From Pseudogemmobacter lacusdianii (GTDB taxonomy: Bacteria; Pseudomonadota; Alphaproteobacteria; Rhodobacterales; Rhodobacteraceae): DNA of 64,000 nucleotides. Location: contig NZ_JAVDBT010000001.1 in NCBI RefSeq assembly GCF_030848395.1, positions 62,001 to 126,000 of the forward strand, in the 5' to 3' direction. Both the position numbers and the translations under genes were made by a program. A model generated the notes under the pieces. It made no database searches, was not told the origin of the DNA, and saw nothing but the letters and a program-made list of their open reading frames with translations. Below, piece after piece: positions 1 through 64,000 of this stretch. The first letter of the stretch is position 1; every line of letters starts with the position of its first letter.

Positions 1-313
1 GATTCAAATGTGGTCATTTGGTCATTCCATACGTCAAGGGACGAGCGGCCCTCGCCCTCGGGGAACCCCGATGACCGTGCGCGCCGTCGGCGCCCCTGCG
101 TGATGGTGGGAACCTGCGTCCGGGCCTTTTGGTGCTCACGCGGCACGGGCTGACGGACAGGGGGGAGATGGGGGCATTGGCCACGAAAGTCAAGGAAAAC
201 CACGTATGGCTGACGTATGGCGGGCGTATGGCTTGCGTCTGGTTTTGCGCCGCACGTTGGATTTACCGATTTTGCGGCGGGTTCTGGCAAGGTTGCGGGC
301 CGGAGGTGCTACG
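1..313. other. Leader region without a convincing gene
   Basis: No coding region can be supported before the start codon at 314. Short open frames here have no good ribosome-binding site and no recognisable family. The stretch holds three copies of CGTATGG spaced 11 bp apart (203-235, listed separately) and a good ribosome-binding site, GGAGGT, at 302-307, which serves the gene at 314. Confidence 0.5.
203..235. repeat. Three direct repeats with 11-bp period
   Basis: CGTATGG occurs at 203-209, 214-220 and 225-231, each copy followed by four variable bases. The period is therefore one helical turn. This spacing is known for sites of OmpR/PhoB-type regulators, but no such regulator lies next to it. 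The block ends about 80 bp before the start codon of the BrnA-like gene, so a role as an operator for that gene is only an inference. Confidence 0.4.
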
Positions 314-769
314 ATGACAAAGGCTGAGAGGCGGCAGGCGCATTACCATCAGATGGCCGAGGGGCTGCGGCGACTGGAGGAGGCACTGCATGCCGCCACG
401 CCGGGGCGCGGCGCGGTGCCCGAGGCATGGCTTGATATTGCGACGCGGCCCGGGCCTGGGGCAAAGGCTAAGGTGACGCTTTGGGTGGAAGCGGATGTGC
501 TGCGGTTCTTTCGGTCCATGGGGCGCGGGCATACGACGCGGATGGCCGAGGTGCTGTCGAGCTTCATGCATGCGCGGCTGGGCGGCGTGTTGAACGGCCC
601 CGAGGATGTGGATTACTACGCCGCCGAGCGTGAGGAGCGCGAAAGCCGTCTGGCGATGATCCGCGACTATACGGCGCTTTTGAAAGAGGCGCGGGCGGCG
701 GGGGAGCGCGACGAGAAGACCATCGATTATCTGAGCGAGACGTTAAGGGATCTTAAAGCGGGGCTGTGA
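314..769 (+). CDS. BrnA-like antitoxin-family protein (orphan)
   Basis: The 151-residue product resembles the BrnA antitoxin family. Its middle part (about residues 55-95) carries the pattern VTLWVEADVLRFFRSMGRGH followed by TRMAEVL, comparable to the ribbon-helix-helix tail of BrnA, where a beta strand precedes 'FF...G.G...R...VL'. Long helical stretches rich in Arg and Glu flank it. The start at 314 is chosen over an in-frame upstream ATG at 206 because GGAGGT sits 7 bp before it. No BrnT-type toxin gene is visible on either side, though the window begins only about 300 bp upstream. In Rhodobacterales I remember similar free-standing proteins annotated as BrnA; whether it acts as an antitoxin or as a DNA-binding protein is unknown. 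Confidence 0.6.
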   Translation: MTKAERRQAHYHQMAEGLRRLEEALHAATPGRGAVPEAWLDIATRPGPGAKAKVTLWVEADVLRFFRSMGRGHTTRMAEVLSSFMHARLGGVLNGPEDVDYYAAEREERESRLAMIRDYTALLKEARAAGERDEKTIDYLSETLRDLKAGL

Positions 770-804
770 GAGGGTGGCTGGCTGGCTTTTGGTGGGAAGG
801 CCGA

Positions 805-894
805 GGCTGGAGTGCTGAGAGGGCCGCAAGGGGGCTCGCCAGTGGAGAGCCTTCGGACCCGTTTGCCCTAAGGCGCAAGCTATGGGGCAATGGG
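805..894. repeat. 90-bp imperfect direct repeat, copy 1
   Basis: This copy aligns without gaps to 952-1041, with about 14 mismatches in 90 bp. Each copy holds GCTGAGAGGGCCGCAAGG, then a short hairpin GGCTCNCC-AGT-GGAGAGCC, then CCCGTTTGCCC and AGGCGCAAGC. Here the hairpin has one mismatch (GGCTCGCC). No protein is supported across it. Confidence 0.85.
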
Positions 895-951
895 CTTGGA
901 CTGGGAGGGGCAAGAGCGGTGCGGCGCGCAGATTTTTGCGGCGAAAGCGGG

Positions 952-1041
952 GGCTGGGGCGCTGAGAGGGCCGCAAGGTGGCTCTCCAGTGGAGAGCCGC
1001 CCGGCCCGTTTGCCCGCAGGCGCAAGCCGCAGGGCAATGGG
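952..1041. repeat. 90-bp imperfect direct repeat, copy 2
   Basis: Second copy of the 805-894 element, 147 bp downstream. Here the internal inverted repeat GGCTCTCC-AGT-GGAGAGCC (991-1009) is perfect with 8-bp arms. The two copies plus intervening sequence fill the 465-bp gap between the BrnA-like gene and the lipoprotein gene, and I see no gene there. Confidence 0.85.
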
Positions 1042-1234
1042 GGTTGGGTCTTGGAATGACGAGAGGGGCGCGGCAGCCTTGGCTGGCGCGGATACGCGCC
1101 TGCCGGGGGCAGGCAGTCGCGTCCCGATTTGGCTGGGGCCAAATCGGAATTGCGTTACGTCCATTGATCGGGGTTCTATTTTAGTGTCAGTTAATTAAGA
1201 TTAGCCAATTAATCTATTGTCGGAGATACATTTA

Positions 1235-1657
1235 ATGAACGGTTTTAAGCTTCGGGCATTTCGAATTGTAACGCTATGCTTTTTCGCCGCCGGCTGCGTA
1301 GAGACGAGTGTGCAGCCCTTAACCCAAACCTCCTTCAAAGTTTCCACAGAGGCTGAGGATCTGTGCGGCAGCAAAGGAACCAGAGACATCACCTTTAGAA
1401 CTGCGGCGATTGAGGTGATCAAGCGAGGCGCTGATCGATTTGTCGTCGTTGGTGATCAGTCACACTCGGCAATTACCGGGGGAATGTTCACATCCTATGG
1501 AACCTTCGACACCTACGGGACGAAAACTCAAGATATGGTTATCCAGATCGTTCACAAGGGGTCACAAGGCTACAATAACGCCTTGTCGGCTCGTCAAACT
1601 CTTGGGCCAGATTGGCAAGCAATTGTCGCCGAAGGTGCGCCGCAATCCTGCCTGTGA
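1235..1657 (+). CDS. Small putative lipoprotein, family unknown
   Basis: The product has 140 residues. The N-terminus has two basic residues, a hydrophobic stretch and the lipobox-like end FFAAGC (Cys about residue 21), which indicates signal peptidase II cleavage and lipid anchoring. The mature part contains SFKVSTEAEDLCGSKG, a conserved-looking KRGADRFVVVGDQS segment and a final Cys near the C-terminus that could form a disulfide with the Cys of DLCGSKG. The ATG at 1235 follows GGAG at 1222-1225. The gene and its upstream region (AT-rich from about 1160) look less GC-rich than the neighbours, which may mean transfer. A strong terminator follows. I do not recognise a named family; similar KRGADRYxVVGxxS segments occur in uncharacterised proteobacterial lipoproteins, as far as I recall. 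Confidence 0.7.
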   Translation: MNGFKLRAFRIVTLCFFAAGCVETSVQPLTQTSFKVSTEAEDLCGSKGTRDITFRTAAIEVIKRGADRFVVVGDQSHSAITGGMFTSYGTFDTYGTKTQDMVIQIVHKGSQGYNNALSARQTLGPDWQAIVAEGAPQSCL

Positions 1658-1668
1658 TAAGAATACAA

Positions 1669-1701
1669 AAAGGCGGCTCTACGCTAAGAGCCGCCTTTCT
1701 A
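1669..1701 (+). terminator. Rho-independent terminator
   Basis: AAAGGCGGCTCT (1669-1680) pairs perfectly with AGAGCCGCCTTT (1687-1698) around a 6-nt loop, followed by TCT. It closes the lipoprotein gene and, because both flanks are A/T-containing, can also act on carB, which converges from the other side. Confidence 0.85.
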
Positions 1702-1767
1702 TAGAGTTCTAGCATCAATCGCGCTGGTTTGCGCGTCTTGCGCCCCCGGGTCAGAGCCGAAGCTCAA

Positions 1768-4700
1768 TCACCCCTGAAGCGTCCGCACGCCATAACCCTC
1801 ACCCCGGGCCTTCATCGCGGCCACAGCGGCGATGCTTGCGGCGGCGGTGGTGAAGTAGGGGATCTTGTCCATCAGAGCGACGCGGCGGATGTCGCGGCTG
1901 TCGGAGATCGATTGGTTGCCCTCGGTGGTGTTCATCACCAGAGCGATGTCCTCGTTCTTCAGACGGTCGACGATATTCGGGCGGCCCTCATAGACTTTGG
2001 CGACGGATTCCGCCTCGACGCCATGGGTGGCAAGCCAAGCGGCGGTGCCTTTGGTGGCGACGATGCTGAAGCCAAGCGCGATCAGGTCGCGGGCGGCGGC
2101 GGCAAGCGGCTCGGTCTTGTCGCTGTCTTTGACCGACAGGAAGACGCGGCCGCTCTCGGGCAGGGACATGCCTGCGCCCATTTGCGCCTTGAGGAAGGCC
2201 AGAGCGAAGGTGCGATCCCAGCCCATCACCTCGCCGGTCGAGCGCATTTCCGGCCCCAGAAGCGGGTCAACGCCGGGGAAGCGGGCGAAGGGCAGCACGG
2301 CCTCTTTGACCGAGAACCACGGCGTGATCGGGTCGGCGAGGGTCAGCGCATCGGCCAAGGGCAGCGGGCTGTCGGGGCCAACGCCTTGCGGATAGGGCGC
2401 GCGGGCCGGGAAGTTCGACAAAGGCTCACCCGCCATCAGCCGTGCCGCGATCGAGGCGATGGCGGAATCGGTGGCTTTGGCGGTGAAGGGCACGGTGCGC
2501 GAGGCACGCGGGTTGACCTCGAGCACGTAGATCACGCCGTCTTTGATGGCGAATTGCACGTTCATCAACCCGACGACGTTCAAAGCGCGGGCCATTTGCA
2601 CGGTCTGGCGCTTCAGCTCTTCGACGGTTTCGGCCGAGAGTTGGTGCGGCGGCAGGCAGCAAGCAGAGTCGCCCGAGTGGACGCCGGCTTCCTCGATATG
2701 CTCCATGATGCCCGCGACATGGACGTTGGTGCCATCGGAGAGGGCGTCCACGTCGACCTCGACCGCGCCGGTGAGGTAGCTGTCGAGAAGCACCGGGCTG
2801 TCGCCCGAGACTTGCACGGCGGTGGCGATGTAGCGCTCAAGATGTTCGTCCGAACGGACGATTTCCATGGCGCGGCCGCCGAGGACGAAGGAGGGGCGGA
2901 TCACCAGCGGGTAGCCCACGTCTTTGGCGACGGCAAAGGCCTCATCGCGCGAGCGGGCGGTGCCGTTGTGCGGCTGTTTCAGGCCAAGCTCATTCAGCAG
3001 CGCTTGGAACCGCTCGCGGTCTTCGGCGAGGTCGATGGCGTCCGGCGTGGTGCCGAGGATCGGGATGCCTTCTTCATGCAGAGCATTGGCAAGCTTCAGC
3101 GGGGTTTGGCCGCCGAATTGCACGATGACGCCGTGAAGTGTGCCGTTCTCTTGCTCAACGCGCAGGATTTCGAGCACATGCTCAAGCGTCAGCGGTTCGA
3201 AATAGAGCCGGTCCGAGGTGTCATAGTCGGTCGACACGGTCTCGGGGTTGCAGTTGATCATGATGGTTTCATAGCCCGCATCGGTCAGCGCGTAGCAGGC
3301 ATGGCAGCAGCAATAATCGAACTCGATGCCCTGACCGATCCGGTTCGGGCCGCCGCCAAGGATGACGACTTTCTTGGCCGAAGAGGGGCGCGATTCGCAT
3401 TCCACATCGCCCATCGCGGGCATCTCATAGGTGGAATACATATAGGGCGTTTGGGCCTCGAACTCAGCCGCGCAGGTGTCGATGCGCTTGAAGACGGCCT
3501 TCACGCCAAGGTTCTTGCGCGCCCGGCGGACCTGGCCCTCGTCGCGGCCGGTCAGCTTGGCAAGACGGGCATCGGTGAAGCCGAGCATCTTCAGCTCACG
3601 CAGGCCTTCAGCGGTGACGGGCAGGCCGTTCTTGCGGACTTTGGCTTCCGCATCAATGATTTCGCGGATGCGGGCCAAGAACCACGGATCGAAAGAGGTG
3701 ATCGCTTGGATCTCATCATTGGTGAAGCCTTCGCGCATCGCTTGGGCGACGACGCGCAGCCGGTCGGGCGTGGCTTCGGCAAGGGTTTTGGAGATGGCGG
3801 CACGGTCGGGCGCGCCGGGGATCGCGATCTCGTCAAAGCCGGTGAGACCGGTTTCAAGCGAGGCGAGAGCCTTTTGCAACGACTCGTGGATGGTGCGGCC
3901 GATGGCCATGACCTCACCCACCGATTTCATCGCGGTGGTCAGGTTCGGCTGCGAGCCGGGGAATTTCTCAAAGGCAAAGCGCGGGATCTTGGTGACGACA
4001 TAGTCAATCGACGGCTCAAACGAGGCCGGGGTGACTTTGGTGATGTCGTTGTCAAGCTCATCCAACGTATAGCCAACCGCCAGTTTCGCGGCGATTTTCG
4101 CAATCGGGAAACCGGTGGCTTTAGAAGCCAAAGCCGAGGAGCGCGACACGCGCGGGTTCATCTCGATCACCACCATGCGGCCATCGGCAGGGTTGATCGC
4201 CCATTGCACGTTGGAGCCGCCGGTCTCGACGCCGATCTCACGCAGCACGGCGATCGAGCCGTTGCGCATGATTTGATATTCTTTGTCGGTGAGCGTCAAA
4301 GCAGGGGCCACGGTGATGGAATCACCGGTGTGCACGCCCATCGGGTCGATGTTCTCAATCGCGCAGACGATGATGGCGTTGTCGGCTTTGTCGCGCACAA
4401 CCTCCATCTCGAACTCTTTCCAGCCCAAGAGCGACTCATCGACCAAGACTTGGGCGACGGGGCTGGCCTCAAGGCCGGAGCGGATGAAATGTTCGTAGTC
4501 GTCGCGGTTATAGGCGACCCCGCCGCCGGTGCCACCAAGGGTGAAGGCGGGGCGGATGATCGCGGGAAGACCGATGATCTCAAGGTCTTTCATCGCCTGC
4601 GCGATACCGGCGTTGATGTCGAATTTGCCATCGGGCAGTTTCGGCGCGGCCACGATGGTGGCTTTGGGGTTTTCCAGCCCGATACGGTCCATCGCTTCGC

Positions 4701-5097
4701 GGAAGAGTTTGCGATCTTCTGCCATTTCGATGGCGTCGCGCTTGGCGCCGATCAACTCAACGTTGAACTTTTCCAACACGCCAAGGTCAGCCAGCGCCAA
4801 AGCGGTGTTGAGGCCGGTTTGGCCGCCCATCGTTGGCAGGATCGCGTCGGGGCGTTCTTTCTCGATGATTTTGGCGACGACTTCGGGGGTGATCGGCTCG
4901 ATATAAGTCGCATCGGCCAGACCCGGATCGGTCATGATCGTTGCGGGGTTCGAGTTCACGAGGATGACCCGGTAGCCTTCTTCGCGCAGCGCTTTACAGG
5001 CCTGGGCGCCGGAGTAGTCAAACTCGCAGGCCTGGCCGATCACAATGGGACCCGCGCCAATGATCATGATCGACTGGATGTCGGTTCTTTTTGGCAT
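1768..5097 (-). CDS. carB: Carbamoyl-phosphate synthase large subunit
   Basis: CarB makes carbamoyl phosphate from bicarbonate, ammonia delivered by CarA from glutamine, and two ATP, for the pyrimidine and arginine pathways. The 1109 residues show the duplicated architecture. The N-terminal half begins with [20 protein letters not shown] and contains the ATP-grasp strand [12 protein letters not shown]. An oligomerisation linker follows, then the second half opens with [20 protein letters not shown] and contains [14 protein letters not shown]-terminal MGS-like allosteric domain ends with [14 protein letters not shown]. The length is slightly above the usual 1070-1100. The small subunit gene is not in the window. 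argF, which uses the product, lies about 18 kb away. An open frame of 1135 codons on the opposite strand is a shadow of this gene. Confidence 0.98.
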
Positions 5098-5346
5098 GGC
5101 GGCCCCCTGAATATGCGCAAACTGGCGGGGTTATAGTCATCGTTGCCTTGGGCGCAAGGGTGAAACGGGTGGTCGGTGGCGAAACGTCAGGGGCCAAGCT
5201 TTGGCTGTCATTTTGAAAGTGGCTTTGGCTGGGGCATGGCAGGCTTTCTTCGGGCCTTGCGTCGGATTTCAGGGCAATGCGGTCGGGAAAGCCTCTGGTA
5301 TGAGGGTCTGAGGCGGCGTAAGGCGGAGGGGAAGTGGGGGGCTGTC

Positions 5347-6486
5347 GTGATCCTTGTTGAGCATGGACCGGAGGGAAAGCCGGCGCTGTTTGCAGCGCCG
5401 CTTGCGGTCATATCGGCTTATTCTGCGTCTGAGGTGGCCGGAGCCTTGGCCCAAGCCGAGGCCGCGCGGGCGGCGGGCGCTTGGGTAGCGGGCTATATCG
5501 CCTATGAGGCGGGCTATGCTTTGGAGCCGAAGCTTGGCGCTTTGATGCCAGAGGTTGCGCCGGGGCCTTTGGTGCTTTTGGGCGTGTTTGAGCGCCCCTT
5601 GGCCGCCGATGCGGCTTTGGCGCAGGCGGCGGAAGAGGGGCTGGCGACATCGATCTCGGCGCCCGAGCCGGTGGTCTTGGAAGCCGATTATGCCACGGCG
5701 GCGGGCCGGGTTTTTGACTATATCGCGGCGGGCGATTGCTATCAGGTGAACCTGACCTTCCCGCTGCGGGCTGAGTTGCTTGAGGGAACGCCCTTGGGGC
5801 TTTACGGCGCGTTTCGGCGCACCGGGGCGGTGGGGCATGGCGCCTATGTCGATCTGGGCCAAGGCCCGGTGATCGTCTCGCGCAGCCCGGAGTTGTTTTT
5901 CCGCACCGAGGCGGGGGGCCGGATCGAGACGCGGCCGATGAAGGGCACGCGGCCGCGCGGCGCGGATGCGGCGGCGGATGCGGCTTTGATTGCGGATTTG
6001 GCCGGGTCGGTGAAGGACCGGGCCGAGAATCTGATGATCGTCGATCTGTTGCGCAATGATATCTCGCGGCTGGCCAAGGTCGGCTCGGTGCGGGTGCCCG
6101 CGCTTTATGCCATTGAGAGCTATGCCACGGTGCATCAGATGACCTCGACCGTGGTGGCCGAACTGGAGGCGCCGGCGACTTTGCCGGGGCTGATGGAGGC
6201 TTTGTTCCCCTGTGGCTCGGTGACGGGCGCGCCGAAGATCCGGGCGATGGAGATCATCCGCGAGTTGGAGCCGCATCCGCGTGGGATCTATTGCGGGGCT
6301 GTGGGATGGATGGGGCCGGATGGGGCTTCGGATTTCTCGGTGGCGATCCGGACTTTGGCGGTCAGTGGCTCTGAGATTGTGCTCAATGTCGGGGGGGCTT
6401 TGACGCATGGCTCCACCGTGGCAGGCGAATGGGAGGAGGCGCTGTGGAAAGCGCGCTTCGTGAACTCGGCCGTGCGCCGGGGCTAA
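5347..6486 (+). CDS. pabB: Aminodeoxychorismate synthase component I
   Basis: PabB aminates chorismate to 4-amino-4-deoxychorismate in folate synthesis. The 379-residue chorismate-binding domain carries RPMKGTRPRG (Lys199). A lysine at this place marks aminodeoxychorismate synthases, where anthranilate and isochorismate enzymes have other residues. It is followed by NLMIVDLLRND and the FPCGSVTGAPK block. The GTG at 5347 (giving MILVEHGPEG) is preferred because family members begin this way and a purine-rich GGAGGGG lies upstream. An in-frame ATG at 5176 would add an Arg-rich, unconserved leader. The 3' end overlaps the next gene by 43 bp, so the two are translated together. The glutaminase subunit PabA is not seen nearby. 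Confidence 0.93.
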   Translation: MILVEHGPEGKPALFAAPLAVISAYSASEVAGALAQAEAARAAGAWVAGYIAYEAGYALEPKLGALMPEVAPGPLVLLGVFERPLAADAALAQAAEEGLATSISAPEPVVLEADYATAAGRVFDYIAAGDCYQVNLTFPLRAELLEGTPLGLYGAFRRTGAVGHGAYVDLGQGPVIVSRSPELFFRTEAGGRIETRPMKGTRPRGADAAADAALIADLAGSVKDRAENLMIVDLLRNDISRLAKVGSVRVPALYAIESYATVHQMTSTVVAELEAPATLPGLMEALFPCGSVTGAPKIRAMEIIRELEPHPRGIYCGAVGWMGPDGASDFSVAIRTLAVSGSEIVLNVGGALTHGSTVAGEWEEALWKARFVNSAVRRG

Positions 6487-7058
6487 GGCTGATCGAGACG
6501 ATGCTGTGGGACGGGGCGGCTTTGCCCCGGCTGGATTTGCATCGCGCGCGGCTGGCGCGGTCTTCTCTAGCCCTGGGCTGGGGGCTTGCGGCCCTGAAGC
6601 TGCCGGATGCTTTGCCTACAGAGCCTGCTCGGCTGCGCTTCTCGGTGGAGGCCGCAGGTGAGGCCGATTGGCAGATCGCCGCACTGCCTCCTGCGAAACC
6701 GCTCTGGCGGCTGGGGTTTTCTGCCGAGCGGGTGCAGTCCGGTGACCCGGCTTTGGCGGTGAAATCCACCAAGCGCGGGCTCTATGACGCGGCGCGGGCG
6801 GGGATGCCGGAGGGCTTGGATGAGCTTCTCTTCCTCAACGAGCGCGGTGAAGTGACCGAGGGCACCATCACCAATCTCTTCTTTGACCGCGGGCAGGGGC
6901 TGCGCACGCCGCCCCTAACTTGCGGGCTTTTGCCCGGCGTTTTGCGGGCAGAACTTGGCTGCCCGGAAGAGGTCCTTTTGCCCGAGGATCTGCCAAAGGT
7001 GCGGCTTTGGGTTGGCAATGCTTTGCGGGGGCTGATGCCTGCGGTTTGGTCTTCTTGA
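6444..7058 (+). CDS. pabC: Aminotransferase class IV, likely aminodeoxychorismate lyase
   Basis: This is a 204-residue PLP enzyme of fold type IV. Lys107 in AVKSTKRGLYD is the expected Schiff-base lysine. The block LNERGEVTEGTITNLFF is the class IV signature that binds the PLP phosphate, and TPPLTCGLLPGVLR is the usual C-terminal block. The GTG at 6444 follows GGAGGAGG at 6432-6439, inside the end of pabB. The position directly after pabB points to the next folate step, release of pyruvate from aminodeoxychorismate to give 4-aminobenzoate. It is shorter than E. coli PabC (269 residues), as is common for alphaproteobacterial versions. A branched-chain aminotransferase role is less likely. Confidence 0.85.
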   Translation: MESALRELGRAPGLRLIETMLWDGAALPRLDLHRARLARSSLALGWGLAALKLPDALPTEPARLRFSVEAAGEADWQIAALPPAKPLWRLGFSAERVQSGDPALAVKSTKRGLYDAARAGMPEGLDELLFLNERGEVTEGTITNLFFDRGQGLRTPPLTCGLLPGVLRAELGCPEEVLLPEDLPKVRLWVGNALRGLMPAVWSS

Positions 7059-7064
7059 AGGCGG

Positions 7065-7114
7065 CCGGGGGGCCAGCCCCCCGGACCCCCCGGAGTATTT
7101 CGGTCAAGATGAAA
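7065..7114 (-). repeat. Dispersed palindromic intergenic repeat, copy R1
   Basis: In minus orientation it reads TTTCATCTTGACC, AAATACTCC, GGGGGGTCC and then the hairpin CCGGGGGG-CTGG-CCCCCCGG (7065-7084, perfect 8-bp arms). It sits just after pabC, in opposite orientation to that gene. See R2-R8 for related copies. Confidence 0.8.
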
Positions 7115-7182
7115 GGGCGACGGGGCGGGGGAGGCTGCCGCGCTTTTTCATCTTATCTTCGAGCGAACTTGCCGGATGAGTA

Positions 7183-7217
7183 TTCATCTTGATCTAAAAT
7201 ACTCCCGCCGGAGGCGG
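7183..7217 (+). repeat. Dispersed palindromic intergenic repeat, copy R2 (short form)
   Basis: TTCATCTTGATC, AAAATACTCC and a small CCGCC-GGA-GGCGG hairpin (7205-7217). The left half matches R1 and R5; the hairpin arm differs, as in R8. It lies about 100 bp before aspS and faces R1 in inverted orientation. Confidence 0.7.
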
Positions 7218-7313
7218 CGACGCTGTGCCTAAGGGCAAGCTCGGGGTTGACTTGGGCGGCGGGGCGGAGTGTATCGGCGCGATGGAATTTTTGCCCTCGG
7301 AAGGGGATGTATG

Positions 7314-9092
7314 ATGCACGCCTATCGCAGCCATACCTGTGCCGCGTTGAACAAGGATCATGTGGGCGAGACCGTCCGCTTGTCGGGCTGGGTCCACCGG
7401 GTGCGAGATCATGGTGGCGTGCTGTTCATCGATTTGCGCGACCATTACGGCATCACGCAGGTGCTGTGCGATGGCGACTCGGCGGCCTGTGCGGCGCTGG
7501 AGAAGGTGCGCTCGGAATGGGTGGTGCGGATTGATGGCCGGGTGAAGGCGCGCGATGCCTCGCTGGTGAACGCGAAGATCCCGACCGGTGAGATTGAGGT
7601 CTATGCGACCGAGATCGAAGTCTTGGGTGCCTCGGACGAGCTGCCTTTGCCGGTCTTTGGCGAGCTGGAATATCCCGAAGAAACCCGTCTGACCTATCGC
7701 TTCCTCGACCTGCGCCGCGAGACGATGCATCAGAACATGATGCTGCGCTCGAATGTGGTGCGCTGGCTGCGCAATGCGATGTGGGATCAGAATTTTACCG
7801 AATTCCAGACCCCGATTATCACGGCCTCCTCGCCCGAAGGCGCGCGCGACTTCCTCGTGCCATCGCGTCTGCATCCGGGCAAGTTCTATGCCCTGCCGCA
7901 AGCGCCGCAGCAGTTCAAGCAGCTGATCCAAGTGGCTGGTTTTGACCGCTATTTCCAGATCGCGCCCTGCTTCCGCGATGAAGATCCGCGCGCCGACCGC
8001 TCGCCCACCGATTTCTACCAGCTTGATATCGAGATGTCTTTCGTCACGCAGGAAGACGTTTTCGCCGCCGTCCAGCCGGTGATCCAAGGCCTCTTTGAGC
8101 ATTTCGGCAAGGGCCGCAAAGTGGACAGCGAATGGCCGCTGATCGCCTATCGCGATGCGTTGAAATGGTATGGCTCGGACAAGCCCGACCTGCGCAACCC
8201 GATCAAAATGCAGGATGTTTCCGAACATTTCCGCGGCTCGGGCTTTGCGATCTTCGCCAATTTGCTGAACAACGAAGGCACTGAGGTCCGCGCGATCCCG
8301 GCGCCGACCGGTGGCAGCCGCAAATTTGCTGACCGGATGAACGCTTTCGCTCAGAAGGAAGGTCTTCCGGGCATGGGCTATATCTTCTGGCGCAAGGCCG
8401 AGGATGGCTCGATGGAAGCCGCTGGCCCGATCGCGAAAGCGATTGGCCCCGAGCGGACCGAGGCGATCCGGCTGCAACTGGGTCTGGATCTGGGCGATGC
8501 GGCCTTCTTCTTGGGCGGCAAGCCGGAAGTCTTTGAATCCGTTGCCGGTCGTGCCCGCAATGAGATTGGCCGTGAGCTGGGTCTGACCGAGACCGACAGC
8601 TTCCGCTTTGCTTGGATCGTCGACTTCCCGATGTATGAGAAGACCGACGAGGGCAAGATCGACTTCAGCCACAACCCCTTCTCGATGCCGCAGGGTGGCT
8701 TGGAGGCGCTGAATGGCGATCCGTTGAATGTCTACGCTTATCAGTATGATCTCGCGTGCAACGGCTATGAGCTGATCTCGGGTGGTATCCGGAACCATAA
8801 GCCGGAGATCATGTATAAGGCCTTTGAGCTGGCCGGCTATCCGAACTCGGAAGTCGATAAGCGCTTTGGCGGCATGGTGAAGGCGTTCAAATATGGCGCG
8901 CCGCCCCATGGTGGCTGTGCGGCGGGGATTGACCGGCTGGTCATGCTTTTGGCCGATACGACCAATATCCGCGAAGTCATCATGTTCCCGATGAACCAGC
9001 GCGCCGAGGATTTGCTGATGAATGCGCCCTCGGAGCCGACCTTGCAGCAGCTGCGCGAGCTGAACCTGCGGGTGGTGCCAAAGGAAAGCTGA
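7314..9092 (+). CDS. aspS: Aspartate--tRNA ligase
   Basis: AspRS charges tRNA-Asp in the cytoplasm. The 592 residues follow the bacterial layout. An OB-fold anticodon domain comes first ([22 protein letters not shown]). The class II core has motif 2 [10 protein letters not shown], then a bacterial GAD insertion, and then motif 3 [16 protein letters not shown] near the C-terminus. Tandem ATGs occur at 7311 and 7314; the second gives the usual [12 protein letters not shown] start and lies 7 bp after GGAAGGGG. In alphaproteobacteria lacking AsnRS this enzyme often also charges tRNA-Asn for GatCAB; that cannot be decided here. The stop overlaps the next start (TGATG). Confidence 0.97.
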
Positions 9093-9559
9093 TGTATCAG
9101 GCTTCGGTGCCCGTCTTTCGCCATTATCTGTCGCGGATCAGTGACATAGTGGCGCTGGCGGGGCCGGATGCCTTGGATGCGCAAATCGCCGATACCTTCC
9201 CAGCCCGCAGCCAATTTGCCATTGCTGCGGGCTTTTCCATGCGGGTTTGCTGCCTTTTGGCGGGGCGGGATGCGGTGGATTTGCCCGAGAATTTGGGGCC
9301 TCGGCTGGCGGTGGCGCGGGCGACTTTGGGCTCGATGCGACCTGCGGAGTTTGAGGGTGCAGAGAGCCGGGTGATCACGCATCGGGCGGGATTCGCCGAT
9401 GTCGAGCAGACCGGGGCGCAATATCTCTATCTTTATGGCCTGCCCAATTTCTTCTTTCATATGACCATGGGCTATGCGGCTTTGCGCAGTGCCGGGCTGG
9501 CTTTGGGGAAAGAGGATTTCGACGGGATCCATTCCTATCCGGCTGATTTCCGGTTCTGA
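9092..9559 (+). CDS. DUF1993 family protein
   Basis: The 155-residue product matches DUF1993, a helical family likely related to the DinB/YfiT bundle fold. Recognisable parts are ASVPVFRHYLSRISDIVALA at the N-terminus, the block ARATLGSMRPAEFEGAE and YLYLYGLPNFFFHMTMGYAALR near the C-terminus. It is coupled to aspS by a 1-nt stop/start overlap. A paralogue lies at 24400-24900 and is more typical. This copy has a shortened centre and lacks the DMFPL...V..ACDF block, partly replaced by DTFPARSQFAIAAGFSM. No function is established. Confidence 0.8.
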   Translation: MYQASVPVFRHYLSRISDIVALAGPDALDAQIADTFPARSQFAIAAGFSMRVCCLLAGRDAVDLPENLGPRLAVARATLGSMRPAEFEGAESRVITHRAGFADVEQTGAQYLYLYGLPNFFFHMTMGYAALRSAGLALGKEDFDGIHSYPADFRF

Positions 9560-9657
9560 AATTGGCGCTATCATTGCGCGGAACTGGCCTTGTCGGCGGC
9601 CTTGTGGGGCATCGCGCTGCGGCTTAGCCTTGCGCGACAGGGCAGGAGGATGCGGCG

Positions 9658-10374
9658 GTGAGGGACGAAGCGCGGTTGGGACGTGAGGTCCATGATTGGG
9701 CGGTGCCAGAGCGCCCCGGGCATGAGGCCTTGCAGGGCCGGGTGGTGCGGCTGGAGCCTTTGTCGGCGGATGCTCATGCCGCCGATCTGCACCGCGCTTT
9801 TGCCGGGCATGAGGCACTTTGGGACTATATGCCTTACGGGCCTTTCGTCTCGGCCGGGGCCTATCACCGCTGGGCGAAAGAGCGTGAAGCGGCGGAAGAC
9901 CCTCGGTTTTTCGTGATGCGCGACCGGGTGAGCGGGCATTGCGGCGGGATTGCAAGCTATCTGCGGATCGCGCCGGAAGCGGGCTCGATCGAGGTCGGGC
10001 ATATCTGCATCAGCCCGGAGATGCAGCGCGGTTTGGCGGCGACGGAAGCGATGTGGCTGATGATGGATTGGGCCTTTCGGGCCGGCTACCGGCGCTATGA
10101 GTGGAAGTGCAATGCCTTGAACATGGCCTCGCGCCGGGCGGCGCAGCGGCTCGGGTTCAGCTATGAGGGCGTCTTCCGCAACCATCTGGTGGTAAAGGGG
10201 CGCAACCGCGATACCGCTTGGTTTGCCATCACTTGCGAGGATTGGCCGGCTTTGTCAGAGGCCTTCCGGGTCTGGCTTGCGCCGAGCAATTTTGACGATC
10301 AGGGCCGCCAGCGCGAGCGTCTGTCGGATCTGACCAGCCTGGCGCGCTACGCGAGTGATCCGCTGCAAGGCTGA
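9658..10374 (+). CDS. GNAT acetyltransferase, RimJ/RimL-like
   Basis: The 238-residue product has the Acetyltransf_3 fold used by RimJ/RimL-type N-acetyltransferases. The acetyl-CoA binding region is IEVGHICISPEMQRGLAATE (about residues 110-130), then YRRYEWKCNALNMASRRAAQRLGF, the usual 'N..S...A...LGF' block, and YEGVFRNHLVVKGRNRDTAW. The GTG at 9658 follows AGGAGG at 9644-9649 with an 8-bp spacer. Whether it acetylates a protein N-terminus, an antibiotic or a small amine cannot be told. Confidence 0.85.
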   Translation: MRDEARLGREVHDWAVPERPGHEALQGRVVRLEPLSADAHAADLHRAFAGHEALWDYMPYGPFVSAGAYHRWAKEREAAEDPRFFVMRDRVSGHCGGIASYLRIAPEAGSIEVGHICISPEMQRGLAATEAMWLMMDWAFRAGYRRYEWKCNALNMASRRAAQRLGFSYEGVFRNHLVVKGRNRDTAWFAITCEDWPALSEAFRVWLAPSNFDDQGRQRERLSDLTSLARYASDPLQG

Positions 10375-10462
10375 TCCAGCGGCGCGGCCTTGCGCCCGCA
10401 AGCTTTTGAGCGCCTGCGGCGCAGGGCCTCTGGCGGGGAAATTTACGTTCTGTCAGAGCGGT

Positions 10463-10515
10463 TTTCATCTGTCCTTAAATATCCTCGGGGGGTCTGGGGG
10501 GCGAAGCGCCCCCAG
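10463..10515 (+). repeat. Dispersed palindromic intergenic repeat, copy R3
   Basis: TTTCATCTG, AAATATCCTC, GGGGGGT and then the hairpin CTGGGGGGC-GAA-GCGCCCCCAG with one bulged G. It is on the same strand as the preceding acetyltransferase gene and about 90 bp after its stop. Confidence 0.8.
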
Positions 10516-10599
10516 CCTTGGGAAATTCTGGTGTGGGGTCTGGCGAAGCGGGTGCGGCGGGCCTAGGTTAGCGCCAGTGCAGCTTTTGCCGGAGTTTAT

Positions 10600-11178
10600 A
10601 TGCCCGCCCGTGATCCCGCAGCTTTTGCTTTCCTTTCCGCGCGCCGCTCGCGGCCAGCGAAACTTTTCGCGGGGCCGGTGCCGGACCGTACCGCCTTGGA
10701 AGAGATCCTGACCGCGGCTTTGCGGGTGCCGGATCATGGCAAGCTCGAGCCGTGGCGGCTTTTGGTGCTGGAAAAGCCAGCCTTCGCGCGGATCGCGGAT
10801 CTGGCGGAGGCGCGGGCGGTCGAGCTGGGCGGTGATGCCGAGAAGATCGCCAAAGGGCGTGGGCAATATGACAAGGGTCAGCTTGCGGTGGTGGTGATCT
10901 TCTCGCCCAAAGCCTCGGACAAGATCCCGGTGGTTGAGCAGATGTATTCCGCCGGGGCCTTGTGCTTGGGACTGGTCAATGCCGCAACGGCGGCGGGCTG
11001 GGGCGCCAATTGGCTGACCGGCTGGCCGGCGCATGATGCGGCCTTTTGTGCCGCGGCCTTTGGCTGCATTGAGGGCGAGTCGGTGGCCGGGATCGTGCAT
11101 ATCGGCACGCCGGCGGCGGATGCGCCGGACCGGCCGCGGCCTGATTTGGCGCGCATTGCCACTTGGGTCAGCGCTTGA
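10600..11178 (+). CDS. Nitroreductase family protein (YdjA-like)
   Basis: The product is a 192-residue FMN-dependent oxidoreductase of the nitroreductase superfamily. SARRSRP (residues 13-19) is the FMN phosphate-binding Arg motif, AALRVPDHGKLEPWRLLVLE the second FMN block, and SAGALCLGLVNAATAAGWGANWLTGWP the dimer and FMN region. The single-domain form resembles E. coli YdjA. Physiological substrates of this subgroup are mostly unknown. It is followed with overlap by the EI24 gene. Confidence 0.88.
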   Translation: MPARDPAAFAFLSARRSRPAKLFAGPVPDRTALEEILTAALRVPDHGKLEPWRLLVLEKPAFARIADLAEARAVELGGDAEKIAKGRGQYDKGQLAVVVIFSPKASDKIPVVEQMYSAGALCLGLVNAATAAGWGANWLTGWPAHDAAFCAAAFGCIEGESVAGIVHIGTPAADAPDRPRPDLARIATWVSA

Positions 11179-11879
11179 TCTTAGGCGCTTTCTTCAAGGC
11201 CTTGGGCCAGATGGGCGACCGGCGCTTTCTGCTGGTGCTTTTGGCTGGGATCGCGGGGGCTTTTGCGCTTCTCTTCGGGGTCTATGCGCTGCTGGTTTGG
11301 GGGCTGCAAAGCCTGACCCCTGAGGCGATAAACCTGCCTTGGATCGGTGAAATCCAAAGCGTTCATAGCATCTTAGGCTGGGCCTCACTTTTGGTGATGC
11401 TGGGGCTTTCGATCTTTCTCATGGTGCCGGTGGCGGGGGCTTTCATCAGCCTTTTCACCGAAACCGTCGCCCGCGCGGTGGAGGCCAAGCATTACCCGAT
11501 GCTGCCGCCCGCGCAGGGCGCGAGCTTTGGCGCATCAATGATTGAGACTGTCAATCTGCTGGGCCTCTTGCTGTTGGTTAACCTTTTGGCATTTCTTATA
11601 CTTTTGCCACTCACCGGCCCGTTCTATCCGGTGATCTTCTGGGCGGTGAACGGGCTTTTGCTGGGGCGAGAGTTCTTCATGAGCGTGGCCATGCGCCGCT
11701 TGCCGAAAGCCGAGGCGGCGGCGATGCGTAAGAAGAATGCTGCGAGAATCTGGCTTGCCGGGACTTTGATGGCGGTGCCGCTTTCGGTGCCGGTGCTGAA
11801 CCTTTTGGTGCCGGTTCTGGGGGTGGCGACGTTTACCCACCTTTTCCAAAGCCTTAGGTCGGCCCAGAACCAGATCTAA
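11175..11879 (+). CDS. EI24-domain inner-membrane protein (CysZ-like)
   Basis: The 234-residue membrane protein of the EI24/CysZ family starts at TTG 11175, overlapping the nitroreductase stop (TTGA), which gives MILGAFFKALGQMGDRRF, a usual start of the family. Long hydrophobic segments lie at about residues 20-48, 60-85, 120-150 and 185-215. The middle carries the family region FISLFTETVARAVEAKHYP, and RPLPKAEAAAMR-like basic residues follow the third segment. CysZ members are sulfate channels. This alphaproteobacterial branch has no tested role, and no sulfur genes are nearby. A TTG at 11163 is an alternative start. Confidence 0.8.
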   Translation: MILGAFFKALGQMGDRRFLLVLLAGIAGAFALLFGVYALLVWGLQSLTPEAINLPWIGEIQSVHSILGWASLLVMLGLSIFLMVPVAGAFISLFTETVARAVEAKHYPMLPPAQGASFGASMIETVNLLGLLLLVNLLAFLILLPLTGPFYPVIFWAVNGLLLGREFFMSVAMRRLPKAEAAAMRKKNAARIWLAGTLMAVPLSVPVLNLLVPVLGVATFTHLFQSLRSAQNQI

Positions 11880-11896
11880 AGCGCAAAACTCTTGGC

Positions 11897-11927
11897 AAAA
11901 AAATGGGCCCCGCGCGAGGGGCCCATT
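11897..11927 (-). terminator. Rho-independent terminator of the mce operon
   Basis: On the minus strand AATGGGCCCC (11927-11918) pairs with GGGGCCCATT (11911-11902) around a 6-nt loop and is followed by a run of seven T. It closes mce-DUF1467. Confidence 0.9.
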
Positions 11928-11941
11928 GGGATTGGCGGGTC

Positions 11942-12223
11942 TTAGGACCGCTTGTGAATGTCGAGCCGGTCAAAAATGTCGATGTCGCGCAGGCTGATCC
12001 AGCCCGACATGATGACGCCCACGACCACCAGCCATGCAACAATCGTGATCAGAGTGGCGATCTTGACGCTGCGGCCCACATCCTCACGCGCGGGGGCGCC
12101 CGGAGGCGTGCCGGGCACGACGTGACCCTCTTCCGCTTGGGTTCTCGTGCGGATTTGCAGCACCAGATAGAAGATCAGGAACCACAGAACCGCGAAGACG
12201 ACGATGGCGCCGGTGATGGTCAT
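11942..12223 (-). CDS. DUF1467 family membrane protein
   Basis: The 93-residue protein has two membrane helices: ITGAIVVFAVLWFLIFYLVL at the N-terminus and about residues 60-80 (ATLITIVAWLVVVGVIMSG). Between them is the family signature RTRTQAEEGHVVPGTPPGAP, close to the RTQ.E.G.VVPGTP block of DUF1467. The start codon overlaps the mce stop by 4 nt (ATGA), so the two are cotranslated. This pairing with methylmalonyl-CoA epimerase is common in alphaproteobacteria, as I remember, but no role for DUF1467 is known. Confidence 0.9.
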   Translation of the reverse strand: MTITGAIVVFAVLWFLIFYLVLQIRTRTQAEEGHVVPGTPPGAPAREDVGRSVKIATLITIVAWLVVVGVIMSGWISLRDIDIFDRLDIHKRS

Positions 12224-12624
12224 GCTTGCTCCAATTCGACAAGGCAACCGTTGAAATCTTTGGGATGCAGGAACAGCACCGGCTTGCCATGTGCCCCGAT
12301 CTTCGGCTCATCCGAGCCCAAGATCCGCGCACCTTGTGCCTTAAGATGGTCGCGCGCGGCCAGAATGTCATCGACCTCATAGCAGATGTGATGAATGCCG
12401 CCCGAGGGGTTTTTCGCCAAGAACCCCGCGATGGGCGAGTTCTCCCCCAAAGGGTAGAGCAGTTCGATCTTGGTGTTTGGCAAAGTGATGAAGACCACGG
12501 TCACGCCGTGATCGGGCTCATCTTGCGGCGCGCCGACATCGGCCCCCAAAGTGTCGCGGTATTGCGCGATCGCGGCGGCAAGGTCGGGCACGGCGATGGC
12601 CACATGGTTCAGGCGTCCGATCAT
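12220..12624 (-). CDS. mce: Methylmalonyl-CoA epimerase
   Basis: The 134-residue glyoxalase-fold enzyme interconverts (S)- and (R)-methylmalonyl-CoA in the propionyl-CoA route and the ethylmalonyl-CoA pathway. The N-terminal LNHVAIAVPDL contains the first metal His, GGIHHICYEVDD the second, and the C-terminal VELEQA the metal Glu. The start at 12624 has AGGAG upstream; an in-frame upstream start would add an unconserved leader. meaB, which protects methylmalonyl-CoA mutase, is at 30195, but the mutase itself is not in the window. Confidence 0.95.
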   Translation of the reverse strand: MIGRLNHVAIAVPDLAAAIAQYRDTLGADVGAPQDEPDHGVTVVFITLPNTKIELLYPLGENSPIAGFLAKNPSGGIHHICYEVDDILAARDHLKAQGARILGSDEPKIGAHGKPVLFLHPKDFNGCLVELEQA

Positions 12625-12707
12625 GACGGCTCCTTTCAGGGCGTTTGGCGCGGTTATGCTTGGGCTTTGGGCGCGTCGCAAGGGGCCAGCGCGTCGCAGG
12701 GGCGTTG

Positions 12708-12722
12708 TTAATCTTACGTTTA
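12708..12722. promoter_or_regulatory. Near-consensus CtrA box (one mismatch)
   Basis: TTAA-N7-TTTA differs by one base from the CtrA full site TTAA-N7-TTAA. It lies 50 bp upstream of the response-regulator gene. A weak match taken alone. Confidence 0.3.
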
Positions 12723-12771
12723 GATCTTTGGCGCTAGAGTGGCATTCTTGATGCTAGGAGGGAGAGCTGCG

Positions 12772-13497
12772 ATGCCGCTGAACCTGCCCACGATTGCTCC
12801 GCAGCCCTTTGTGTTGGCGCCCCCCGTGCCGGGATTGGCCTTTGACCGGCTGCCCTTGCAGGGGATCACGCTTTTGGCGGTGGAAGACAGCCGCTTCGCC
12901 TCGGAAGCTTTGCGTCTTTTGAGCCAGCGGTCGGGGGCGCGGTTGCGACGGGCGGAAACTTTGGAACATGCGCAGGCGCATTTGCGGGTTTACCGGCCGG
13001 ATGCGGTCTTGGTGGATCTGGGCCTGCCCGATGGCCGGGGGGAAGATCTGATCGGCGCTATGGCCTCTGAGAGGGAGCGGCCGGCGCTTTTGGCGATGAG
13101 CGGCGACCCGATGGGCGAGGCATTGGCGCTGGCCGCCGGGGCGGATGGGTTTTTGGAAAAGCCGATTGCTGGCTTGGCGGCCTTTCAACGCGCGATACTG
13201 GCGTTGCTGCCGGACCGCTGCAGCGTGCCTTTGCAGGAAGGCGAAGTGACGGTCGATCGCGCGGCGCTGCATGATGATTTGCAGCGCGCGGCCATCGCGA
13301 TGGGCGCCGGGCCTGATGCGAAAGAGCGGCGCTATCTTGCCGGGTTCTTGTCCGGACTGGCGCAGCAGACAAAAGATGCGGATCTGTCGGCGGCAAGCCA
13401 TGCCTTACACCGTTCGGCCGAAGGAGTGTTGGGGCTGGTGCGGATGCTTGACGACCGGCTGGCACAAAGCGCGCCATTTCGCCGACATGACGGATGA
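12772..13497 (+). CDS. Response regulator receiver protein with novel-looking C-terminal half
   Basis: The 241-residue product has a receiver domain at about residues 30-145. It has the acidic pair in LLAVEDSRF, the phospho-acceptor Asp in AVLVDLGLPDG, MSGDP at the switch position and the conserved Lys in FLEKP. The C-terminal ~95 residues are helical (DDLQRAAIAMGAG, then YLAGFLSGLAQQ and SHALHRSAEGVLGLVRMLDDRL). They match no output domain I can name. The His in HALHRSAEG invites comparison with HPt bundles, but this is speculative. AGGAGGGAG at 12756-12764 fixes the start. No histidine kinase gene is adjacent. Confidence 0.75.
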   Translation: MPLNLPTIAPQPFVLAPPVPGLAFDRLPLQGITLLAVEDSRFASEALRLLSQRSGARLRRAETLEHAQAHLRVYRPDAVLVDLGLPDGRGEDLIGAMASERERPALLAMSGDPMGEALALAAGADGFLEKPIAGLAAFQRAILALLPDRCSVPLQEGEVTVDRAALHDDLQRAAIAMGAGPDAKERRYLAGFLSGLAQQTKDADLSAASHALHRSAEGVLGLVRMLDDRLAQSAPFRRHDG

Positions 13498-13529
13498 AAG
13501 GGGCGTTCCGGGTGGCAGGGCCTAAGGCG

Positions 13530-13790
13530 TTAATCCAGTTGGAAAACCTTGTCGCGTGAGGTGGCCCCCCGGATCAAGGTCAGCCGAGTTTTGGCCACCC
13601 CTAAAGCGCGGGCCAGAAGCGCTTGGGCCGCGGCGGTGGCGCGGCCATCCTCGGCCACCTCCGTTACAGAGATGCGAATGGGATCGCCCGTGGTGAGCCC
13701 GGCTTGCCGCGCATTGGGCGTGACCCGGATGGCGATGGTCGCCTGCGGCTGGGCGAGGGCGGTCAGATCGGGAAGGGAAGGGCGGGCCAT
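13530..13790 (-). CDS. DUF167 (YggU) family protein
   Basis: The small alpha/beta protein of 86 residues belongs to the UPF0235/DUF167 family (E. coli YggU). The core is ATIAIRVTPNARQAG, then GDPIRISVTEVAEDGRATAAAQALLARALGV and a final strand RLTLIRGATSRDKVF, the family's 'V...PA..G.AN..L...LA...G..K......G..SR.K' pattern with Arg/Thr in place of KAN. The function is unknown. An upstream in-frame ATG at 13820 would give 96 residues; neither start has a strong ribosome-binding site. Confidence 0.85.
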   Translation of the reverse strand: MARPSLPDLTALAQPQATIAIRVTPNARQAGLTTGDPIRISVTEVAEDGRATAAAQALLARALGVAKTRLTLIRGATSRDKVFQLD

Positions 13791-13850
13791 AAGCTCTTTT
13801 TGACCTTGGCTTTGGGCCATGTCAAACCTTGTGCCAAAGGGAGAGACATG

Positions 13851-14954
13851 ATGACGACCGCCTTTTACTGGGACGAGCGTTGCTTTTGGCACGGGGGCGG
13901 CAATTACGCGCTGACCCTGCCAGTGGGCGGCTTTGTTCAGCCGATGAACGCAGGCCTGCCCGAAAGCCCTGAAACCAAGCGGCGGCTGAAAAACCTTGCC
14001 GAAGTGTCAGGGCTTTGGGCGGAGATGCGGACAGGTTCGGCGCCGGGGGCGCGTTGGGAGGAATTGGCGCGTGTCCACCCTGAGAGCTATCTGACCCGGT
14101 TCAAATCTGCTTCAGATGCGGGGGGCGGCGAGCTGGGTCTGCGCACGCCTTTCAGTCCCGGAGGGTTTGAGATCGCCGCCCTTTCGGCCGGGCTGGCGGT
14201 TGAGGCCTTGCGGGCGGTGTTGAAAGGCGAGGTCGCCAATGCCTATGCCTTGTCGCGGCCTCCGGGACATCACTGTCTGCCCGATTGGCCGAATGGCTTT
14301 TGCCTGATGGCCAATATCGCCATCGCGATTGAGACCGCCCGCGCCGAAGGGCGCGCGGCACGGGTCGCGGTGGTCGATTGGGATGTCCATCATGGCAATG
14401 GCACCGAAGCGATTTTCCTGAACAACCCCGAGGTGCTGACGATCAGCCTGCACCAAGAGGCCAATTATCCTTTGGACACGGGCCAAGCGGATGTGCGTGG
14501 CGAGGGAGCTGCAAAAGGCAGCAATATCAATGTGCCGCTGCCGCCGGGGCTGGGACATAAGGGCTATATCGCCGCGATGGAGCGCATCGTTCTGCCAGCT
14601 TTGCACCGGTTCCAACCGGATGTGATCGTGGTTGCCTGCGGCTATGATGCCTCGGCCTTCGACCCGCTGGGGCGGATGCTGGCCACGACCGAGACGTTTC
14701 GGCAGATGACCGCGCAAGTGAAGGCGGCGGCGCAAGAGCTGTGCGCCGGGCGCTTGGTCTTGGTGCATGAAGGCGGCTATTCGGAGGTGCATGTCCCATT
14801 CTGCGGCCATGCGGTCTTGGAAGAGCTGACCGGCAGCGCGATCCGCGCGCCCGATCCGATGGCTCGCACCTTGGAGGCGCGGCAACCCAACGCGCGATTC
14901 GACGCTTTTGCCGAAGCTTGGATCGACGAACTCGCACTTTACTTCGACCGTTAG
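13851..14954 (+). CDS. Class II histone deacetylase-like amidohydrolase
   Basis: The 367-residue zinc hydrolase of the HDAC/acetylpolyamine amidohydrolase superfamily has SRPPGHHCLPDWPNGFC, which holds the catalytic HH pair. DWDVHHGNGTEAIF supplies zinc ligands (Asp178, His180), CGYDASAFDPLGRM has the third ligand Asp, and HEGGYSEVHVPFCG is the C-terminal active-site loop. Bacterial members deacetylate polyamines, acetoin-related targets or other N-acetyl amides; the substrate here is unknown. The start at 13851 (or 13848) follows AAGGGAGAG. It is transcribed away from the DUF167 gene. Confidence 0.92.
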   Translation: MTTAFYWDERCFWHGGGNYALTLPVGGFVQPMNAGLPESPETKRRLKNLAEVSGLWAEMRTGSAPGARWEELARVHPESYLTRFKSASDAGGGELGLRTPFSPGGFEIAALSAGLAVEALRAVLKGEVANAYALSRPPGHHCLPDWPNGFCLMANIAIAIETARAEGRAARVAVVDWDVHHGNGTEAIFLNNPEVLTISLHQEANYPLDTGQADVRGEGAAKGSNINVPLPPGLGHKGYIAAMERIVLPALHRFQPDVIVVACGYDASAFDPLGRMLATTETFRQMTAQVKAAAQELCAGRLVLVHEGGYSEVHVPFCGHAVLEELTGSAIRAPDPMARTLEARQPNARFDAFAEAWIDELALYFDR

Positions 14955-15035
14955 CCAAGGAGCCGGCTTCGCCCCCATCGAGGGGGCAAAGTCGGCGCTG
15001 CCGCGGAAGGGAGGCGCGAAGGCGCCTCCATGCCC

Positions 15036-15084
15036 CTTTCAGAATAAAAATATCCTCGGGGGTGTGGGGGTGAAACCCCCACCG
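15036..15084 (+). repeat. Dispersed palindromic intergenic repeat, copy R4
   Basis: CTTTCAGAAT, AAAAATATCCTC, GGGGGTGT and then the perfect hairpin GTGGGGGT-GAA-ACCCCCAC (15064-15082). It lies between the HDAC-like gene and rimO, on the strand of both. Confidence 0.8.
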
Positions 15085-15201
15085 GCACCCTCAGCCAGGC
15101 TGTGCAACATTTGCCAAGACCAAAGAACGCGGCGGTAGCCGCACAATTGGATCACGTCATCGCCCTTCCTGCGCGGGCGCGCATGGTTTATAGCACCGCC
15201 C

Positions 15202-16563
15202 ATGTCGCAAAATCCGCCCATCATTCGCCCCGACCTTGCCCGTGCCCATGTCCCTGCCGATCAGCGGCGCGAGGGCCAGCCGACGATTGGCATGGTCAGT
15301 CTTGGCTGCCCGAAAGCCTTGGTCGATTCCGAGCGGATCCTGACCCGGCTCCGCGCTGAAGGCTATGCGATCAGCCCCGATTACAAGGGTGCCGATGCGG
15401 TGATCGTGAACACCTGCGGCTTCCTCGATTCCGCCCGCGCCGAGAGCCTTGAGGCGATTGGCGAGGCTTTGAATGAAAATGGCCGGGTTATTGTCACCGG
15501 CTGTTTGGGCGCTGAGCCCGAATATATCACCGGCGCGCATCCCAAAGTGATGGCGGTGACCGGTCCGCATCAATATGAATCCGTGCTTGATGCGGTGCAT
15601 TTGGCGGTGCCGCCGTCGCCCGATCCCTTCATTGATCTTTTGCCCGCTTCGGGTGTTCGCCTGACGCCGCGGCATTTCAGCTATCTGAAAATCTCGGAAG
15701 GCTGTGATCATAAATGCAAATTCTGCATCATCCCCGATATGCGCGGCCGGCTGCAGTCGCGCCCGGCGAAAGCGGTGCTGCGGGAAGCGGAAAAGCTGGT
15801 CGAAGCGGGCGTGAAAGAGCTGCTCATCATCAGCCAAGACACCTCGGCTTACGGCACCGATTGGAAGGGGCGCGAGGAGAAATTCCCGATCCTGAGCCTT
15901 GCGCGTGACCTTGGCAGCCTTGGCGCTTGGGTTCGGATGCATTACGTCTATCCCTATCCGCATGTGCGCGAGCTGATCCCCGCGATGGCCGAGGGGCTGA
16001 TCCTGCCCTATCTCGACATCCCCTTCCAACATGCGCATCAGGATGTCTTGAAGCGGATGGCGCGGCCCGCGGCCTCGGCTCGGACTTTGGATGAGATTGC
16101 GGCTTGGCGTCGCGATTGCCCGGAAATCGTGCTGCGCTCGACCTTCATCGTCGGCTATCCCGGTGAAACGGAAGAAGAATTCCAGACCCTTCTCGATTGG
16201 ATGGATGAGGCGCAGCTCGAGCGTGTCGGCGCCTTCCGCTATGAGAATGTGAAGGGCGCGCGCTCGAACGACCTGCCGGATCATGTCCCGGAAGAGATGA
16301 AGGAAGAGCGTTACGCGCGCTTCATGGAGAAGGCGCAAGCGATCTCGGAAGCGAAATTGGCGGCAAAAGTCGGCCAGCGGCTTGAGGTGATCGTGGATGA
16401 GGTGGACGCCGAAGGCGCTACTTGCCGCACCAAAGCCGATGCACCGGAAATCGATGGCAATTTGTTCATCGATGAGGGTTTTGAGGGGCTGAAGCCCGGC
16501 GATATCGTCACCGTTGAGGTCGATGAGGCCGGGGAATATGACCTTTGGGGCAGCCGGGTTTAA
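15202..16563 (+). CDS. rimO: Ribosomal protein S12 methylthiotransferase
   Basis: RimO is a radical-SAM enzyme with two 4Fe-4S clusters that adds a methylthio group to the conserved Asp of ribosomal protein S12. The 453 residues start with an MTTase domain: [17 protein letters not shown] has the first cluster Cys, VNTCGF the second and VTGCLGAEP the third. The radical-SAM CxxxCxxC in [14 protein letters not shown] binds SAM, and a C-terminal TRAM domain follows ([11 protein letters not shown]). RimO rather than MiaB is favoured by CPKALVDSE. Confidence 0.96.
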
Positions 16564-16720
16564 ATCTAAAATCCGTTGACCTTCGCCCCATGCGGGCGCT
16601 TTATTTAAAGTTGTAAGCCTTGCTCGCGACGCGCTTGGGTTGATTTTGCCCAAGCGCGCGCTTGATTTTGCATCCGGTTCATTTTGGCATTTTGCCGACA
16701 TCATAACTTTGGAGCGAAAT

Positions 16721-17095
16721 ATGAATGTATCTTCGGCATTTCTGAAAATTGCGGCGCTTTATTTGCTCGTGGGCATGATGCTGGGCATCTATATGGGCGG
16801 CTCGGGCGACCATTCTTTGGTCTCGGTCCATGCTCATATTAACCTTTTGGGCTTCACGCTGATGGTGGTCTTTGGGCTTTTGTACCGGTTTATTCCGGGA
16901 CTGGCAGAGGGCTGGATGGGCAAAACGCATTTCTGGCTGCACCAATTGGGGGCGCTGGTGTTGTTGATTGCGCTTTATTTGATGATGTCGGGCCGGTTGC
17001 CAGCCAGCACCGTCGGGCCCGTGCTGCCTTTGGCCGAAGGCGCGCTGATCATCGGCACGGCGATTTTCGCGGTTAACCTTTGGCGTCGGGTTTAG
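16721..17095 (+). CDS. Small heme-copper-oxidase subunit I-like membrane protein
   Basis: The 124-residue protein has four predicted membrane helices: about residues 8-26, 36-58, 72-92 and 100-120. The second helix includes HAHINLLGFTLMVVFGLLYRFIP, which resembles a helix of cytochrome oxidase subunit I/NnrS-type proteins and has two His that could hold heme or metal. I recall short proteins of this kind annotated as cytochrome oxidase subunit I in alphaproteobacteria. It is far too short to be an oxidase. GGAG at 16711-16714 precedes the start. An FNR box for another gene is 0.8 kb away. Confidence 0.7.
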   Translation: MNVSSAFLKIAALYLLVGMMLGIYMGGSGDHSLVSVHAHINLLGFTLMVVFGLLYRFIPGLAEGWMGKTHFWLHQLGALVLLIALYLMMSGRLPASTVGPVLPLAEGALIIGTAIFAVNLWRRV

Positions 17096-17105
17096 GTGCA
17101 GATCC

Positions 17106-17131
17106 CCCGCTCCAGCCCCGGTTGGAGCGGG
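17106..17131. terminator. Hairpin between convergent genes
   Basis: CCCGCTCCA (17106-17114) pairs perfectly with TGGAGCGGG (17123-17131) around an 8-nt loop. There is no T-run, so it may be a weak or Rho-assisted terminator for the membrane-protein gene and yigZ. Confidence 0.55.
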
Positions 17132-17136
17132 TCGGG

Positions 17137-17499
17137 TTAGCCACCCGCCCGTTTGGCGTCGAGCAAAGCCCGCACGCAGGTCACGACATGGGCAAAGCGG
17201 TCGCCGCCGAGATGCACGCCGCCATACCAGCGGGTCACGACGATGACGTAATCGCGCAAACCCTCGCGCTCGAGCATCTTTAGGATCACCGCGCCAGCGC
17301 CGCTTTCGCCGTCATCATTCTTGATCGGGCCTTCGCTTTGGCAGAGCAGGGCCCAGCTGTTATGGGTGGCCTTGGCGAATTTCTTTTCGCGTTTCAAGGC
17401 TTTGATAAAGGCTTCGGCCCCGGCGCGGCCCTCGACAGGCCCCCCGGAGACGGCATAGCGCGAGCCGCGGTCGCGCAGAACATCGTCAATGCGGATCAT
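17137..17499 (-). CDS. YigZ/IMPACT (UPF0029) N-terminal domain protein
   Basis: The 120-residue protein consists of just the IMPACT N-terminal domain. Signatures are RGSRYAVSGGPVEG at the N-terminus, HNSWAL and the block KNDDGESGAGAVILKMLEREGLRDYVIVVTRWYGGVHLGGDRF. E. coli YigZ has about 200 residues with a second ferredoxin-like domain, absent here. The eukaryotic IMPACT protein affects translation control; the bacterial role is unclear. Confidence 0.88.
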   Translation of the reverse strand: MIRIDDVLRDRGSRYAVSGGPVEGRAGAEAFIKALKREKKFAKATHNSWALLCQSEGPIKNDDGESGAGAVILKMLEREGLRDYVIVVTRWYGGVHLGGDRFAHVVTCVRALLDAKRAGG

Positions 17500-17524
17500 G
17501 CCGTCTTCTGGCCCGCGCCTGCGA

Positions 17525-17578
17525 TTTGGTCAAGCAAGACGGTTTGGTCAAGCAAGGCGGTTTGGTCAAGCAAGATGG
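17525..17578. repeat. 18-bp tandem repeat, three copies
   Basis: TTTGGTCAAGCAAGRYGG is repeated at 17525-17542, 17543-17560 and 17561-17578, with one or two base differences between copies. It lies in the 99-bp gap between the DUF6455 stop and the yigZ start, both on the minus strand. The unit length divides by three, but no gene crosses it. Confidence 0.9.
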
Positions 17579-17598
17579 GGCCTGAACGGCGAAAACAC

Positions 17599-17850
17599 TC
17601 AGGGAGCAAGGGCCTCGAGGCCGGATTTGTTGGGGCAGTGACTGGGGATTTCGCCGGGTGCTGGGCTGGTACTGAGCCAGCGGTCGCAGGGCGCGTGGCA
17701 GGCGCAGCTTTCGCAGCGCGAGATGAAACAGGCCAGCTCTTGGCGCGACAGCCAGCCCTCGAGCACGGCTTGGCGCAGGTTCAAACCGGCCCGGCCCGCC
17801 ATGACGCGGGTGAGGGGCCAAGCGCGGGGGCTTTCGGGGAAACCGAACAT
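17599..17850 (-). CDS. DUF6455 family Cys-rich small protein
   Basis: The 83-residue product matches the DUF6455 pattern as I know it. VMAGRAGLNLRQAVLEGWLSR is the helical start, then ISRCESCACHAPCDRWL with four Cys, and PSHCPNKSGLEAL with a fifth. The Cys cluster suggests metal or iron-sulfur binding, untested. AGGAG precedes the ATG at 17850. A perfect FNR/FnrL box at 17910-17923 lies 60 bp upstream, which suggests low-oxygen control. DUF6455 proteins are frequent in Rhodobacterales and have no assigned function. Confidence 0.8.
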   Translation of the reverse strand: MFGFPESPRAWPLTRVMAGRAGLNLRQAVLEGWLSRQELACFISRCESCACHAPCDRWLSTSPAPGEIPSHCPNKSGLEALAP

Positions 17851-17909
17851 GGGGGCTCCTTGCAGAATTGGGCTAAGGCCAAGGCTGACAGGGGCAGGCG
17901 GCGCGGGCT

Positions 17910-17923
17910 TTGATGCAGATCAA
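17910..17923. promoter_or_regulatory. Perfect FNR/FnrL-type box
   Basis: TTGAT-GCAG-ATCAA matches the FNR consensus TTGAT-N4-ATCAA in all ten fixed bases. Its centre is about 66 bp upstream of the DUF6455 start codon on the minus strand, and it is 30 bp beyond the stop of the M48 gene, so DUF6455 is the likely target. Confidence 0.75.
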
Positions 17924-17952
17924 GCAGTTACGGCTTTCTGAACGGGGGCGTC

Positions 17953-18645
17953 TTAGCTGCCGCTCGCACGGGCGACGACCTCAGCCACCACCGCTTTGCG
18001 GCGGGCATTGGGCGGATGGCTGTTGAGAAAACCTTGGCCCGGATCGGGCAGCCGGTCGAAAAACCGGGCGCCGATGATGGGATCATAGCCCGCCCGCAGC
18101 GCGATGGCACTGCCAAGCGCGTCGGCCTCAAGCTCAAACTCTTGCGCATAACGCATCGCACCGATGTCGGCGCCGATGGCTTGAGCTTGGAGGATTTCTT
18201 CGGGCGTCCAGCCGCCTTGCGCTGCCAAAACGCCGGCGAGCATCGCTCCGGCTTGGGCACTTTCCAGCCGCCGGGGGATGTGGCCCGCGATGTGATGGGC
18301 TGATTCGTGGCCCATGACGAAGGCCAGTTCATCCGCGTTGCGCGCCATTTTGATCAGCGAGAGGGTGAAGACCACATAGGGCCGGCCGCGTCCGTCCAGC
18401 GTTTGAAAGGCGTTGGGGGCTTGGCCGGGGCGGTCATCGACGGCGATCTGGATATCGCAATTCTTTGGGCCGCGGCGCAATTCTCGGCAAAAGGCCTCGG
18501 CAACCGGTTCAATCCGGGCTGCGACGGCAACAAAACGGGCCTCGGCGCTGTCGGGGCGGGGCGTGGGGAGCGGCTCCACTGGGCTTGCGCAGGCGGCAAG
18601 GCCGAGAAGGCTGAGGAGGGCGGCGAACGGGCGGAACACGGACAT
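17953..18645 (-). CDS. M48-family metalloprotease lipoprotein
   Basis: The 230-residue protein has a lipoprotein signal ending in LLGLAAC (Cys about residue 19), then the zinc protease motif VMGHESAHHIAGH (HExxH) and the downstream Glu ligand in QEFELEADALGSAIALRAGYDP. This is the compact M48 type, similar to the core of BepA/LoiP, without a TPR domain. It probably acts in the periplasm on misfolded outer-membrane proteins or stays attached to the outer membrane. The C-terminal SHPPNARRKAVV fits the family's 'HP....R' block. Confidence 0.9.
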   Translation of the reverse strand: MSVFRPFAALLSLLGLAACASPVEPLPTPRPDSAEARFVAVAARIEPVAEAFCRELRRGPKNCDIQIAVDDRPGQAPNAFQTLDGRGRPYVVFTLSLIKMARNADELAFVMGHESAHHIAGHIPRRLESAQAGAMLAGVLAAQGGWTPEEILQAQAIGADIGAMRYAQEFELEADALGSAIALRAGYDPIIGARFFDRLPDPGQGFLNSHPPNARRKAVVAEVVARASGS

Positions 18646-18898
18646 TCAAGACCAAGAAAATGCGCGAAGAGGGGAGCCTGGGCCGCTTTGTCGGCGCGAT
18701 CGCGGCCTTAGGCTGGCTCAGCTTAACAGCTTCTGGAAGGCGCGTGGAAGCCCCGCTCACGCAAGCGTCAGTCCGGGTCATCGCAGTCATGTGATGCGGC
18801 GGTCTGCTGCGCTTGCTTGCCGAGACTCCGGCCCGGCTTTAGGATTTTTAACGATTTATAACGCTTCATAATTCATAAACCTAGAAAGTGGGGCGCCG

Positions 18899-20872
18899 AT
18901 GCGGTGGCTGTTGCGGGCAGTTGGGGCTTTGGTGGTGCTGGCTGTGCTGGCGGTGGGGGTTTTACTGTTGATCCCCTCGGAACGGATTGCGCAGACGGCG
19001 GCAGCCGAATTTGAACGGCTGACCGGCCGCGCCTTGCAGATCGAAGGCAAAGTCTCGGCCCAGTTTTGGCCGGTCTTAGGCGTGACGACCGGGCCGGTGA
19101 GCATTGCCAATGCGGAGTGGTCCGAAGCTGGGCCGATGCTGCGTGCCGACAGTTTAACCATTGAATTCAATGCCTCGGCCTTGCTGGGAGGCGAGGTGAA
19201 AGTGCTGGGCCTGCGCGCCGAGCGGCCGCAGATCCTGCTTGAGCGGGCCAAGGATGGTCGCGAGAATTGGGTCTTTGGCGGCGGCGGTGCGGCAGGTGAG
19301 GTCAGCGCTGAGACGCCCGGAGTGGGGCGGTCCTACACTTTGGAAGAGGGGCTGATCCGCAACGGCACTTTGCGCTTCATTGACCATTCCACGGGCCGCG
19401 ATGTGGCTTTGGATGCGGTGGATTTGCGGTTGGCGATCCCGGATTTTGCCGGGGCTTTCACCCTGACCGCCTCGGCGCTGTTGCAGGGCCATGCAGTCAG
19501 CTTGGCGGCTGAAGCGGGGGCGTTTTCCACTTTCACGGAAGGGCGCGTGGTGCCGGTGACGCTGTCGGCCAAGGTCGGCGGCTCTTCCTTGCGCTTTGAA
19601 GGGCGCGGCGGCTGGCAGCCGATGGCGGCCGAGGGGGCGTTGGTGGCAGATCTGTCGGATCTGGCCACTGTGGCGGCTTTGGCGGGCGCGGCGACGCCGG
19701 AACTGCCGCAAGGCTTGGGCAAGACCGGCATCGGCCTTGAGGGGCAGCTGACGCTGGATGGCAAGGGCGCGGCCTATCTGCGCTCGGCCACTTTGCGGGC
19801 CGATGGCAATGTGTTGACGGGGGATCTGGACCTTAAACCCGGCAAGGACCGGCCCAAGCTTTCGGCACAACTGGCGGCGCAAAGCCTGTCGCTGACCGGA
19901 CTTGGCGGCGGGCAGGGCGGTGGCGCCAGCGGCGGCATGAAGGCCGAAGGCTGGCCGACCGAGAGGATCGATGTTTCGGGCCTTGGCATTGTTGATGCCG
20001 AACTGGCTTTGGTCGCTGGCGCGGTTGATCTGGGGCTGGTGAAGCTGGGCGAGACCCGTGTGGTGATGACCCTGGACCGATCCCGCGCCGTGTTCGATAT
20101 TCGCAAATTATCGGCTTACGGTGGCGCGATCACGGGGGAATTTGTTGTAAATGGACGCGGCGGGCTCTCTGTCGGCGGCAAGCTCTCGCTGGCGGGGATG
20201 CAGATGCAGCCCTTGTTGATGGATGTCTCGGGCTGGGATCGGCTGATCGCGCAGGGCAATCTGACCTTCAATTTCCTTGGCGTCGGCAATTCGATGGATG
20301 AGATCATGGCGGGGCTGAAGGGCGATGGCGCTTTGTCGCTGGGGCAGGGTGAGCTGAAGGGGCTGGACATTGCCGGCATGTTGCAGCGGTTGGACGCAAG
20401 CTATGTGGGCGAGGGGCAGCGGACGATCTTTGACGGGATCGCCGCCAGTTTCACCATCGCAGACGGGGTCTTGTCGAACAGGGATTTGCAGCTGATTGCA
20501 CCTTATGTCACCGCAACTGGCGCGGGTGAGGTCGATCTCGGCGCGCGGCGGCTGAGCTACCGGCTGCGACCGACGGCTTTGGCGGGCGCGGATGGTTCGG
20601 GCGGGGTGATGGTGCCTTTGGTGATCACCGGGCCGTGGTCGGATCTCAGCTTCCGGCTGGATCTGGAATCGATTGCGCGCGAGAAGATGGAGGCCGAGGC
20701 CAAAGAGGCGGAAGCCCGCGCCAAGGCCGCGCTGGAGGCCAAGCTGCGCGACGATTTCGGCGTTGAAGCGCTGGAAGGCGAGGGGCTGTCAGATGCCGCC
20801 CGCCGCCGCGCGCGCGAGGCTTTGGACAGTGAAGCGCGGCGGATGCTTGAGGGCATTTTGGGCGGCGATTAA
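18899..20872 (+). CDS. AsmA family protein
   Basis: The 657-residue envelope protein starts with a membrane anchor (residues 5-27), followed by a long beta-rich region typical of AsmA: IPSERIAQTAAAEFERLTGRALQIEG, then WPVLGVTTGPVSIANAEWS, and near the C-terminus NLTFNFLGVGNSMDEIMAGLKGDGALSLGQGELKGLDI. AsmA-like proteins form lipid-conducting bridges between inner and outer membrane. The C-terminus is a highly charged Ala/Glu/Arg helix (about residues 595-650). It stands alone with a strong terminator behind it. Confidence 0.9.
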   Translation: MRWLLRAVGALVVLAVLAVGVLLLIPSERIAQTAAAEFERLTGRALQIEGKVSAQFWPVLGVTTGPVSIANAEWSEAGPMLRADSLTIEFNASALLGGEVKVLGLRAERPQILLERAKDGRENWVFGGGGAAGEVSAETPGVGRSYTLEEGLIRNGTLRFIDHSTGRDVALDAVDLRLAIPDFAGAFTLTASALLQGHAVSLAAEAGAFSTFTEGRVVPVTLSAKVGGSSLRFEGRGGWQPMAAEGALVADLSDLATVAALAGAATPELPQGLGKTGIGLEGQLTLDGKGAAYLRSATLRADGNVLTGDLDLKPGKDRPKLSAQLAAQSLSLTGLGGGQGGGASGGMKAEGWPTERIDVSGLGIVDAELALVAGAVDLGLVKLGETRVVMTLDRSRAVFDIRKLSAYGGAITGEFVVNGRGGLSVGGKLSLAGMQMQPLLMDVSGWDRLIAQGNLTFNFLGVGNSMDEIMAGLKGDGALSLGQGELKGLDIAGMLQRLDASYVGEGQRTIFDGIAASFTIADGVLSNRDLQLIAPYVTATGAGEVDLGARRLSYRLRPTALAGADGSGGVMVPLVITGPWSDLSFRLDLESIAREKMEAEAKEAEARAKAALEAKLRDDFGVEALEGEGLSDAARRRAREALDSEARRMLEGILGGD

Positions 20873-20906
20873 GCCGCCCTTGAGGTGCAAATATCTGATC
20901 AAAAAG

Positions 20907-20941
20907 AAAAACCCGCGCAAGCATGGCTTGCGCGGGTTTTT
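20907..20941. terminator. Strong bidirectional terminator
   Basis: AAAAACCCGCGCAAGC (20907-20922) pairs perfectly with GCTTGCGCGGGTTTTT (20926-20941) around a 3-nt loop. A- and T-runs at the two ends let it serve asmA and the convergent gcrA. Confidence 0.95.
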
Positions 20942-20961
20942 CTCTTCGGTTTGGCGAGACC

Positions 20962-21597
20962 CTAGCGGCGACGGTCGCGACGCGCGCTCATCGGCTGGAA
21001 GGCGACGCCGACATGCGCCTCGCAATAGGGTTTGCCGGGCAAGCTCGGCAGGCCGCAGAACCAGAAATCATCCGTCGCCGGATCGCCGATCGGCCATTTG
21101 CAGGTGCGCTCGGTCAGCTCCATCAGGGTCAGCTTGCGGGCGCGCTTTTCCACCTCGCGCACCGAGGCCAGAGCTTCGGGCGAGATTTCATTCAAGCTTG
21201 GCTGCGGCGGCAGCGGCTGGCCCGCGATGATGATCGCCTTGCGCATCGGGATCGGCAAAGCCGTGACCGGAGGCACCGGATTGGCCGCCACAGGGGCGGG
21301 CGCGGGGCGTTCAACGGGCGCGCGCGGGGCGACCGGCTCGGGCTTCGGGGCCACCGGCTCGGCCTTCGGAGCAACAGGAGGCTCGACTCGTGGCGGGGCC
21401 GCAGCCGGAGCCGCTGCGGCGGGCGCCGCTTCGTCTTCTTCCTTGCCGCCGACGCGGTTCGACAGGCCCAGCCGGTGCACCTTGCCAATCACCGCATTGC
21501 GGGTCACGCCGCCCAGCTCTTTGGCAATCTGGCTGGCCGACTGGCCTTCGGCCCACATGCGCTTGAGCGTCTCGACGCGCTCGTCGGTCCAGGACAT
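20962..21597 (-). CDS. gcrA: Cell-cycle regulator GcrA
   Basis: GcrA is an alphaproteobacterial transcription factor that binds sigma70-RNA polymerase and CcrM-methylated GANTC promoters. The N-terminal DNA-binding domain MSWTDERVETLKRMWAEG, then SASQIAKELGGVTRNAVIGKVHRLGL, is diagnostic. The centre is a Pro/Ala-rich linker (about residues 55-115). The C-terminal sigma-binding part has TCKWPIGDPATDDFWFCG and KPYCEAH, with Cys residues placed as in the family. The linker is long, for 211 residues in all (Caulobacter GcrA has about 173). Confidence 0.96.
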   Translation of the reverse strand: MSWTDERVETLKRMWAEGQSASQIAKELGGVTRNAVIGKVHRLGLSNRVGGKEEDEAAPAAAAPAAAPPRVEPPVAPKAEPVAPKPEPVAPRAPVERPAPAPVAANPVPPVTALPIPMRKAIIIAGQPLPPQPSLNEISPEALASVREVEKRARKLTLMELTERTCKWPIGDPATDDFWFCGLPSLPGKPYCEAHVGVAFQPMSARRDRRR

Positions 21598-22095
21598 CTG
21601 TCTCTCCGCCTGTCTGAGGTTGGGGGCATCTTATCCTCTTGCCGAGGGGGGCCGCAAGGGCGGGTCGTGCCGCTAATTGCGCGCAAACGTCAGGTTCACC
21701 AAGAAATTCGGAGTTTAGCCGCCGATGGTCTGGCGGCCGCGGGCGGTGTTGGCCAGTGAAGGGCTTGTGAAAGAAGGCCGGGGAGGCTTGGCCCCCCGGC
21801 CGCGCCAGGGGATGTTTACGTTCTGCAAACCGCAAGAGTTGCGGCTTTTTCAGAGCCTACTGACCCCGCCCGAGGCATCTTACACCGGCAAGACGCGGAA
21901 TCATCTTTTCCTGAAGGCGCGGTTGCGTTATGCGGGCGGCATGACCAGCGCGCCCTACATCGCCCTCTTCCGACGCCGATAATACGGCTGGTCCCCGTTT
22001 GCGCGGCTGATGAAGCCTGCAAACACCTCTTCCAGACATTGACAGATCAATTCGCCCGGGCCTACGCCTAGGGCTTCCGTCTTAAGGAATTCAAG
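21598..22095. other. 498-bp intergenic region between gcrA and argD
   Basis: The two genes diverge, so their promoters should be here. I see no convincing gene. A GC-rich hairpin GGCCGGGG (21776-21783) / CCCCGGCC (21794-21801) resembles the palindromic arm of the dispersed repeat family but lacks the AAATACTCC part. A small open frame at 21725-21982 has no ribosome-binding site or recognisable family. Confidence 0.5.
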
Positions 22096-23286
22096 ATGAT
22101 CGCTCCCGTCCTGCCAACCTATAACCGCGCGCCTTTGTCGTTTCAGACCGGGCAAGGCTGCTGGCTGACTGCAACGGATGGGCGACGTTTCCTCGATTTG
22201 GGCTCGGGCATCGCCGTCAACGCCTTGGGCCATGCCCCGCGTGAACTGGTGCAGGTCCTGACCGAGCAGGCACAGAAGCTCTGGCATGTCTCGAACATCT
22301 ATACGATCCCCGAGCAAGAGCGGCTGGCCGCTTTGCTGGTCGAGCGCAGCTTTGCCGATACGGTGTTCTTCACAAATTCGGGTACCGAGACGGCGGAACT
22401 GGCGATCAAAATGGCGCGCCGCTTCCATTATGAGAAGGGCCAGCCCGAGCGGATCGAGATCCTGGCCTTTGAAGGCGCCTTCCACGGCCGCTCGACCGGG
22501 GCGATTGCGGCGGCGGGTTCCGAGAAAATGGTGAAGGGCTTCGGGCCTTTGATGCCGGGCTTCCGGCAATTGGCTTGGGGCGATATTGAGGCGGCAACGG
22601 CCGCGATCACCGAGCAAACCTGTGCGGTGATGATTGAGCCGGTGCAGGGCGAGGGCGGTATTCGCCCGGCGGGTGACGCGATGCTCAAAGCGCTGCGTGA
22701 ACGCTGCGATGCCACCGGCACTTTGCTGATCTTCGATGAAGTTCAATGCGGTGTCGGCCGCACCGGCAAGCTTTTCGCGCAAGAATGGTCGGGCGTCGCT
22801 CCCGATATCATGATGGTCGCCAAGGGCATCGGCGGTGGCTTCCCGCTGGGCGCGGTCTTGGCCAAAGAGGCCGCAGCGGTTGGCATGGGCGCGGGCACGC
22901 ATGGCTCCACCTATGGCGGCAACCCCCTCGGTTGCGCGGTGGGCGCCAAAGTGATCGAGATCATCTCGGCCCCCGCCTTCTTGGCCGAGGTCAACCGCAA
23001 GGCCGGTCTCTTCCGCCAAGGGCTTGAGGCACTGGTCGCAAGCCATCCCGATGTCCTTGAAGCCGTGCGGGGCGAGGGGCTGATGCTGGGGCTGAAGTGC
23101 AAGATCCCGAGCGGGGATCTTGTCGCGGCGGGCTATGACGCGGGCGTTCTCACGGTCGCGGCGGCGGATAATGTCTTGCGCCTTCTGCCCGCCCTTAACA
23201 TCCCCGATGTGGATATTGCCGAGGCGCTCACCCGCCTTGATCTGGCCTGCAGTACGGCCGGCAAAGCCGCAAACGTTTCATCTTGA
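22096..23286 (+). CDS. argD: Acetylornithine aminotransferase
   Basis: ArgD is a PLP enzyme of arginine synthesis converting N-acetylglutamate semialdehyde to N-acetylornithine. The 396 residues have the class III aminotransferase blocks FFTNSGTETAELAIKMARR, EGAFHGRSTGAIAAAG, LIFDEVQCGVGRTGKLFA and MMVAKGIGGGFPLGAVLA with the Schiff-base Lys243. It is followed by argF after 65 bp. The last codons and the stop (TCA TCT TGA) lie inside repeat R5, so the C-terminal end appears to be set by the repeat. Confidence 0.95.
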   Translation: MIAPVLPTYNRAPLSFQTGQGCWLTATDGRRFLDLGSGIAVNALGHAPRELVQVLTEQAQKLWHVSNIYTIPEQERLAALLVERSFADTVFFTNSGTETAELAIKMARRFHYEKGQPERIEILAFEGAFHGRSTGAIAAAGSEKMVKGFGPLMPGFRQLAWGDIEAATAAITEQTCAVMIEPVQGEGGIRPAGDAMLKALRERCDATGTLLIFDEVQCGVGRTGKLFAQEWSGVAPDIMMVAKGIGGGFPLGAVLAKEAAAVGMGAGTHGSTYGGNPLGCAVGAKVIEIISAPAFLAEVNRKAGLFRQGLEALVASHPDVLEAVRGEGLMLGLKCKIPSGDLVAAGYDAGVLTVAAADNVLRLLPALNIPDVDIAEALTRLDLACSTAGKAANVSS

Positions 23287-23327
23287 TCCAAATACTCCAC
23301 GGGGGTCCGGGGGTGTGAAACCCCCGG
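23276..23327 (+). repeat. Dispersed palindromic intergenic repeat, copy R5
   Basis: TTTCATCTTGATC, CAAATACTCC, a short spacer, GGGGGTCC and the hairpin CCGGGGGT ... ACCCCCGG ending at 23327. The first 11 bases form the 3' end and stop codon of argD; the rest fills most of the argD-argF gap. Confidence 0.85.
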
Positions 23328-23351
23328 CTGCCGCTAGAAAAGCGAAACAAC

Positions 23352-24278
23352 ATGAACCACTTTCTTGATATCCACAAAACCGATGCCGCCCAGTTGCGCG
23401 GCATGATCGATGCCGCCCATGCCATGAAAGCCGCCCGCAAGGGCCGGCCGAAAGGCGCGCCGGATGATGACCAGCCGCTCAAGGGCCATATGGTCGCGCT
23501 GATCTTCGAAAAGCCCTCGACCCGCACTCGTGTGTCTTTTGACGTCGGCGTGCGCCAGTTGGGCGGCGAGACCATGGTGCTCTCGGGCAAGGAAATGCAG
23601 CTTGGGCATGGCGAGACCATTGCCGATACCGCCCGGGTGCTGTCGCGCTATGTTGACCTCATCATGATCCGCACCTTTGAGGAGGCCACGCTCCTTGAGA
23701 TGGCCGAACATGCCACGGTGCCGGTGATCAACGGCCTGACCAACCGCACCCATCCCTGCCAGATCATGGCCGATGTGATGACCTATGAAGAGCATCGCGG
23801 TCCGATTGCCGGCAAGAAGGTGGTCTGGTGTGGCGATGGCAATAACGTCGCCGCAAGCTTCCTGCATGCGGCTGGGCAATTTGGCTTTGACTTCACCTTC
23901 ACTGGCCCGGAAACCCTTGATCCGGAAGATAAGTTCATCCAGTTCGCGCGGGAAAAGGGCAGCAAGGTCACCATCCAGCGCGATCCTTTCACCGCCGTGG
24001 AAGGCGCTGATCTGGTGGTCACCGACACTTGGGTCTCGATGCATGACCCCGAGAGTGCCAAAGAGCGCCGCCACAACCAGCTGCGCCCCTATCAGGTGAA
24101 TGAGCAGCTGATGAGCCGCGCCAAATCCGACGCATTGTTCATGCATTGCCTGCCCGCGCATCGCAATGATGAGGCGACCTCGGCGGTGATGGACGGCCCG
24201 CATTCGGTGATCTTCGATGAGGCTGAAAACCGCCTCCATGCGCAAAAAGCCGTGATGCGCTGGTGCCTTGGCGGCTGA
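23352..24278 (+). CDS. argF: Ornithine carbamoyltransferase
   Basis: ArgF joins carbamoyl phosphate and ornithine to citrulline. The 308 residues contain the carbamoyl-phosphate site [15 protein letters not shown], the [14 protein letters not shown] block, [14 protein letters not shown], the ornithine-loop region [11 protein letters not shown] and [20 protein letters not shown]. It forms an operon with argD, and carB elsewhere in the window supplies the carbamoyl phosphate. The ribosome-binding site before the ATG is weak. Confidence 0.97.
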
Positions 24279-24301
24279 GCGATCATAGAGCAAGGTAGCG
24301 G

Positions 24302-24331
24302 ACGGCCAGCCTGCAAGGGGCTGGCCGTTTC
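24302..24331 (+). terminator. Rho-independent terminator after argF
   Basis: ACGGCCAGCC (24302-24311) pairs with GGCTGGCCGT (24319-24328) around a 7-nt loop, followed by TTTCCGTTT. Confidence 0.85.
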
Positions 24332-24399
24332 CGTTTCACCCTTGCGCCTGCGGCCCATTGCGGCACGATAGCGCCGAGCCCATTTACCGGAGCATAAGC

Positions 24400-24900
24400 A
24401 TGATGCACGCGCTTTCCGTCCTGACCTTTGATCGCTTCTTGGCGGGCCTCTCTGGCCTTCTGAGCAAGGCCGAGGCGCATTGTGAGGCGCGCAAGATCAC
24501 CCCCGATGCCATCCTGCAATTTCGGCTTTTCCCCGATATGTTTCCGCTGACCGCGCAGGTGCAACTGGCTTGCGACTTTGCCGCGCGCGCCTCGGCACGG
24601 CTCGCCGGCATCACCCCGCGTAAATTCGAGGATACCGAGAGCAGCTTTGCCGAGCTGCAAGCCCGGATCGCGCTGGCACGCGACTATATCGCCAGCTTTG
24701 ATCCTGCGCTTTACGAAGAAGCGGGGGAGCGGGTCGTCACCTTCCCCTCAGCCGGGCGTGAGATGCAAATGGCGGGGCGCGATTACCTGTCGCTTTATGC
24801 GGTGCCGCAGTTCTACTTCCACCTGACCACCGCCTATAACATCCTGCGCCACAACGGGATTGAGGTCGGCAAGGCCGATTTCATGGGGGTCGCGGCCTAA
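24400..24900 (+). CDS. DUF1993 family protein
   Basis: The 166-residue product is a typical DUF1993 member: LTFDRFLAGLSGLLSKAEAH, then LFPDMFPLTAQVQLACDFAARASARLAG, FEDTESSFAELQARIALARDYI and a C-terminal YLSLYAVPQFYFHLTTAYNILRHNGIEVGK with FMG near the end. The fold is probably a four-helix bundle like DinB. GGAG at 24389-24392 precedes the ATG. It shares the pattern of the gene at 9092, but is longer in the middle. The function is unknown, and it has its own terminator-separated position after argF. Confidence 0.92.
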   Translation: MMHALSVLTFDRFLAGLSGLLSKAEAHCEARKITPDAILQFRLFPDMFPLTAQVQLACDFAARASARLAGITPRKFEDTESSFAELQARIALARDYIASFDPALYEEAGERVVTFPSAGREMQMAGRDYLSLYAVPQFYFHLTTAYNILRHNGIEVGKADFMGVAA

Positions 24901-24907
24901 GGTGCCA

Positions 24908-24956
24908 AGCGGCGGTTGGACCGCCTTGGCCGGCCAAAGGGGGGCGGGGGGGGGCG
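24908..24956. repeat. Hairpin and G-run between convergent genes
   Basis: CCAAG..GCGG pairs with CCGCCTTGG across 24905-24929, then a run G6-C-G9-C-GG follows at 24939-24956. The G-run could fold into a quadruplex on one strand. It separates the DUF1993 gene from the MFS gene. Confidence 0.45.
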
Positions 24957-24982
24957 GTCTTTCGCGCCCCTGCCTTTGAAGA

Positions 24983-26176
24983 TCAAGCCAGCTTCTCGGC
25001 CTGCGGCCCGCTGACCTTTTGCAGCTCATCCGCGCGCGCAGCCCGGCCGGCATTGGCGGTGACAACCAAAAGCAAGAGCGCCAAGCCGGCATAGGTGGGC
25101 CGGTAGCCCAGATGCTCGGCAAGCCAGCCGATCGAGGAGGGCGCGATCAGGATGCCCGCGTAACCCACCATCGTCACAGTGGAAATTGCGGTGCCCGCAG
25201 CGTGGCCGGGATAGTTGCCCGCAGCTGAAAACATGATGGGCACCATATTGGCCACGCCCAACCCCGCCAGCACAAAGCCGAAAAGCGCCACATAGGGATG
25301 CGGGGCAGCAGCGGCAATCACCAGACCCGCCGCGCCCAACAGGCCCGAGATCTGCAAGGTCCGCACCGCGCCAAAACGGTTGCGCAGACCGTCTCCCATA
25401 AAGCGCATCACCGCCATCGCGCCCGAGAAGAAGGCAAAGCCAAGGCCAGCAGTGAAGGGGCTCGCCATGAGTTCTTTGCCCAAATAAAGCGCGGCCCAGT
25501 CGAGCACGGCCCCTTCGGGCACCATGCAAAACAGCGCCATGATGCCCAAGAGCCAAAGGCCGGTATCGCGCGGCAAAAGCGCACCGCGGGGCTGGGCTTG
25601 GCTGGTTTGCGGCTGCGGCGGCTCACCGCGCAGATGGGGCAATGCGGTGAGGATCATCACAGCTGCCAAGGCTGCGATGACCAAAGCTTGGGTTGTTGCG
25701 CCCGCTTGGGCAATGAGGAAGCTTCCCAAGGTGCCCCCGACAAAGCCGCCCAAGCTCCAAAATCCATGCGACGAGGACATGATCGCGCGGCCGAGCCTGC
25801 GCTCAACTTCCACAGCATTGGCGTTCATCGCCACATCCATTGAGCCGACGAAGCCGCCAAAGATCGCCATCGCCAAGGCCACGGTCCAAAGCGAAGGCGC
25901 AAGGACAACCAGCGGCAGCACAGGAATCACCGCCAGAGCAAACATCCGCAACACCGGCACCGAGCCATAGCGCCCGATCAGCCGTCCGGTGAACAGCATT
26001 GACGTCACCGCCCCCAATCCCAAGATCAAGATCAGCCCGCCGAGCAGGGTCTCGCCAATCTGGTGGCGCGGCAACAAAAGCGGGATCTGCGGCGCCCAAG
26101 CCCCCATCAATGCGCCATTGCTGGCAAACATCGCAGCCATCGCGATCCGGGCTTTCTTGGCGTCTTGCGGGGTCAT
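24983..26176 (-). CDS. MFS transporter, YbjJ/fucose-permease-like
   Basis: The 397-residue protein has 12 predicted membrane helices in two halves. The first half shows FASNGALMGAWAPQIPLLLPRH after helix 1 and TGRLIGRYGSVPVLRMF, the MFS loop 2-3 motif. FVGSMDVAMNANAVEVERRLGR and SSSHGFWSLGGFVGG are typical of the YbjJ-like branch. The second half has FMGDGLRNRFGAVRTLQ. The substrate is unknown. It is a single gene, convergent with DUF1993. Confidence 0.88.
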   Translation of the reverse strand: MTPQDAKKARIAMAAMFASNGALMGAWAPQIPLLLPRHQIGETLLGGLILILGLGAVTSMLFTGRLIGRYGSVPVLRMFALAVIPVLPLVVLAPSLWTVALAMAIFGGFVGSMDVAMNANAVEVERRLGRAIMSSSHGFWSLGGFVGGTLGSFLIAQAGATTQALVIAALAAVMILTALPHLRGEPPQPQTSQAQPRGALLPRDTGLWLLGIMALFCMVPEGAVLDWAALYLGKELMASPFTAGLGFAFFSGAMAVMRFMGDGLRNRFGAVRTLQISGLLGAAGLVIAAAAPHPYVALFGFVLAGLGVANMVPIMFSAAGNYPGHAAGTAISTVTMVGYAGILIAPSSIGWLAEHLGYRPTYAGLALLLLVVTANAGRAARADELQKVSGPQAEKLA

Positions 26177-26365
26177 CTGGGCCTCCTGAGGGTCAGCGAG
26201 GCATATCGCCCCCCTTGGTGAAGGGGAAGGGGAGGGCGCAGCCTATGGGAAAGCTGGCTCCGGACCTGTGGCATCTTATGCAGCGTGAAAGCGGCAAAGG
26301 TCGCGGCTTTGGCCGGACTGGGATGCCGCTGGCGGGGATAGATGAGTGCTGAAAGACAACCCCCT
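26177..26365. other. Upstream region of the MFS gene
   Basis: No gene seen. Together with repeat R6 and the rpmB terminator it makes up the 322-bp gap between the MFS gene and rpmB. It must hold the MFS promoter, but no clear -35/-10 pair stands out. Confidence 0.4.
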
Positions 26366-26409
26366 CTTTCAGAACAGAAATATCCTGTGGGGCCGGGGGC
26401 AAAGCCCGG
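26366..26409 (+). repeat. Dispersed palindromic intergenic repeat, copy R6
   Basis: CTTTCAGAAC, GAAATATCCTG, TGGGGCC and the hairpin CCGGG ... CCCGG ending at 26409. It is on the opposite strand to both flanking genes. Confidence 0.75.
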
Positions 26410-26443
26410 TCTTTGACCCGGCCCGCTGGTCTTTGCGCATGCG

Positions 26444-26478
26444 AAAGGCCCCGCCGGGTCGCGACCGGCGGGGCCTTT
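26444..26478 (-). terminator. Terminator of rpmB
   Basis: AAAGGCCCCGCCGG (26444-26457) pairs perfectly with CCGGCGGGGCCTTT (26465-26478) around a 7-nt loop. It lies 20 bp beyond the rpmB stop on the minus strand. Confidence 0.85.
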
Positions 26479-26498
26479 ACTTAAATCGCCTAGAAGGC

Positions 26499-26786
26499 TT
26501 AGGCCGCAGCCTGAGCTTTTTCGATCTCGCGCTTGATTTTCAGCGCAGCGGTCGACAGCTCTTCGTCTTTCGACTTGGCAAGGAAGGCGTCCAGACCACC
26601 GCGGTGGTCAACGGTGCGCAGAGCGGCAGCCGAGATGCGCAGCTGGAAAGCTTTGCCGAGCGTATCCGAGATCAGCGAGATCTCGTTGAGGTTCGGCAAG
26701 AACCGGCGACGGGTCTTGTTGTTGGCGTGGCTGATGGTGTTGCCGGACATCGGGCCTTTGCCCGTAAGTTCGCAGACGCGCGACAT
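26499..26786 (-). CDS. rpmB: Ribosomal protein bL28
   Basis: The 95-residue protein of the large ribosomal subunit starts [20 protein letters not shown] and continues with [17 protein letters not shown], the bL28 signature; the C-terminal extension to about 95 residues is usual in alphaproteobacteria. The ATG at 26786 fits all family starts; a longer in-frame extension is not real. It is a single gene with its own terminator, without rpmG next to it. Confidence 0.98.
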
Positions 26787-27233
26787 TCTGGTATTCCTTC
26801 GATTCGTCAAAACGGAAGAGAAACGGGGAATCCCGGCCCTCGAATTCGATTGCGGGCGTGTAAGTCGAAAGCGCGGTCTCGTCAAGCACGAAGCCAGCGA
26901 CAGCCACCTGCAACCGGCTTGTCTGGGCAGGTGAATGCCACGAATCGGCGCTGGGTTCCAGCCCCTTGCCGGGGCAATTCTGGCCAGATCGCAGGGTAAC
27001 ATTTTGCGTGATCGGGTTTTGCGCTCGGGCAAGGAGGCAAAGTTAAAGCGCCGCATTGGCGCATTATCTTGTGGTTTGACGCAGATTCGCTGTCAAAGTT
27101 TTGCGCCTTTCGGCAAATGGCGGCCGAGCTGCGGCGCAGCATTGAAAGAATCGCTGATTTTTGTCAGAGTCAGACCCAGAAAAATGATCGCTGGCGCTTG
27201 AGGTTCTCCACGCCACCGGCAATGAGGCAGATG
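26787..27233. other. 447-bp intergenic region between rpmB and a secreted-protein gene
   Basis: This is a divergent region that must carry two promoters. A TTGACG hexamer at about 27077 could be a -35 element for the plus-strand gene. I see no RNA gene, repeat or conserved small protein. Confidence 0.4.
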
Positions 27234-27560
27234 ATGAAGAAATCGACGATGCGACTGGGCTTTGTTGCCCTTTCCCTTCCGCTTGTGCTTCCGCTTATGA
27301 CCAGCTTTGCGCTGGCAGGGCCGGTCGAATCCGCCTGCGTTCGTTCGGATCGCGCCGGGGCGAGCCGGCCTTTGTGCGGCTGCATCCAACAAGTGGCGGA
27401 TATGGTGCTGACCAATTCCGATCAGCGCCGCGCGGCTAAATTCTTCAAAGACCCCGATGCCGCCCATGCGGTTTGGGTCTCGCAACGCGCCGCAGATGAC
27501 GCTTTCTGGGAGCGTTATAAGCAATTCGGCACGATGGCCGAGGCGTATTGCGCCGGCTAA
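27234..27560 (+). CDS. Small secreted Cys-containing protein
   Basis: The 108-residue product has a signal peptide MKKSTMRLGFVALSLPLV ... SFALAGP with likely cleavage after SFALA (about residue 28). The mature part has ACVRSDRAGASRPLCGCIQQVADMVL and AEAYCAG with four Cys, which could form two disulfides in the periplasm, and a conserved-looking DQRRAAKFFKDPDAAHAV segment. Similar Rhodobacterales proteins have been annotated 'arginine transporter', as I recall, but nothing in the sequence supports transport. ATGs at 27231 and 27234 both follow GAGG. Confidence 0.75.
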   Translation: MKKSTMRLGFVALSLPLVLPLMTSFALAGPVESACVRSDRAGASRPLCGCIQQVADMVLTNSDQRRAAKFFKDPDAAHAVWVSQRAADDAFWERYKQFGTMAEAYCAG

Positions 27561-27597
27561 GGCGCTGATTTCTCAAAACGAAACCTTGCGCGGCGCT

Positions 27598-30009
27598 TCA
27601 GGTGCCGCGCGGCTTGGCGCGCAAGGTGGGCTCGGCTTGGGTCGGGTCCTCTGGCCAAGGGTGACGCGGGTATTGGCCGCGCATATCCTTGCGCACATCG
27701 GCATAGGACTTGGCCCAAAAGCCCGGCAGATCCAGCGTGACCTGCACCGGGCGCTGACCGGGCGATAAAAGCGTCACACGCAGCGGCATCTGATGCGCAC
27801 CAACCGCCGGGTGGCGGGTGACGCCGAACATTTCTTGCAAGCGAATCTCAATGCCGGGTTGATCCCCGTCGTAATCAATCGGCACGGCGCGGCCCAAGGG
27901 CGTGACGAAGCTGGCAGGCGCCAGCCGGTCCAGCGTGGCTTGCTGGTCCCAGCTGAGAAGCGCCTTCAGCGCCGGGGTCAGGTCAAGGCTGCGCAGATCG
28001 GCCTCGGTGCGGGCCTTGGTCAGATAGGGCAGGAGCCAAGCCTCGGCCGAGGCAAGGAGCGCCTCATCGCTGACCTCGGGCCAGCTGTCGTCGCGCGCCA
28101 AAGCAATGCGGGCGCGCAGACGCCGGGCCGAGGCGGTCCAGCTTAGGCCGATCTGGCGCAACCCATCGAGCGCGGCGGTGGCCAGCGCCTCCTCGGGCGC
28201 TTGCGGCCAAGGGCGGTCGTCAAGGATCAGGGCGCCAAAGCTCTCTTGCCGACGCGCGGCGACTTTACCTTCGCGTCGGCTCCAAGAGACCGCCTCTTGC
28301 CACTGAATTTGCGTCGAAAAGAGCGCGCGGAATTCATCTTCCGGCAAAGCGATCGCTTGGCGGATGCTGGCCTCACGCGGGTCTCCGTCGAGATCGCTGG
28401 CCACGATCAGCCGCGCTGCGGCAAGGCTGCTGCCAGCGGGCAGAACCGCGCCTTTGCCGCCTGAGAGCAGGTAACGCGGCGCATCGCCCTTGCGCCGCAG
28501 GCCGATGCGATCAGGATAGGCGAGGGCCACCTGTTGGGCCGGGCTTAGCCCCTGGATCTCGGCCTGCGGGGCAAGCCGCGCGAGACGTTTCGCCTCAAGC
28601 CGGATGCGATCGAGCGTGGGGCGGTGCGCCTCGGCCGGAGGGCGATCAAGGGCCTTGAGCCGCAAGAGAAGGTCAGGGCCCGCGCCGCGCAGAGGGTCGC
28701 GCTCTTCCAGCAGAGCCGCCAGCGGGGCGGCGGCTGGGCCGGCGACGGTCAACATATGGCCGATTCGCGGATGCAAAGGCAGGGCGGCGAGTTTGCGGCC
28801 ATGTGCGGTGATCCGTCCAAGCTGCAGCGCACCCAGATCGGTGAGCAGAGCCTTGGCCTCGGCCAATGGGGCGGCGGGGGGCGGGGTCAAGAAGGGCAAC
28901 GCCTCTGAGCCCCATTGCGCCAGTTCCAGCGCCAAGGGGGCGAGATCGGCAGCCGCAATCTCGGGCGGGGGGAAGGCGGCGAGTGCGCCCTCTTCGCCCT
29001 TGCTCCAAAGCCGGTAGCAAATGCCCTCGGCCACCCGGCCAGCGCGGCCGCGGCGCTGCTCGGCCTCGGCCTTGGTGACGCGCTCGGTCACGAGCCGCGA
29101 CATGCCCGAGGCGGGGTCAAAGCGCGCGCGGCGGGCGCGGCCCCCGTCGACCACGATGCGAATGTCGGGCAGGGTGAGAGAGGTTTCGGCGATCGAGGTG
29201 GCCAGCACGATCTTGCGCCCTTCGGCCGGGGCAAGCGCGGCGCGTTGGGCGGCGAAATCCATCGCGCCAAAGAGCGGGCGGATGCTGCAGCCGGGAAGGC
29301 CGCTGAGCATCGCTTCGACGCGGCGGATCTCACCTTCGCCGGGAAGGAAGGCGAGAAGGCCGCCTTGTGCTGTTTCATCAATGGCTTGCCGGATCAGCCC
29401 CGCTATGGCCGCTTCAAAGCGCAAGCTTGGGTCGGTTGGGCGGGGCAGCCAGCGCGTCTCGACGGGGAAGGCGCGGCCTTCGGCGGTCAGGATCGGCGCA
29501 TCGCCCATCAGCGCGGCCACCGGGGCGGCGTCGAGGGTTGCGGACATCACCAAAAGTGCGAGATCGGGGCGCAGGGCGCTGCGGATCTCAAGCGCGAGGG
29601 CAAGGCCGAGATCCGCTTGCAGCGAACGTTCGTGGAATTCGTCAAAGATCACGCAAGAGACGCCGGGAAGTTCGGCATCCGATTGGATCATCCGGGTGAG
29701 GATGCCCTCGGTGACCACCTCGATCCGGGTTTGGCTTGAGGTTTTGGCATCGCCACGGATCCGGTACCCAACGGTCTGGCCGACGCTTTCTCCCAAAGCC
29801 TCTGCCATCCGCTCGGCCGAGGCGCGCGCCGCAAGCCGCCGAGGTTCCAACATTAAGATGCGGTCCGGATAAAGCCCTGATGCGAGCAGGTCGAGCGGCA
29901 CGAGGGTGGTTTTGCCCGCGCCCGGAGGGGCCTGCAGCACGGCAAGGCCGCGCTCTCGCAGGGCGGCACGCAAGGCGGGGAGGATCTGGGTGACCGGAAG
30001 CTGGACCAT
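27598..30009 (-). CDS. hrpB: ATP-dependent helicase HrpB
   Basis: The 803-residue DEAH-box helicase of the HrpB type has motif I QAPPGAGKTTLVPL, motif Ia MLEPRRLAARASAERMA, motif II VIFDEFHERSLQADLGLAL (DEFH), motif III LLVMSATLDA and motif VI QRRGRAGRVAEG. The C-terminal HrpB domain holds WPEDPTQAEPTLRAKPRGT at the very end; the typical 'PVQVT.DL.GFW..SY..VRK.MRGQYPRHPWP' block is present. DEFH instead of DEAH is usual in HrpB. The biological role is poorly known. Confidence 0.95.
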   Translation of the reverse strand: MVQLPVTQILPALRAALRERGLAVLQAPPGAGKTTLVPLDLLASGLYPDRILMLEPRRLAARASAERMAEALGESVGQTVGYRIRGDAKTSSQTRIEVVTEGILTRMIQSDAELPGVSCVIFDEFHERSLQADLGLALALEIRSALRPDLALLVMSATLDAAPVAALMGDAPILTAEGRAFPVETRWLPRPTDPSLRFEAAIAGLIRQAIDETAQGGLLAFLPGEGEIRRVEAMLSGLPGCSIRPLFGAMDFAAQRAALAPAEGRKIVLATSIAETSLTLPDIRIVVDGGRARRARFDPASGMSRLVTERVTKAEAEQRRGRAGRVAEGICYRLWSKGEEGALAAFPPPEIAAADLAPLALELAQWGSEALPFLTPPPAAPLAEAKALLTDLGALQLGRITAHGRKLAALPLHPRIGHMLTVAGPAAAPLAALLEERDPLRGAGPDLLLRLKALDRPPAEAHRPTLDRIRLEAKRLARLAPQAEIQGLSPAQQVALAYPDRIGLRRKGDAPRYLLSGGKGAVLPAGSSLAAARLIVASDLDGDPREASIRQAIALPEDEFRALFSTQIQWQEAVSWSRREGKVAARRQESFGALILDDRPWPQAPEEALATAALDGLRQIGLSWTASARRLRARIALARDDSWPEVSDEALLASAEAWLLPYLTKARTEADLRSLDLTPALKALLSWDQQATLDRLAPASFVTPLGRAVPIDYDGDQPGIEIRLQEMFGVTRHPAVGAHQMPLRVTLLSPGQRPVQVTLDLPGFWAKSYADVRKDMRGQYPRHPWPEDPTQAEPTLRAKPRGT

Positions 30010-30087
30010 GCGGTCTTATGGCAAGCCAAAGCGCGTGATGCCAGACGGCGTGATCCAAAGGCGCGGCTGCCGCCGCAGGTTTTTGAA

Positions 30088-30121
30088 GCCGCCTTATGCG
30101 CGAAAGGGCGCATAAGGCGGC
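30088..30121. repeat. Perfect 14-bp-stem inverted repeat in a divergent promoter region
   Basis: GCCGCCTTATGCGC (30088-30101) pairs with GCGCATAAGGCGGC (30108-30121) around GAAAGG. It lies between the divergent hrpB and meaB genes, where a terminator is not expected, and has no T-run. Confidence 0.8.
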
Positions 30122-30194
30122 GGCGGCCTCTGGCGGCCGGTTGTCAAAGCATTAGGTGCTGGCACTTTGGCACCGGCTCGGGCAGGAATGTCGG

Positions 30195-31178
30195 ATGAAC
30201 AGGTCAAATCAGATAACCGCTGAGGCCATTCGGTCCGGCGACCGGCGCGCCTTGGCGCGGGCGATCACATTGGTCGAAAGCGCGCGCAGCGATCATCGCG
30301 CGGCGGCTTTGGCGCTGCTGAGCGGCCTTGGCCGTGACCGCGAAGCCTTGCGCATTGGGCTCTCGGGGACGCCGGGGGTGGGGAAATCCACCTTCATCGA
30401 AGCTTTCGGGATGATGCTGGTGGAGGCCGGGCTGCGGGTGGCGGTGCTGGCGGTTGATCCTTCCTCGGCCCGCTCGGGCGGTTCGATTTTGGGCGATAAG
30501 ACCCGGATGGAGCGGCTTTCGCGGCATCCTTTGGCTTTCATCCGCCCCTCACCCAGCCAAGCGCAGATGGGCGGTGTGGCCCGGCGCAGCCGTGAGGCGG
30601 TGGCCTTGTGTGAGGCGGCGGGTTTCGATGTGATCTTGATCGAGACCGTCGGGGTTGGTCAGTCCGAGACGATGGTTGCAGGGCTCTGCGATCTTTTCAT
30701 CTTGCTGATGGCACCGGCGGGCGGGGATGAGCTGCAAGGCGTGAAGCGCGGGATTATGGAGATTGCGGACCTTATTTTGGTGAATAAGGCCGATGGAGCC
30801 CTGCGCGAGACCGCGACGCGGACGCAGGCCGATTATGCCGGAGCTTTGCGGCTGTTGCGCCGCCGCCCTCAGGATCCTGAGGGGTTCCCAAAGGCGCTTT
30901 GTGTCAGTGCGGCCACCGGAGATGGGTTGGATCTGGCGTGGGTTGAGATGCAGGCTTTGGCCGACTGGCGACAAGCCGAGGGGCATTGGGCCGCGCGCCG
31001 CGCCGAGCAAGCGCAAGAGGCCTTCGTCGAAGAGGTGCGCCAAGGGCTGTTGGCGGTTTTGACGCACGAGCCCGCACGCGGCCTGATGGCGCGTTTTGGC
31101 GAAGAGGTCTTGTCAGGCCAGAGCAGCGCTGAAGCGGCCGCCGCTGAGATGTTGCGGTTGCTGGGGCGTGGCCCTTAG
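30195..31178 (+). CDS. meaB: Methylmalonyl-CoA mutase-associated GTPase MeaB
   Basis: MeaB is a G3E-type GTPase that guards adenosylcobalamin loading and repair of methylmalonyl-CoA mutase. The 327 residues have the P-loop [63 protein letters not shown] (switch/Mg site) and the guanine motif LVNKADG. The ATG at 30195 follows AGGAA; an in-frame start at 30156 would add an unconserved leader. It fits with mce at 12220 in propionyl/ethylmalonyl-CoA metabolism. Confidence 0.95.
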
Positions 31179-31211
31179 CGCAAGGGGCGCTGGTATGATG
31201 TGAAAGAGAAG

Positions 31212-31288
31212 TGGCGATCCCGGGAGGACTCGAACCCCCGACCCGCTGCTTAGAAGGCAGCTGCTCTATCCAGCTGAGCTACGGGACC
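31212..31288 (-). tRNA. tRNA-Arg (anticodon UCU)
   Basis: The minus strand reads GGTCCCGTAGCTCAGCTGGA at the 5' end (31288) and ends GATCGCCA with an encoded CCA at 31214-31212. The acceptor stem GGTCCCG/CGGGATC closes with one G-U pair. The D-loop AGCTCAGCTGGATAGAGC and T-arm GGGGGTTCGAGTCCTCC are canonical. The anticodon TCT lies in CTTCTAA (template 31252-31254). It has 77 nt including CCA and reads AGA/AGG arginine codons. Confidence 0.97.
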
Positions 31289-31301
31289 AGTAAGCTGGCT
31301 T

Positions 31302-31766
31302 TTAAACCAGCGCGCGCGTCATGAAAACCGAATTCGGATCAGGGCCATAGCCTTCAAACGGCCCGCAGGTGCTGAAGCCAGCCCGCTCATAAAGGGCGCG
31401 GGCGGCGATGAAGGTGGGTTGAATGCCGGTCTCAAGCGAGAGGCGGGTGTAGCCCTCGGCCTTGGCGGCGTTAACCAAATGTTCAAGTATTTGGCGCGAC
31501 AATCCACGACCGCGAGATTCGGCCAAGACATGCATCGACTTCAGCTCAGCATGCTCGGCATTGATGCGTTTAAGTGCCCCCATCGCCGAGGGCTTGCCCG
31601 CCTCACGCAGCACGAAAAGGCGGACGCCTTCGCGCGCCAAGGCCCCGCGATCCATCATATGGATCGATTCCGGCGGCGTGTCGGCGTGCATATCAGCGGT
31701 ATGGCGCGCAAAAAGCAGCTCAAGATCTTCGGTGAGCGGGCTTTCTTCGGCGATACGCTGCGTCAT
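31302..31766 (-). CDS. GNAT family N-acetyltransferase
   Basis: The 154-residue protein is a single GNAT domain. Acetyl-CoA binding is in LKSMHVLAESRGRGLSRQILEHLV (the R/QxxGxG/A equivalent is RGRGLS), followed by GYTRLSLETG and FIAARALYERAGFSTCGPF, the usual C-terminal 'A..LY...GF' block, and YGPDPNSVFMTR. The substrate is unknown; the same architecture is found in YjaB/PA-type acetyltransferases. Its ATG overlaps the stop of the NDUFS4 gene by 1 nt, so they share a transcript. Confidence 0.88.
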   Translation of the reverse strand: MTQRIAEESPLTEDLELLFARHTADMHADTPPESIHMMDRGALAREGVRLFVLREAGKPSAMGALKRINAEHAELKSMHVLAESRGRGLSRQILEHLVNAAKAEGYTRLSLETGIQPTFIAARALYERAGFSTCGPFEGYGPDPNSVFMTRALV

Positions 31767-32077
31767 CAATGCGTCCAAGCGCCCCGGCGATCGGTGGCGA
31801 AATTCTCGCCATAACCACGCGGGCGAATATTGGCTTTGCGCGGCTGCGGCTCGATCACCGTCGCCTCGATCCCTTTCGAGGCGGCATAGGCCAAAGCCTC
31901 TTCCCGGCTGTCAAAGCGCAGGCGAACTTGGGTTTGCGTGTCGCTGGTCGAAGTCCAGCCCATCAGCGGATCAACCTCACGCGCAGAGGCCGGCGCATAT
32001 TCCAGCACCCAAAACTGGGTCTTGGCGGTGCCGGACTGCATTGCCGTGCGGGCGGGCTGATAGATACGGGCGCGCAT
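31766..32077 (-). CDS. NDUFS4-type accessory subunit of complex I
   Basis: The 103-residue protein has the 'ETC complex I subunit conserved region'. [20 protein letters not shown] is the typical start, then [42 protein letters not shown] and the end [19 protein letters not shown]. It is the alphaproteobacterial homologue of mitochondrial NDUFS4 (18 kDa) and stabilises the NADH-binding module of complex I. The start at 32077 has GAGG upstream; the frame can be extended to 32140 but without conservation. The nuo operon itself is not in the window. Confidence 0.95.
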
Positions 32078-32165
32078 GGAAACCTCGGGCTTTGCGTCAG
32101 CTTTTTCAGGCTTTCTGGCTGAAATGCCTGCAAAGCGCAAGCCTCCGCTTGGGCGCGGTGCAGCG

Positions 32166-32180
32166 GTTCATAGGCAGTTT
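32166..32180. promoter_or_regulatory. LexA-like box, one mismatch
   Basis: GTTC-N7-GTTT differs by one base from the alphaproteobacterial SOS box GTTC-N7-GTTC. It is 143 bp upstream of uvrB, in the divergent gap. Confidence 0.3.
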
Positions 32181-32245
32181 TGTGGGGCAGGGGCCCGGTC
32201 GCGCCGGTGGCATTGTAATAATTCTGCGATTTGCGCCTTGAAAGG

Positions 32246-32260
32246 GAACAAAGACAGATC
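32246..32260. promoter_or_regulatory. LexA-like box, one mismatch
   Basis: GAAC-N7-GATC is one base away from the SOS box read on the other strand (GAAC-N7-GAAC). It is 63 bp before the uvrB start, a better promoter distance than the 32166 match. Confidence 0.4.
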
Positions 32261-32322
32261 AAATCTGCTAGAGCCAATTTTACTCGTCCCGTTAGGGATT
32301 CCCGCCCGCAGGACCCCAGACC

Positions 32323-34506
32323 ATGCCTCACAACACCACCGACGCCCTGACCACGCGCCCCGAGGTGCTGACGCGCCCCAAGCTTGAGGGGGGGCGCCGC
32401 TTTGAAATGCAGACGCCGTTTCAGGCGGCTGGCGACCAACCCACTGCGATTGCTGAACTATCCGCGGGTGTGCTGGCCGGTGAGCGCGATCAGGTGCTTT
32501 TGGGTGCGACCGGCACCGGTAAGACCTTTACCATGGCCAAGGTGATCGAAGAGACGCAGCGGCCTGCGATTATCTTGGCACCAAATAAGACTCTGGCTGC
32601 GCAATTATACGGCGAATTCAAAGGCTTCTTCCCCGATAACGCGGTGGAATATTTCGTATCCTATTACGATTACTACCAGCCCGAGGCCTATGTCGCCCGC
32701 ACCGACACCTATATTGAGAAGGAAAGTCAGATCAATGAGCAGATTGACCGCATGCGCCACTCGGCGACGCGGGCACTGCTGGAGCGCGATGATGTGATCA
32801 TCGTCGCCTCGGTGAGCTGTATTTACGGTATCGGCTCGGTCGAGACCTATTCGGCGATGACGCAAGATCTGATTGTTGGGCAGTTTTACGATCAGCGCAA
32901 AGTGCTGGCGGAACTGGTCGCGCAGCAATATCGGCGACTGGAAAGCTCCTTCCAGCGCGGCTCTTTCCGGGTGCGGGGCGATAGTCTTGAGGTCTGGCCC
33001 GCCCACCTTGAGGACCGCGCCTGGCGTTTCAGCTTCTTTGGCGAAGAGCTTGAAGCGATTGTTGAATTTGACCCTTTGACTGGGGCGAAAACCAACAGTT
33101 TCCAGCAAATTCGCATCTATGCGAACTCGCACTACGTTACACCGCGCCCGACTTTGCAGCAGGCGATCAAGGGCATCAAGGATGAGCTCTTTCACCGATT
33201 GAAGCAGTTGACGGGGGAGGGGAAATTGCTTGAGGCGCAGCGGCTGGAGCAGCGCACAAACTTCGATCTTGAGATGATGGAAGCCACCGGCTCTTGCGCG
33301 GGGATCGAGAACTATTCGCGCTGGCTGACCGGGCGCGCGCCGGGGGAGCCGCCGCCGACTTTGTTCGAGTTTATCCCCGATAACGCCATTGTTTTTGCTG
33401 ATGAATCCCACGTTTCTGTCCCGCAGATCGGCGGGATGTATAAAGGCGACTTCCGGCGCAAGATGACGTTGGCCGAACACGGGTTCCGGCTGCCCTCTTG
33501 CATGGACAACCGCCCCTTGAAATTCGAAGAATGGGACGCGATGCGGCCGCAATCGGTCTTCGTTTCGGCGACGCCCGCGGCTTGGGAGCTTGAGCAGAGC
33601 GGTGGCGTCTTTACCGAACAGGTGATCCGTCCAACGGGATTGATCGATCCCGAAGTGGAAATCCGACCTGTCGACATGCAGGTCGACGATCTTTTAGACG
33701 AAATCCGCCGCGTTTCTGCCCGTGGCTTGCGGGTTTTGGTTACGACTTTGACCAAACGGATGGCTGAAGATCTTACAGAATACCTACATGAGCAGGGCAT
33801 TCGTGTGCGGTATATGCACTCGGATATTGACACAATCGAACGTATAGAAATTTTGCGTGACCTCCGTCTCGGCGCCTTTGACGTGCTGATTGGCATCAAC
33901 CTTTTGCGCGAAGGCTTGGACATTCCCGAATGCGGTTTGGTCGCGATTTTGGACGCCGATAAGGAGGGCTTCCTGCGCTCGGAAACCTCGCTCATTCAGA
34001 CGATTGGTCGGGCCGCGCGCAACGCTGAGGGGCGGGTGATCCTTTACGCCGACCGGATCACCGGCAGCATGGAGCGCGCAATGGCCGAGACCGAGCGGCG
34101 GCGTGAAAAGCAGCGCGCCTATAACCTTGAGCACGGCATCACTCCGCAAACGGTTAAGAAGAACGTTGACGATGTGTTGGCGGGGCTGTGGCAGGGGGAT
34201 ACTGACCAAAGTCGTGTCACCGCCAAGGTTGAAAAGGCGAATGTCGGGCAGAATCTGGCGGCGCATTTGGACGCTCTGCGTCACGCTATGCGCAAGGCTG
34301 CAGAGAACCTTGAGTTCGAAGAGGCAGCCCGAATGCGTGATGAAATCAAGCGGTTGGAAGCCGTTGAACTTGCGGTCTCGGATGATCCTTTGGCGCGCCA
34401 ATCGGCCGTGGAAGAGGCGGCGGAATTGGCCGTGAAGGCATCGGGGCGGTCAACGGCGGGTCGGCCGGGACAACGTGGCGGGGTGCGCAGTCGCGGCCGG
34501 CGCTAA
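32323..34506 (+). CDS. uvrB: Excinuclease ABC subunit UvrB
   Basis: UvrB is the damage-verifying helicase of nucleotide excision repair. The 727 residues contain Walker [18 protein letters not shown], the beta-hairpin [51 protein letters not shown], and helicase motifs [27 protein letters not shown] and [11 protein letters not shown] (given here in parts). The C-terminal UVR motif is [28 protein letters not shown]. The 45-residue tail beyond it is Arg/Gly-rich ([12 protein letters not shown]), as in other alphaproteobacteria. Two near LexA boxes lie upstream. Confidence 0.98.
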
Positions 34507-34529
34507 GCGGCGAAATAACTGGTTTCCTA

Positions 34530-34544
34530 TTAACGGTTCGTTAA
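34530..34544. promoter_or_regulatory. Perfect CtrA-type box
   Basis: TTAA-CGGTTCG-TTAA matches the CtrA consensus TTAA-N7-TTAA in all eight fixed bases. A third TTAAC half-site at 34551-34555 follows with a 6-bp gap. It lies 30 bp before the start codon of the excalibur-domain gene and just after uvrB. Confidence 0.6.
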
Positions 34545-34574
34545 TCTTCCTTAACGGGAAGAGGATGAATCGCT

Positions 34575-34805
34575 TTGAAACGTCTATATTCGACGGTGCT
34601 CGTTGCTCCGCTTTTCGCATTGCCCGCTTCGGCACAAAGCTGCGATCCTAATTATGAGGGCGCCTGCGTGCCAATTGCATCAGATGTGGATTGTGCGGGT
34701 GGCAGTGGCAACGGCCCTGCCTATGTGCGCGGGCCGGTTTATGTCGTCGGAGATGATATTTACGGACTGGATCGGGACGGAGACGGGGTCGCCTGCGAAA
34801 GGTGA
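34575..34805 (+). CDS. Secreted excalibur calcium-binding domain protein
   Basis: The 76-residue product has a signal peptide LYSTVLVAPLFALPASAQ with cleavage near residue 21. The mature peptide has SCDPNYEGACVPIASDVDCAGG and ends GLDRDGDGVACER, the excalibur motif DxDxDGxxCE, which binds calcium. Short periplasmic proteins of this type often accompany nucleases, but none is here. The start is a TTG with GAGG at 34561-34564; no in-frame ATG exists. The CtrA box upstream suggests cell-cycle or motility-related expression. Confidence 0.8.
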   Translation: MKRLYSTVLVAPLFALPASAQSCDPNYEGACVPIASDVDCAGGSGNGPAYVRGPVYVVGDDIYGLDRDGDGVACER

Positions 34806-34850
34806 CCCCGCTCCAACTTTTCTCAAGTCAGAGTGGATCGGCGGCCGGTT

Positions 34851-35105
34851 TCACGCCCGCCGCACGAGTTTGAGGAGTGCCAAAAGGATCACTGCGCCGA
34901 TGGTGGCGTGAATGATCGCTGCAATGATGCCGGAACCGATGGAAATGCCGATACGCGGCAACAGCCAGCTTGCGATGAATGCGCCGATGATGCCGACGGC
35001 GATGTTTCCAACAAGACCGAAGCCATATCCCTTGACGATCTGACCCGCCAGCCAACCTGCAATTGCACCGACGAGGATCAGAATGATGATGCTTTCGATA
35101 CCCAT
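34851..35105 (-). CDS. GlsB/YeaQ/YmgE family membrane protein
   Basis: The 84-residue protein has three hydrophobic helices separated by Gly turns: IIILILVGAIAGWLAGQIVKG, then GLVGNIAVGIIGAFIASWLLP and a final GSGIIAAIIHATIGAVILL. This is the transglycosylase-associated (GlsB/YeaQ/YmgE) pattern. Members are linked to general stress and are not enzymes by themselves. It is followed upstream by the monooxygenase-domain gene 12 bp away, so the two are probably one transcript. Confidence 0.92.
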   Translation of the reverse strand: MGIESIIILILVGAIAGWLAGQIVKGYGFGLVGNIAVGIIGAFIASWLLPRIGISIGSGIIAAIIHATIGAVILLALLKLVRRA

Positions 35106-35117
35106 TTTACTCTCCCT

Positions 35118-35453
35118 TCAAGAAGGCGTTAGCCTCTCATAATTGGCAATGATGTCATACATTACCGGCTCAAACCCTTTGCATAACCCGTTGATATGGC
35201 GGTTTCTTTCGCGCATTTCGTCGGTGCGAAGCATGGCCTGGTAATCCTCTCGCCTTTGCCATTGCGAGTAGTTGCAGACGCGCGTGCGCGCATCATTGAT
35301 ATGCAGCCCCGCCGCGATAAAGCCGGGTTGTTTGGAAATGCATTCCGCATAAGCCTTTTGCAAAGACTCCATGAGATCGAAGGCCAAGCCGGGCGTGGTC
35401 TCAAAGGTGGTAATCACCGTTTGGCCGTGGAAGTCCTGGGCAATTTGCGGCAT
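35118..35453 (-). CDS. Antibiotic biosynthesis monooxygenase (ABM) domain protein
   Basis: The 111-residue protein has one ABM ferredoxin-like domain: GQTVITTFETTPGLAFDLMESLQ, then YAECISKQPGFIAAGLHINDAR and VCNYSQWQRREDYQAML. The pattern 'QPGF....LH....... V.NY.QW......' is typical. Members form dimers acting as small monooxygenases or heme-degrading enzymes; the substrate is not inferable. AGGAG precedes the ATG at 35453. A longer in-frame extension is not supported. Confidence 0.85.
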   Translation of the reverse strand: MPQIAQDFHGQTVITTFETTPGLAFDLMESLQKAYAECISKQPGFIAAGLHINDARTRVCNYSQWQRREDYQAMLRTDEMRERNRHINGLCKGFEPVMYDIIANYERLTPS

Positions 35454-35501
35454 GCTGGACGCTCCTTTTGTGCCAGCCTGCCATGGAAAGCTGATTAAAT
35501 C

Positions 35502-35678
35502 ATGCAACTTCTTGATCCCAAGCATCCTTTTTTTGCAAAGATATGGGTGCGCTGGCTTTGCACAGTGCTGGCATTCGGCTGGGCATGCGTGGAATTTTAT
35601 AATGGCGCGCCGGTATGGGCGTTCGTCTTTGCCGCTGCCGGAGCCTATTTGGCTTGGGTTCTTCTTATTCGCAGATAA
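35502..35678 (+). CDS. 58-residue membrane protein
   Basis: This short gene starts MQLLDPKHPFFAKIWVRWLC and has two membrane helices, about residues 18-33 (WLCTVLAFGWACVEFY) and 37-54 (APVWAFVFAAAGAYLAWV), ending LLIRR. The LDPKHPFF start followed by two helices is one I remember from short uncharacterised Rhodobacterales proteins. The reading frame is intact, flanked by minus-strand genes. Its last 14 bp overlap the 3' end of the convergent lipoprotein gene. The ribosome-binding site (GGAAAG) is weak and distant. Confidence 0.7.
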   Translation: MQLLDPKHPFFAKIWVRWLCTVLAFGWACVEFYNGAPVWAFVFAAAGAYLAWVLLIRR

Positions 35679-35967
35679 GGCTGCCGCGCATTTCCCCAGA
35701 GTCACCTTGCAGTGATTTTTCGTTTATTTCGCAACCTGTTACGTCGGGGATTAAGGCAATCATCGTAGCGCGTACTTTGTGATGATCCCCATTCTTCACA
35801 CGGCCGAGGCGGATGATTTCAACCCGGCTCTCTTTGCGGAAAATGACGTAGTCGCGGCCATCGCGGCGCACATCATGCCGGGTCGCCCCAAAGAATTCGG
35901 GTGCGGGGCTTGCGCCACAGTTGGCAAGAAAGAGCAGGAATAGAATTGTGCGGATGGAACCGTTCAT
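35665..35967 (-). CDS. Small putative lipoprotein, Rhodobacterales type
   Basis: The 100-residue protein begins MNGSIRTILFLLFLANCGAS, a lipoprotein signal with Cys17. The mature part starts PAPEFFGATRHDVRRDGRDYVIFRKESRVEIIRLG (given in two overlapping pieces of the same segment: PAPEFFGATRHDV and GRDYVIFRKE), and ends with MIALIPDVTGCEINE and GDSGEMRGSLICE, whose two Cys may pair. I recall the 'FFGA.RH.V...GR.Y.V' pattern in this order. The start at 35967 is chosen because the signal peptide begins there; longer in-frame starts are possible. Confidence 0.7.
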   Translation of the reverse strand: MNGSIRTILFLLFLANCGASPAPEFFGATRHDVRRDGRDYVIFRKESRVEIIRLGRVKNGDHHKVRATMIALIPDVTGCEINEKSLQGDSGEMRGSLICE

Positions 35968-36144
35968 CCGTGCAGCTTGCACCATCTGGATTAATGAGAG
36001 GTTAAGCCAACCGATGCCCGTCGCGCAGTTGACCATGACGCTGCGTGGAGAGCGGGCCCGCAGTGCAGTCCCGAGGTTCGGTGAATTGTGCAATTATCCG
36101 ATACAGCCGAAGTGCACTTCGACCCATAATGATGCGTAAAATGC

Positions 36145-36172
36145 AAAAGCGCCGCAGGATGACCCGCGGCGC
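36145..36172 (-). terminator. Terminator of lepA
   Basis: GCGCCGC (36149-36155) pairs with GCGGCGC (36166-36172). On the minus strand the hairpin is followed by TTTT (complement of 36145-36148). It lies about 40 bp after the lepA stop. Confidence 0.75.
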
Positions 36173-36210
36173 CTTTGGTAAATGACACGCTAAGCAGGAC
36201 GTAACTGGCG

Positions 36211-38010
36211 TCAGTCGTCCATCTTGAGGGCCGAGATGAAGGCCTCTTGCGGGATCTCGACCTTGCCGAACTGGCGCATACGCTTTTTACCGGCTTTTTG
36301 CTTGTCCAAAAGCTTTCGCTTGCGGCTGGCGTCGCCGCCATAGCATTTTGCGGTCACGTCTTTGCGCATCGCACTTAGCGTCTCACGCGCGATCACGCGG
36401 CCACCGATGGCGGCTTGGATCGGGATTTTGAACATGTGCCGCGGAATCAGGTCTTTCAGCTTTTCGACCATACCGCGGCCGCGCGACTCGGCGCGGTCGC
36501 GGTGGACCATCATCGCCAAAGCGTCGACCGGCTCATCGTTCACCAGAATCGACATTTTGACCAAGTGGTCTTCACGATATTCCGAGATCGTGTAGTCAAA
36601 GCTGGCATAGCCCTTGGTGACCGATTTCAGCCGATCGTAGAAATCGAAGACGACTTCGGCGAGGGGCAGGTCATAGACAACCATCGCACGCTGGCCGGCG
36701 TAGCTGAGGTCGAGTTGGATGCCGCGACGATCTTGGCAAAGTTTTAACACATCGCCCAGATACTCATCCGGGACCATGATGGTGGCTTTGATACGGGGCT
36801 CTTCAACGTGGTCGATGAGCGTCAGGTCGGGCATGTCAGCGGGGTTGTGCAGATCACGCACCTCGCCATCTTTCATATAGAGCTTGAAGACCACCGAAGG
36901 AGCGGTGGTGATCAGATCAAGGTCATATTCGCGCTCAAGCCGGTCGCGGATGACTTCCAAGTGCAAAAGACCCAGGAAACCACAGCGGAACCCAAAGCCC
37001 AAAGCGGCTGAGGTTTCCATCTCGGTTGAGAAGGAGGCATCGTTCAGCGAAAGTTTTTCAATCGCGTCGCGCAAAGGTTCGAAATCAGCGGCATCCACCG
37101 GGAAAAGGCCGCAGAAGACCACCGGAACTGACGGCTTGAAGCCCGGAAGCGGCTCTTCGGTACCCTTGCGTTCATGGGTGACGGTATCGCCAACCTTGGT
37201 GTCGCGCACTTGTTTGATCGAAGCCGTGAAAATGCCGATCTCGCCGGGCCCAAGCTCGGGGATATCAACCATTTGCGGCTTCAAAACTGCAAGTTTATCA
37301 ATGCCATAAACGGCATTGGTTTGCATCATCCGGATGCGGTCGCCCTTTTTGACCACGCCGTCCATCACGCGCAGCATCACGACCACGCCCAGATAGGGGT
37401 CGTACCAGCTGTCAACCAACATGGCTTTCAGCGGCGCGTCGCGGTCGCCTTGCGGGGCCGGCAGGCGGGTCACGATCGCTTCCAGCACCTCGGGAATGCC
37501 AAGGCCGGTTTTGGCCGAAATCGGCACAGCATCCGACGCATCAAGGCCGATAACATCTTCGATGTTCTGCTTCACCCGATCTGGATCGGCGGCGGGCAGG
37601 TCGATCTTGTTCAAAACCGGCACAATTTCGTGCCCAGCATCAAGCGCTTGATAGACGTTGGCCAAAGTCTGGGCCTCAACGCCTTGGCTGGCGTCCACCA
37701 CCAGCAGCGAGCCTTCGACAGCCCGCATCGACCGCGATACTTCATAAGCGAAGTCGACGTGGCCGGGGGTGTCGATCAGGTTCAGGATATAGGTTTTGCC
37801 ATCCTTAGCGGGATATTCGATCCGCACCGTGTTGGCTTTGATCGTGATGCCGCGCTCGCGCTCGATATCCATCGAGTCAAGGAGCTGAGCCTTCATGTCA
37901 CGCTGCGCCACCGTCCCGGTCATCTGAATGAGCCGGTCGGCGAGGGTGGATTTACCGTGGTCGATATGGGCCACGATCGAGAAGTTGCGGATCAATGAAA
38001 GCTCGGTCAT
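36211..38010 (-). CDS. lepA: Elongation factor 4 (LepA)
   Basis: The 599-residue translational GTPase has G1 [20 protein letters not shown]2 [15 protein letters not shown]3 [15 protein letters not shown] and G4 NKIDLP. A typical LepA C-terminal domain follows, with [29 protein letters not shown] and [19 protein letters not shown], which separates it from EF-G. It back-translocates or remodels ribosomes under stress. The length equals the family norm. Confidence 0.98.
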
Positions 38011-38076
38011 GGCGCGGATATAGCGTGGCGCGGCAGGGCCGGGAAGAGGGAAGACGCGGCGAAGGTTTTGCTAATG

Positions 38077-38103
38077 AAAAAAAGCCGTATCGCGGGGGCT
38101 TTT
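38077..38103 (-). terminator. Terminator of the LacI-family gene
   Basis: On the minus strand AAAAGCC (38103-38097) pairs with GGCTTTT (38086-38080) and a T-run of seven follows (complement of 38083-38077). Confidence 0.75.
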
Positions 38104-38123
38104 GTCTCGCATGGCAGTGCGGA

Positions 38124-39215
38124 TTAAGGTTGAGCAGTGCTGCCGCAAGAGCCGCGGATGATCAATTCGGGGTGCAGGGTTACCGTCTCGATGGGTTGGC
38201 CGGGGTTTTGCATCCGCGCAAGGATGAGTTGAACCGCGCGACGACCGATTTCGGCACCATGCATTTGCACGGTGGTCAGGCCGGGCAGCACCTCGGCGCC
38301 TTGGGGGATGCCGTCGATTCCAACGATGCAGATGTCACGGCCCGGTTCTTTGCCGATCGCGCGCAAACTGTGCATGGCGCTGATGGCCACGTTGTCATTG
38401 TGGCAAACCGCGGCGGTGGGCGGGTCTTCGCGCGACATCATGCGGGCGACGAGGCCGGCGGTGGTGTCTCGGTCTGGCTTGCCGGCGAAATCCACGGCGG
38501 TCTCAAGCGGTATTGCGGCTTCGGTCAGTGCCAGATGATAGCCTTCCAAGCGTTCGCGCCGCGCTTGGCCTTCTGCCTCGCCGCCGAGATAGGCGATCTT
38601 GCGATGGCCGAGTGACAATAGGTGCCGGGTGGCCAATCGGGCGGCCTCGCGGTTGTCGGGGCCGACGAAATTGGTTTGTGGATCGCCGGGGTTGCGCAAG
38701 ATCACGCAGACCGGCGCGCCATCTGCTGTCAAATCGCGGAAGAACTTCTTTCGGGTGGAGGCGACAGGGAAAATCACCAGCCCACCAATGCCAAATTCGC
38801 GCAAAGAACGGCACACGCGGTCCTGCTCGTCGATCTCATCCTTGGTGTCGACCAAGAAGAACATCACGTCGGTGCCCTCAAGCGCTTGCTGCACGCCCGA
38901 GGTGACTTCGGCAAAGAAGGGGTTGCGGATGTCGTTGATCACCAGACCGATCAACTGGCTTTTCTGTTGGCGCAGATTGGCGGCGTTGCGGTTGTAGGTG
39001 TAGCCGAGTTTGCGGATCACCTCATGCACCCGCGCCACCGTCTCGGCCGAGATTCGTCCAGATTTGCGCAGCACCAGAGACACCGTCGAGGTGGAGACCT
39101 GCGCTTCACGCGCAATATCGACGATGGTCACCTTTTGCGAGGTTCTGGCTTTGGTCATCAAGCGCTCACTTAACCGAATATTGGCCTTTGGTTTACCATA
39201 GCCGGGTTTTGACAT
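38124..39215 (-). CDS. LacI-family transcriptional regulator
   Basis: The 363-residue repressor has a LacI helix-turn-helix (TIVDIAREAQVSTSTVSLVL, about residues 31-50) with a hinge ending YNRNAANLRQQ. The periplasmic-binding-protein-like effector domain has LIGLVINDIRNPFFAEVTSGV, LLSLGHRKIAYLGG and AAVCHNDNVAISAM, and ends VTLHPELIIRGSCGS. An inner ATG at 39158 (MTKARTSQKV) is an alternative start that would still keep the whole HTH. It is transcribed away from the CoA-transferase operon. A near-perfect LacI-type palindrome (central CG) is in the shared gap, and two further copies lie before the TRAP and SDR genes, so it is the likely local regulator. The effector is probably a pathway intermediate or sugar-acid. 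Confidence 0.93.
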   Translation of the reverse strand: MSKPGYGKPKANIRLSERLMTKARTSQKVTIVDIAREAQVSTSTVSLVLRKSGRISAETVARVHEVIRKLGYTYNRNAANLRQQKSQLIGLVINDIRNPFFAEVTSGVQQALEGTDVMFFLVDTKDEIDEQDRVCRSLREFGIGGLVIFPVASTRKKFFRDLTADGAPVCVILRNPGDPQTNFVGPDNREAARLATRHLLSLGHRKIAYLGGEAEGQARRERLEGYHLALTEAAIPLETAVDFAGKPDRDTTAGLVARMMSREDPPTAAVCHNDNVAISAMHSLRAIGKEPGRDICIVGIDGIPQGAEVLPGLTTVQMHGAEIGRRAVQLILARMQNPGQPIETVTLHPELIIRGSCGSTAQP

Positions 39216-39406
39216 GCGGGATAGGCGCTCTGCCTTATTCAGTAAATCGTTATTGCAGAGTTACGTTGCGTGTAGCTCGGTTATCGGCGGTCTCATCTTG
39301 TCTAACCCTTCGTGCCACTTGTTCAAAACTGTGAAGTTTTAAGCATCTGTCATTCAAGAGCTGCCGCTGTGCGCCTCTGCGGGCCACGTTGACGCTAGGG
39401 GGCGTG

Positions 39407-39426
39407 TTGATATAACGTTATACCAA
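39407..39426. promoter_or_regulatory. Predicted LacI operator O1
   Basis: TTGATATAACGTTATACCAA is a 20-bp palindrome with a single mismatch pair and a perfect TATAACGTTATA core. The central CG is usual for LacI-family operators. It is 55 bp before the CoA-transferase start and about 190 bp from the regulator gene. Confidence 0.75.
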
Positions 39427-39480
39427 ACTGAGCGGCTTTCCCGAAGGCGGAGGTGGGGCCGCAAGCCTAGGGAGGGTAGA

Positions 39481-41010
39481 TTGGTCAAAATCGTTACAAA
39501 AGAGGAATTGGTGGCGATCCTTGCTGCGATGCCCGAGCGCCGCACGGTCGGCAGCACCGGTGCAGGCGGTGGCTTGTTGGAGCCGGACGCAGTCCTTGCC
39601 TGCTTTGAAGAGGCCTTTGTCACCCACGGCAGTCCCAAGGATATGACTTTGGTGCATGCTTTGGGCTTTGGCGATAAGGATCGACGCGGGGTGAACCGCT
39701 TCGCCCATCATGGCATGGTGCGGCGGGTGATCGGCGGGCATTGGGTCTGGTCGCCGAAACTTTTGTCGATGTCGCAGAAGAATGAGATTGAAGCGTACTG
39801 CCTGCCGGGCGGCGTTTTGATGCATCTGTTCCGCGAGATCGGTGCCGGGCGGCCGGGGCTTTTCACGCATGTCGGCCTTGGCACCTTTGCCGATCCGCGC
39901 CAGCAGGGTGGGCGCTGCAACACAGCGACCACCGAAGAAATCGTCGAGCTGATGCAGATCGATGGCAAAGATGTGCTGCGCTACAAGCCCTTTGCGGTGG
40001 ATATCGGCGTGGTGCGCGGCTCGGTTGCGGATGCTTCGGGCAATGTGTCGGCACGAGATGAGCCCGCCGATCTCGACAGCTATTCGGTGGCGATGGCCGC
40101 ACGCAACTCGGGCGGTATCGTGATTGCGCAGGTGCGTGAGCTGGTCGCCGACGGCGATATTCGCCCGCGCGAGGTCACCATTCCGGGCAATTTGATCGAT
40201 TATATCCTTGTGGTGCCGGATCAGGCGCAAACCTATCGCGGCGCTTACAATCTGGCGCTGGCGGGTCTTGAGCATGGCAAGGTTGAAACCTCGTCCGGCA
40301 AGGAAGATGCCGCGCGGCGCATCGTGGTCTCGCGGGCGGCGGAAGAGCTGGTGCCGGGATCGACGCTGAACTTTGGCTTTGGCATGTCGGCTGGTGTGGC
40401 CGAGAAGATCGTCGCCGAGGGACGGCAGAAGGATTTCTGGTTCACTATCGAGCAGGGCATCCATAACGGCGATTTGCTGACCGGCGATATGTTTGGCATC
40501 GCGGCCAATCCGGCGGCGATCCTGTCTTCGCCCGAGCAGTTCGATCTTTACTCGGGCGGCGGGCTCGACATGACCTTCCTTGGGTTGGCCGAGATGGACG
40601 GGCATGGCAATGTGAACGTGTCGCATTTCAACGGCCAGATCTCAGGGCCGGGTGGTTTTGTCGACATCACCCAAAAGGCCAAAGCGGTGGTCTTCTGTGG
40701 CAGCTTCGACACCAAGGGTGCGCGGAGCCATGTGGAAAATGGCAAGCTGGTCATTGACGCGCAGGGGCAGGTGCAAAAGCTGGTCGCGGATGTGGCGGGC
40801 ATCACCTTCTCGGGCGCGCAGGCCAAGGCCGAGGGCAAAAGCGTGCTTTATGTGACCGAGCGCGCGGTCTTCCGGCTGACGCCCGAGGGCGTGGAGCTGA
40901 TCGAATATGCGCCGGGACTGGACCTGCAAATAGACGTGCTTGATCATCTGGGTTTCACCCCCATCCTGCGCAATCCGCGCCTGATGGATGCCCGTCATTT
41001 CATCGCCTGA
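39481..41010 (+). CDS. Family I CoA-transferase (YdiF/acetate CoA-transferase-like)
   Basis: The 509-residue fused alpha/beta CoA-transferase probably moves CoA from acetyl-CoA or succinyl-CoA to a carboxylate. The alpha half has GSTGAGGGLLEPDAVL, then SMSQKNEIEAYCLPGGVLMHL and GLGTFADPRQQGG, as in YdiF. The beta half has SRAAEELVPGSTLNFGFGMS and FWFTIEQGIHNGDLL, where Glu324 is the expected CoA-thioester residue. It then has LDMTFLGLAEMDGHGNVNVS. The start is a TTG with GGAGGG at 39470-39475; no upstream in-frame ATG exists. It opens an operon with DUF993 and MaoC genes under operator O1. In short-chain acid degradation such an enzyme activates the free acid, or takes CoA off a cleaved product. 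Confidence 0.92.
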   Translation: MVKIVTKEELVAILAAMPERRTVGSTGAGGGLLEPDAVLACFEEAFVTHGSPKDMTLVHALGFGDKDRRGVNRFAHHGMVRRVIGGHWVWSPKLLSMSQKNEIEAYCLPGGVLMHLFREIGAGRPGLFTHVGLGTFADPRQQGGRCNTATTEEIVELMQIDGKDVLRYKPFAVDIGVVRGSVADASGNVSARDEPADLDSYSVAMAARNSGGIVIAQVRELVADGDIRPREVTIPGNLIDYILVVPDQAQTYRGAYNLALAGLEHGKVETSSGKEDAARRIVVSRAAEELVPGSTLNFGFGMSAGVAEKIVAEGRQKDFWFTIEQGIHNGDLLTGDMFGIAANPAAILSSPEQFDLYSGGGLDMTFLGLAEMDGHGNVNVSHFNGQISGPGGFVDITQKAKAVVFCGSFDTKGARSHVENGKLVIDAQGQVQKLVADVAGITFSGAQAKAEGKSVLYVTERAVFRLTPEGVELIEYAPGLDLQIDVLDHLGFTPILRNPRLMDARHFIA

Positions 41011-41034
41011 CCGCCCCAACCTTTCGGAGATACC

Positions 41035-42201
41035 ATGAACATCATTCTTCCGCAGGCTGATGGCAGCCTTGCGCCTTTCACCCTGTCCGGTGCGGCGCCA
41101 TTTGCGGCGCCAGTGAATAAAAGCTGGAACCGCATCGCCTATTCGGCGGCGCATTTGACGATTAACCCTTTGGCCGGCAACGATCCTTGGATCACCACTG
41201 CAGTGGATTGGGAGACTACTTTGGCCTTCCGTCACCGGCTTTGGTCGCTGGGTCTGGGCGTAGCCGAGGCGATGGACACTGCGCAGCGCGGCATGGGCGT
41301 GGATTGGGCGACCTCGCTTGAGCTGATCCAGCGCGCCTCGGCCGAGGCGCGGGCTTTCGGCCCCGGCGCTTTGATCGCCAGCGGGGCAGGGACGGATCAT
41401 CTGGATCTGTCCCGTGAGCATACGATTGATGAGATCATCGCTGCCTATGAGATGCAGTGCGAGGCGGTCGAGGCCGCTGGCTCTCGCGTGATCTTGATGG
41501 CGAGCCGGGCGCTGAACCGTGCCGCCAAAACGCCCGAGGATTATGCGCGGGTTTACGGCCGCGTACTCTCGGGCCTGCGTCAGCCGGCGATCCTGCATTG
41601 GCTGGGCGAGATGTTTGACCCGGCGCTGGAAGGCTATTGGGGCGGCGCGGATCATTGGCAGTCGATGGAGCATTGCCTTGCGATGATGCGCGACAATGCC
41701 GCCAAGATCGAAGGCATCAAGGTTTCGCTTCTCTCGGAGGAGAAAGAGGTCGCGATGCGGCGGCAGCTGCCGGAAGGCGTGTCGATGTATACCGGCGATG
41801 ACTTCAACTATCCCTCGCTGATCCAAGGCGACGGCAGCCATTCCTCGCATGCGCTTTTGGGGATCTTCGACCCGATCGCCCCGGCGGCGGCGGCGGCTTT
41901 GGAGAAGCTGACCAATGGCGATGCGGAAGGCTTCCGGGCGATCATGGATCCGACCGTGCCTTTGTCGCGGTTGATGTTCGCCGCGCCGACGCGGTTTTAC
42001 AAAACCGGCGTGGTGTTCTTGGCTTGGCTGAATGGTAACCAGAAGCATTTCACCATGGCGGGCGGGCAAGAGAGCGCGCGCTCGACCCTGCATCTGGCCG
42101 AGCTTTTCCGTCTTGCCGATGCGGCGGGGCTTTTGGAAAAGCCCGAGCTAGCTTTGGCGCGGATGAAAGCGCTGATGCTGACCCGTGGGGTTGAGGCTTA
42201 A
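41035..42201 (+). CDS. DUF993 family protein (DapA-like TIM barrel, predicted aldolase/lyase)
   Basis: The 388-residue product matches DUF993, which is related to dihydrodipicolinate-synthase-type barrels. Recognisable parts are SWNRIAYSAAHLTINPLA, DWETTLAFRHRLWSLGLGVAEAMDTAQRG and the segment GAGTDHLDL. HTIDEIIAAYEMQCEAVEAAG is followed by RQPAILHWLGEMFDPALEGYW and VSMYTGDDFNYPSLI. No member's reaction is known to me. The barrel relation and acid-type neighbours point to a carbon-carbon lyase or aldolase; the Schiff-base Lys of DapA cannot be placed with certainty (the best candidate is in KIEGIKVSLL). The gene begins 24 bp after the CoA-transferase and ends 1 bp before the MaoC gene. Confidence 0.85.
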   Translation: MNIILPQADGSLAPFTLSGAAPFAAPVNKSWNRIAYSAAHLTINPLAGNDPWITTAVDWETTLAFRHRLWSLGLGVAEAMDTAQRGMGVDWATSLELIQRASAEARAFGPGALIASGAGTDHLDLSREHTIDEIIAAYEMQCEAVEAAGSRVILMASRALNRAAKTPEDYARVYGRVLSGLRQPAILHWLGEMFDPALEGYWGGADHWQSMEHCLAMMRDNAAKIEGIKVSLLSEEKEVAMRRQLPEGVSMYTGDDFNYPSLIQGDGSHSSHALLGIFDPIAPAAAAALEKLTNGDAEGFRAIMDPTVPLSRLMFAAPTRFYKTGVVFLAWLNGNQKHFTMAGGQESARSTLHLAELFRLADAAGLLEKPELALARMKALMLTRGVEA

Positions 42202-42202
42202 A

Positions 42203-42637
42203 TTGGCGGATTTCCACGTTCAGCCCGGCCAGACTTGGCATTTTCGCAAGACCGTCTCGGAATCGGATGTCTATCTTTTCGCGGGGATCACCGGGGATCT
42301 GTCGCCCAATCACGTCGATGAGGCTGCGATGCGGCAAACGCCTTATGGCGGTCGCATCGCGCATGGGGCGCTGATTGTTGGCTATATGTCGGCTTGCTCG
42401 ACAATGGCTTGCGCCGATGCGCGCGGGGCAGGGGAGACGCCGGTCTCTTTGGGCTATGATTCCGTGCGGTTTTTGGCGGGGGTGCCGATCGGCACCACCA
42501 TCGCCATCAGCTATCAGATTGCCTCGATTGACGAAGCTGCCCGCCGCTCGCAAGCCGATGTGCGGGTCGAGGATGCCGAGACGGGCAAGCTTTTGGCGGT
42601 GGCCAAGCATATCCTGAAATGGGTGCCCAACGCCTGA
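42203..42637 (+). CDS. MaoC-like enoyl-CoA hydratase
   Basis: The 144-residue hot-dog-fold protein has TVSESDVYLFAGITGDLSPNHVDE, the MaoC hydratase-2 motif with catalytic Asp and His in GDLSPNHVD, then GGRIAHGALIVGYMSA and VSLGYDSVRFLAGVPIGTTI. It likely adds water to an enoyl-CoA to give an (R)-3-hydroxyacyl-CoA. The TTG at 42203 is used because GAGG at 42193-42196 precedes it and the DUF993 stop ends at 42201. A GTG at 42185 is possible. It is the third gene of the operon, so a CoA thioester made by the CoA-transferase is the expected substrate. Confidence 0.88.
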   Translation: MADFHVQPGQTWHFRKTVSESDVYLFAGITGDLSPNHVDEAAMRQTPYGGRIAHGALIVGYMSACSTMACADARGAGETPVSLGYDSVRFLAGVPIGTTIAISYQIASIDEAARRSQADVRVEDAETGKLLAVAKHILKWVPNA

Positions 42638-42661
42638 CGCCCAAAAGCATCGCTAAATACA

Positions 42662-42694
42662 AAAACACCCGCTCTGGCCCAGAGCGGGTGTTTT
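42662..42694. terminator. Bidirectional terminator
   Basis: AAAACACCCGCTCT (42662-42675) pairs perfectly with AGAGCGGGTGTTTT (42681-42694) around a 5-nt loop. It separates the CoA-transferase operon from the convergent TRAP operon. Confidence 0.93.
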
Positions 42695-42765
42695 CATCTG
42701 GGCGATAGGGCAGGGCCAAAACCGATCAGGAGGAAAACGCCAATCCTGACCCTGCCACCTCGCGG

Positions 42766-44070
42766 TTACGGACCCGCGTCGGGACCGACCAGATTGGGAA
42801 GCCAGAGATAGACCGAAGGGAAGATGATCACCGAGACCAGCACCAAGAAGAGCGGCACCAGCATGATCAACGTATCCTTCAGCGCATCGCGCATCTTCGT
42901 GTCCGAGGCCGCGCAAGCGATCAGCAGGCACAACCCGTAAGGCGGCGTCACCAAGCCAAAGGCCAGCGAGACAATACCGATCAGCGCGTAATGCATCGGA
43001 TCCATGCCTGCGGCCACGGTCAGGGGCTGCAGAATGGCGCCGACGATCACGATGGCCGGGATCGCATCAAGGAAAGCGCCGACGATCAGGAAGACGAAGG
43101 CGATGAAGAAGCCGGTCGCGATCAGCCCCATCTCCCATTCCACCACATGCGACAGCAATGCGGTGGGGATCTTGTAATAGGCCAAAAGCCAGCCAAAGAC
43201 CGAAGCCGTGCCAAGGCAGAAGAGCGAGATCGCCGAGAACTTACCGGTCTCAAGGAAGGCGCGGCCAAGGCTGCGCAGGTCCATCGCGCGGTAAAGCACC
43301 ACGGCCAAGAAGATCGCATAGACGCTGGCCACAGCCGCCGCTTCGGTTGCGGTGAACCAGCCAAAGATCTTGCCGCCAGCGATGATGAAGGGCAGGCCCA
43401 TCGCCGGGATTGCCAAGGCGCCGGTGCGCAGGAGCTCTTTGAACGTCGCGCGTTCGTAACGCGGATAATTCCGCATTTTGGCATAGATATGCACCGTGAC
43501 CATCATCGCCAGCGCCAGCATAATGCCGGGAAGAATGCCGCCGATGTAAAGCTGGCCAACCGAGATCGACAAAGTGCCGGCCCAGATCACCATGATGATC
43601 GAGGGCGGAATGACCGCGCTCAGCACCGAGGAAACCGCGGTATTGGCGACCGAGAAGTTCTTGTCGTAACCCTCTTTCACCATCGCGGGGATGAAGATTT
43701 TGCTCTGACTTGCCGCATCGGCGGTGGACGAGCCCGACACGCCTGCAAAGAGCACCGAGAGCACAACGTTCATCTGCGCCAAAGAGCCGGGCATATGCCC
43801 CACCATCGAGCGCGAGAAGCTCAGCATCTTATCGGTGATGGTGCCCGCATTCATCACGTTGGCGGCCAAAAGGAAGAAGGGCACGGCCAGCAAGAGGAAC
43901 GAGTTGTAGGAGTTGTACATCTGCTCAACCAAGATGAAGAGCGAGACACGGGGGTCAAACAGCAACGGCGGCAGCGAGGCGATGCCCAGCGCAAAGGCCA
44001 CCGGCACGCGCAGCACGAGCATCAGGATGAAGGTGCCGAAAATCAGCGCGGCGACATATTCAATGGCCAT
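42766..44070 (-). CDS. dctM: TRAP transporter large permease DctM
   Basis: The 434-residue membrane protein has about 12 helices. The TRAP DctM pattern begins IEYVAALIFGTFILMLVLRVPVAFALGIASLPPLL, then ILVEQMYNSYNSFLLLAVPFFLLAANVMNAG and FAGVSGSSTADAASQSKIFIPAM. A DAIPAIVIVGAILQPL segment occurs in the last third. Together with DctQ and DctP it forms a sodium-driven uptake system for organic acids. It starts 1 bp beyond the DctQ stop and ends the operon. Confidence 0.95.
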   Translation of the reverse strand: MAIEYVAALIFGTFILMLVLRVPVAFALGIASLPPLLFDPRVSLFILVEQMYNSYNSFLLLAVPFFLLAANVMNAGTITDKMLSFSRSMVGHMPGSLAQMNVVLSVLFAGVSGSSTADAASQSKIFIPAMVKEGYDKNFSVANTAVSSVLSAVIPPSIIMVIWAGTLSISVGQLYIGGILPGIMLALAMMVTVHIYAKMRNYPRYERATFKELLRTGALAIPAMGLPFIIAGGKIFGWFTATEAAAVASVYAIFLAVVLYRAMDLRSLGRAFLETGKFSAISLFCLGTASVFGWLLAYYKIPTALLSHVVEWEMGLIATGFFIAFVFLIVGAFLDAIPAIVIVGAILQPLTVAAGMDPMHYALIGIVSLAFGLVTPPYGLCLLIACAASDTKMRDALKDTLIMLVPLFLVLVSVIIFPSVYLWLPNLVGPDAGP

Positions 44071-44071
44071 A

Positions 44072-44578
44072 TCAGTCTCCGGCCGTAGGCGCGGTAAGCT
44101 CTTGGCCGCGCGGGTATTTCGAGATCGCCGTGACGATGGCTTCGGCCGTGAAGATCAGCCAGCCAATCGCTGCGAAGGGGAAGATGCCGTAAACCCAGAC
44201 CAGATTGAGGTCGGTGATTTCCGAGCTGAGGATCATACCGAATTCGGCGAACTCGAGGCTGCCGATCAGGAAGACGATGCCAAAGCCAAAGATCGCCAGA
44301 CGCACCGCCAGAATGCCGCAAAGCTCTCCCAGACGGGTCTTGGCCTTGGGCAGAAGGTCAATGTCGAAATGGGTGTTTTCGCGCACGGCCACCGCGCTGC
44401 CGATCATGATCAGCCAGATCAGGCAAAAGCGCGACATCTCTTCGGTCCACATATAGTGCGGCACGATTTTGCCAAAGCGGGCAAGGACTTGCAGGCCAAC
44501 GGGGATGAGAAGGAAGATGCTCAATGCGGCCACGGCCAAGAGCAAAAGCTTGTAATATAGGTCCAGCACGAAGCGCAT
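44072..44578 (-). CDS. dctQ: TRAP transporter small permease DctQ
   Basis: The 168-residue protein has four membrane helices. Between helices 2 and 3 is the DctQ signature WTEEMSRFCLIWLIMIGSAVAVRENTHFDIDLLP, here in the form MWTEEMSRFCLIWLIMIG followed by VRENTHFDIDL. DctQ stabilises the DctM-DctP interaction. It lies in the middle of the dctP-dctQ-dctM operon. Confidence 0.95.
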   Translation of the reverse strand: MRFVLDLYYKLLLLAVAALSIFLLIPVGLQVLARFGKIVPHYMWTEEMSRFCLIWLIMIGSAVAVRENTHFDIDLLPKAKTRLGELCGILAVRLAIFGFGIVFLIGSLEFAEFGMILSSEITDLNLVWVYGIFPFAAIGWLIFTAEAIVTAISKYPRGQELTAPTAGD

Positions 44579-44639
44579 GGGGATACTCCTTTGCCATCAT
44601 GGCCCCAAAAGCGGGGCCATGACAGTTTGCGTCACCAGA

Positions 44640-45641
44640 TCACTCGATCGCGCGGACAGCTTTGATGATGTCGGCAGCGCCCAGCTCTTCGGCATAGGCA
44701 TCAACCGCCGGCACCACCAGCTCATGCATCTTTTCCAGATCGGTGAAGGTGTGGATGCGCAGCTTGTTTTCGGCCGCCAGTTGCTCAAGCGCGCCCACGT
44801 CTTCGGCGGTCTCGGTCTCGCGCCAGAAGGCGGCGGCATCCTCACCGGCTTTCAAGATCGCAGCTTGCAGATCTTCCGGCAGACGCTCAAGCGTGGCCGA
44901 GGAGAACAAGAGCGGGCGCACAGTCACGATATGGCTGGTGCGGATCACTTCCGGAGCCACTTCGTAGAAACGCATCTGAGCGTTGGTCGAAGCTTCGTTC
45001 TCCAGCGCGTCGATCACGCCGCTTTGGATCGCGTTGTAGATCTCATTATAGGCGATCACGCTCGGCTCAATGCCAATGGCGCCGAAAGCGGTGGCATGGA
45101 TCGGGGTGCCTTGCACGCGCATACGCAGGCCGGCCAGCTCTTCAAGATTGGTCGCGGGCTTGTTGGACAGGATGTTGCGCTCAGCGCCGCCACCCAGCCC
45201 CAGCACTTTCACGCGGCCTTTGGTCTCGATCTCTTCGATGACCGGGCCGAAGGCGTTTTGCTCAATGGCTTTTTTCCAATGCGCGGTGTCGCGGAAAAGG
45301 AAGGGGGTGTCGAGTACGCCAGCCGATTTCACCACTTGGGTCAGGTGCGCCGGGGCGACGACTGCGAAGTCGACCGAGGTGCCGCGCGCCATCAGCGTGA
45401 AGTAGCTGGCTTCATTGCCGAGCTCGCCGTTCTCGTGCATCACGAATTCAACCGGCTTGCCGTAATACTCGGTCACCTTTTCGGTGAACTTGGCCATTGC
45501 GCGGTTGAAGATGTGGTCGCTGGTATAGGCGCTGGCGCCGTGGAGGACGATTGCCTCCTCGGCCGAAGCTGCGGTGCCAAAGCCCGCGGCGGTGCCCATA
45601 AGTGTGACGGCCGCAAAAGCGGCGCGCAGGGTCTTTTTCAT
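44640..45641 (-). CDS. dctP: TRAP transporter substrate-binding protein DctP
   Basis: The 333-residue periplasmic protein has a signal peptide ending in GTAASA (about residue 27). The mature part has the DctP fold: NRAMAKFTEKVTEYYGKPVEFV, then SVDFAVVAPAHLTQVVKSAGVLDTPFLF, LAGLRMRVQGTPIHATAFGAIGIEP and EIYNAIQSGVIDALENEASTN. Arg in LRMRV is the usual carboxylate-binding Arg, so the ligand is probably an organic or sugar acid. GGAGG precedes the ATG at 45641. Operator O2 lies about 95 bp upstream, linking import to the LacI regulon. Confidence 0.94.
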   Translation of the reverse strand: MKKTLRAAFAAVTLMGTAAGFGTAASAEEAIVLHGASAYTSDHIFNRAMAKFTEKVTEYYGKPVEFVMHENGELGNEASYFTLMARGTSVDFAVVAPAHLTQVVKSAGVLDTPFLFRDTAHWKKAIEQNAFGPVIEEIETKGRVKVLGLGGGAERNILSNKPATNLEELAGLRMRVQGTPIHATAFGAIGIEPSVIAYNEIYNAIQSGVIDALENEASTNAQMRFYEVAPEVIRTSHIVTVRPLLFSSATLERLPEDLQAAILKAGEDAAAFWRETETAEDVGALEQLAAENKLRIHTFTDLEKMHELVVPAVDAYAEELGAADIIKAVRAIE

Positions 45642-45736
45642 GTGATCCTCCACAGTGACCCGGGGCCTTTGTCCGACCCCGAGATGGTCGCCCCCTCCTC
45701 CTCAGGCAGAGAGCCAATCATGGGGGAACCGTACGG

Positions 45737-45756
45737 TTAGTAGAACGATATATCAA
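45737..45756. promoter_or_regulatory. Predicted LacI operator O2
   Basis: TTAGTAGAACGATATATCAA matches O1, read in reverse complement, at 17 of 20 positions and keeps the AACG-centred core. It lies about 95 bp upstream of the dctP start. Confidence 0.65.
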
Positions 45757-45932
45757 CAGGGAAATGGACAGCGCTGCACAGCCAAGAATATGGCTGAGTT
45801 GTTTTATTGCTCAAACATCGCTTTCTATGGGTCGTTGCAGCTCTCTGGCTGACAGGTTCTGCGAATCATCTGACGAAGGAAGCGGCGTGCCCCTGTGTCC
45901 TTCCAAGGTGCCTCTGCGGATCATCCAGAAAA

Positions 45933-45952
45933 TTGGTTGAACGTTTTACCAG
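45933..45952. promoter_or_regulatory. Predicted LacI operator O3
   Basis: TTGGTTGAACGTTTTACCAG matches O1 at 15 of 20 positions and the symmetric consensus at 16, with the central AACGTT intact. It lies 40 bp before the SDR gene. Confidence 0.6.
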
Positions 45953-45991
45953 CTTGCTGCAGGACTATGCGCAATGGTGAGGAGAACGACT

Positions 45992-46780
45992 ATGGACCAA
46001 ACGGACCGGCAAAGCGCGGGCGTCGCATTCGTGACCGGATCGTCACGCGGCATCGGGCGCGGCATCGCCTTGGCTTTGGCCAAGCGCGGCTTTGATGTGG
46101 TGATTCACGGCCGCTCGGATCGCGAAAGCGCCGAGGCCACGGCAAAGGAAGCCGCAGAATTTGGCGTGCGCAGCCATGTGCTGTTGGGCGATGTTGGCGA
46201 TATCGCAGGCCATGCCGCAATGGTGGCCGAGGTTGAGGCGGCGCTGGGCCCGATCAGCTGCTTTGTGAACAACGCGGGCGTGGGCGCTTTGCGCCGCGAG
46301 GACGTGCTTGAAGCGAAAGAGGACAGCTACGACCATTGCATGCTCTTCAATGCCAAAGCGGGGTTCTTCTTCACCCAAGCGGTGGCCAAACGCATGGCGG
46401 TGCAGCCGGCTGAGGGGCGGTTCCGCAGCCTTGTGATGATCTCTTCGGTCTCGGCCCATACCGCCTCGATCAACCGCGGCGAATATTGCGTATCGAAGGC
46501 TGCGGCCGGGATGGTGGCTTCGGTCTTTGCCGCCCGGATGGCCGAGTTTGGCGTCTCGGTCTATGACGTGCGCCCCGGCGTGATCGAGACCGATATGTCG
46601 CGCATGGCTTTGGCCGCCTATCAGCAGCGCATCGACAACGAAAAGCTGACGCTGATCCCGCGCATCGGCCAGCCCGAGGATGTGGGCCGCACCGTGGCCG
46701 CTTTGGCTGCGGGCGATCTGCCCTATGCCACCGGGCAAATCCTGAACCTTGACGGCGGCATGTCCGTCCAAACCCTGTGA
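45992..46780 (+). CDS. SDR-family dehydrogenase (3-ketoacyl-ACP reductase-like)
   Basis: The 262-residue oxidoreductase has a Rossmann motif FVTGSSRGIGRGIALALAKRG at the N-terminus, the NNAGVGA strand and the catalytic SSVSAHTASINRGEYCVSKAA (Ser, then YxxxK). The ending YATGQILNLDGGMSV is typical. RS in HGRSD at the end of beta-2 suggests NADP(H). GAGGAG precedes the ATG at 45992. It forms an operon with the AroE-like gene 8 bp downstream, under operator O3. In this cluster it probably oxidises a hydroxyl group of the imported acid or sugar. Confidence 0.9.
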   Translation: MDQTDRQSAGVAFVTGSSRGIGRGIALALAKRGFDVVIHGRSDRESAEATAKEAAEFGVRSHVLLGDVGDIAGHAAMVAEVEAALGPISCFVNNAGVGALRREDVLEAKEDSYDHCMLFNAKAGFFFTQAVAKRMAVQPAEGRFRSLVMISSVSAHTASINRGEYCVSKAAAGMVASVFAARMAEFGVSVYDVRPGVIETDMSRMALAAYQQRIDNEKLTLIPRIGQPEDVGRTVAALAAGDLPYATGQILNLDGGMSVQTL

Positions 46781-46788
46781 GAACGACC

Positions 46789-47604
46789 ATGGCAGATCCC
46801 AACGCAGCTTTGCTCAGCGTGACCGGCGAGACCCGGCTTTATGTGGTGATCGGTGACCCGATCCGGCAGGTCCGCTCGACCCAGCTTTACAACCGCCTGT
46901 CGGCTGAGCGCGGCCACGATGTGGTTTTTGTGCCTTTGCAGTTCAGCGAGGCGGATTTTGAGACGTCGATCAAAGGCTTGCGGTCGTTCAAGAACCTCGC
47001 GGGCATCATCGCCACCATCCCGCATAAGCCGAAACTGATGCCGGTGATCGATCTGGTTCTGCCGCGCGCCACCGTGGTGGGCGCCGCCAACTCGATCCGG
47101 ATCGAGGCGGATGGCTCTTGGACCGGCGATATCTTCGACGGTGTGGGCTATGTGAACGGGTTGCGCTCGGAAGGCATCGATCCGGCAGGCAAATCGGTGC
47201 TCTTGATCGGGGCAGGCGGCGCGGGGGCGGCTTGCGCGGTCGAACTGGCGCAGGCCGGTGTCGCCAAACTGCGCATTGTGGAGCTGGACAGGAAGAAGCT
47301 GGAATGGCTTTTGTCCTCGCTCCAAGCAGCTTATCCCGGCCTTGATGTGGCACCGGGTGAGGCCGCGCCCGAGGGCTTTGACATCGTCGCCAATGCCACC
47401 CCGGTCGGTATGCGCGAAGAAGATCCTTTCGTGGTCGACCCCGCGCGGCTGAGCCCCAATCAGATCATCTCCGAGATGATCATGAAACCCAATGTCACCC
47501 GCTTCCTTGAGGCGGCGGCGGCGCGGGGCTGTCGGACGCATATTGGCTACCATGCTTTGATGGGCCAAGCGAATGCGACGATGAGCTTCTTCGGGCTGGA
47601 ATAA
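46789..47604 (+). CDS. Shikimate-dehydrogenase-like protein with altered substrate pocket
   Basis: The 271-residue protein has the AroE fold. VIGDPIRQVRSTQLYNRL stands where AroE has GxPIxHSxSPxxHN. IIATIPHKPKL has the catalytic Lys, ANSIRI the substrate Asn and TGDIFDGVGYVNGL the catalytic Asp. The NAD(P) loop LLIGAGGAGAACAVELAQAG and C-terminal GYHALMGQANATMSFF, with the usual Gln, complete it. The first Ser of the shikimate-binding SxS is Val and the Pro is Thr, so shikimate binding is doubtful while the catalytic pair stays. In a LacI/TRAP catabolic operon it is more likely a dehydrogenase for another polyol acid (quinate-like) than a biosynthetic AroE. The symbol aroE is therefore not assigned. 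Confidence 0.85.
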   Translation: MADPNAALLSVTGETRLYVVIGDPIRQVRSTQLYNRLSAERGHDVVFVPLQFSEADFETSIKGLRSFKNLAGIIATIPHKPKLMPVIDLVLPRATVVGAANSIRIEADGSWTGDIFDGVGYVNGLRSEGIDPAGKSVLLIGAGGAGAACAVELAQAGVAKLRIVELDRKKLEWLLSSLQAAYPGLDVAPGEAAPEGFDIVANATPVGMREEDPFVVDPARLSPNQIISEMIMKPNVTRFLEAAAARGCRTHIGYHALMGQANATMSFFGLE

Positions 47605-47609
47605 TGCAA

Positions 47610-47635
47610 AGGGGCGGGGAGTGATCCCCGCCCCT
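47610..47635. terminator. Convergent hairpin terminator
   Basis: AGGGGCGGGGA (47610-47620) pairs with TCCCCGCCCCT (47625-47635) around GTGA, between the AroE-like gene and the acyl-CoA dehydrogenase. The downstream T-run is short. Confidence 0.7.
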
Positions 47636-47644
47636 AAACCTTTC

Positions 47645-48769
47645 TCAGCGCAGCAATTCCCGCGCGATGATGCTGCGTTGGATCTGATTGGTGCCCTCAT
47701 AGATCTGGGTCACCTTGGCATCGCGGTAAAGCCGCTCGACCTCGAACCCACGAATATAGCCCGAACCGCCGAAGAGCTGCACCGCATTGGCCGATTGCGC
47801 CACCGCCGTATCCGAGGCGAAGCATTTTGCCATCGAACAGGCCATGGTCGCAGGCTCGCCATTGTCCAGCTTGCGGGCCGCATCATGGATCAAGAGCCGC
47901 GCGGCGCTGATGTCCTTGACCATATCGGCCAAGATCCATTGCACGCCCTGCATCTCGGCCAGCGGTTGGCCAAATTGCTGGCGGGTCTTTACATATTCGA
48001 CGCAAGCCTCAAGCCCGGCCTGAGCGATGCCCAAGGCCAGCGAGGCGATGCCGACCCGACCCTTGTCCAAGACCGACATCATCGCATGAAAGCCGCGGCC
48101 CTCGACGCCCAAAAGCGCGTCAGCAGGCAGTTGCACCGCATCAAAATGCAAGGCCCCGATCATCGAGGCGCGTTGGCCCATTTTATGTTCTTTCGGCCCA
48201 CGGCTGACGCCTTTGCTGGCCAGATCCACCACGAAAATGCTCATCCCGCGCTTGCCAGCGGCCTTATCGGTGCGCGCCAGCACGAAGCCCACTTCGGCAT
48301 TGGGGGCGTTCTGGATCCAGAGCTTATTGCCTGACAGAAGCCAACCATCCGCGGTCCGCGTTGCGGTGGTGGTGATGCCGCTGACATCGGTGCCAGCTCC
48401 GGCTTCGGTGATGCAATAGGCCACGCGTTTGCGGGCGGCGAGGATATCGGGCAGCCATTGGGCGCGCTGGGCATCGGTGCCATGCTGCGACAAAAGCGTG
48501 GCGCAAAGCTCCACCAGCCCGCATTGATCCGCGATCGAGGCATAGGCGCGCGACAGCTCTTCCATCACCAAAGCATAGGCGTGGCAATCCATGCCCGCGC
48601 CGCCATGTTCGGGCGGCAGAGTGATGCCGAACAGGCCAAGCTCGGCCATTTTGGTGTAAAGTTCTGCCGGGAACCGCTCATCCCGGTCCAGCTCTTCCGC
48701 CAAAGGACGCACTTCGCTTTCGGCAAAGCGCCGCGCCATATCCCGCAATTGCTCATGAACGTCTGACAT
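47645..48769 (-). CDS. Acyl-CoA dehydrogenase
   Basis: The 374-residue FAD enzyme forms the 2,3-double bond of an acyl-Co[22 protein letters not shown] is the first ACAD signature, with the FAD-binding [19 protein letters not shown]. The C-terminal [34 protein letters not shown] holds the catalytic Glu in YEGT (written here as two pieces: [19 protein letters not shown] and [10 protein letters not shown]). The chain-length specificity is not clear. It faces the TetR gene across a perfect inverted repeat. Confidence 0.93.
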
Positions 48770-48788
48770 GAGGGCCTCCCCGTGTTGT

Positions 48789-48812
48789 ATAAGTAACTAT
48801 GTGGTTACTTAT
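48789..48812. promoter_or_regulatory. Predicted TetR operator
   Basis: ATAAGTAAC (48789-48797) and GTTACTTAT (48804-48812) are perfect 9-bp inverted arms with a 6-bp spacer. It lies between the divergent acyl-CoA dehydrogenase and TetR genes, about 20 bp before the former. Confidence 0.75.
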
Positions 48813-48897
48813 CGGAGGCGAGGCGGCTTGGTCAATTGCGATGCTGCGGCAAAGCCCCTAGTTTCGGGCCGTCAGAGTAGGGGCGATGGGGGCAAAG

Positions 48898-49545
48898 ATG
48901 AGCGCAGAGCCGGAAGGCGCGGTGGAGAAGCGCGCCCGTGACCCTGTTGGCACGGCGGACAGCATCTTGCAGGCGGCGTTGATTGAATTCTCGCAAGCGG
49001 GCTTTGCAGGGGCAAGGATCGACCGCGTGGCCGAGCGGGCCGCAGTCAATAAGCGTATGATTTATCACTACTTTGGCAATAAAGAGCAGCTCTACATTGC
49101 CGTGCTCGAGGCAAGCTATGGCGCGATGCGCGCGGCTGAGGCCAAGTTGGATCTGGCCCGGCTGGAGCCTGAGGCTGCCATCACTGCCTTGATCGATTTC
49201 ACTTGGGAGTATTTCGTCAAACACCCCGATTTTCTCAATCTGGTGAATGGCGAGAACTTGCTGCAGGGCAAGTATCTGGCGCAGTCGGCGCGCATCCGCG
49301 ATATGCATTCGCCGCTTCTGACCTCGGTCAGCGATGTGCTGGCCCGGGGGCGCGCGGCGGGGGTGTTTCGCGAGGGGTTGGAGGCGATCGGGGTCAATAT
49401 GACCATCGCGGCCTTGTGCTATCACTATCTCAACAACCGCTACACCGGGGCGGTGATCTATGACCGGGACCTGTCGAGTGATGCGGCTTTGGCGCAGCGC
49501 TGGGCCTTCGTGCGCGAGGCGGTCTTGCGGATTTTGAAACCCTAG
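48898..49545 (+). CDS. TetR-family transcriptional regulator
   Basis: The 215-residue repressor has an N-terminal HTH: SILQAALIEFSQAGFAGARIDRVAERAAVNKRMIYHYFGNKEQLYIAVLE is the usual TetR block (core ARIDRVAERAAVNKRMIYHY). The C-terminal ligand domain (about residues 70-215) is helical and contains FTWEYFVKHPDFLNLVNGENL, as in RutR/TetR_C_36-type members. The ATG at 48898 follows GGGGG; 48886 is an in-frame alternative. The shared inverted repeat indicates that it controls the acyl-CoA dehydrogenase and itself, with an acyl-CoA or acid as possible ligand. Confidence 0.9.
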   Translation: MSAEPEGAVEKRARDPVGTADSILQAALIEFSQAGFAGARIDRVAERAAVNKRMIYHYFGNKEQLYIAVLEASYGAMRAAEAKLDLARLEPEAAITALIDFTWEYFVKHPDFLNLVNGENLLQGKYLAQSARIRDMHSPLLTSVSDVLARGRAAGVFREGLEAIGVNMTIAALCYHYLNNRYTGAVIYDRDLSSDAALAQRWAFVREAVLRILKP

Positions 49546-49577
49546 GGCCGCTGGACGGCGGCCCTAGGCTTATGGCT

Positions 49578-50813
49578 TCAGGTGCCTGCGGGCGCGCCGC
49601 CCTCAAAACGGTTGCCGTGGCTGTAATCACAGGGCGCTTCTTGCATCTGCAAATGCAGCCCGGTGCCGGTATAGGGATGCGCGCGGGCGAGATCTTCGTC
49701 GAAATCGATGCCAAGGCCGGGGCCTTCGGGCGGCAGGATATAGCCGCCCTCCCATTTGAGGCTGTTGCGAATGAGCGCCAGATGGAAGGCGCCTCCGGTC
49801 TGGATCGTCTCGGCGATCAGCAGGTTCGGGATCGAGACCGACAGATGCACATTGGCCGCCCATTCGACGGGGCCTGCGTAGAGATGCGGTGCCATCTCGG
49901 CATTGAAGATCTCGGCAATGGCGGCGAGTTTGCGGGCCTCAAGGATGCCGCCGAGGCGACCGAGGGCAGGCTGCAAGATCTTGACGCCGCCGGCGCGCAG
50001 AAGGGTGCCAAACTCGGTTTTGGTGGTCAGCCGCTCGCCGGTGGCCAGCGGGATGCGGACCGAACGCGCAACCTCGGCGAATTCCAAAAGATTGTCCGGT
50101 GGGATCGGCTCTTCATACCACAGGGGATTATAGGGCTCGAGCTCGCGGCCAAGTCTGATCGCGCCTGCGGTGGTGAATTGGCCATGGGTGCCGAAGAGGA
50201 GGTCCGCGCGGTCGCCCACGGCCTCGCGAATCTTTTTGCAAAATTCAACCGAGCGGGAGATGTCGCTCATCGCCGGTTGGTGGCCACCGCGGATCGTATA
50301 GGGGCCGGCGGGGTCGAATTTCACGGCCGTGAAGCCTTGGTCGACGACTTTGGCGGCGGCTTCGGCGGTCCAATCGGGGTTGTTGTAGAATTCGGCGTGG
50401 TTCTGGCCGTCCTCGGGATAAAGATAGGTGTAACTGCGCACCCTATCGTTCATCCGCCCGCCCAGAAGCGCCCAGACTGGGCGGTCGCGCATCTTGCCAA
50501 GGATGTCCCAGCAGGCCATCTCTAGCCCGGCGAAAGCGCCCATCACCGTGGGGTCAGGGCGCTGGGTGAAGCCGCTGGAATAGACCCGGCGATACATCAA
50601 CTCGAGGTTTTCGGGGTTTTCGCCCAGCATATGCCGTTCGAACACATCCTCGATGACGGCCTTCATCGCCTTGGGTCCGACAGTCGAGGCATAGCATTCG
50701 CCATAGCCGACGATGCCGCTGTCGGTGGTGATTTTGGGGAAGATCCAATAGCGCCCGCCCCAGCCCGGAGCCGGTGGCGCGACGATGAAAATTTCCAGGT
50801 CTTTGAGTTTCAT
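49578..50813 (-). CDS. Enolase-superfamily enzyme (mandelate racemase/muconate lactonising group)
   Basis: The 411-residue enzyme starts MKLKDLEIFIVAPPAPGWGG and follows the mandelate racemase layout. The capping domain is first, then the barrel with GFTAVKFDPAGPY (KxK position), DLLFGTHGQFTTAGAIRLGR (metal and His region), WYEEPIPPDN (second metal Glu), ATGERL (third metal Glu) and MAPHLYAGPVEWAANVHLS (catalytic His). The THGQF and KFDP variants are like those I recall for sugar-acid dehydratases and cycloisomerases, so sugar-acid dehydration is the likely role. The exact substrate is open. Repeat R7 lies directly upstream. Confidence 0.88.
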   Translation of the reverse strand: MKLKDLEIFIVAPPAPGWGGRYWIFPKITTDSGIVGYGECYASTVGPKAMKAVIEDVFERHMLGENPENLELMYRRVYSSGFTQRPDPTVMGAFAGLEMACWDILGKMRDRPVWALLGGRMNDRVRSYTYLYPEDGQNHAEFYNNPDWTAEAAAKVVDQGFTAVKFDPAGPYTIRGGHQPAMSDISRSVEFCKKIREAVGDRADLLFGTHGQFTTAGAIRLGRELEPYNPLWYEEPIPPDNLLEFAEVARSVRIPLATGERLTTKTEFGTLLRAGGVKILQPALGRLGGILEARKLAAIAEIFNAEMAPHLYAGPVEWAANVHLSVSIPNLLIAETIQTGGAFHLALIRNSLKWEGGYILPPEGPGLGIDFDEDLARAHPYTGTGLHLQMQEAPCDYSHGNRFEGGAPAGT

Positions 50814-50837
50814 ATCTGCCCCGCTGGCTGGCAGGCG

Positions 50838-50888
50838 CCGGGGGTTTTGCACCCCCGGACCCCCGCAGAGTATTTTTATCAAGGCGAA
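50838..50888 (-). repeat. Dispersed palindromic intergenic repeat, copy R7
   Basis: In minus orientation it reads TTCGCCTTGAT, AAAATACTC, GGGGGTCC and the hairpin CCGGGGGT ... ACCCCCGG (50858-50838). It lies between the alpha/beta hydrolase stop and the enolase-superfamily start, on their strand. Confidence 0.8.
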
Positions 50889-50949
50889 GGGTAAGGCGGG
50901 GGTTGAGGGAAGGCAGAGCGGTTTGCGACCTCTATATGCCGCAAATGCT

Positions 50950-51735
50950 TTAGTTGTGGCCGATGGCGGTAAGGAAGCCATTCAGGAGATCGGCATAGGC
51001 TGGCGGGTCTTCCAGCATTGGCAGGTGGCCCACACGGCGCATCAGCTGATAGCGCGCGCCGGGGATGAGGTCGGCGGTTTCGCGCATCAGGTCTGGCGGG
51101 GTGGAGCCGTCATTGGCCCCGGCGATGACAAGTGTGGGCAGCCGCAGGGTGGCGGTGGTCTCGTAAAAATCGGTGCCGGAGATGGCGGAAGCGGCGCCGA
51201 TCCAGCCTTTGGGGTTGGTGGCGAGGAGCGTGTCGCGCAAGGCCGGGAGGGCGGGGTTGTCGCGCCAGGCGCGGCCGAGCCAGCGCTGGAAGCTTGCTTC
51301 GGCGATGGCCCCGACGCCCGAGGTTTCGACCGCGGCGATGCGCTCTTGCCATTGCGGGACGGTGCCGATGCGGGGGGCGGTGTTGGAGAGCACCAACCCG
51401 CGGACAAGGTCGAGCCGTTTGACGGCAAGGCCTTGGGCGATCATGCCGCCCAAGGAGACGCCGATGACCACGGCGTCTTTCAGCCCGAAATGTTCAATCA
51501 GCCGTTCAACATCGCGGATCATTGTGCCCATTTTATAGGGCGGCTCGGGGGTGTCGCTTTGGCCATGGCCGCGCAGGTCCATGCGCAAGATGCGGTGGTG
51601 GGGCAGGTGCTTTACCAGCCCATCCCAAAGCCGCAGATCGCCGCCAAGACCGTGGATCAGCACCAAGGCTGGGGCGGTCTCGGGGCCTTCGATTTGCACG
51701 TTGAGCCGCAGGTCGGGGAGAAAAACATGGGGCAT
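50950..51735 (-). CDS. Alpha/beta hydrolase, 3-oxoadipate enol-lactonase-like
   Basis: The 261-residue hydrolase has the oxyanion-loop segment LVLIHGLGGDLRLWDGL, DLRGHGQSDTPEPPYKMGTM and the nucleophile elbow VIGVSLGGMIAQGLAV with Ser in GVSLGG. VIAGANDGSTPPDLMRETA holds the acidic residue and RRVGHLPMLEDPP the His. The pattern is near PcaD of the beta-ketoadipate route, but no other pca genes are seen, so it may open another lactone. It begins 3 bp after the PLP-enzyme stop. Confidence 0.85.
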   Translation of the reverse strand: MPHVFLPDLRLNVQIEGPETAPALVLIHGLGGDLRLWDGLVKHLPHHRILRMDLRGHGQSDTPEPPYKMGTMIRDVERLIEHFGLKDAVVIGVSLGGMIAQGLAVKRLDLVRGLVLSNTAPRIGTVPQWQERIAAVETSGVGAIAEASFQRWLGRAWRDNPALPALRDTLLATNPKGWIGAASAISGTDFYETTATLRLPTLVIAGANDGSTPPDLMRETADLIPGARYQLMRRVGHLPMLEDPPAYADLLNGFLTAIGHN

Positions 51736-51738
51736 AGA

Positions 51739-52692
51739 TTAGACTTGTAAGCTTTGGGTGAAGAGGGCGGGGTCGATATTGCCGCCTGAGACGACGCAGA
51801 TCACCGTATCGCCAAGGCCCGGGGTGAAGAGCGCGGCGGCAAGGGCGACGGCGCCGCCGGGCTCGGCCACAAGGCGCAGATGGGTGAAGGCCTCGGCCAC
51901 GGCTTGCAGGGCCTGCGCATCGCTGACGGTAAGGCCGGGACCGGCGTGTTCAAGCAGGATCGGCAGGGTCAACTGGCCCGGCGAGGGCGTGGTGATCGCA
52001 TCGCAGATCGTGCCGATGGTCGAAGGATTGCGCTGCCAAGTGCCGCTGGCGAGCGAGCGGGCGGCATCGTCAAATCCCATTGGCTCGACAGTGCGGACAC
52101 GAAGATGCGGGGCCTTTTGCGCCACGGCAAGGGCGATGCCCGCAGCCAAGCCGCCGCCACCGCAGGGCACCAGCACATCCGTGGGACCAAGACCAAAGCT
52201 TGCGGTCTGCTTGGCAAGCTCAAGTCCGACAGTGCCTTGGCCCGCGATGACCTGCGGATGGTCAAAGGGCGGGATCAGCGCCAGCCCGCGCTCGGCCGCG
52301 AGACGGGCGGCGATGGCATCGCGGTCCTCGGTGGCGCGGTCATAAAGCACCACCTCGGCACCGTAGGCCTTGGTATTGGCGATTTTGACCGCCGGAGCGT
52401 CTGAAGGCATCAAGATCACGGCTTTGATCCCATGCGCGGCGGCGGCCCAAGCCACGCCTTGCGCATGGTTGCCCGAGGACATTGCCAGCACGCCCGTTCC
52501 GGGCGGCAGGGCCGAGACGGCGGACCAGCCACCGCGCGCCTTGAAACTGCCGGTGATCTGCAAAGCCTCGGCTTTGACCAGCACGCGGCGACCGGCAAGG
52601 CGGTCGAGGAGTGGCGCGTGCAGCAGCGGGGTTTGGCGGATATGGCCGGCCATGCGCGCGGCAGCCGCCTCGATCATTGCAAAGCTGGTCAT
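51739..52692 (-). CDS. PLP-dependent threonine/serine dehydratase-like ammonia-lyase
   Basis: The 317-residue fold-type-II enzyme has the PLP lysine in ALQITGSFKARGG, the phosphate loop SSGNHAQGVAWAA, NTKAYGAEVVLY, and the tetraglycine PCGGGGLAAGIALAV. It lacks a C-terminal ACT domain, so it is a catabolic type without isoleucine control. L-threo-3-hydroxyaspartate, serine or threonine are possible substrates. It overlaps the upstream hydrolase by 4 nt. Confidence 0.9.
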   Translation of the reverse strand: MTSFAMIEAAAARMAGHIRQTPLLHAPLLDRLAGRRVLVKAEALQITGSFKARGGWSAVSALPPGTGVLAMSSGNHAQGVAWAAAAHGIKAVILMPSDAPAVKIANTKAYGAEVVLYDRATEDRDAIAARLAAERGLALIPPFDHPQVIAGQGTVGLELAKQTASFGLGPTDVLVPCGGGGLAAGIALAVAQKAPHLRVRTVEPMGFDDAARSLASGTWQRNPSTIGTICDAITTPSPGQLTLPILLEHAGPGLTVSDAQALQAVAEAFTHLRLVAEPGGAVALAAALFTPGLGDTVICVVSGGNIDPALFTQSLQV

Positions 52693-53519
52693 CTTAATCT
52701 CTCAAGCCATTTGCCAATGGCCATAAGGGATTGCGGCTCATCAAGGAAGGGGACATGGGCGCGGTCGGGCACCCCGGCGAGGATCATGTCGGGGCAACGG
52801 GCTTGCATTTCGGCGGTGGCCTCAGGCGTCAGAAGGTCCGAGTTCTCGCCGCGGATCAGCGCCAAAGGCAGGCCAGTGCAGGCCTCGAACATCGGCCAAA
52901 GATCGGCGGGAGGCTGGGAGAGGCCCTCCAAGAAGGGCTCACGCAAAGCGGCGTCGTATTTCAGCTGCAAGCCGCTGGGCGTCTCATCGTAGAAATGCTG
53001 CACCTCTTGCAGCCAGCGGCTGGCGGGGACATTGGCAAAGCCTTCCATCACATGAGGCATCTTGGCGGCCGCTTCCGCATGGGTTTTGGCGGCGGGGCGG
53101 CGGCCGATGTAATCGCGGATCCGCTCAAGCCCCGGACGGTGGATCACCGGGCCAATGTCATTGAGGCACAGCCCCAAGAGCCGCGCCTTGGCGGTGGCGG
53201 CAAGATACATGCCGTTGATGCCGCCGCGCGAGGTGCCCAAGACTGCCGCTTGTTGAAGCCCCAGATGGTCCATAAGCGCCAGCGCGTCACCGGCCTCGGT
53301 CGGCACGTTGTATGTCTGCGGGCCGGTCCAATCACTCTCGCCTCGGCCACGATAGTCCATCCGGATCACCCGGCAGCCGGTCAGATGCGGGGCGACATAG
53401 TCGAAATCCGCCATGGTCCGCGTCAGGCCGGAAAGGCAAAGCACGGGCAGCCCCTGACCCTCATCCTGATAGGCGAGACTGGCCCCATCGGGGGCGGTGA
53501 AGCGCAGAGAAGAGGGCAT
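52689..53519 (-). CDS. Alpha/beta fold hydrolase
   Basis: The 276-residue protein has LPVLCLSGLTRTMADFDYVAP, RVIRMDYRGRGESDW and the nucleophile elbow VLGTSRGGINGMYLAA (Ser in GTSRGG). Later parts are IRGENSDLLTPEATAEM with the acidic residue and GVPDRAHVPFLDEPQS with the His. The cap domain is larger than that of its neighbour at 50950. The start at 53519 follows AAGGA; 53525 is possible. It heads a minus-strand operon of two hydrolases and a PLP lyase. Confidence 0.83.
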   Translation of the reverse strand: MPSSLRFTAPDGASLAYQDEGQGLPVLCLSGLTRTMADFDYVAPHLTGCRVIRMDYRGRGESDWTGPQTYNVPTEAGDALALMDHLGLQQAAVLGTSRGGINGMYLAATAKARLLGLCLNDIGPVIHRPGLERIRDYIGRRPAAKTHAEAAAKMPHVMEGFANVPASRWLQEVQHFYDETPSGLQLKYDAALREPFLEGLSQPPADLWPMFEACTGLPLALIRGENSDLLTPEATAEMQARCPDMILAGVPDRAHVPFLDEPQSLMAIGKWLERLR

Positions 53520-53733
53520 AGGCATTCCTTCATAACGGGGCAAAGGCCCTGCCGCGATGCTGCCCCAAGCCCGCCCGCAAGTGCAAGCCGCATGGCCGCC
53601 GCGACAAAGCTGCGCTTGCCCCATGGCAGGCGAGGACGTAAACCCGGCCCGCATCCGCTAGGGCTTGCCTTCCGCAGTCCCAGCCCTTTGCATAAGACCC
53701 TGTTGTACAAAGCATTGACATAAAGGCAGCCCG

Positions 53734-55518
53734 ATGGCCCGCAGCCCTGTGACTACCGAAGAGCGTCCCGCCTCGCGCCGTGTTGGCGCTTTGGCTGGGC
53801 TCGCGCCCTTCCTGCGGCCTTACCGCTTGCTGGCGCTTGGCGCTGGGCTGGCGCTGATCCTGACGGCAACGTTAAGCCTGATCTTGCCTTTGGCGGTTCG
53901 GCGCGTGGTGGATGGGTTCCAATCCGCCGATGTGGCGCTTTTGGATCAATATTTCGGTGCCTTCCTTGGTATTGCCGCCTTGCTCGCGCTGGGCACGGGG
54001 CTGCGCTACTGGCTGGTCACGCGGCTGGGCGAACATGTCGTGGCCGATATTCGCCGCGCTGTCTTTGACAAGGTGATGGGGTTCAGCCCTAGCTTTTATG
54101 AGCGCGTGATGAGCGGTGAGATCCTGAGCCGGATCACCACCGACACCACGCTTATCCTGTCGGTCATTGGCTCTTCGGTCTCGGTCGCTTTGCGCAATGT
54201 CTTGATGTTGCTGGGGGGGCTTGTGCTGTTGCTTGCCACCTCGGCCAAGCTGGCGGGGTTGGTCTTGTTGATCGTGCCTGCCGTGGTGGTGCCGATCGTG
54301 GTGCTGGGGCGGCGGCTGCGAAGCCTTAGCCGTGAGAACCAAGATTGGATCGCGGCCTCCTCGGGGCAGGCGTCTGAGGCGCTGAGCGCGGTGCAGACCG
54401 TGCAGGCCTATACCAATGAGGCGCAAACCCAGCGCAGCTTTGCCACGCTGACCGAGCGCAGCCTGCGTTCCGCCAATGCCCGCATCGCCACTCGGGCGGT
54501 GATGACGGTGATCGTGATCTTCCTCGTCTTCGCGGGCATCGTTGGCGTCCTTTGGGTCGGGGCGCGCGATGTGCGCACCGGGGCCATGAGCGTGGGCGAG
54601 CTGATCCAATTCGTCATCTATGCGGTTATGGTGGCGGGTGCCGTTGGTGCTCTGTCCGAGATCTGGGGCGAGTTGATGCGCGCCGCAGGGGCCACCGAGC
54701 GTTTGGTCGAGATCCTTTCCGCCGAAGATGCTGTGCAAGATCCGGCCGAGCCCAAGGCCTTGCCGCAGCCCCTGCGTGGCGAGATCCGGCTTGAGGATGT
54801 GGGCTTCCATTACCCCTCGCGCCCTGACAGCTCGGCGCTAAAGGGGGTGAGCCTGACCGTTGCCCCCGGCGAGACGGTGGCCTTGGTTGGCCCCTCGGGT
54901 GCCGGCAAAACCACGGTTTTGCAGCTTTTGCTGCGCCATTATGACCCGCAGGCTGGGCGGATCACGCTGGACGGTGTGAATCTGCGCGACATGGCGCGGC
55001 AGGACTTCCGCAAAGCTTTGGCCTTGGTGCCGCAAGATCCGGTGATCTTTGCTGCCACCGCCCGCGAGAACATCCGCTTTGGCCGCCCCGAGGCCTCGGA
55101 TGCCGATGTGGAATCCGCCGCTTTCGCCGCCGCCGCACATGATTTCATCGCAGCGCTTCCCGATGGTTATGACACTTACCTTGGTGAGCGTGGGGTGATG
55201 CTTTCGGGCGGTCAGCGCCAGCGCATCGCCATCGCCCGCGCCATCCTGCGCGACGCGCCGATCCTGCTTTTGGACGAGGCGACCAGCGCTCTCGACGCAG
55301 AATCCGAGCGTGCTGTGCAATTGGCCGTCGAAACCATGGCCAAAGGCCGCACCACCTTGATCGTGGCGCACCGTCTGGCCACCGTGAAGCGCGCAGACCG
55401 CATCGTCGTCTTTGACGGCGGCAAGATCGTTGCCCAAGGCACTCACGATGAACTGGTCGCCCAAGACGGGCTTTACGCACGTCTCGCGCGGCTCCAATTC
55501 ACCGACGGCGCCAACTGA
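53734..55518 (+). CDS. ABC transporter, fused permease and ATPase (MsbA/ABCB type)
   Basis: The 594-residue half-transporter forms a homodimer exporter. Six membrane helices occupy about residues 20-325. The ATPase has Walker A LVGPSGAGKTTVLQLLL, Q-loop VPQDPVIFAATARENIRFG, signature MLSGGQRQRIAIARAIL, Walker B ILLLDEATSALDAES and the H-loop IVAHRLATVKRADRI. The likely cargo is a lipid or hydrophobic compound, but no neighbour shows which. It is divergent from the hydrolase operon. A 9-bp inverted repeat (55567-55593) lies in the gap before the acyl-CoA ligase gene. Confidence 0.93.
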   Translation: MARSPVTTEERPASRRVGALAGLAPFLRPYRLLALGAGLALILTATLSLILPLAVRRVVDGFQSADVALLDQYFGAFLGIAALLALGTGLRYWLVTRLGEHVVADIRRAVFDKVMGFSPSFYERVMSGEILSRITTDTTLILSVIGSSVSVALRNVLMLLGGLVLLLATSAKLAGLVLLIVPAVVVPIVVLGRRLRSLSRENQDWIAASSGQASEALSAVQTVQAYTNEAQTQRSFATLTERSLRSANARIATRAVMTVIVIFLVFAGIVGVLWVGARDVRTGAMSVGELIQFVIYAVMVAGAVGALSEIWGELMRAAGATERLVEILSAEDAVQDPAEPKALPQPLRGEIRLEDVGFHYPSRPDSSALKGVSLTVAPGETVALVGPSGAGKTTVLQLLLRHYDPQAGRITLDGVNLRDMARQDFRKALALVPQDPVIFAATARENIRFGRPEASDADVESAAFAAAAHDFIAALPDGYDTYLGERGVMLSGGQRQRIAIARAILRDAPILLLDEATSALDAESERAVQLAVETMAKGRTTLIVAHRLATVKRADRIVVFDGGKIVAQGTHDELVAQDGLYARLARLQFTDGAN

Positions 55519-55690
55519 AACCACAATCGGGGTTCCCGCCCCCAAAGCGCCGCACAAGGGCGTGAACGCAACGTCTCCTTTGGCGACGTTGCGTCGGCTC
55601 GGCGCGAAAAAGGTTGGCAAAGCAAGCCATCCCTTTCATCCTTTGCGGGATTGGCCCTCCACAGAAGAGGGGTGGAAGGAGAGAACCACG

Positions 55691-57583
55691 ATGGCAGATT
55701 TCGCAAGCCGCGCAGATGTGATGGCGATTGAGGCCGAGGGAGCCTGGGCCGATCTTGATGTCGCCCGCACGATGTATGATTTCCTCAGCCGTGCCAAAGC
55801 CTCGCATGGCGCGCGTCCGGCGATCAGCTATCAGCTGCTCTCTGCCCCCAAAGCCCCGGCGCGCAGCCTGACGTGGAGCGCTCTGCATGCTGAGGTGACG
55901 CGCGCGGCCAATCTCTTCCGCAGTCTTGGCGTGGGTGAAAAAGACGTTGTTGCCTATGTCATGCCCAATGCGATGGAGACGGCCGTTACCTTGCTCGGCG
56001 GCGCGGTCGCGGGCATCGTCAATCCGATCAACCCGCTCTTGGAGCCGCAGCAGATCAGCGCCATCCTGCGCGAGACCAATGCCAAAGTCGTGGTGACCTT
56101 GCGCGCCTTCCCGAAGACGGATTTGGCGCAAAAGGTGGCCGAGGCGGTGAAGTTTGCCCCCAATGTGAAAACCGTGGTTGAGGTCGATCTTTGGACCTAT
56201 CTCACGGGTGCCAAAAAGCTGATCGTGCCGTTGATCCGGCCGAAAAATCCCGTGGCGCACCGCGCCGATGTGATCAGCTTTCATGCCGCTCTTGCGCGGC
56301 AACCCTCGGATCGGCTGACCTTCACCGATACGCCCGAAGATCGGGTTTGCGCCTATTTCCACACTGGCGGCACCACCGGCCTGCCGAAGGTGGCGCAGCA
56401 TAAATTCTCGGGCATGGTCTATAACGGCTGGCTGGGGCAGAAGCTCCTCTTCACCCCCGAAGATGTGGTGATGTGTCCGCTGCCCTTGTTCCACGTCTTC
56501 GCGGCCTATCCGATCCTGATGTCGATGATCGCCTCGGGCGCGCATGTCGTCTTCCCGACCCCGGCGGGCTACCGGGGCGAGGGGGTGTTCGACAACCTCT
56601 GGAAGCTGATCGAGCGGTGGAAATGCACCTATCTGATCACCGTGCCGACCGCATTGGCGGCCCTGATGCAGCGCCCGGTCAATGCCGATATCTCGACCCT
56701 GCGCAATGCTTTCTCGGGCTCGGCGCCGCTGCCGATTGAGCTTTATAACCGGTTCAAAAAGGAAACCGGGGTCGAGATTGTCGAAGGTTACGGTCTTACC
56801 GAATGCACCTGCCTTGTCGCCGTGAACCCGCCCGGCGGCACTAAGAAAATCGGCTCGGTCGGACTGCCCTTCCCGCATACCCATGTCCGTATCCTCTCTA
56901 AAGAGGGCGCGATTGGCTTTCGCGAATGCGCGGTGGATGAGGTGGGCGAGATCTGTGTGGCGAACCCCGGTGTCTATGAGGGCTCGACCTATACGGAAGT
57001 CGATAAGAACAAAGACCTCTTTGCCGAGGGCCGCTTCTTGCGCACTGGCGACCTTGGGCGGTTGGACGCCGAGGGCTATCTCTTCATCACCGGGCGCGCC
57101 AAGGATCTGATCATCCGCGGCGGCCATAACATCGACCCCGCGCTGATCGAAGAGGCGCTGATGGGCCATCCGGCGGTCGGCTTTGTCGGCGCCATCGGCC
57201 AGCCCGATGCGCATTCGGGTGAGCTGCCTTGCGCCTATGTCGAACTGGTCAAAGGCGCCGAAGTCAGCGTCGCGGAGCTGACGAGCTATGCCGATAAACA
57301 CATCGCCGAACGCGCTGCGCGACCCAAGGTGATTGAGATCCTGCCAGAGCTGCCGAAAACCGCTGTGGGCAAGGTTTTCAAGCCTGACTTGCGCCGTATG
57401 GCGATCACCCGCGTCTATGATGCGGCGCTGAAGTCTGCGGGCATCCCGGCGCATGTGGCCGAAGTGGTTGAGGATAAAAAGCGCGGCCTTGTTGCAGTGC
57501 TTACCCGCGAAGGCGCGGTCGAAGATGCCAGCGTGGCCAAGGTTCTCAACGCCTTTATCAATCCTTGGCAGTGGCAAGAGTAA
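55691..57583 (+). CDS. AMP-forming acyl-CoA synthetase
   Basis: The 630-residue ANL-family ligase has the ATP loop AYFHTGGTTGLPKVAQHK (about residue 220), VMCPLPLFHVFAAYPILMS, EGYGLTECTCLVAVNP, RTGDLGRLDAEGYLFITGRAKDLIIRGGHNI and the C-terminal catalytic Lys in LPKTAVGKVFKPDLRR (the long block is given here as TGDLGRLDAEGYLFITGR and DLIIRGGHNID). It makes an acyl-CoA through acyl-AMP. The N-terminal ~25 residues (ADVMAIEAEGAW) are an extension not needed for catalysis. The start at 55691 follows GGAAGGAG; a larger in-frame extension upstream is not real. The substrate may be a fatty or aromatic acid. Confidence 0.93.
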   Translation: MADFASRADVMAIEAEGAWADLDVARTMYDFLSRAKASHGARPAISYQLLSAPKAPARSLTWSALHAEVTRAANLFRSLGVGEKDVVAYVMPNAMETAVTLLGGAVAGIVNPINPLLEPQQISAILRETNAKVVVTLRAFPKTDLAQKVAEAVKFAPNVKTVVEVDLWTYLTGAKKLIVPLIRPKNPVAHRADVISFHAALARQPSDRLTFTDTPEDRVCAYFHTGGTTGLPKVAQHKFSGMVYNGWLGQKLLFTPEDVVMCPLPLFHVFAAYPILMSMIASGAHVVFPTPAGYRGEGVFDNLWKLIERWKCTYLITVPTALAALMQRPVNADISTLRNAFSGSAPLPIELYNRFKKETGVEIVEGYGLTECTCLVAVNPPGGTKKIGSVGLPFPHTHVRILSKEGAIGFRECAVDEVGEICVANPGVYEGSTYTEVDKNKDLFAEGRFLRTGDLGRLDAEGYLFITGRAKDLIIRGGHNIDPALIEEALMGHPAVGFVGAIGQPDAHSGELPCAYVELVKGAEVSVAELTSYADKHIAERAARPKVIEILPELPKTAVGKVFKPDLRRMAITRVYDAALKSAGIPAHVAEVVEDKKRGLVAVLTREGAVEDASVAKVLNAFINPWQWQE

Positions 57584-57618
57584 GCGCCCAAGCGCTATAT
57601 CGAAACGGGGCCATTCCC

Positions 57619-57651
57619 TTTATTTGTATCAAACTATCCCCGCCGGAGGCC
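57619..57651 (+). repeat. Dispersed palindromic intergenic repeat, copy R8 (degenerate)
   Basis: TTTATTTGTATC, AAACTATCC, then CCGCCGGAGGCCG, similar to the short form R2. It follows the acyl-CoA synthetase gene on the same strand. Confidence 0.45.
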
Positions 57652-57757
57652 GCAACAGCCACGGCGGGGCGGGCTGCATGACAAAAAGTTTCATTTGCTA
57701 TCTGCGCCGCCTCTTCGCAAAACTAGCGCACAACTCTAGGAATTTGTGTGGAACGTT

Positions 57758-58291
57758 ATGCTGAACATCCGCTGCGCGCTTTTGGCCGCTCTGACCCTTG
57801 CGACGCCGGCTTTGGGCCAACAAAGCTCATTCCAATCCGAGGTGCTGTTTCAGCACAAGCATTGGCAGGTTGAGCTTGTGGCTTGGGACGATGGGAGCAT
57901 GGGCTGTCAGGCGGCGGTGGGCGATGCCTCGGAAAGCTTCTCGCTTTGGATCTTCCAAGATTACTCGGTCCAATTGCAGTTCTTCTCAAAGGCTTGGGAG
58001 TTTGGCAGCGGCGAGAGCGCAGATCTGCAATTGCAGATTGACCGCTTGCCGCAATGGAGCCTGACCAATGCCGAGCTGACGCAAAACTCGGTGCTCTTCA
58101 CCTTGCCGACAGGCGATTCCGGGTCGGAATTCATCTTGGAGGTTGCCAGGGGCAATCGGCTTTTCCTGCGGACCGCTGATGGTGGTGCAGTGCAGGACTA
58201 CTCGCTGTCGGGCAGCCGCGCCTCGATCGATGCGTTGATCACTTGCGGTACGGTCATTAACGAGCAAAAGCCGAGCAATCCGTTCAAATAA
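57758..58291 (+). CDS. Secreted protein of unknown family
   Basis: The 177-residue product has a signal peptide MLNIRCALLAALTLATPALG with cleavage near residue 20. The mature part is beta-rich: HKHWQVELVAWDDGSMGCQA, SFSLWIFQDYSVQLQFFSKAWEFG and FILEVARGNRLFLR. Two Cys (GCQA and ITCGT) may pair. The C-terminus is NEQKPSNPFK. Similar proteins seem common in Rhodobacterales, but I know no function. It is likely periplasmic. Confidence 0.75.
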   Translation: MLNIRCALLAALTLATPALGQQSSFQSEVLFQHKHWQVELVAWDDGSMGCQAAVGDASESFSLWIFQDYSVQLQFFSKAWEFGSGESADLQLQIDRLPQWSLTNAELTQNSVLFTLPTGDSGSEFILEVARGNRLFLRTADGGAVQDYSLSGSRASIDALITCGTVINEQKPSNPFK

Positions 58292-58310
58292 TCTAGGTTT
58301 GGCACGGGCG

Positions 58311-58335
58311 CATGCAGGGGCGTAGCCCCCGCATG
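58311..58335. terminator. Hairpin between convergent genes
   Basis: CATGCAGGGGC (58311-58321) pairs with GCCCCCGCATG (58325-58335) except one A-C pair, around a GTA loop. It separates the secreted-protein gene from dtd. Confidence 0.6.
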
Positions 58336-58339
58336 GGCT

Positions 58340-58780
58340 TTATGCCTCGGTATCGACCCAGATCGTCACCGGCCCGTCATTGACCAATTCCACCGCCATA
58401 TCGGCGCCGAAGATACCGCGCTCGACGGGCAGGCCTTCGGCGGTCAAGGCTTCGGCAAAGGCCTCGTAAAGGCGTTTGCCGTCTTCGGGCGGGGCGGCGG
58501 TGGAAAAGCCGGGCCGATTGCCGCGCAGATCGGCGGCAAGGGTGAACTGGCTGATAACCAAAATAGATCCGCCGATATCGCGGACTGAGCGGTTCATCTT
58601 GCCCTGATCGTCTTGGAAAATCCGCATCTTGGCGATTTTGGCCGCGAGCTTGGCGGGATGGGCATCCGTATCGCCCTGCATGGCGCAGACAAGGATCATC
58701 AACCCCGGTCCGCAGCGCCCGACCACTTCGCCCGCGACCGAGACTTGCGCGCGGCTCACACGTTGTAGCACGGCCCTCAT
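58340..58780 (-). CDS. dtd: D-aminoacyl-tRNA deacylase
   Basis: Dtd removes D-amino acids (and glycine from tRNA-Ala) that were wrongly attached to tRNA. The 146 residues begin [18 protein letters not shown] and carry the two signature motifs: [21 protein letters not shown] (SQFTL) and [12 protein letters not shown] (the NxGPxT cis-Gly-Pro motif). The length is typical. The start overlaps the kinase stop by 4 nt, so it is cotranslated with the PfkB gene. Confidence 0.97.
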
Positions 58781-59715
58781 GCGGCAGGGGCCTCAAGCTC
58801 ATGCGCCCAAGGCGGGTTGGCACCGGGGCGGCTGACGGTAACGGCGGCGGCGCGGATGCCAAGGGCCAATGCGGCATCCAACTCTGTAGCGGTCAGCGAG
58901 GCGACACGCGCCTTGCTCAGCGCACCCGCCTGCTGAAGCGCGGCCAGAACGCCCGCGTTGAACGTATCGCCTGCGCCCACGGTATCAGCGACCTCAACCT
59001 TGCGGGCGGCGACAAAACGGTCTTCGGTCGCGGTCAGCGCCCGCGCACCTTTGGCACCTTCGGTGATGAAGACCACCTTCGGCCCACGCGCCAGAATACC
59101 GCGCGCGAGGTCACCAAGATCGCCCTCGCCCTCAAGCCACAGGAGATCCTCGTCCGAAAGCTTCACCAAATCCGCCTGCGCGATCATCCGCTCGATCCGG
59201 GCGCGATAGGCCTCTTCTTTGCCCTCGATAAAGCCGGGGCGGATATTGGGGTCGATCATGGTGACGCGGGCAGGGGCCTCGCGCGCTTGCAATGCCTCAT
59301 AGGTGCTGGCGGCGGGATCATTCACAAGGGAAATCCCGCCGAAAAACAGGGTCGAGACGGCCTCGGGTAGCGCGGGCAGTTGGTCAGAGGACAACATCCG
59401 CCCCGCCGTCGCCTCATCATAAAAGGCATAGGTCGCCTGACCCTCCACCAGCTTCACGAAGGCCACCGTGGTCGGGCGGTCCGAGCGGGCAAGGAGGCTG
59501 ACATCCACCTTCGAGGCCGTCAAAGTATCGGCCAAAATCTCGCCCAGCATATCGGTCGAGACGCCCGAGAAAAACGCCGCCGGCGCGCCGAGACGGCCCA
59601 AGGCGATGGCGGTATTGAACACCGCGCCGCCCGCATAGGGGGCAAAGCAAGCCTCGCCCGTGGTCGACACGCGCGGCAGCATATCAATCAGCGCCTCGCC
59701 ACAGCTGAGAATCAT
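58777..59715 (-). CDS. PfkB-family carbohydrate kinase (fructokinase-like)
   Basis: The 312-residue kinase begins [15 protein letters not shown] and has [25 protein letters not shown], the PfkB N-terminal signature, and [19 protein letters not shown], with the catalytic Asp in GAGD. It resembles fructokinases, but a transporter or other sugar gene is not adjacent, so the sugar stays open. It is translated together with dtd. Confidence 0.92.
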
Positions 59716-59775
59716 CGCACTCTCCCTAAAGGTTCCGGCGCAGACTATCGGATTGGCCGCTGTTAGCGCAAACGG

Positions 59776-60753
59776 TCAGGCGAACCAATGCGCAAGATTG
59801 GCCCGCACTCTGTCCAGAGGCGTGGCGGCAGAGCTGTCGGGGCGGAAGCTCTGGCCGGTGATCGCCTCGAAGGCATCGATATAGACCTGCGCGGTCTGCG
59901 CGATCATCTCGGGCGGGATTTCTGGCAGCGGATCCTTATAGGGATCGCAGCGCGCCACCACCCAAGAGCGGATCACGTCTTTATCAAAGCTCGGCGGCCG
60001 GGTGCCGTTCTCCAGCGCCTCTTGATAACCCGAGGCGATCCAATAGCGGCTGCTGTCGGGGGTGTGGATTTCATCGGCCAGCAGGATGCGACCCTGCGCA
60101 TCGGTGCCAAATTCGTATTTGGTATCAACCAAGATCAGCCCACGCTCGGCCGCCATCTTCTGGCCGCGTGCGAACAATGCCAAAGCATAGCCCGAGACCT
60201 CATCCCATTGCGCTTGGGTCAAAAGCCCTTGGGAAACAATCTCTTCCGCCGTCAGCGGCTCATCATGGCCCCCGTCAAAGGCCTTCGAGGTCGGCGTGAT
60301 GATCGCCTGCGGCAAGGCCTCATTGTCGCGCAAACCGTCTGGCAAGACATGGCCATACATCTCGCGTTTGCCAGCCTTGTATTGCGTCAGGATCGAGGTC
60401 GAGGTGGTGCCCGCCAGATAGCCACGCACCACCACTTCCACCGGCAGAATTTGCAGGCGGCGGCCGATCACCGCATTGGGGTCGGGATAGGCCATCACAT
60501 GGTTGGGGCAGATATCGGCGGTGGCATCGAACCAATAGCGCGCCGTCTGGGTCAGCACTTGGCCCTTCCACGGGATCGAGGCCAAGATCTGGTCAAAGGC
60601 CGAAATCCGGTCCGAGGAGATCAGCAGGCGCTGGCCCTCGGGCGCGGCATCAGTGGGCGGCAGGTCATAACAGTCGCGGACCTTGCCAAAATAGGGGTTC
60701 GGCAGTTCAGCGATCCGTGCATGGGGCAGGACGCGGGTCAGGTCGAGCGACAT
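59776..60753 (-). CDS. purC: Phosphoribosylaminoimidazole-succinocarboxamide synthase
   Basis: PurC (SAICAR synthase) is step 8 of de novo purine synthesis, joining CAIR and aspartate with ATP. The 325 residues begin with [10 protein letters not shown], then [65 protein letters not shown] (in parts KYEFG and [12 protein letters not shown]) and [11 protein letters not shown]. The long form with an N-terminal 'GKVRD.Y' and about 300 residues is the eukaryote-like/alpha type, longer than E. coli PurC (237). It is a single gene here. Confidence 0.97.
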
Positions 60754-60839
60754 CAGAGCCTCCGGTTCAGGCGGGCTTAGGGAATGGGCGCGGAATGGAC
60801 CGGGGGCGGGGGGGTGTCAAGAGAGGACCACTGCGCGGG

Positions 60840-61340
60840 TCAGGCGTAGAAGGCCTTGTGATAGGTGACCTCGCCCCGCGGCAGGCTGCCCTGCAAGGGT
60901 TGAGCCATGAAATATTCCGCAGGCACATTGGGGAAGGTGATCCCCGGCACCACCGCAAAGCCAAAGCGGCTGTAATAGGCCGGATCGCCCAAGACCACGC
61001 AACCTGCTGCAGCATGGTCTTGCGCGAGTTGCGCCATGCCCGCATGGATCAACCGCCCACCATGGCCCAAGCCCTGCGCCTCTGGGGCAACCGAGACCGG
61101 CCCAAGGCCATACCATCCCTGCGTCCCATCCGCGATCTGCACCGGGGACCAAGCGGCATGGCCGATCAGCCCCTGCGGCGACTCAAGCACCAGCGAGAGC
61201 GTCAGCGCCCTTGCGTCACGCAAAGCGGCGATGATCTGGGCCTCATTGCCGCCGCTGTGCGGGGCGGTGGCAAAGGCACGGGTGGTCAATGCGGCGATCT
61301 CAGCCGCATCGCTGGGGCGTTCGGGGCGAAGGATCGTCAT
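60840..61340 (-). CDS. GNAT family N-acetyltransferase (YhbS-like)
   Basis: The 166-residue protein has a GNAT domain of the YhbS/COG3153 type. It starts ILRPERPSDAAEIAALTTRAF with HSGGNEAQIIAALR, then YGLGPVSVAPEAQGLGHGGRLIHAGM (acetyl-CoA loop QGLGHG) and CVVLGDPAYYSRFGFAV, the usual end block. The last part EYFMAQPLQG matches the family. The substrate is unknown. Confidence 0.9.
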   Translation of the reverse strand: MTILRPERPSDAAEIAALTTRAFATAPHSGGNEAQIIAALRDARALTLSLVLESPQGLIGHAAWSPVQIADGTQGWYGLGPVSVAPEAQGLGHGGRLIHAGMAQLAQDHAAAGCVVLGDPAYYSRFGFAVVPGITFPNVPAEYFMAQPLQGSLPRGEVTYHKAFYA

Positions 61341-61368
61341 CAGGCATTTCCTTCAACAGCGTAGGGCT

Positions 61369-62484
61369 TCAGCGGAACCCACCCTTTTCATGCACATAGA
61401 ACAGCCCCGCCGCGACAATGGCCGCCAGTATCGCCGCAAAGGCGATCTTCCAGACCGACCAAGGCCGCTCGCCCTGAACCTCACCGGTTTGGCCGTTGAC
61501 CAAGAAGCGATAGCTTTTGCCGTTGTATTTATAGGCCGCCATCCAGACCGGCAGCAGGATATGCTTGAAGGTCTCAGCCGACCAATCGGTGTCGACCGAA
61601 TTGACCCTTTGATCATCGCCGCCAATGTCTTGGCGCACATCACCGACGATCACTTGGCTCATATGCTCCTTGGCTTGGCGATCGGCATCGGCCAGCGAGA
61701 CGGTGTAGCCCTCGGCCTGAAAACCGGCCAGATAATCCGGTGAATAGGGCTGCAAAGCGCCAAGATCCCAAGGCTCCAACCGCTCGGCCAAGACGCGCGG
61801 CAGGCTGGTTGCGCCCAAGACCACCACATCGTCGAAATCCCGCGCCACTTGGCCCGAGGCGGGATACCAGCGGGTCTTGCGCACCTGCTCTTGCCGCTGC
61901 TCGGACTTGCCGTTCACGTTCACCGTGACGGTGCGCGTCTCGTAATAATGGACGCCGCGCTGACCGACGTAGCGCGAGTAAGTTGAGGCATCAAAGGTCC
62001 AATGCGGCACATAAACGCCCGAGAGCGCGCGGCCCTTGCGGGCATATTCCACCAAAGAGTTTGGCGCGAACCACAGATTGCCCAGCCAATCGGTCATCGC
62101 ATTGCGGGCTTGGCCTTCGGTGAGTTGGAAGGGCACCAAGGCCTGCGGTTTAATCAGGCGCTGCGGGTCACTGTCGAGCACCACCGGCGAGGCGCAGAAC
62201 GGGCATTCGGTGGCATGCGATGTGCCCAAAAGCTCGATCAACGCCCCGCATGAGGTGCAATGCACCGTGCGCACATCAAATGAGGCCGCATCCGGCAGAT
62301 CATCGCGCAAGCCCCGCTTCAGATCATGCTCGATCAAGGCGCGCGCGCGGGTCTTGGCTGCAACCTCCGGCAATGCTTGGACATTTCCGCAATGCTGACA
62401 GGTCAGCGAGGTCTGACCCGGCGCATAACGCAACTGGGCACCGCATTGGTCGCAGGGGTAACGATGTTCTGAAGGCTGGGTCAT
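61369..62484 (-). CDS. Zinc-ribbon (TFIIB-type) membrane protein
   Basis: The 371-residue protein has a double zinc ribbon at the N-terminus: YPCDQCGAQLRYAPG with TCQHCGNV (residues 9-33) and VHCTSCGALIELLG with ECPFCASP (residues 74-97). A long central soluble region follows, with the segment GVYVPHWTFDASTYSRYVGQRG and an ending LPVWMAAYKYNGKSYRFLVNGQTGEVQGERP. A membrane helix (residues 347-365) closes it. It is paired with the SPFH gene upstream, a common combination, I recall, also of YdjI/YdjP-type loci. It may help the SPFH protein at the membrane. Confidence 0.85.
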   Translation of the reverse strand: MTQPSEHRYPCDQCGAQLRYAPGQTSLTCQHCGNVQALPEVAAKTRARALIEHDLKRGLRDDLPDAASFDVRTVHCTSCGALIELLGTSHATECPFCASPVVLDSDPQRLIKPQALVPFQLTEGQARNAMTDWLGNLWFAPNSLVEYARKGRALSGVYVPHWTFDASTYSRYVGQRGVHYYETRTVTVNVNGKSEQRQEQVRKTRWYPASGQVARDFDDVVVLGATSLPRVLAERLEPWDLGALQPYSPDYLAGFQAEGYTVSLADADRQAKEHMSQVIVGDVRQDIGGDDQRVNSVDTDWSAETFKHILLPVWMAAYKYNGKSYRFLVNGQTGEVQGERPWSVWKIAFAAILAAIVAAGLFYVHEKGGFR

Positions 62485-62513
62485 TGAAGCATAAGATAAA
62501 TTTCAGGAATGAG

Positions 62514-62534
62514 AGGGGGGCACGCGGCCCCCCT
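62514..62534. repeat. GC hairpin between the SPFH and zinc-ribbon genes
   Basis: AGGGGGGC (62514-62521) pairs with GCCCCCCT (62527-62534) around ACGCG. Without a T-run it is more likely an attenuator or processing site inside the operon than a full terminator; it resembles the hairpin of the dispersed repeats. Confidence 0.5.
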
Positions 62535-62572
62535 TGCGCCATTTCTGGGGCAATTCACCCCCAGAGCCTCGG

Positions 62573-63679
62573 TCACATCGGCGGCGGGGGCGGCGGTACT
62601 TGGCCCAAAAGCCGCGACAGCGCGGTCTCGGCGGCGGCTTTCCAGCCGTCTTGGCCGGCGGTCCAGACCAAGGTGGTCCGGCTCAAGGCGCCACTTGCAA
62701 TCATCTGCTGCAACTCGGTTTCCGAGAAGGGGCCCTTGGTGGCGCCATTTTCAGCGACATGCCAAGTCTTTGCCGCAGGCGGCGGAGGCGGCGGCGCTGC
62801 GGGTGCCGCAGCGGCGGGCGCTGCCGGAGCCGCGCCCCAAGGCCCAAGGTTCTGCGCCATGCCAAGACCCATACCGGCCGCCATGCCAGCCCCCATCATG
62901 CCGCCCGCGCCCGAAGCCGGATTGGCCAAAGCTTCCGCCGCGTTGAACTGCATGTATTTGTTCAGATCACCTGCCACCCCGATCGAGGTGCGCTTGTCCA
63001 TGACCTTTTCAACCTCTTCCGGCAGCGAGATATTCTCGATGTAGAACTCGGGGATCGAAAGGCCGTATTCCGCGACTTTCGGCGCGATCTTATCGGCGAT
63101 GATCTTGCCCAGATCCTCAAGATTGGCCGCCATATCCAGCACCGGAATGCCGGAACCTGCCAAGGCTTGGCTTGCGGCATTCACGATCTGGTTGCGGATT
63201 TGCAGCGAGACTTCGGTGGTGGTGAACTCACCATCGGTGCCGACGATCTCGGTCAGGAATTTGCCCGGATCGGTGACGCGCATCGAATAGGTGCCGAAAG
63301 CGCGGATCCGCACGGCACCAAACTCGGGGTCGCGCGCCATGATCGGGTTCTTGGTGCCCCATTTCTGGTCGTTGAACCGCGTCGTGTTGACGAAATAGAC
63401 CTCGGATTTGAACGGCGATTGGAAGCCATGATCCCAATGCTGCAGTGTCGTCATGATCGGCATGTTGTTGGTCTCAAGCATGTAGAGACCGGGGCCAAAG
63501 ACATCCGCCAGCTGGCCTTCGTGAATGAAAACAGCTGCTTGGCCTTCGCGCACCGTCAGCTTGGCCCCCATCTTGATCGCCTGACCGCGACGGTCGAAGC
63601 GCCAAACCATCGTGTCGCGGGTGTCATCGAGATATGAGATGACGTCGACGAATTCGCCTTTAAGGAAATCGAAGACCAT
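62573..63679 (-). CDS. SPFH-domain protein with C-terminal GYF_2 domain
   Basis: The 368-residue protein starts MVFDFLKGEFVDVISYLDDT and has an SPFH/prohibitin-like domain at about residues 20-230: LTVREGQAAVFIHEGQLADVFGPGLYML, then DPEFGAVRIRAFGTYSMRV and IPEFYIENISLPEEVEKVMD. A Gly/Met/Ala-rich segment (GAGGMMGAGMAAGMGLGMA) and a Pro/Ala linker follow. The C-terminal GYF_2 domain (about residues 300-350) has WHVAENGATKGPFSETELQQM, and the end is VPPPPPPM. Such proteins form membrane-associated scaffolds; the GYF_2 domain probably binds proline-rich ligands. It pairs with the zinc-ribbon gene downstream. Confidence 0.9.
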   Translation of the reverse strand: MVFDFLKGEFVDVISYLDDTRDTMVWRFDRRGQAIKMGAKLTVREGQAAVFIHEGQLADVFGPGLYMLETNNMPIMTTLQHWDHGFQSPFKSEVYFVNTTRFNDQKWGTKNPIMARDPEFGAVRIRAFGTYSMRVTDPGKFLTEIVGTDGEFTTTEVSLQIRNQIVNAASQALAGSGIPVLDMAANLEDLGKIIADKIAPKVAEYGLSIPEFYIENISLPEEVEKVMDKRTSIGVAGDLNKYMQFNAAEALANPASGAGGMMGAGMAAGMGLGMAQNLGPWGAAPAAPAAAAPAAPPPPPPAAKTWHVAENGATKGPFSETELQQMIASGALSRTTLVWTAGQDGWKAAAETALSRLLGQVPPPPPPM

Positions 63680-63821
63680 GAGCGGTGCCTCCTGTCGGAT
63701 TTGGCCCCAAAGCTGGGGCGCGGGCAGACTGCCCGGTTGATAAAACTAACATAGTCGAGGTGCGTCGGGATTGAAGGGGGAAATCGCGTGCCAAAACGCC
63801 CCTGCAATGCCGCTGTTACGC

Positions 63822-64000
63822 CTAACTCGACCCGCCGTAGACCATCTGTTCGGCCAGACGCTGCACGATAGGACGGGCTTCCTCGATCGTCATCCCGGGC
63901 CGCAAGCCGGGGTTGTAAAGGATACGCAACAACTGCTCATCCATGCGGGTCAAAAGCGCAAATTCCTCATCATCATTGAAGATCGACGGCCGCGCGCGCG
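63822..64000 (-). CDS. DUF2927 domain protein, C-terminal part
   Basis: The minus strand encodes the last 59 residues of a protein whose 5' end is beyond the window: ARPSIFNDDEEFALLT, then MDEQLLRILYNPGLRPGMTI and EEARPIVQRLAEQM, ending VYGGSS. The 'S.FNDD.EFALLT..D..LL.ILY...LRPGM' pattern is the C-terminal part of DUF2927 proteins, as I recall from Rhodobacterales, where full members have a lipoprotein signal and are about 250-350 residues long. The function is unknown. Confidence 0.75.
   Translation of the reverse strand, partial: RARPSIFNDDEEFALLTRMDEQLLRILYNPGLRPGMTIEEARPIVQRLAEQMVYGGSS

Follow-up and report, generated by a model that had tools for sequence, protein, structure and literature searches.

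We analysed a window of 64,000 nucleotides from Pseudogemmobacter lacusdianii (contig NZ_JAVDBT010000001.1, positions 62,001 to 126,000). The following features, numbered from the first base of the window, were identified in the cluster next to lacI:

38124..39158, minus strand: lacI, MalI-like LacI/GalR-family regulator (PF00356, 56 bits; PF13377, 108 bits)
39239-39258: O4, weak candidate operator 5' of lacI, TCAGTAAATCGTTATTGCAG (matrix score 14.2)
39389..39394, plus strand: -35-like TTGACG (5/6 consensus positions)
39407-39426: O1, predicted operator, TTGATATAACGTTATACCAA, 54 bases 5' of the CoA-transferase start (TTG 39481)
39411..39416, plus strand: -10-like TATAAC (5/6 positions, spacer 16), within O1
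39481..41010, plus strand: acyl-CoA:acetate/3-ketoacid CoA-transferase, YdiF-like (PF01144; best PDB match 2ahu, ydiF, 3.6e-117)
41035..42201, plus strand: DUF993 protein (PF06187, 584 bits; PDB 4dnh, 'Uncharacterized protein')
42185..42637, plus strand: MaoC-like hydratase/dehydratase (PF01575; true start possibly further in)
42766..44070, minus strand: dctM, TRAP large permease (PF06808; TIGR00786, 354 bits, cut-off 268)
44072..44578, minus strand: dctQ, TRAP small permease (PF04290)
44640..45641, minus strand: dctP, TRAP solute-binding protein (PF03480; ATG 45641 with GGAGG)
45737-45756: O2, predicted operator, TTAGTAGAACGATATATCAA, 95 bases 5' of dctP
45933-45952: O3, predicted operator, TTGGTTGAACGTTTTACCAG, 39 bases 5' of the SDR start
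45992..46780, plus strand: SDR oxidoreductase (PF13561; NF009386, 311 bits, cut-off 250; ATG 45992 with AGGAG)
46777..47604, plus strand: AroE/YdiB-like dehydrogenase (PF08501; best PDB match 4k28)

The reading frames of dctP and the SDR gene are open to a GTG at 45653 and to 45974, respectively. The frame of lacI is open to 39215; comparison with relatives makes the ATG at 39158 the likelier start. Its product combines a helix-turn-helix domain (PF00356) with a periplasmic-binding-protein-like effector domain (PF13377), both above gathering scores. By alignment the DNA-binding domain is MalI-like, and the recognition helix carries a Thr-Ser pair before TVSL.

The original prediction placed three matching 20-bp palindromes before the transcription units beside this regulator. 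All three were found there, far beyond chance. Each is even, with a CG centre; read directly from the sequence, 9, 6, and 7 of the 10 base pairs in O1, O2, and O3 are palindromic. A recount agreed with the 17 and 15 of 20 positions at which O1 had been said to match O2 (one reversed) and O3. O2 and O3 agree at 14 of 20. Calling the sites near-identical was slightly too strong. Across the 64 kb, O2 and O3 were the only non-self matches to O1 above 13/20, and the dctP-SDR gap, dinucleotide-shuffled 2000 times, never exceeded 14/20. Scored with a matrix made from the remaining two sites, each site ranked first among all 20-mers of the window (27.2, 23.0, and 19.2; next best at most 14.4). A pattern derived from the sites matched the window six times (three places, both strands; 0.01 expected). 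With up to three mismatches it gave 34 strand matches in the 3.78-Mb genome, and the reversed pattern used as a control gave 28; at 0-1 mismatch it found the O1-O3 places only, and at two mismatches one further place (C45:105687). The O1 match, shuffle, and leave-one-out tests are the fairer ones, because the window and genome search patterns were derived from the sites themselves. A wider regulon was considered and rejected: the genome held no further site at 0-1 mismatch, and looser matches were about as frequent as in the control. The predicted operator consensus is a CG-centred palindrome near TTGGTATAACGTTATACCAA, a putative LacI-family target.

It had also been claimed that no site other than O1 precedes lacI. 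This is doubtful in view of O4, the highest-scoring non-training 20-mer of the window; when the lacI side of the gap (191 bases) was shuffled 5000 times, its score was reached in 5 cases, and only 3/10 of its pairs are palindromic. O1 overlaps the -10 element of a promoter-like pair that was spotted by eye and then checked. The consensus promoter scan, which requires the -10 hexamer to end in T, did not list this pair and found no promoter at O1, O2, or O3; neither the scan nor inspection by eye gave a convincing -35/-10 pair at O2 or O3. A terminator-like stem was marked by the consensus scan at 45779-45796.

One of the closest described systems is the malI-malX region of Escherichia coli. 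The window matrix selected two palindromes as the best two sites of 8 kb (22.0, reached by 1 of 5000 shuffles, and 16.1, reached by 57; the next score in the gap was 5.8), and these we take to be the MalI binding sites. Both systems have a divergent regulator and target, the same TVSLVL stretch in the helix-turn-helix, and palindromes centred on AACGTT. They differ in the flanks (GATAAAACGTTTTATC in E. coli), in the targets (malY and a PTS gene in E. coli, rather than genes for an acid pathway), and in the regulators themselves, which share only 34% identity over 268 aa. Assignment of the window LacI as MalI was rejected: it scores 231 bits against a family cut-off of 310 and lacks a divergent malX/malY, its neighbours being the CoA-transferase, DUF993, MaoC, TRAP, SDR, and AroE-like genes. 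In its account of MalI, PMC5543585 describes binding to a 16-bp site at both promoters and repression at malI and malXY. The catalogue of LacI-family regulons in PMC4052901 places more than 75% of sites 30-140 bases upstream, with a CG centre as the rule; the even CG-centred palindromes of the window, at 54, 95, and 39 bases from the likely starts, agree with this, and the local regulons described there likewise comprise few operons. Autoregulation is frequent in them, though not universal; here its candidate site would be O4. The word TRAP is absent from the main text of that source, and no regulon with the gene content of this cluster was found in the parts consulted.

Matching sites were detected at several relatives. 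The divergent gap of G532 (LacI 43%, CoA-transferase 66%) holds two sites of 21.9 and 17.8, reached by 0 and 2 of 5000 shuffles, with 9.1 as the next best in the 18-kb locus; this gap is drawn with an assumed start of the hydratase at L170:7355, in a frame open to 7277. A LacI relative (37%) on a Jannaschia plasmid (L168) has one upstream site (22.9 with the window matrix, 0/5000 shuffles). Its recognition helix differs (IP-TVSQ), and therefore the helix fails to explain the match. In a uniform test of the 400 bases 5' of each lacI match (43 rows, several of them repeated where loci overlap), a result of 0/300 shuffles was obtained, besides the window's own copies, for L168, L192, and L204 alone. 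The L192 match is due to chance or unrelated, because it belongs to a 29% relative with another helix. G532 fails this test because its lacI appears to be the second gene of the operon; for it to pass, the gap before the operon has to be scanned instead.

No site was found with either the window matrix or a rhizobial matrix at seven same-genus duf993-lacI pairs (L165, L186-L191), six of which are covered for only about 300 bases or less 5' of duf993, or in the stretch scanned of a Shinella cluster (L167, CoA-transferase 65%). A lack of conservation near related lacI genes had been named as a refuting observation; conservation was found, though not at every relative: G532, E. coli malI-malX, and Jannaschia carry sites, rhizobia have a like core with other flanks, and the seven same-genus pairs and Shinella gave none. 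The samples searched contain few close orthologues of the window lacI. A class-wide search at 1e-72 recovered LacI in 1 of 260 genomes (itself), and one for the CoA-transferase at 1e-170 gave 2 of 270, itself included; the other, G746 (52%), had no LacI match within the 16 kb taken. At 1e-100, 60 of the 394 genomes in the family sample had a CoA-transferase match, the best one outside this genome at 51%; megablast of the cluster against plasmids gave no match. The best DUF993 relatives were rejected as sources of orthologous clusters. Of the 80 best loci (from at least 593), one had a match to the window LacI, at 28% identity and some 8 kb away from duf993, and no locus had a match to the CoA-transferase.

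The LacI search matched 161 plasmid records; 10 were examined among the 20 matches listed, 8 of them rhizobial or Microvirga. In these eight the order is lacI, Gfo/Idh, CoA-transferase, enoyl-CoA hydratase, and aldehyde dehydrogenase. Six (L206, L209-L213) combine lacI and the CoA-transferase with a divergent duf993; L205 and L208 gave no duf993 match. The clusters resemble the window in LacI (39-42%), CoA-transferase (38-40%), DUF993 where present (54-57%), and CG-centred palindromes in the gap, and in 7/8 loci the lacI-proximal palindrome directly follows TTGAC. They differ in that their operators lie near ATTTGGAACGTTCCAAAT, with a core like that of the window but other flanks, in a Lys-Ser pair where the window LacI has Thr-Ser, and in neighbouring sugar ABC genes rather than TRAP genes (annotated in 5/8 records; 3 are unannotated). 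A paralogous LacI of the same genome (C1:226092, 36%) lies in a similar CoA-transferase cluster and also carries Lys-Ser. That cluster has two sites of rhizobial type (27.9 and 22.5 with the rhizobial matrix; next 4.6), and O1-O3 score -7.0, 1.2, and -8.6 with the same matrix. The window operators are AACGTT with A/T-rich flanks; those of the paralogous cluster are GGAACGGTCC. In the part of PMC2978694 (Camas et al.) that sets out a recognition code, the residue pair AA-15/AA-16 of LacI is linked to operator positions NT-5/NT-4. Here too the flanks vary with the residue pair, but that code comes from the TVSR subgroup, whereas the proteins considered here are TVSL with T at NT-6. We tentatively suggest, at somewhat less than even odds, that two TVSL-type paralogues in one genome each serve their own CoA-transferase/dehydrogenase catabolic cluster, with operator specificity split through the pair before TVSL (Thr-Ser versus Lys-Ser); together with DUF993 they may belong to a so far undescribed CoA-dependent route that acts on sugar-acid-like compounds, and they would extend the LacI recognition code beyond TVSR. 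Two related clusters with differing operators in one genome form a natural setting for asking how LacI proteins avoid each other's targets.

Based on these comparisons, the window very probably holds a cluster for the uptake and breakdown of an organic acid that is controlled by a LacI-type repressor of its own, acting at three and perhaps four matching sites (probability roughly 0.88). The claim of a single LacI-family regulator for import and breakdown stands as the best-supported reading, with matching sites at G532 and E. coli malI-malX. Binding, repression as opposed to activation, the inducer, and which acid is involved are our inference. In this model, a LacI-family dimer would bind the CG-centred palindromes O1 (CoA-transferase/DUF993/MaoC operon), O2 (dctPQM), and O3 (SDR/AroE-like operon), and perhaps, more weakly, O4 before its own gene. 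Bound to O1, the dimer would mask the -10 element and prevent transcription. Once the acid taken up, or a product of an early breakdown step, occupied the periplasmic-binding-protein-like domain, the repressor would come off the DNA, and import and breakdown would be switched on together.

Activation or mixed control through the same sites is unlikely, though it would suit the position of O2, 95 bases 5' of dctP, the clear overlap with a promoter-like -10 at O1 only, and the LacI-family protein that PMC4052901 mentions as predicted to act both ways. The -10-like hexamer covered by O1, the palindrome just after TTGAC in the rhizobial loci, and the repression described for MalI in PMC5543585 argue for a repressor instead. 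It is quite improbable that O1-O3 belong to another regulator, such as the C1:226092 paralogue or one encoded outside the cluster. The genome does hold further LacI-family genes (four matches at 1e-20, the window LacI included), one of them in the similar cluster, but that paralogue has Lys-Ser and its cluster has its own rhizobial-type sites; O1-O3 score poorly with the rhizobial matrix and fit the malI-malX and G532 sites instead. Functionless, AT-rich chance matches can hardly be credited. Such a reading might draw on the sites having first been noticed by eye, on two of them sharing one gap, and on O2 being palindromic at only 6/10 pairs; against it stand the first rank of all three in the leave-one-out test, the gap shuffles, and the matching sites at relatives.

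LacI-type control is ordinary; the DUF993/CoA-transferase pathway is less so. The DUF993 gene is the only match at 1e-60 in its own genome. The structure of DUF993 has been solved, but none of the libraries searched assigns it a function; in the paper collection searched, no paper naming DUF993 was found and none combining all four terms for the cluster. The AroE/YdiB-like dehydrogenase scores below all shikimate dehydrogenase cut-offs among the models listed. Through the circuit, a catabolic pathway that is still uncharted becomes open to experiment, since the LacI inducer should name its substrate or an early intermediate. A hexuronate-type substrate for DctP is suggested as a lead by its best PDB match (4nx1/4ovp, 279 bits), presumably structures with hexuronates bound.

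The three 20-bp palindromes on which a LacI regulon had been proposed were present at their predicted coordinates when the sequence was read directly, and a recount of positions shared with O1 returned the original values, 17 of 20 for O2 (in reversed orientation) and 15 of 20 for O3. The sites and the genes around them are as follows.

39407-39426, operator O1, before the CoA-transferase operon: TTGATATAACGTTATACCAA
45737-45756, operator O2, before dctP: TTAGTAGAACGATATATCAA
45933-45952, operator O3, before the SDR/AroE-like operon: TTGGTTGAACGTTTTACCAG
38124-39158, minus strand (leftward), lacI; start at 39158 chosen by comparison with relatives
rightward from the gap shared with lacI, YdiF-like CoA-transferase, then DUF993 protein, then MaoC-like hydratase
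leftward from the second gap, TRAP importer dctM, dctQ, dctP; dctP start at 45641 chosen by a Shine-Dalgarno-like sequence
rightward from the second gap (common to dctP), SDR, then AroE-like dehydrogenase; SDR start at 45992 chosen likewise
45779-45796, plus strand, between O2 and O3, terminator-like stem-loop with T-rich tail (0.2 expected in shuffles)

The finding of a local LacI-type regulon holds. Self-complementary pairs number 9/10 in O1, 6/10 in O2, and 7/10 in O3. After O2 and O3, the next-best match to O1 in the 64-kb window was 13/20, and 2000 dinucleotide shuffles of the 338 bases between dctP and the SDR gene gave no match above 14/20. Each site ranked first in the window when scored with a matrix built from the other two. 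A site-derived pattern gave six strand hits in the window (0.01 expected); across the genome it found only the O1, O2, and O3 places at 0-1 mismatch and one more place at two mismatches, and looser matching gave a background comparable to the control (34 and 28 strand hits). O1, O2, and O3 lie 54, 95, and 39 bases upstream of the likely starts. Over 75% of LacI-family sites are described as lying 30-140 bases upstream, and the operators of most family regulators as having a central CG (PMC4052901). O1 overlaps the TATAAC (39411-39416) of a promoter-like pair with TTGACG (39389-39394) and a 16-base spacer; a consensus promoter scan missed this pair because its rule demands a final T. Neither the scan nor inspection by eye revealed a comparable pair at O2 or O3.

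Conservation of the palindrome near related lacI genes was seen at three loci. In the closest relative (G532; LacI 43%, CoA-transferase 66% about 4 kb away), two sites lie in the gap that separates a binding-protein gene from a hydratase-lacI operon (genes named by eye from frames, hydratase start taken as 7355), with window-matrix scores of 21.9 and 17.8, reached in 0 and 2 of 5000 shuffles; the next best in 18 kb was 9.1. Two palindromes in the E. coli malI-malX gap (NC_000913), presumably the MalI binding sites, ranked first and second (22.0 and 16.1; 1/5000 and 57/5000 shuffles). MalI is described as binding a 16-bp site at both promoters, with repression (PMC5543585). One site (22.9; 0/5000) accompanies a LacI (37%, helix IP-TVSQ) encoded on a Jannaschia plasmid. 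Neither the window nor the rhizobial matrix, however, found a site at a Shinella plasmid cluster (L167) or at seven same-genus duf993-lacI pairs (L165, L186-L191); the L186-L191 stretches end within ~300 bases of duf993 and would not include an operator lying farther away. When 400 bases upstream of each lacI hit were scanned uniformly (43 rows including duplicates, 300 shuffles), only L168, L192, and L204 gave 0/300 besides the window's own copies; the LacI at L192 is 29% identical and differs in its helix, and G532 passes only with its operon gap scanned. A Photobacterium relative (LacI 40%) reached 13.8 (10/300 shuffles), and G107 (LacI 41%) had no window-type site and a GGAACGTTCC palindrome scoring 6.4 with the rhizobial matrix.

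Several arrangements were observed alongside. DUF993 (53-54%) is directly followed by lacI (35-38%) in 7/13 same-genus genomes, own included (L185-L191), with no operator seen in the stretches scanned. At L167 (10965-17533), the genes beside a 65% CoA-transferase encode an AroE-like protein (37%, annotated hypothetical) and another LacI (34%), a hint that the pathway is shared but controlled by a different regulator. In G366, two window-like palindromes (L164, 10312-10331 and 10441-10460; scores 21.7 and 13.9) sit roughly 2 kb away from a LacI gene (37%) rather than directly before it. In G057, a MalI-like palindrome, GCGATAAAACGTTTAAACAA (L163, 7240-7259; 16.7), lies some 300 bases beyond where a LacI gene (36%) ends.

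The window LacI is rare in sampled genomes: matches were found in 4/394 family genomes (1e-60) and 2/244 order genomes (1e-70), own included, and 1/260 class genomes (1e-72), its own. Among 13 genomes of the genus including its own, the best other match was 39%.

Ten of the 20 listed plasmid records (161 matched LacI) were examined, and eight were rhizobial/Microvirga loci with lacI (39-42%) and CoA-transferase, six with a divergent DUF993. Filtering retained 14 palindromes in these gaps, nine of them with an exact AACGTT centre, and TTGAC precedes the lacI-proximal palindrome in 7/8 loci. The window matrix scored 13 of the 14 at <=3.3 and one at 14.2; the rhizobial matrix scored O1-O3 at <=1.2. 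The recognition helix is VS-KS-TVSLVL in all eight, VS-TS in the window, VS-RS in G532, and VS-VS in MalI. The same genome as the window holds a paralogous cluster roughly 100 kb away from the window's (L217, G000:C1:210000-229500, at 2537-2579 and 2602-17094). By tblastn it encodes a CoA-transferase (37%), an SDR (45%), and a KS-type LacI (36%); further frames were identified by eye as Gfo/Idh-like, aldehyde-dehydrogenase-like, ABC, and GMC-like. It had no DUF993 match, the genome's only one at 1e-60 being in the window. Two tandem GGAACGGTCC-type rhizobial sites, 23 bases apart, precede its first frame (rhizobial matrix 27.9 and 22.5; next best 4.6). This KS-type LacI accompanies sites unlike O1-O3; the cell's two related regulators thus seem each to have operators of their own.

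The original prediction saw no site before lacI besides O1, which is now doubtful: a weaker candidate, O4 (39239-39258), lies there. It is the top-scoring window 20-mer after O1-O3, and when the 191 bases on the lacI side of the gap were shuffled, 5/5000 shuffles reached its score; among other loci (L001-L080, 1.53 Mb), four places scored >=14 (highest 19.0). It is graded a candidate because it is poorly palindromic (3/10 pairs). If O4 is an operator, lacI would have its own site, paralleling the second site in the malI-malX gap and most rhizobial gaps.

The regulon's most likely role is repression of organic-acid import and breakdown. The best DctP match is to structures (PDB 4nx1/4ovp) that probably carry hexuronate ligands; a hexuronate-like substrate is on this basis a lead only. 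The regulon is ordinary in kind; its uncharted part is the pathway around DUF993.

Camas et al. tied AA-15/16 to NT-5/4 and arginine at AA-20 to G at NT-6, and then limited their analysis to TVSR proteins (PMC2978694). The proteins here have leucine at AA-20, and every half-site counted carries T at NT-6 (window 6/6, G532 4/4, malI-malX 4/4, own paralogue 4/4, rhizobia 28/28). This T is not confined to proteins with leucine: the Jannaschia site, whose LacI has glutamine at AA-20, carries it in 2/2 half-sites.
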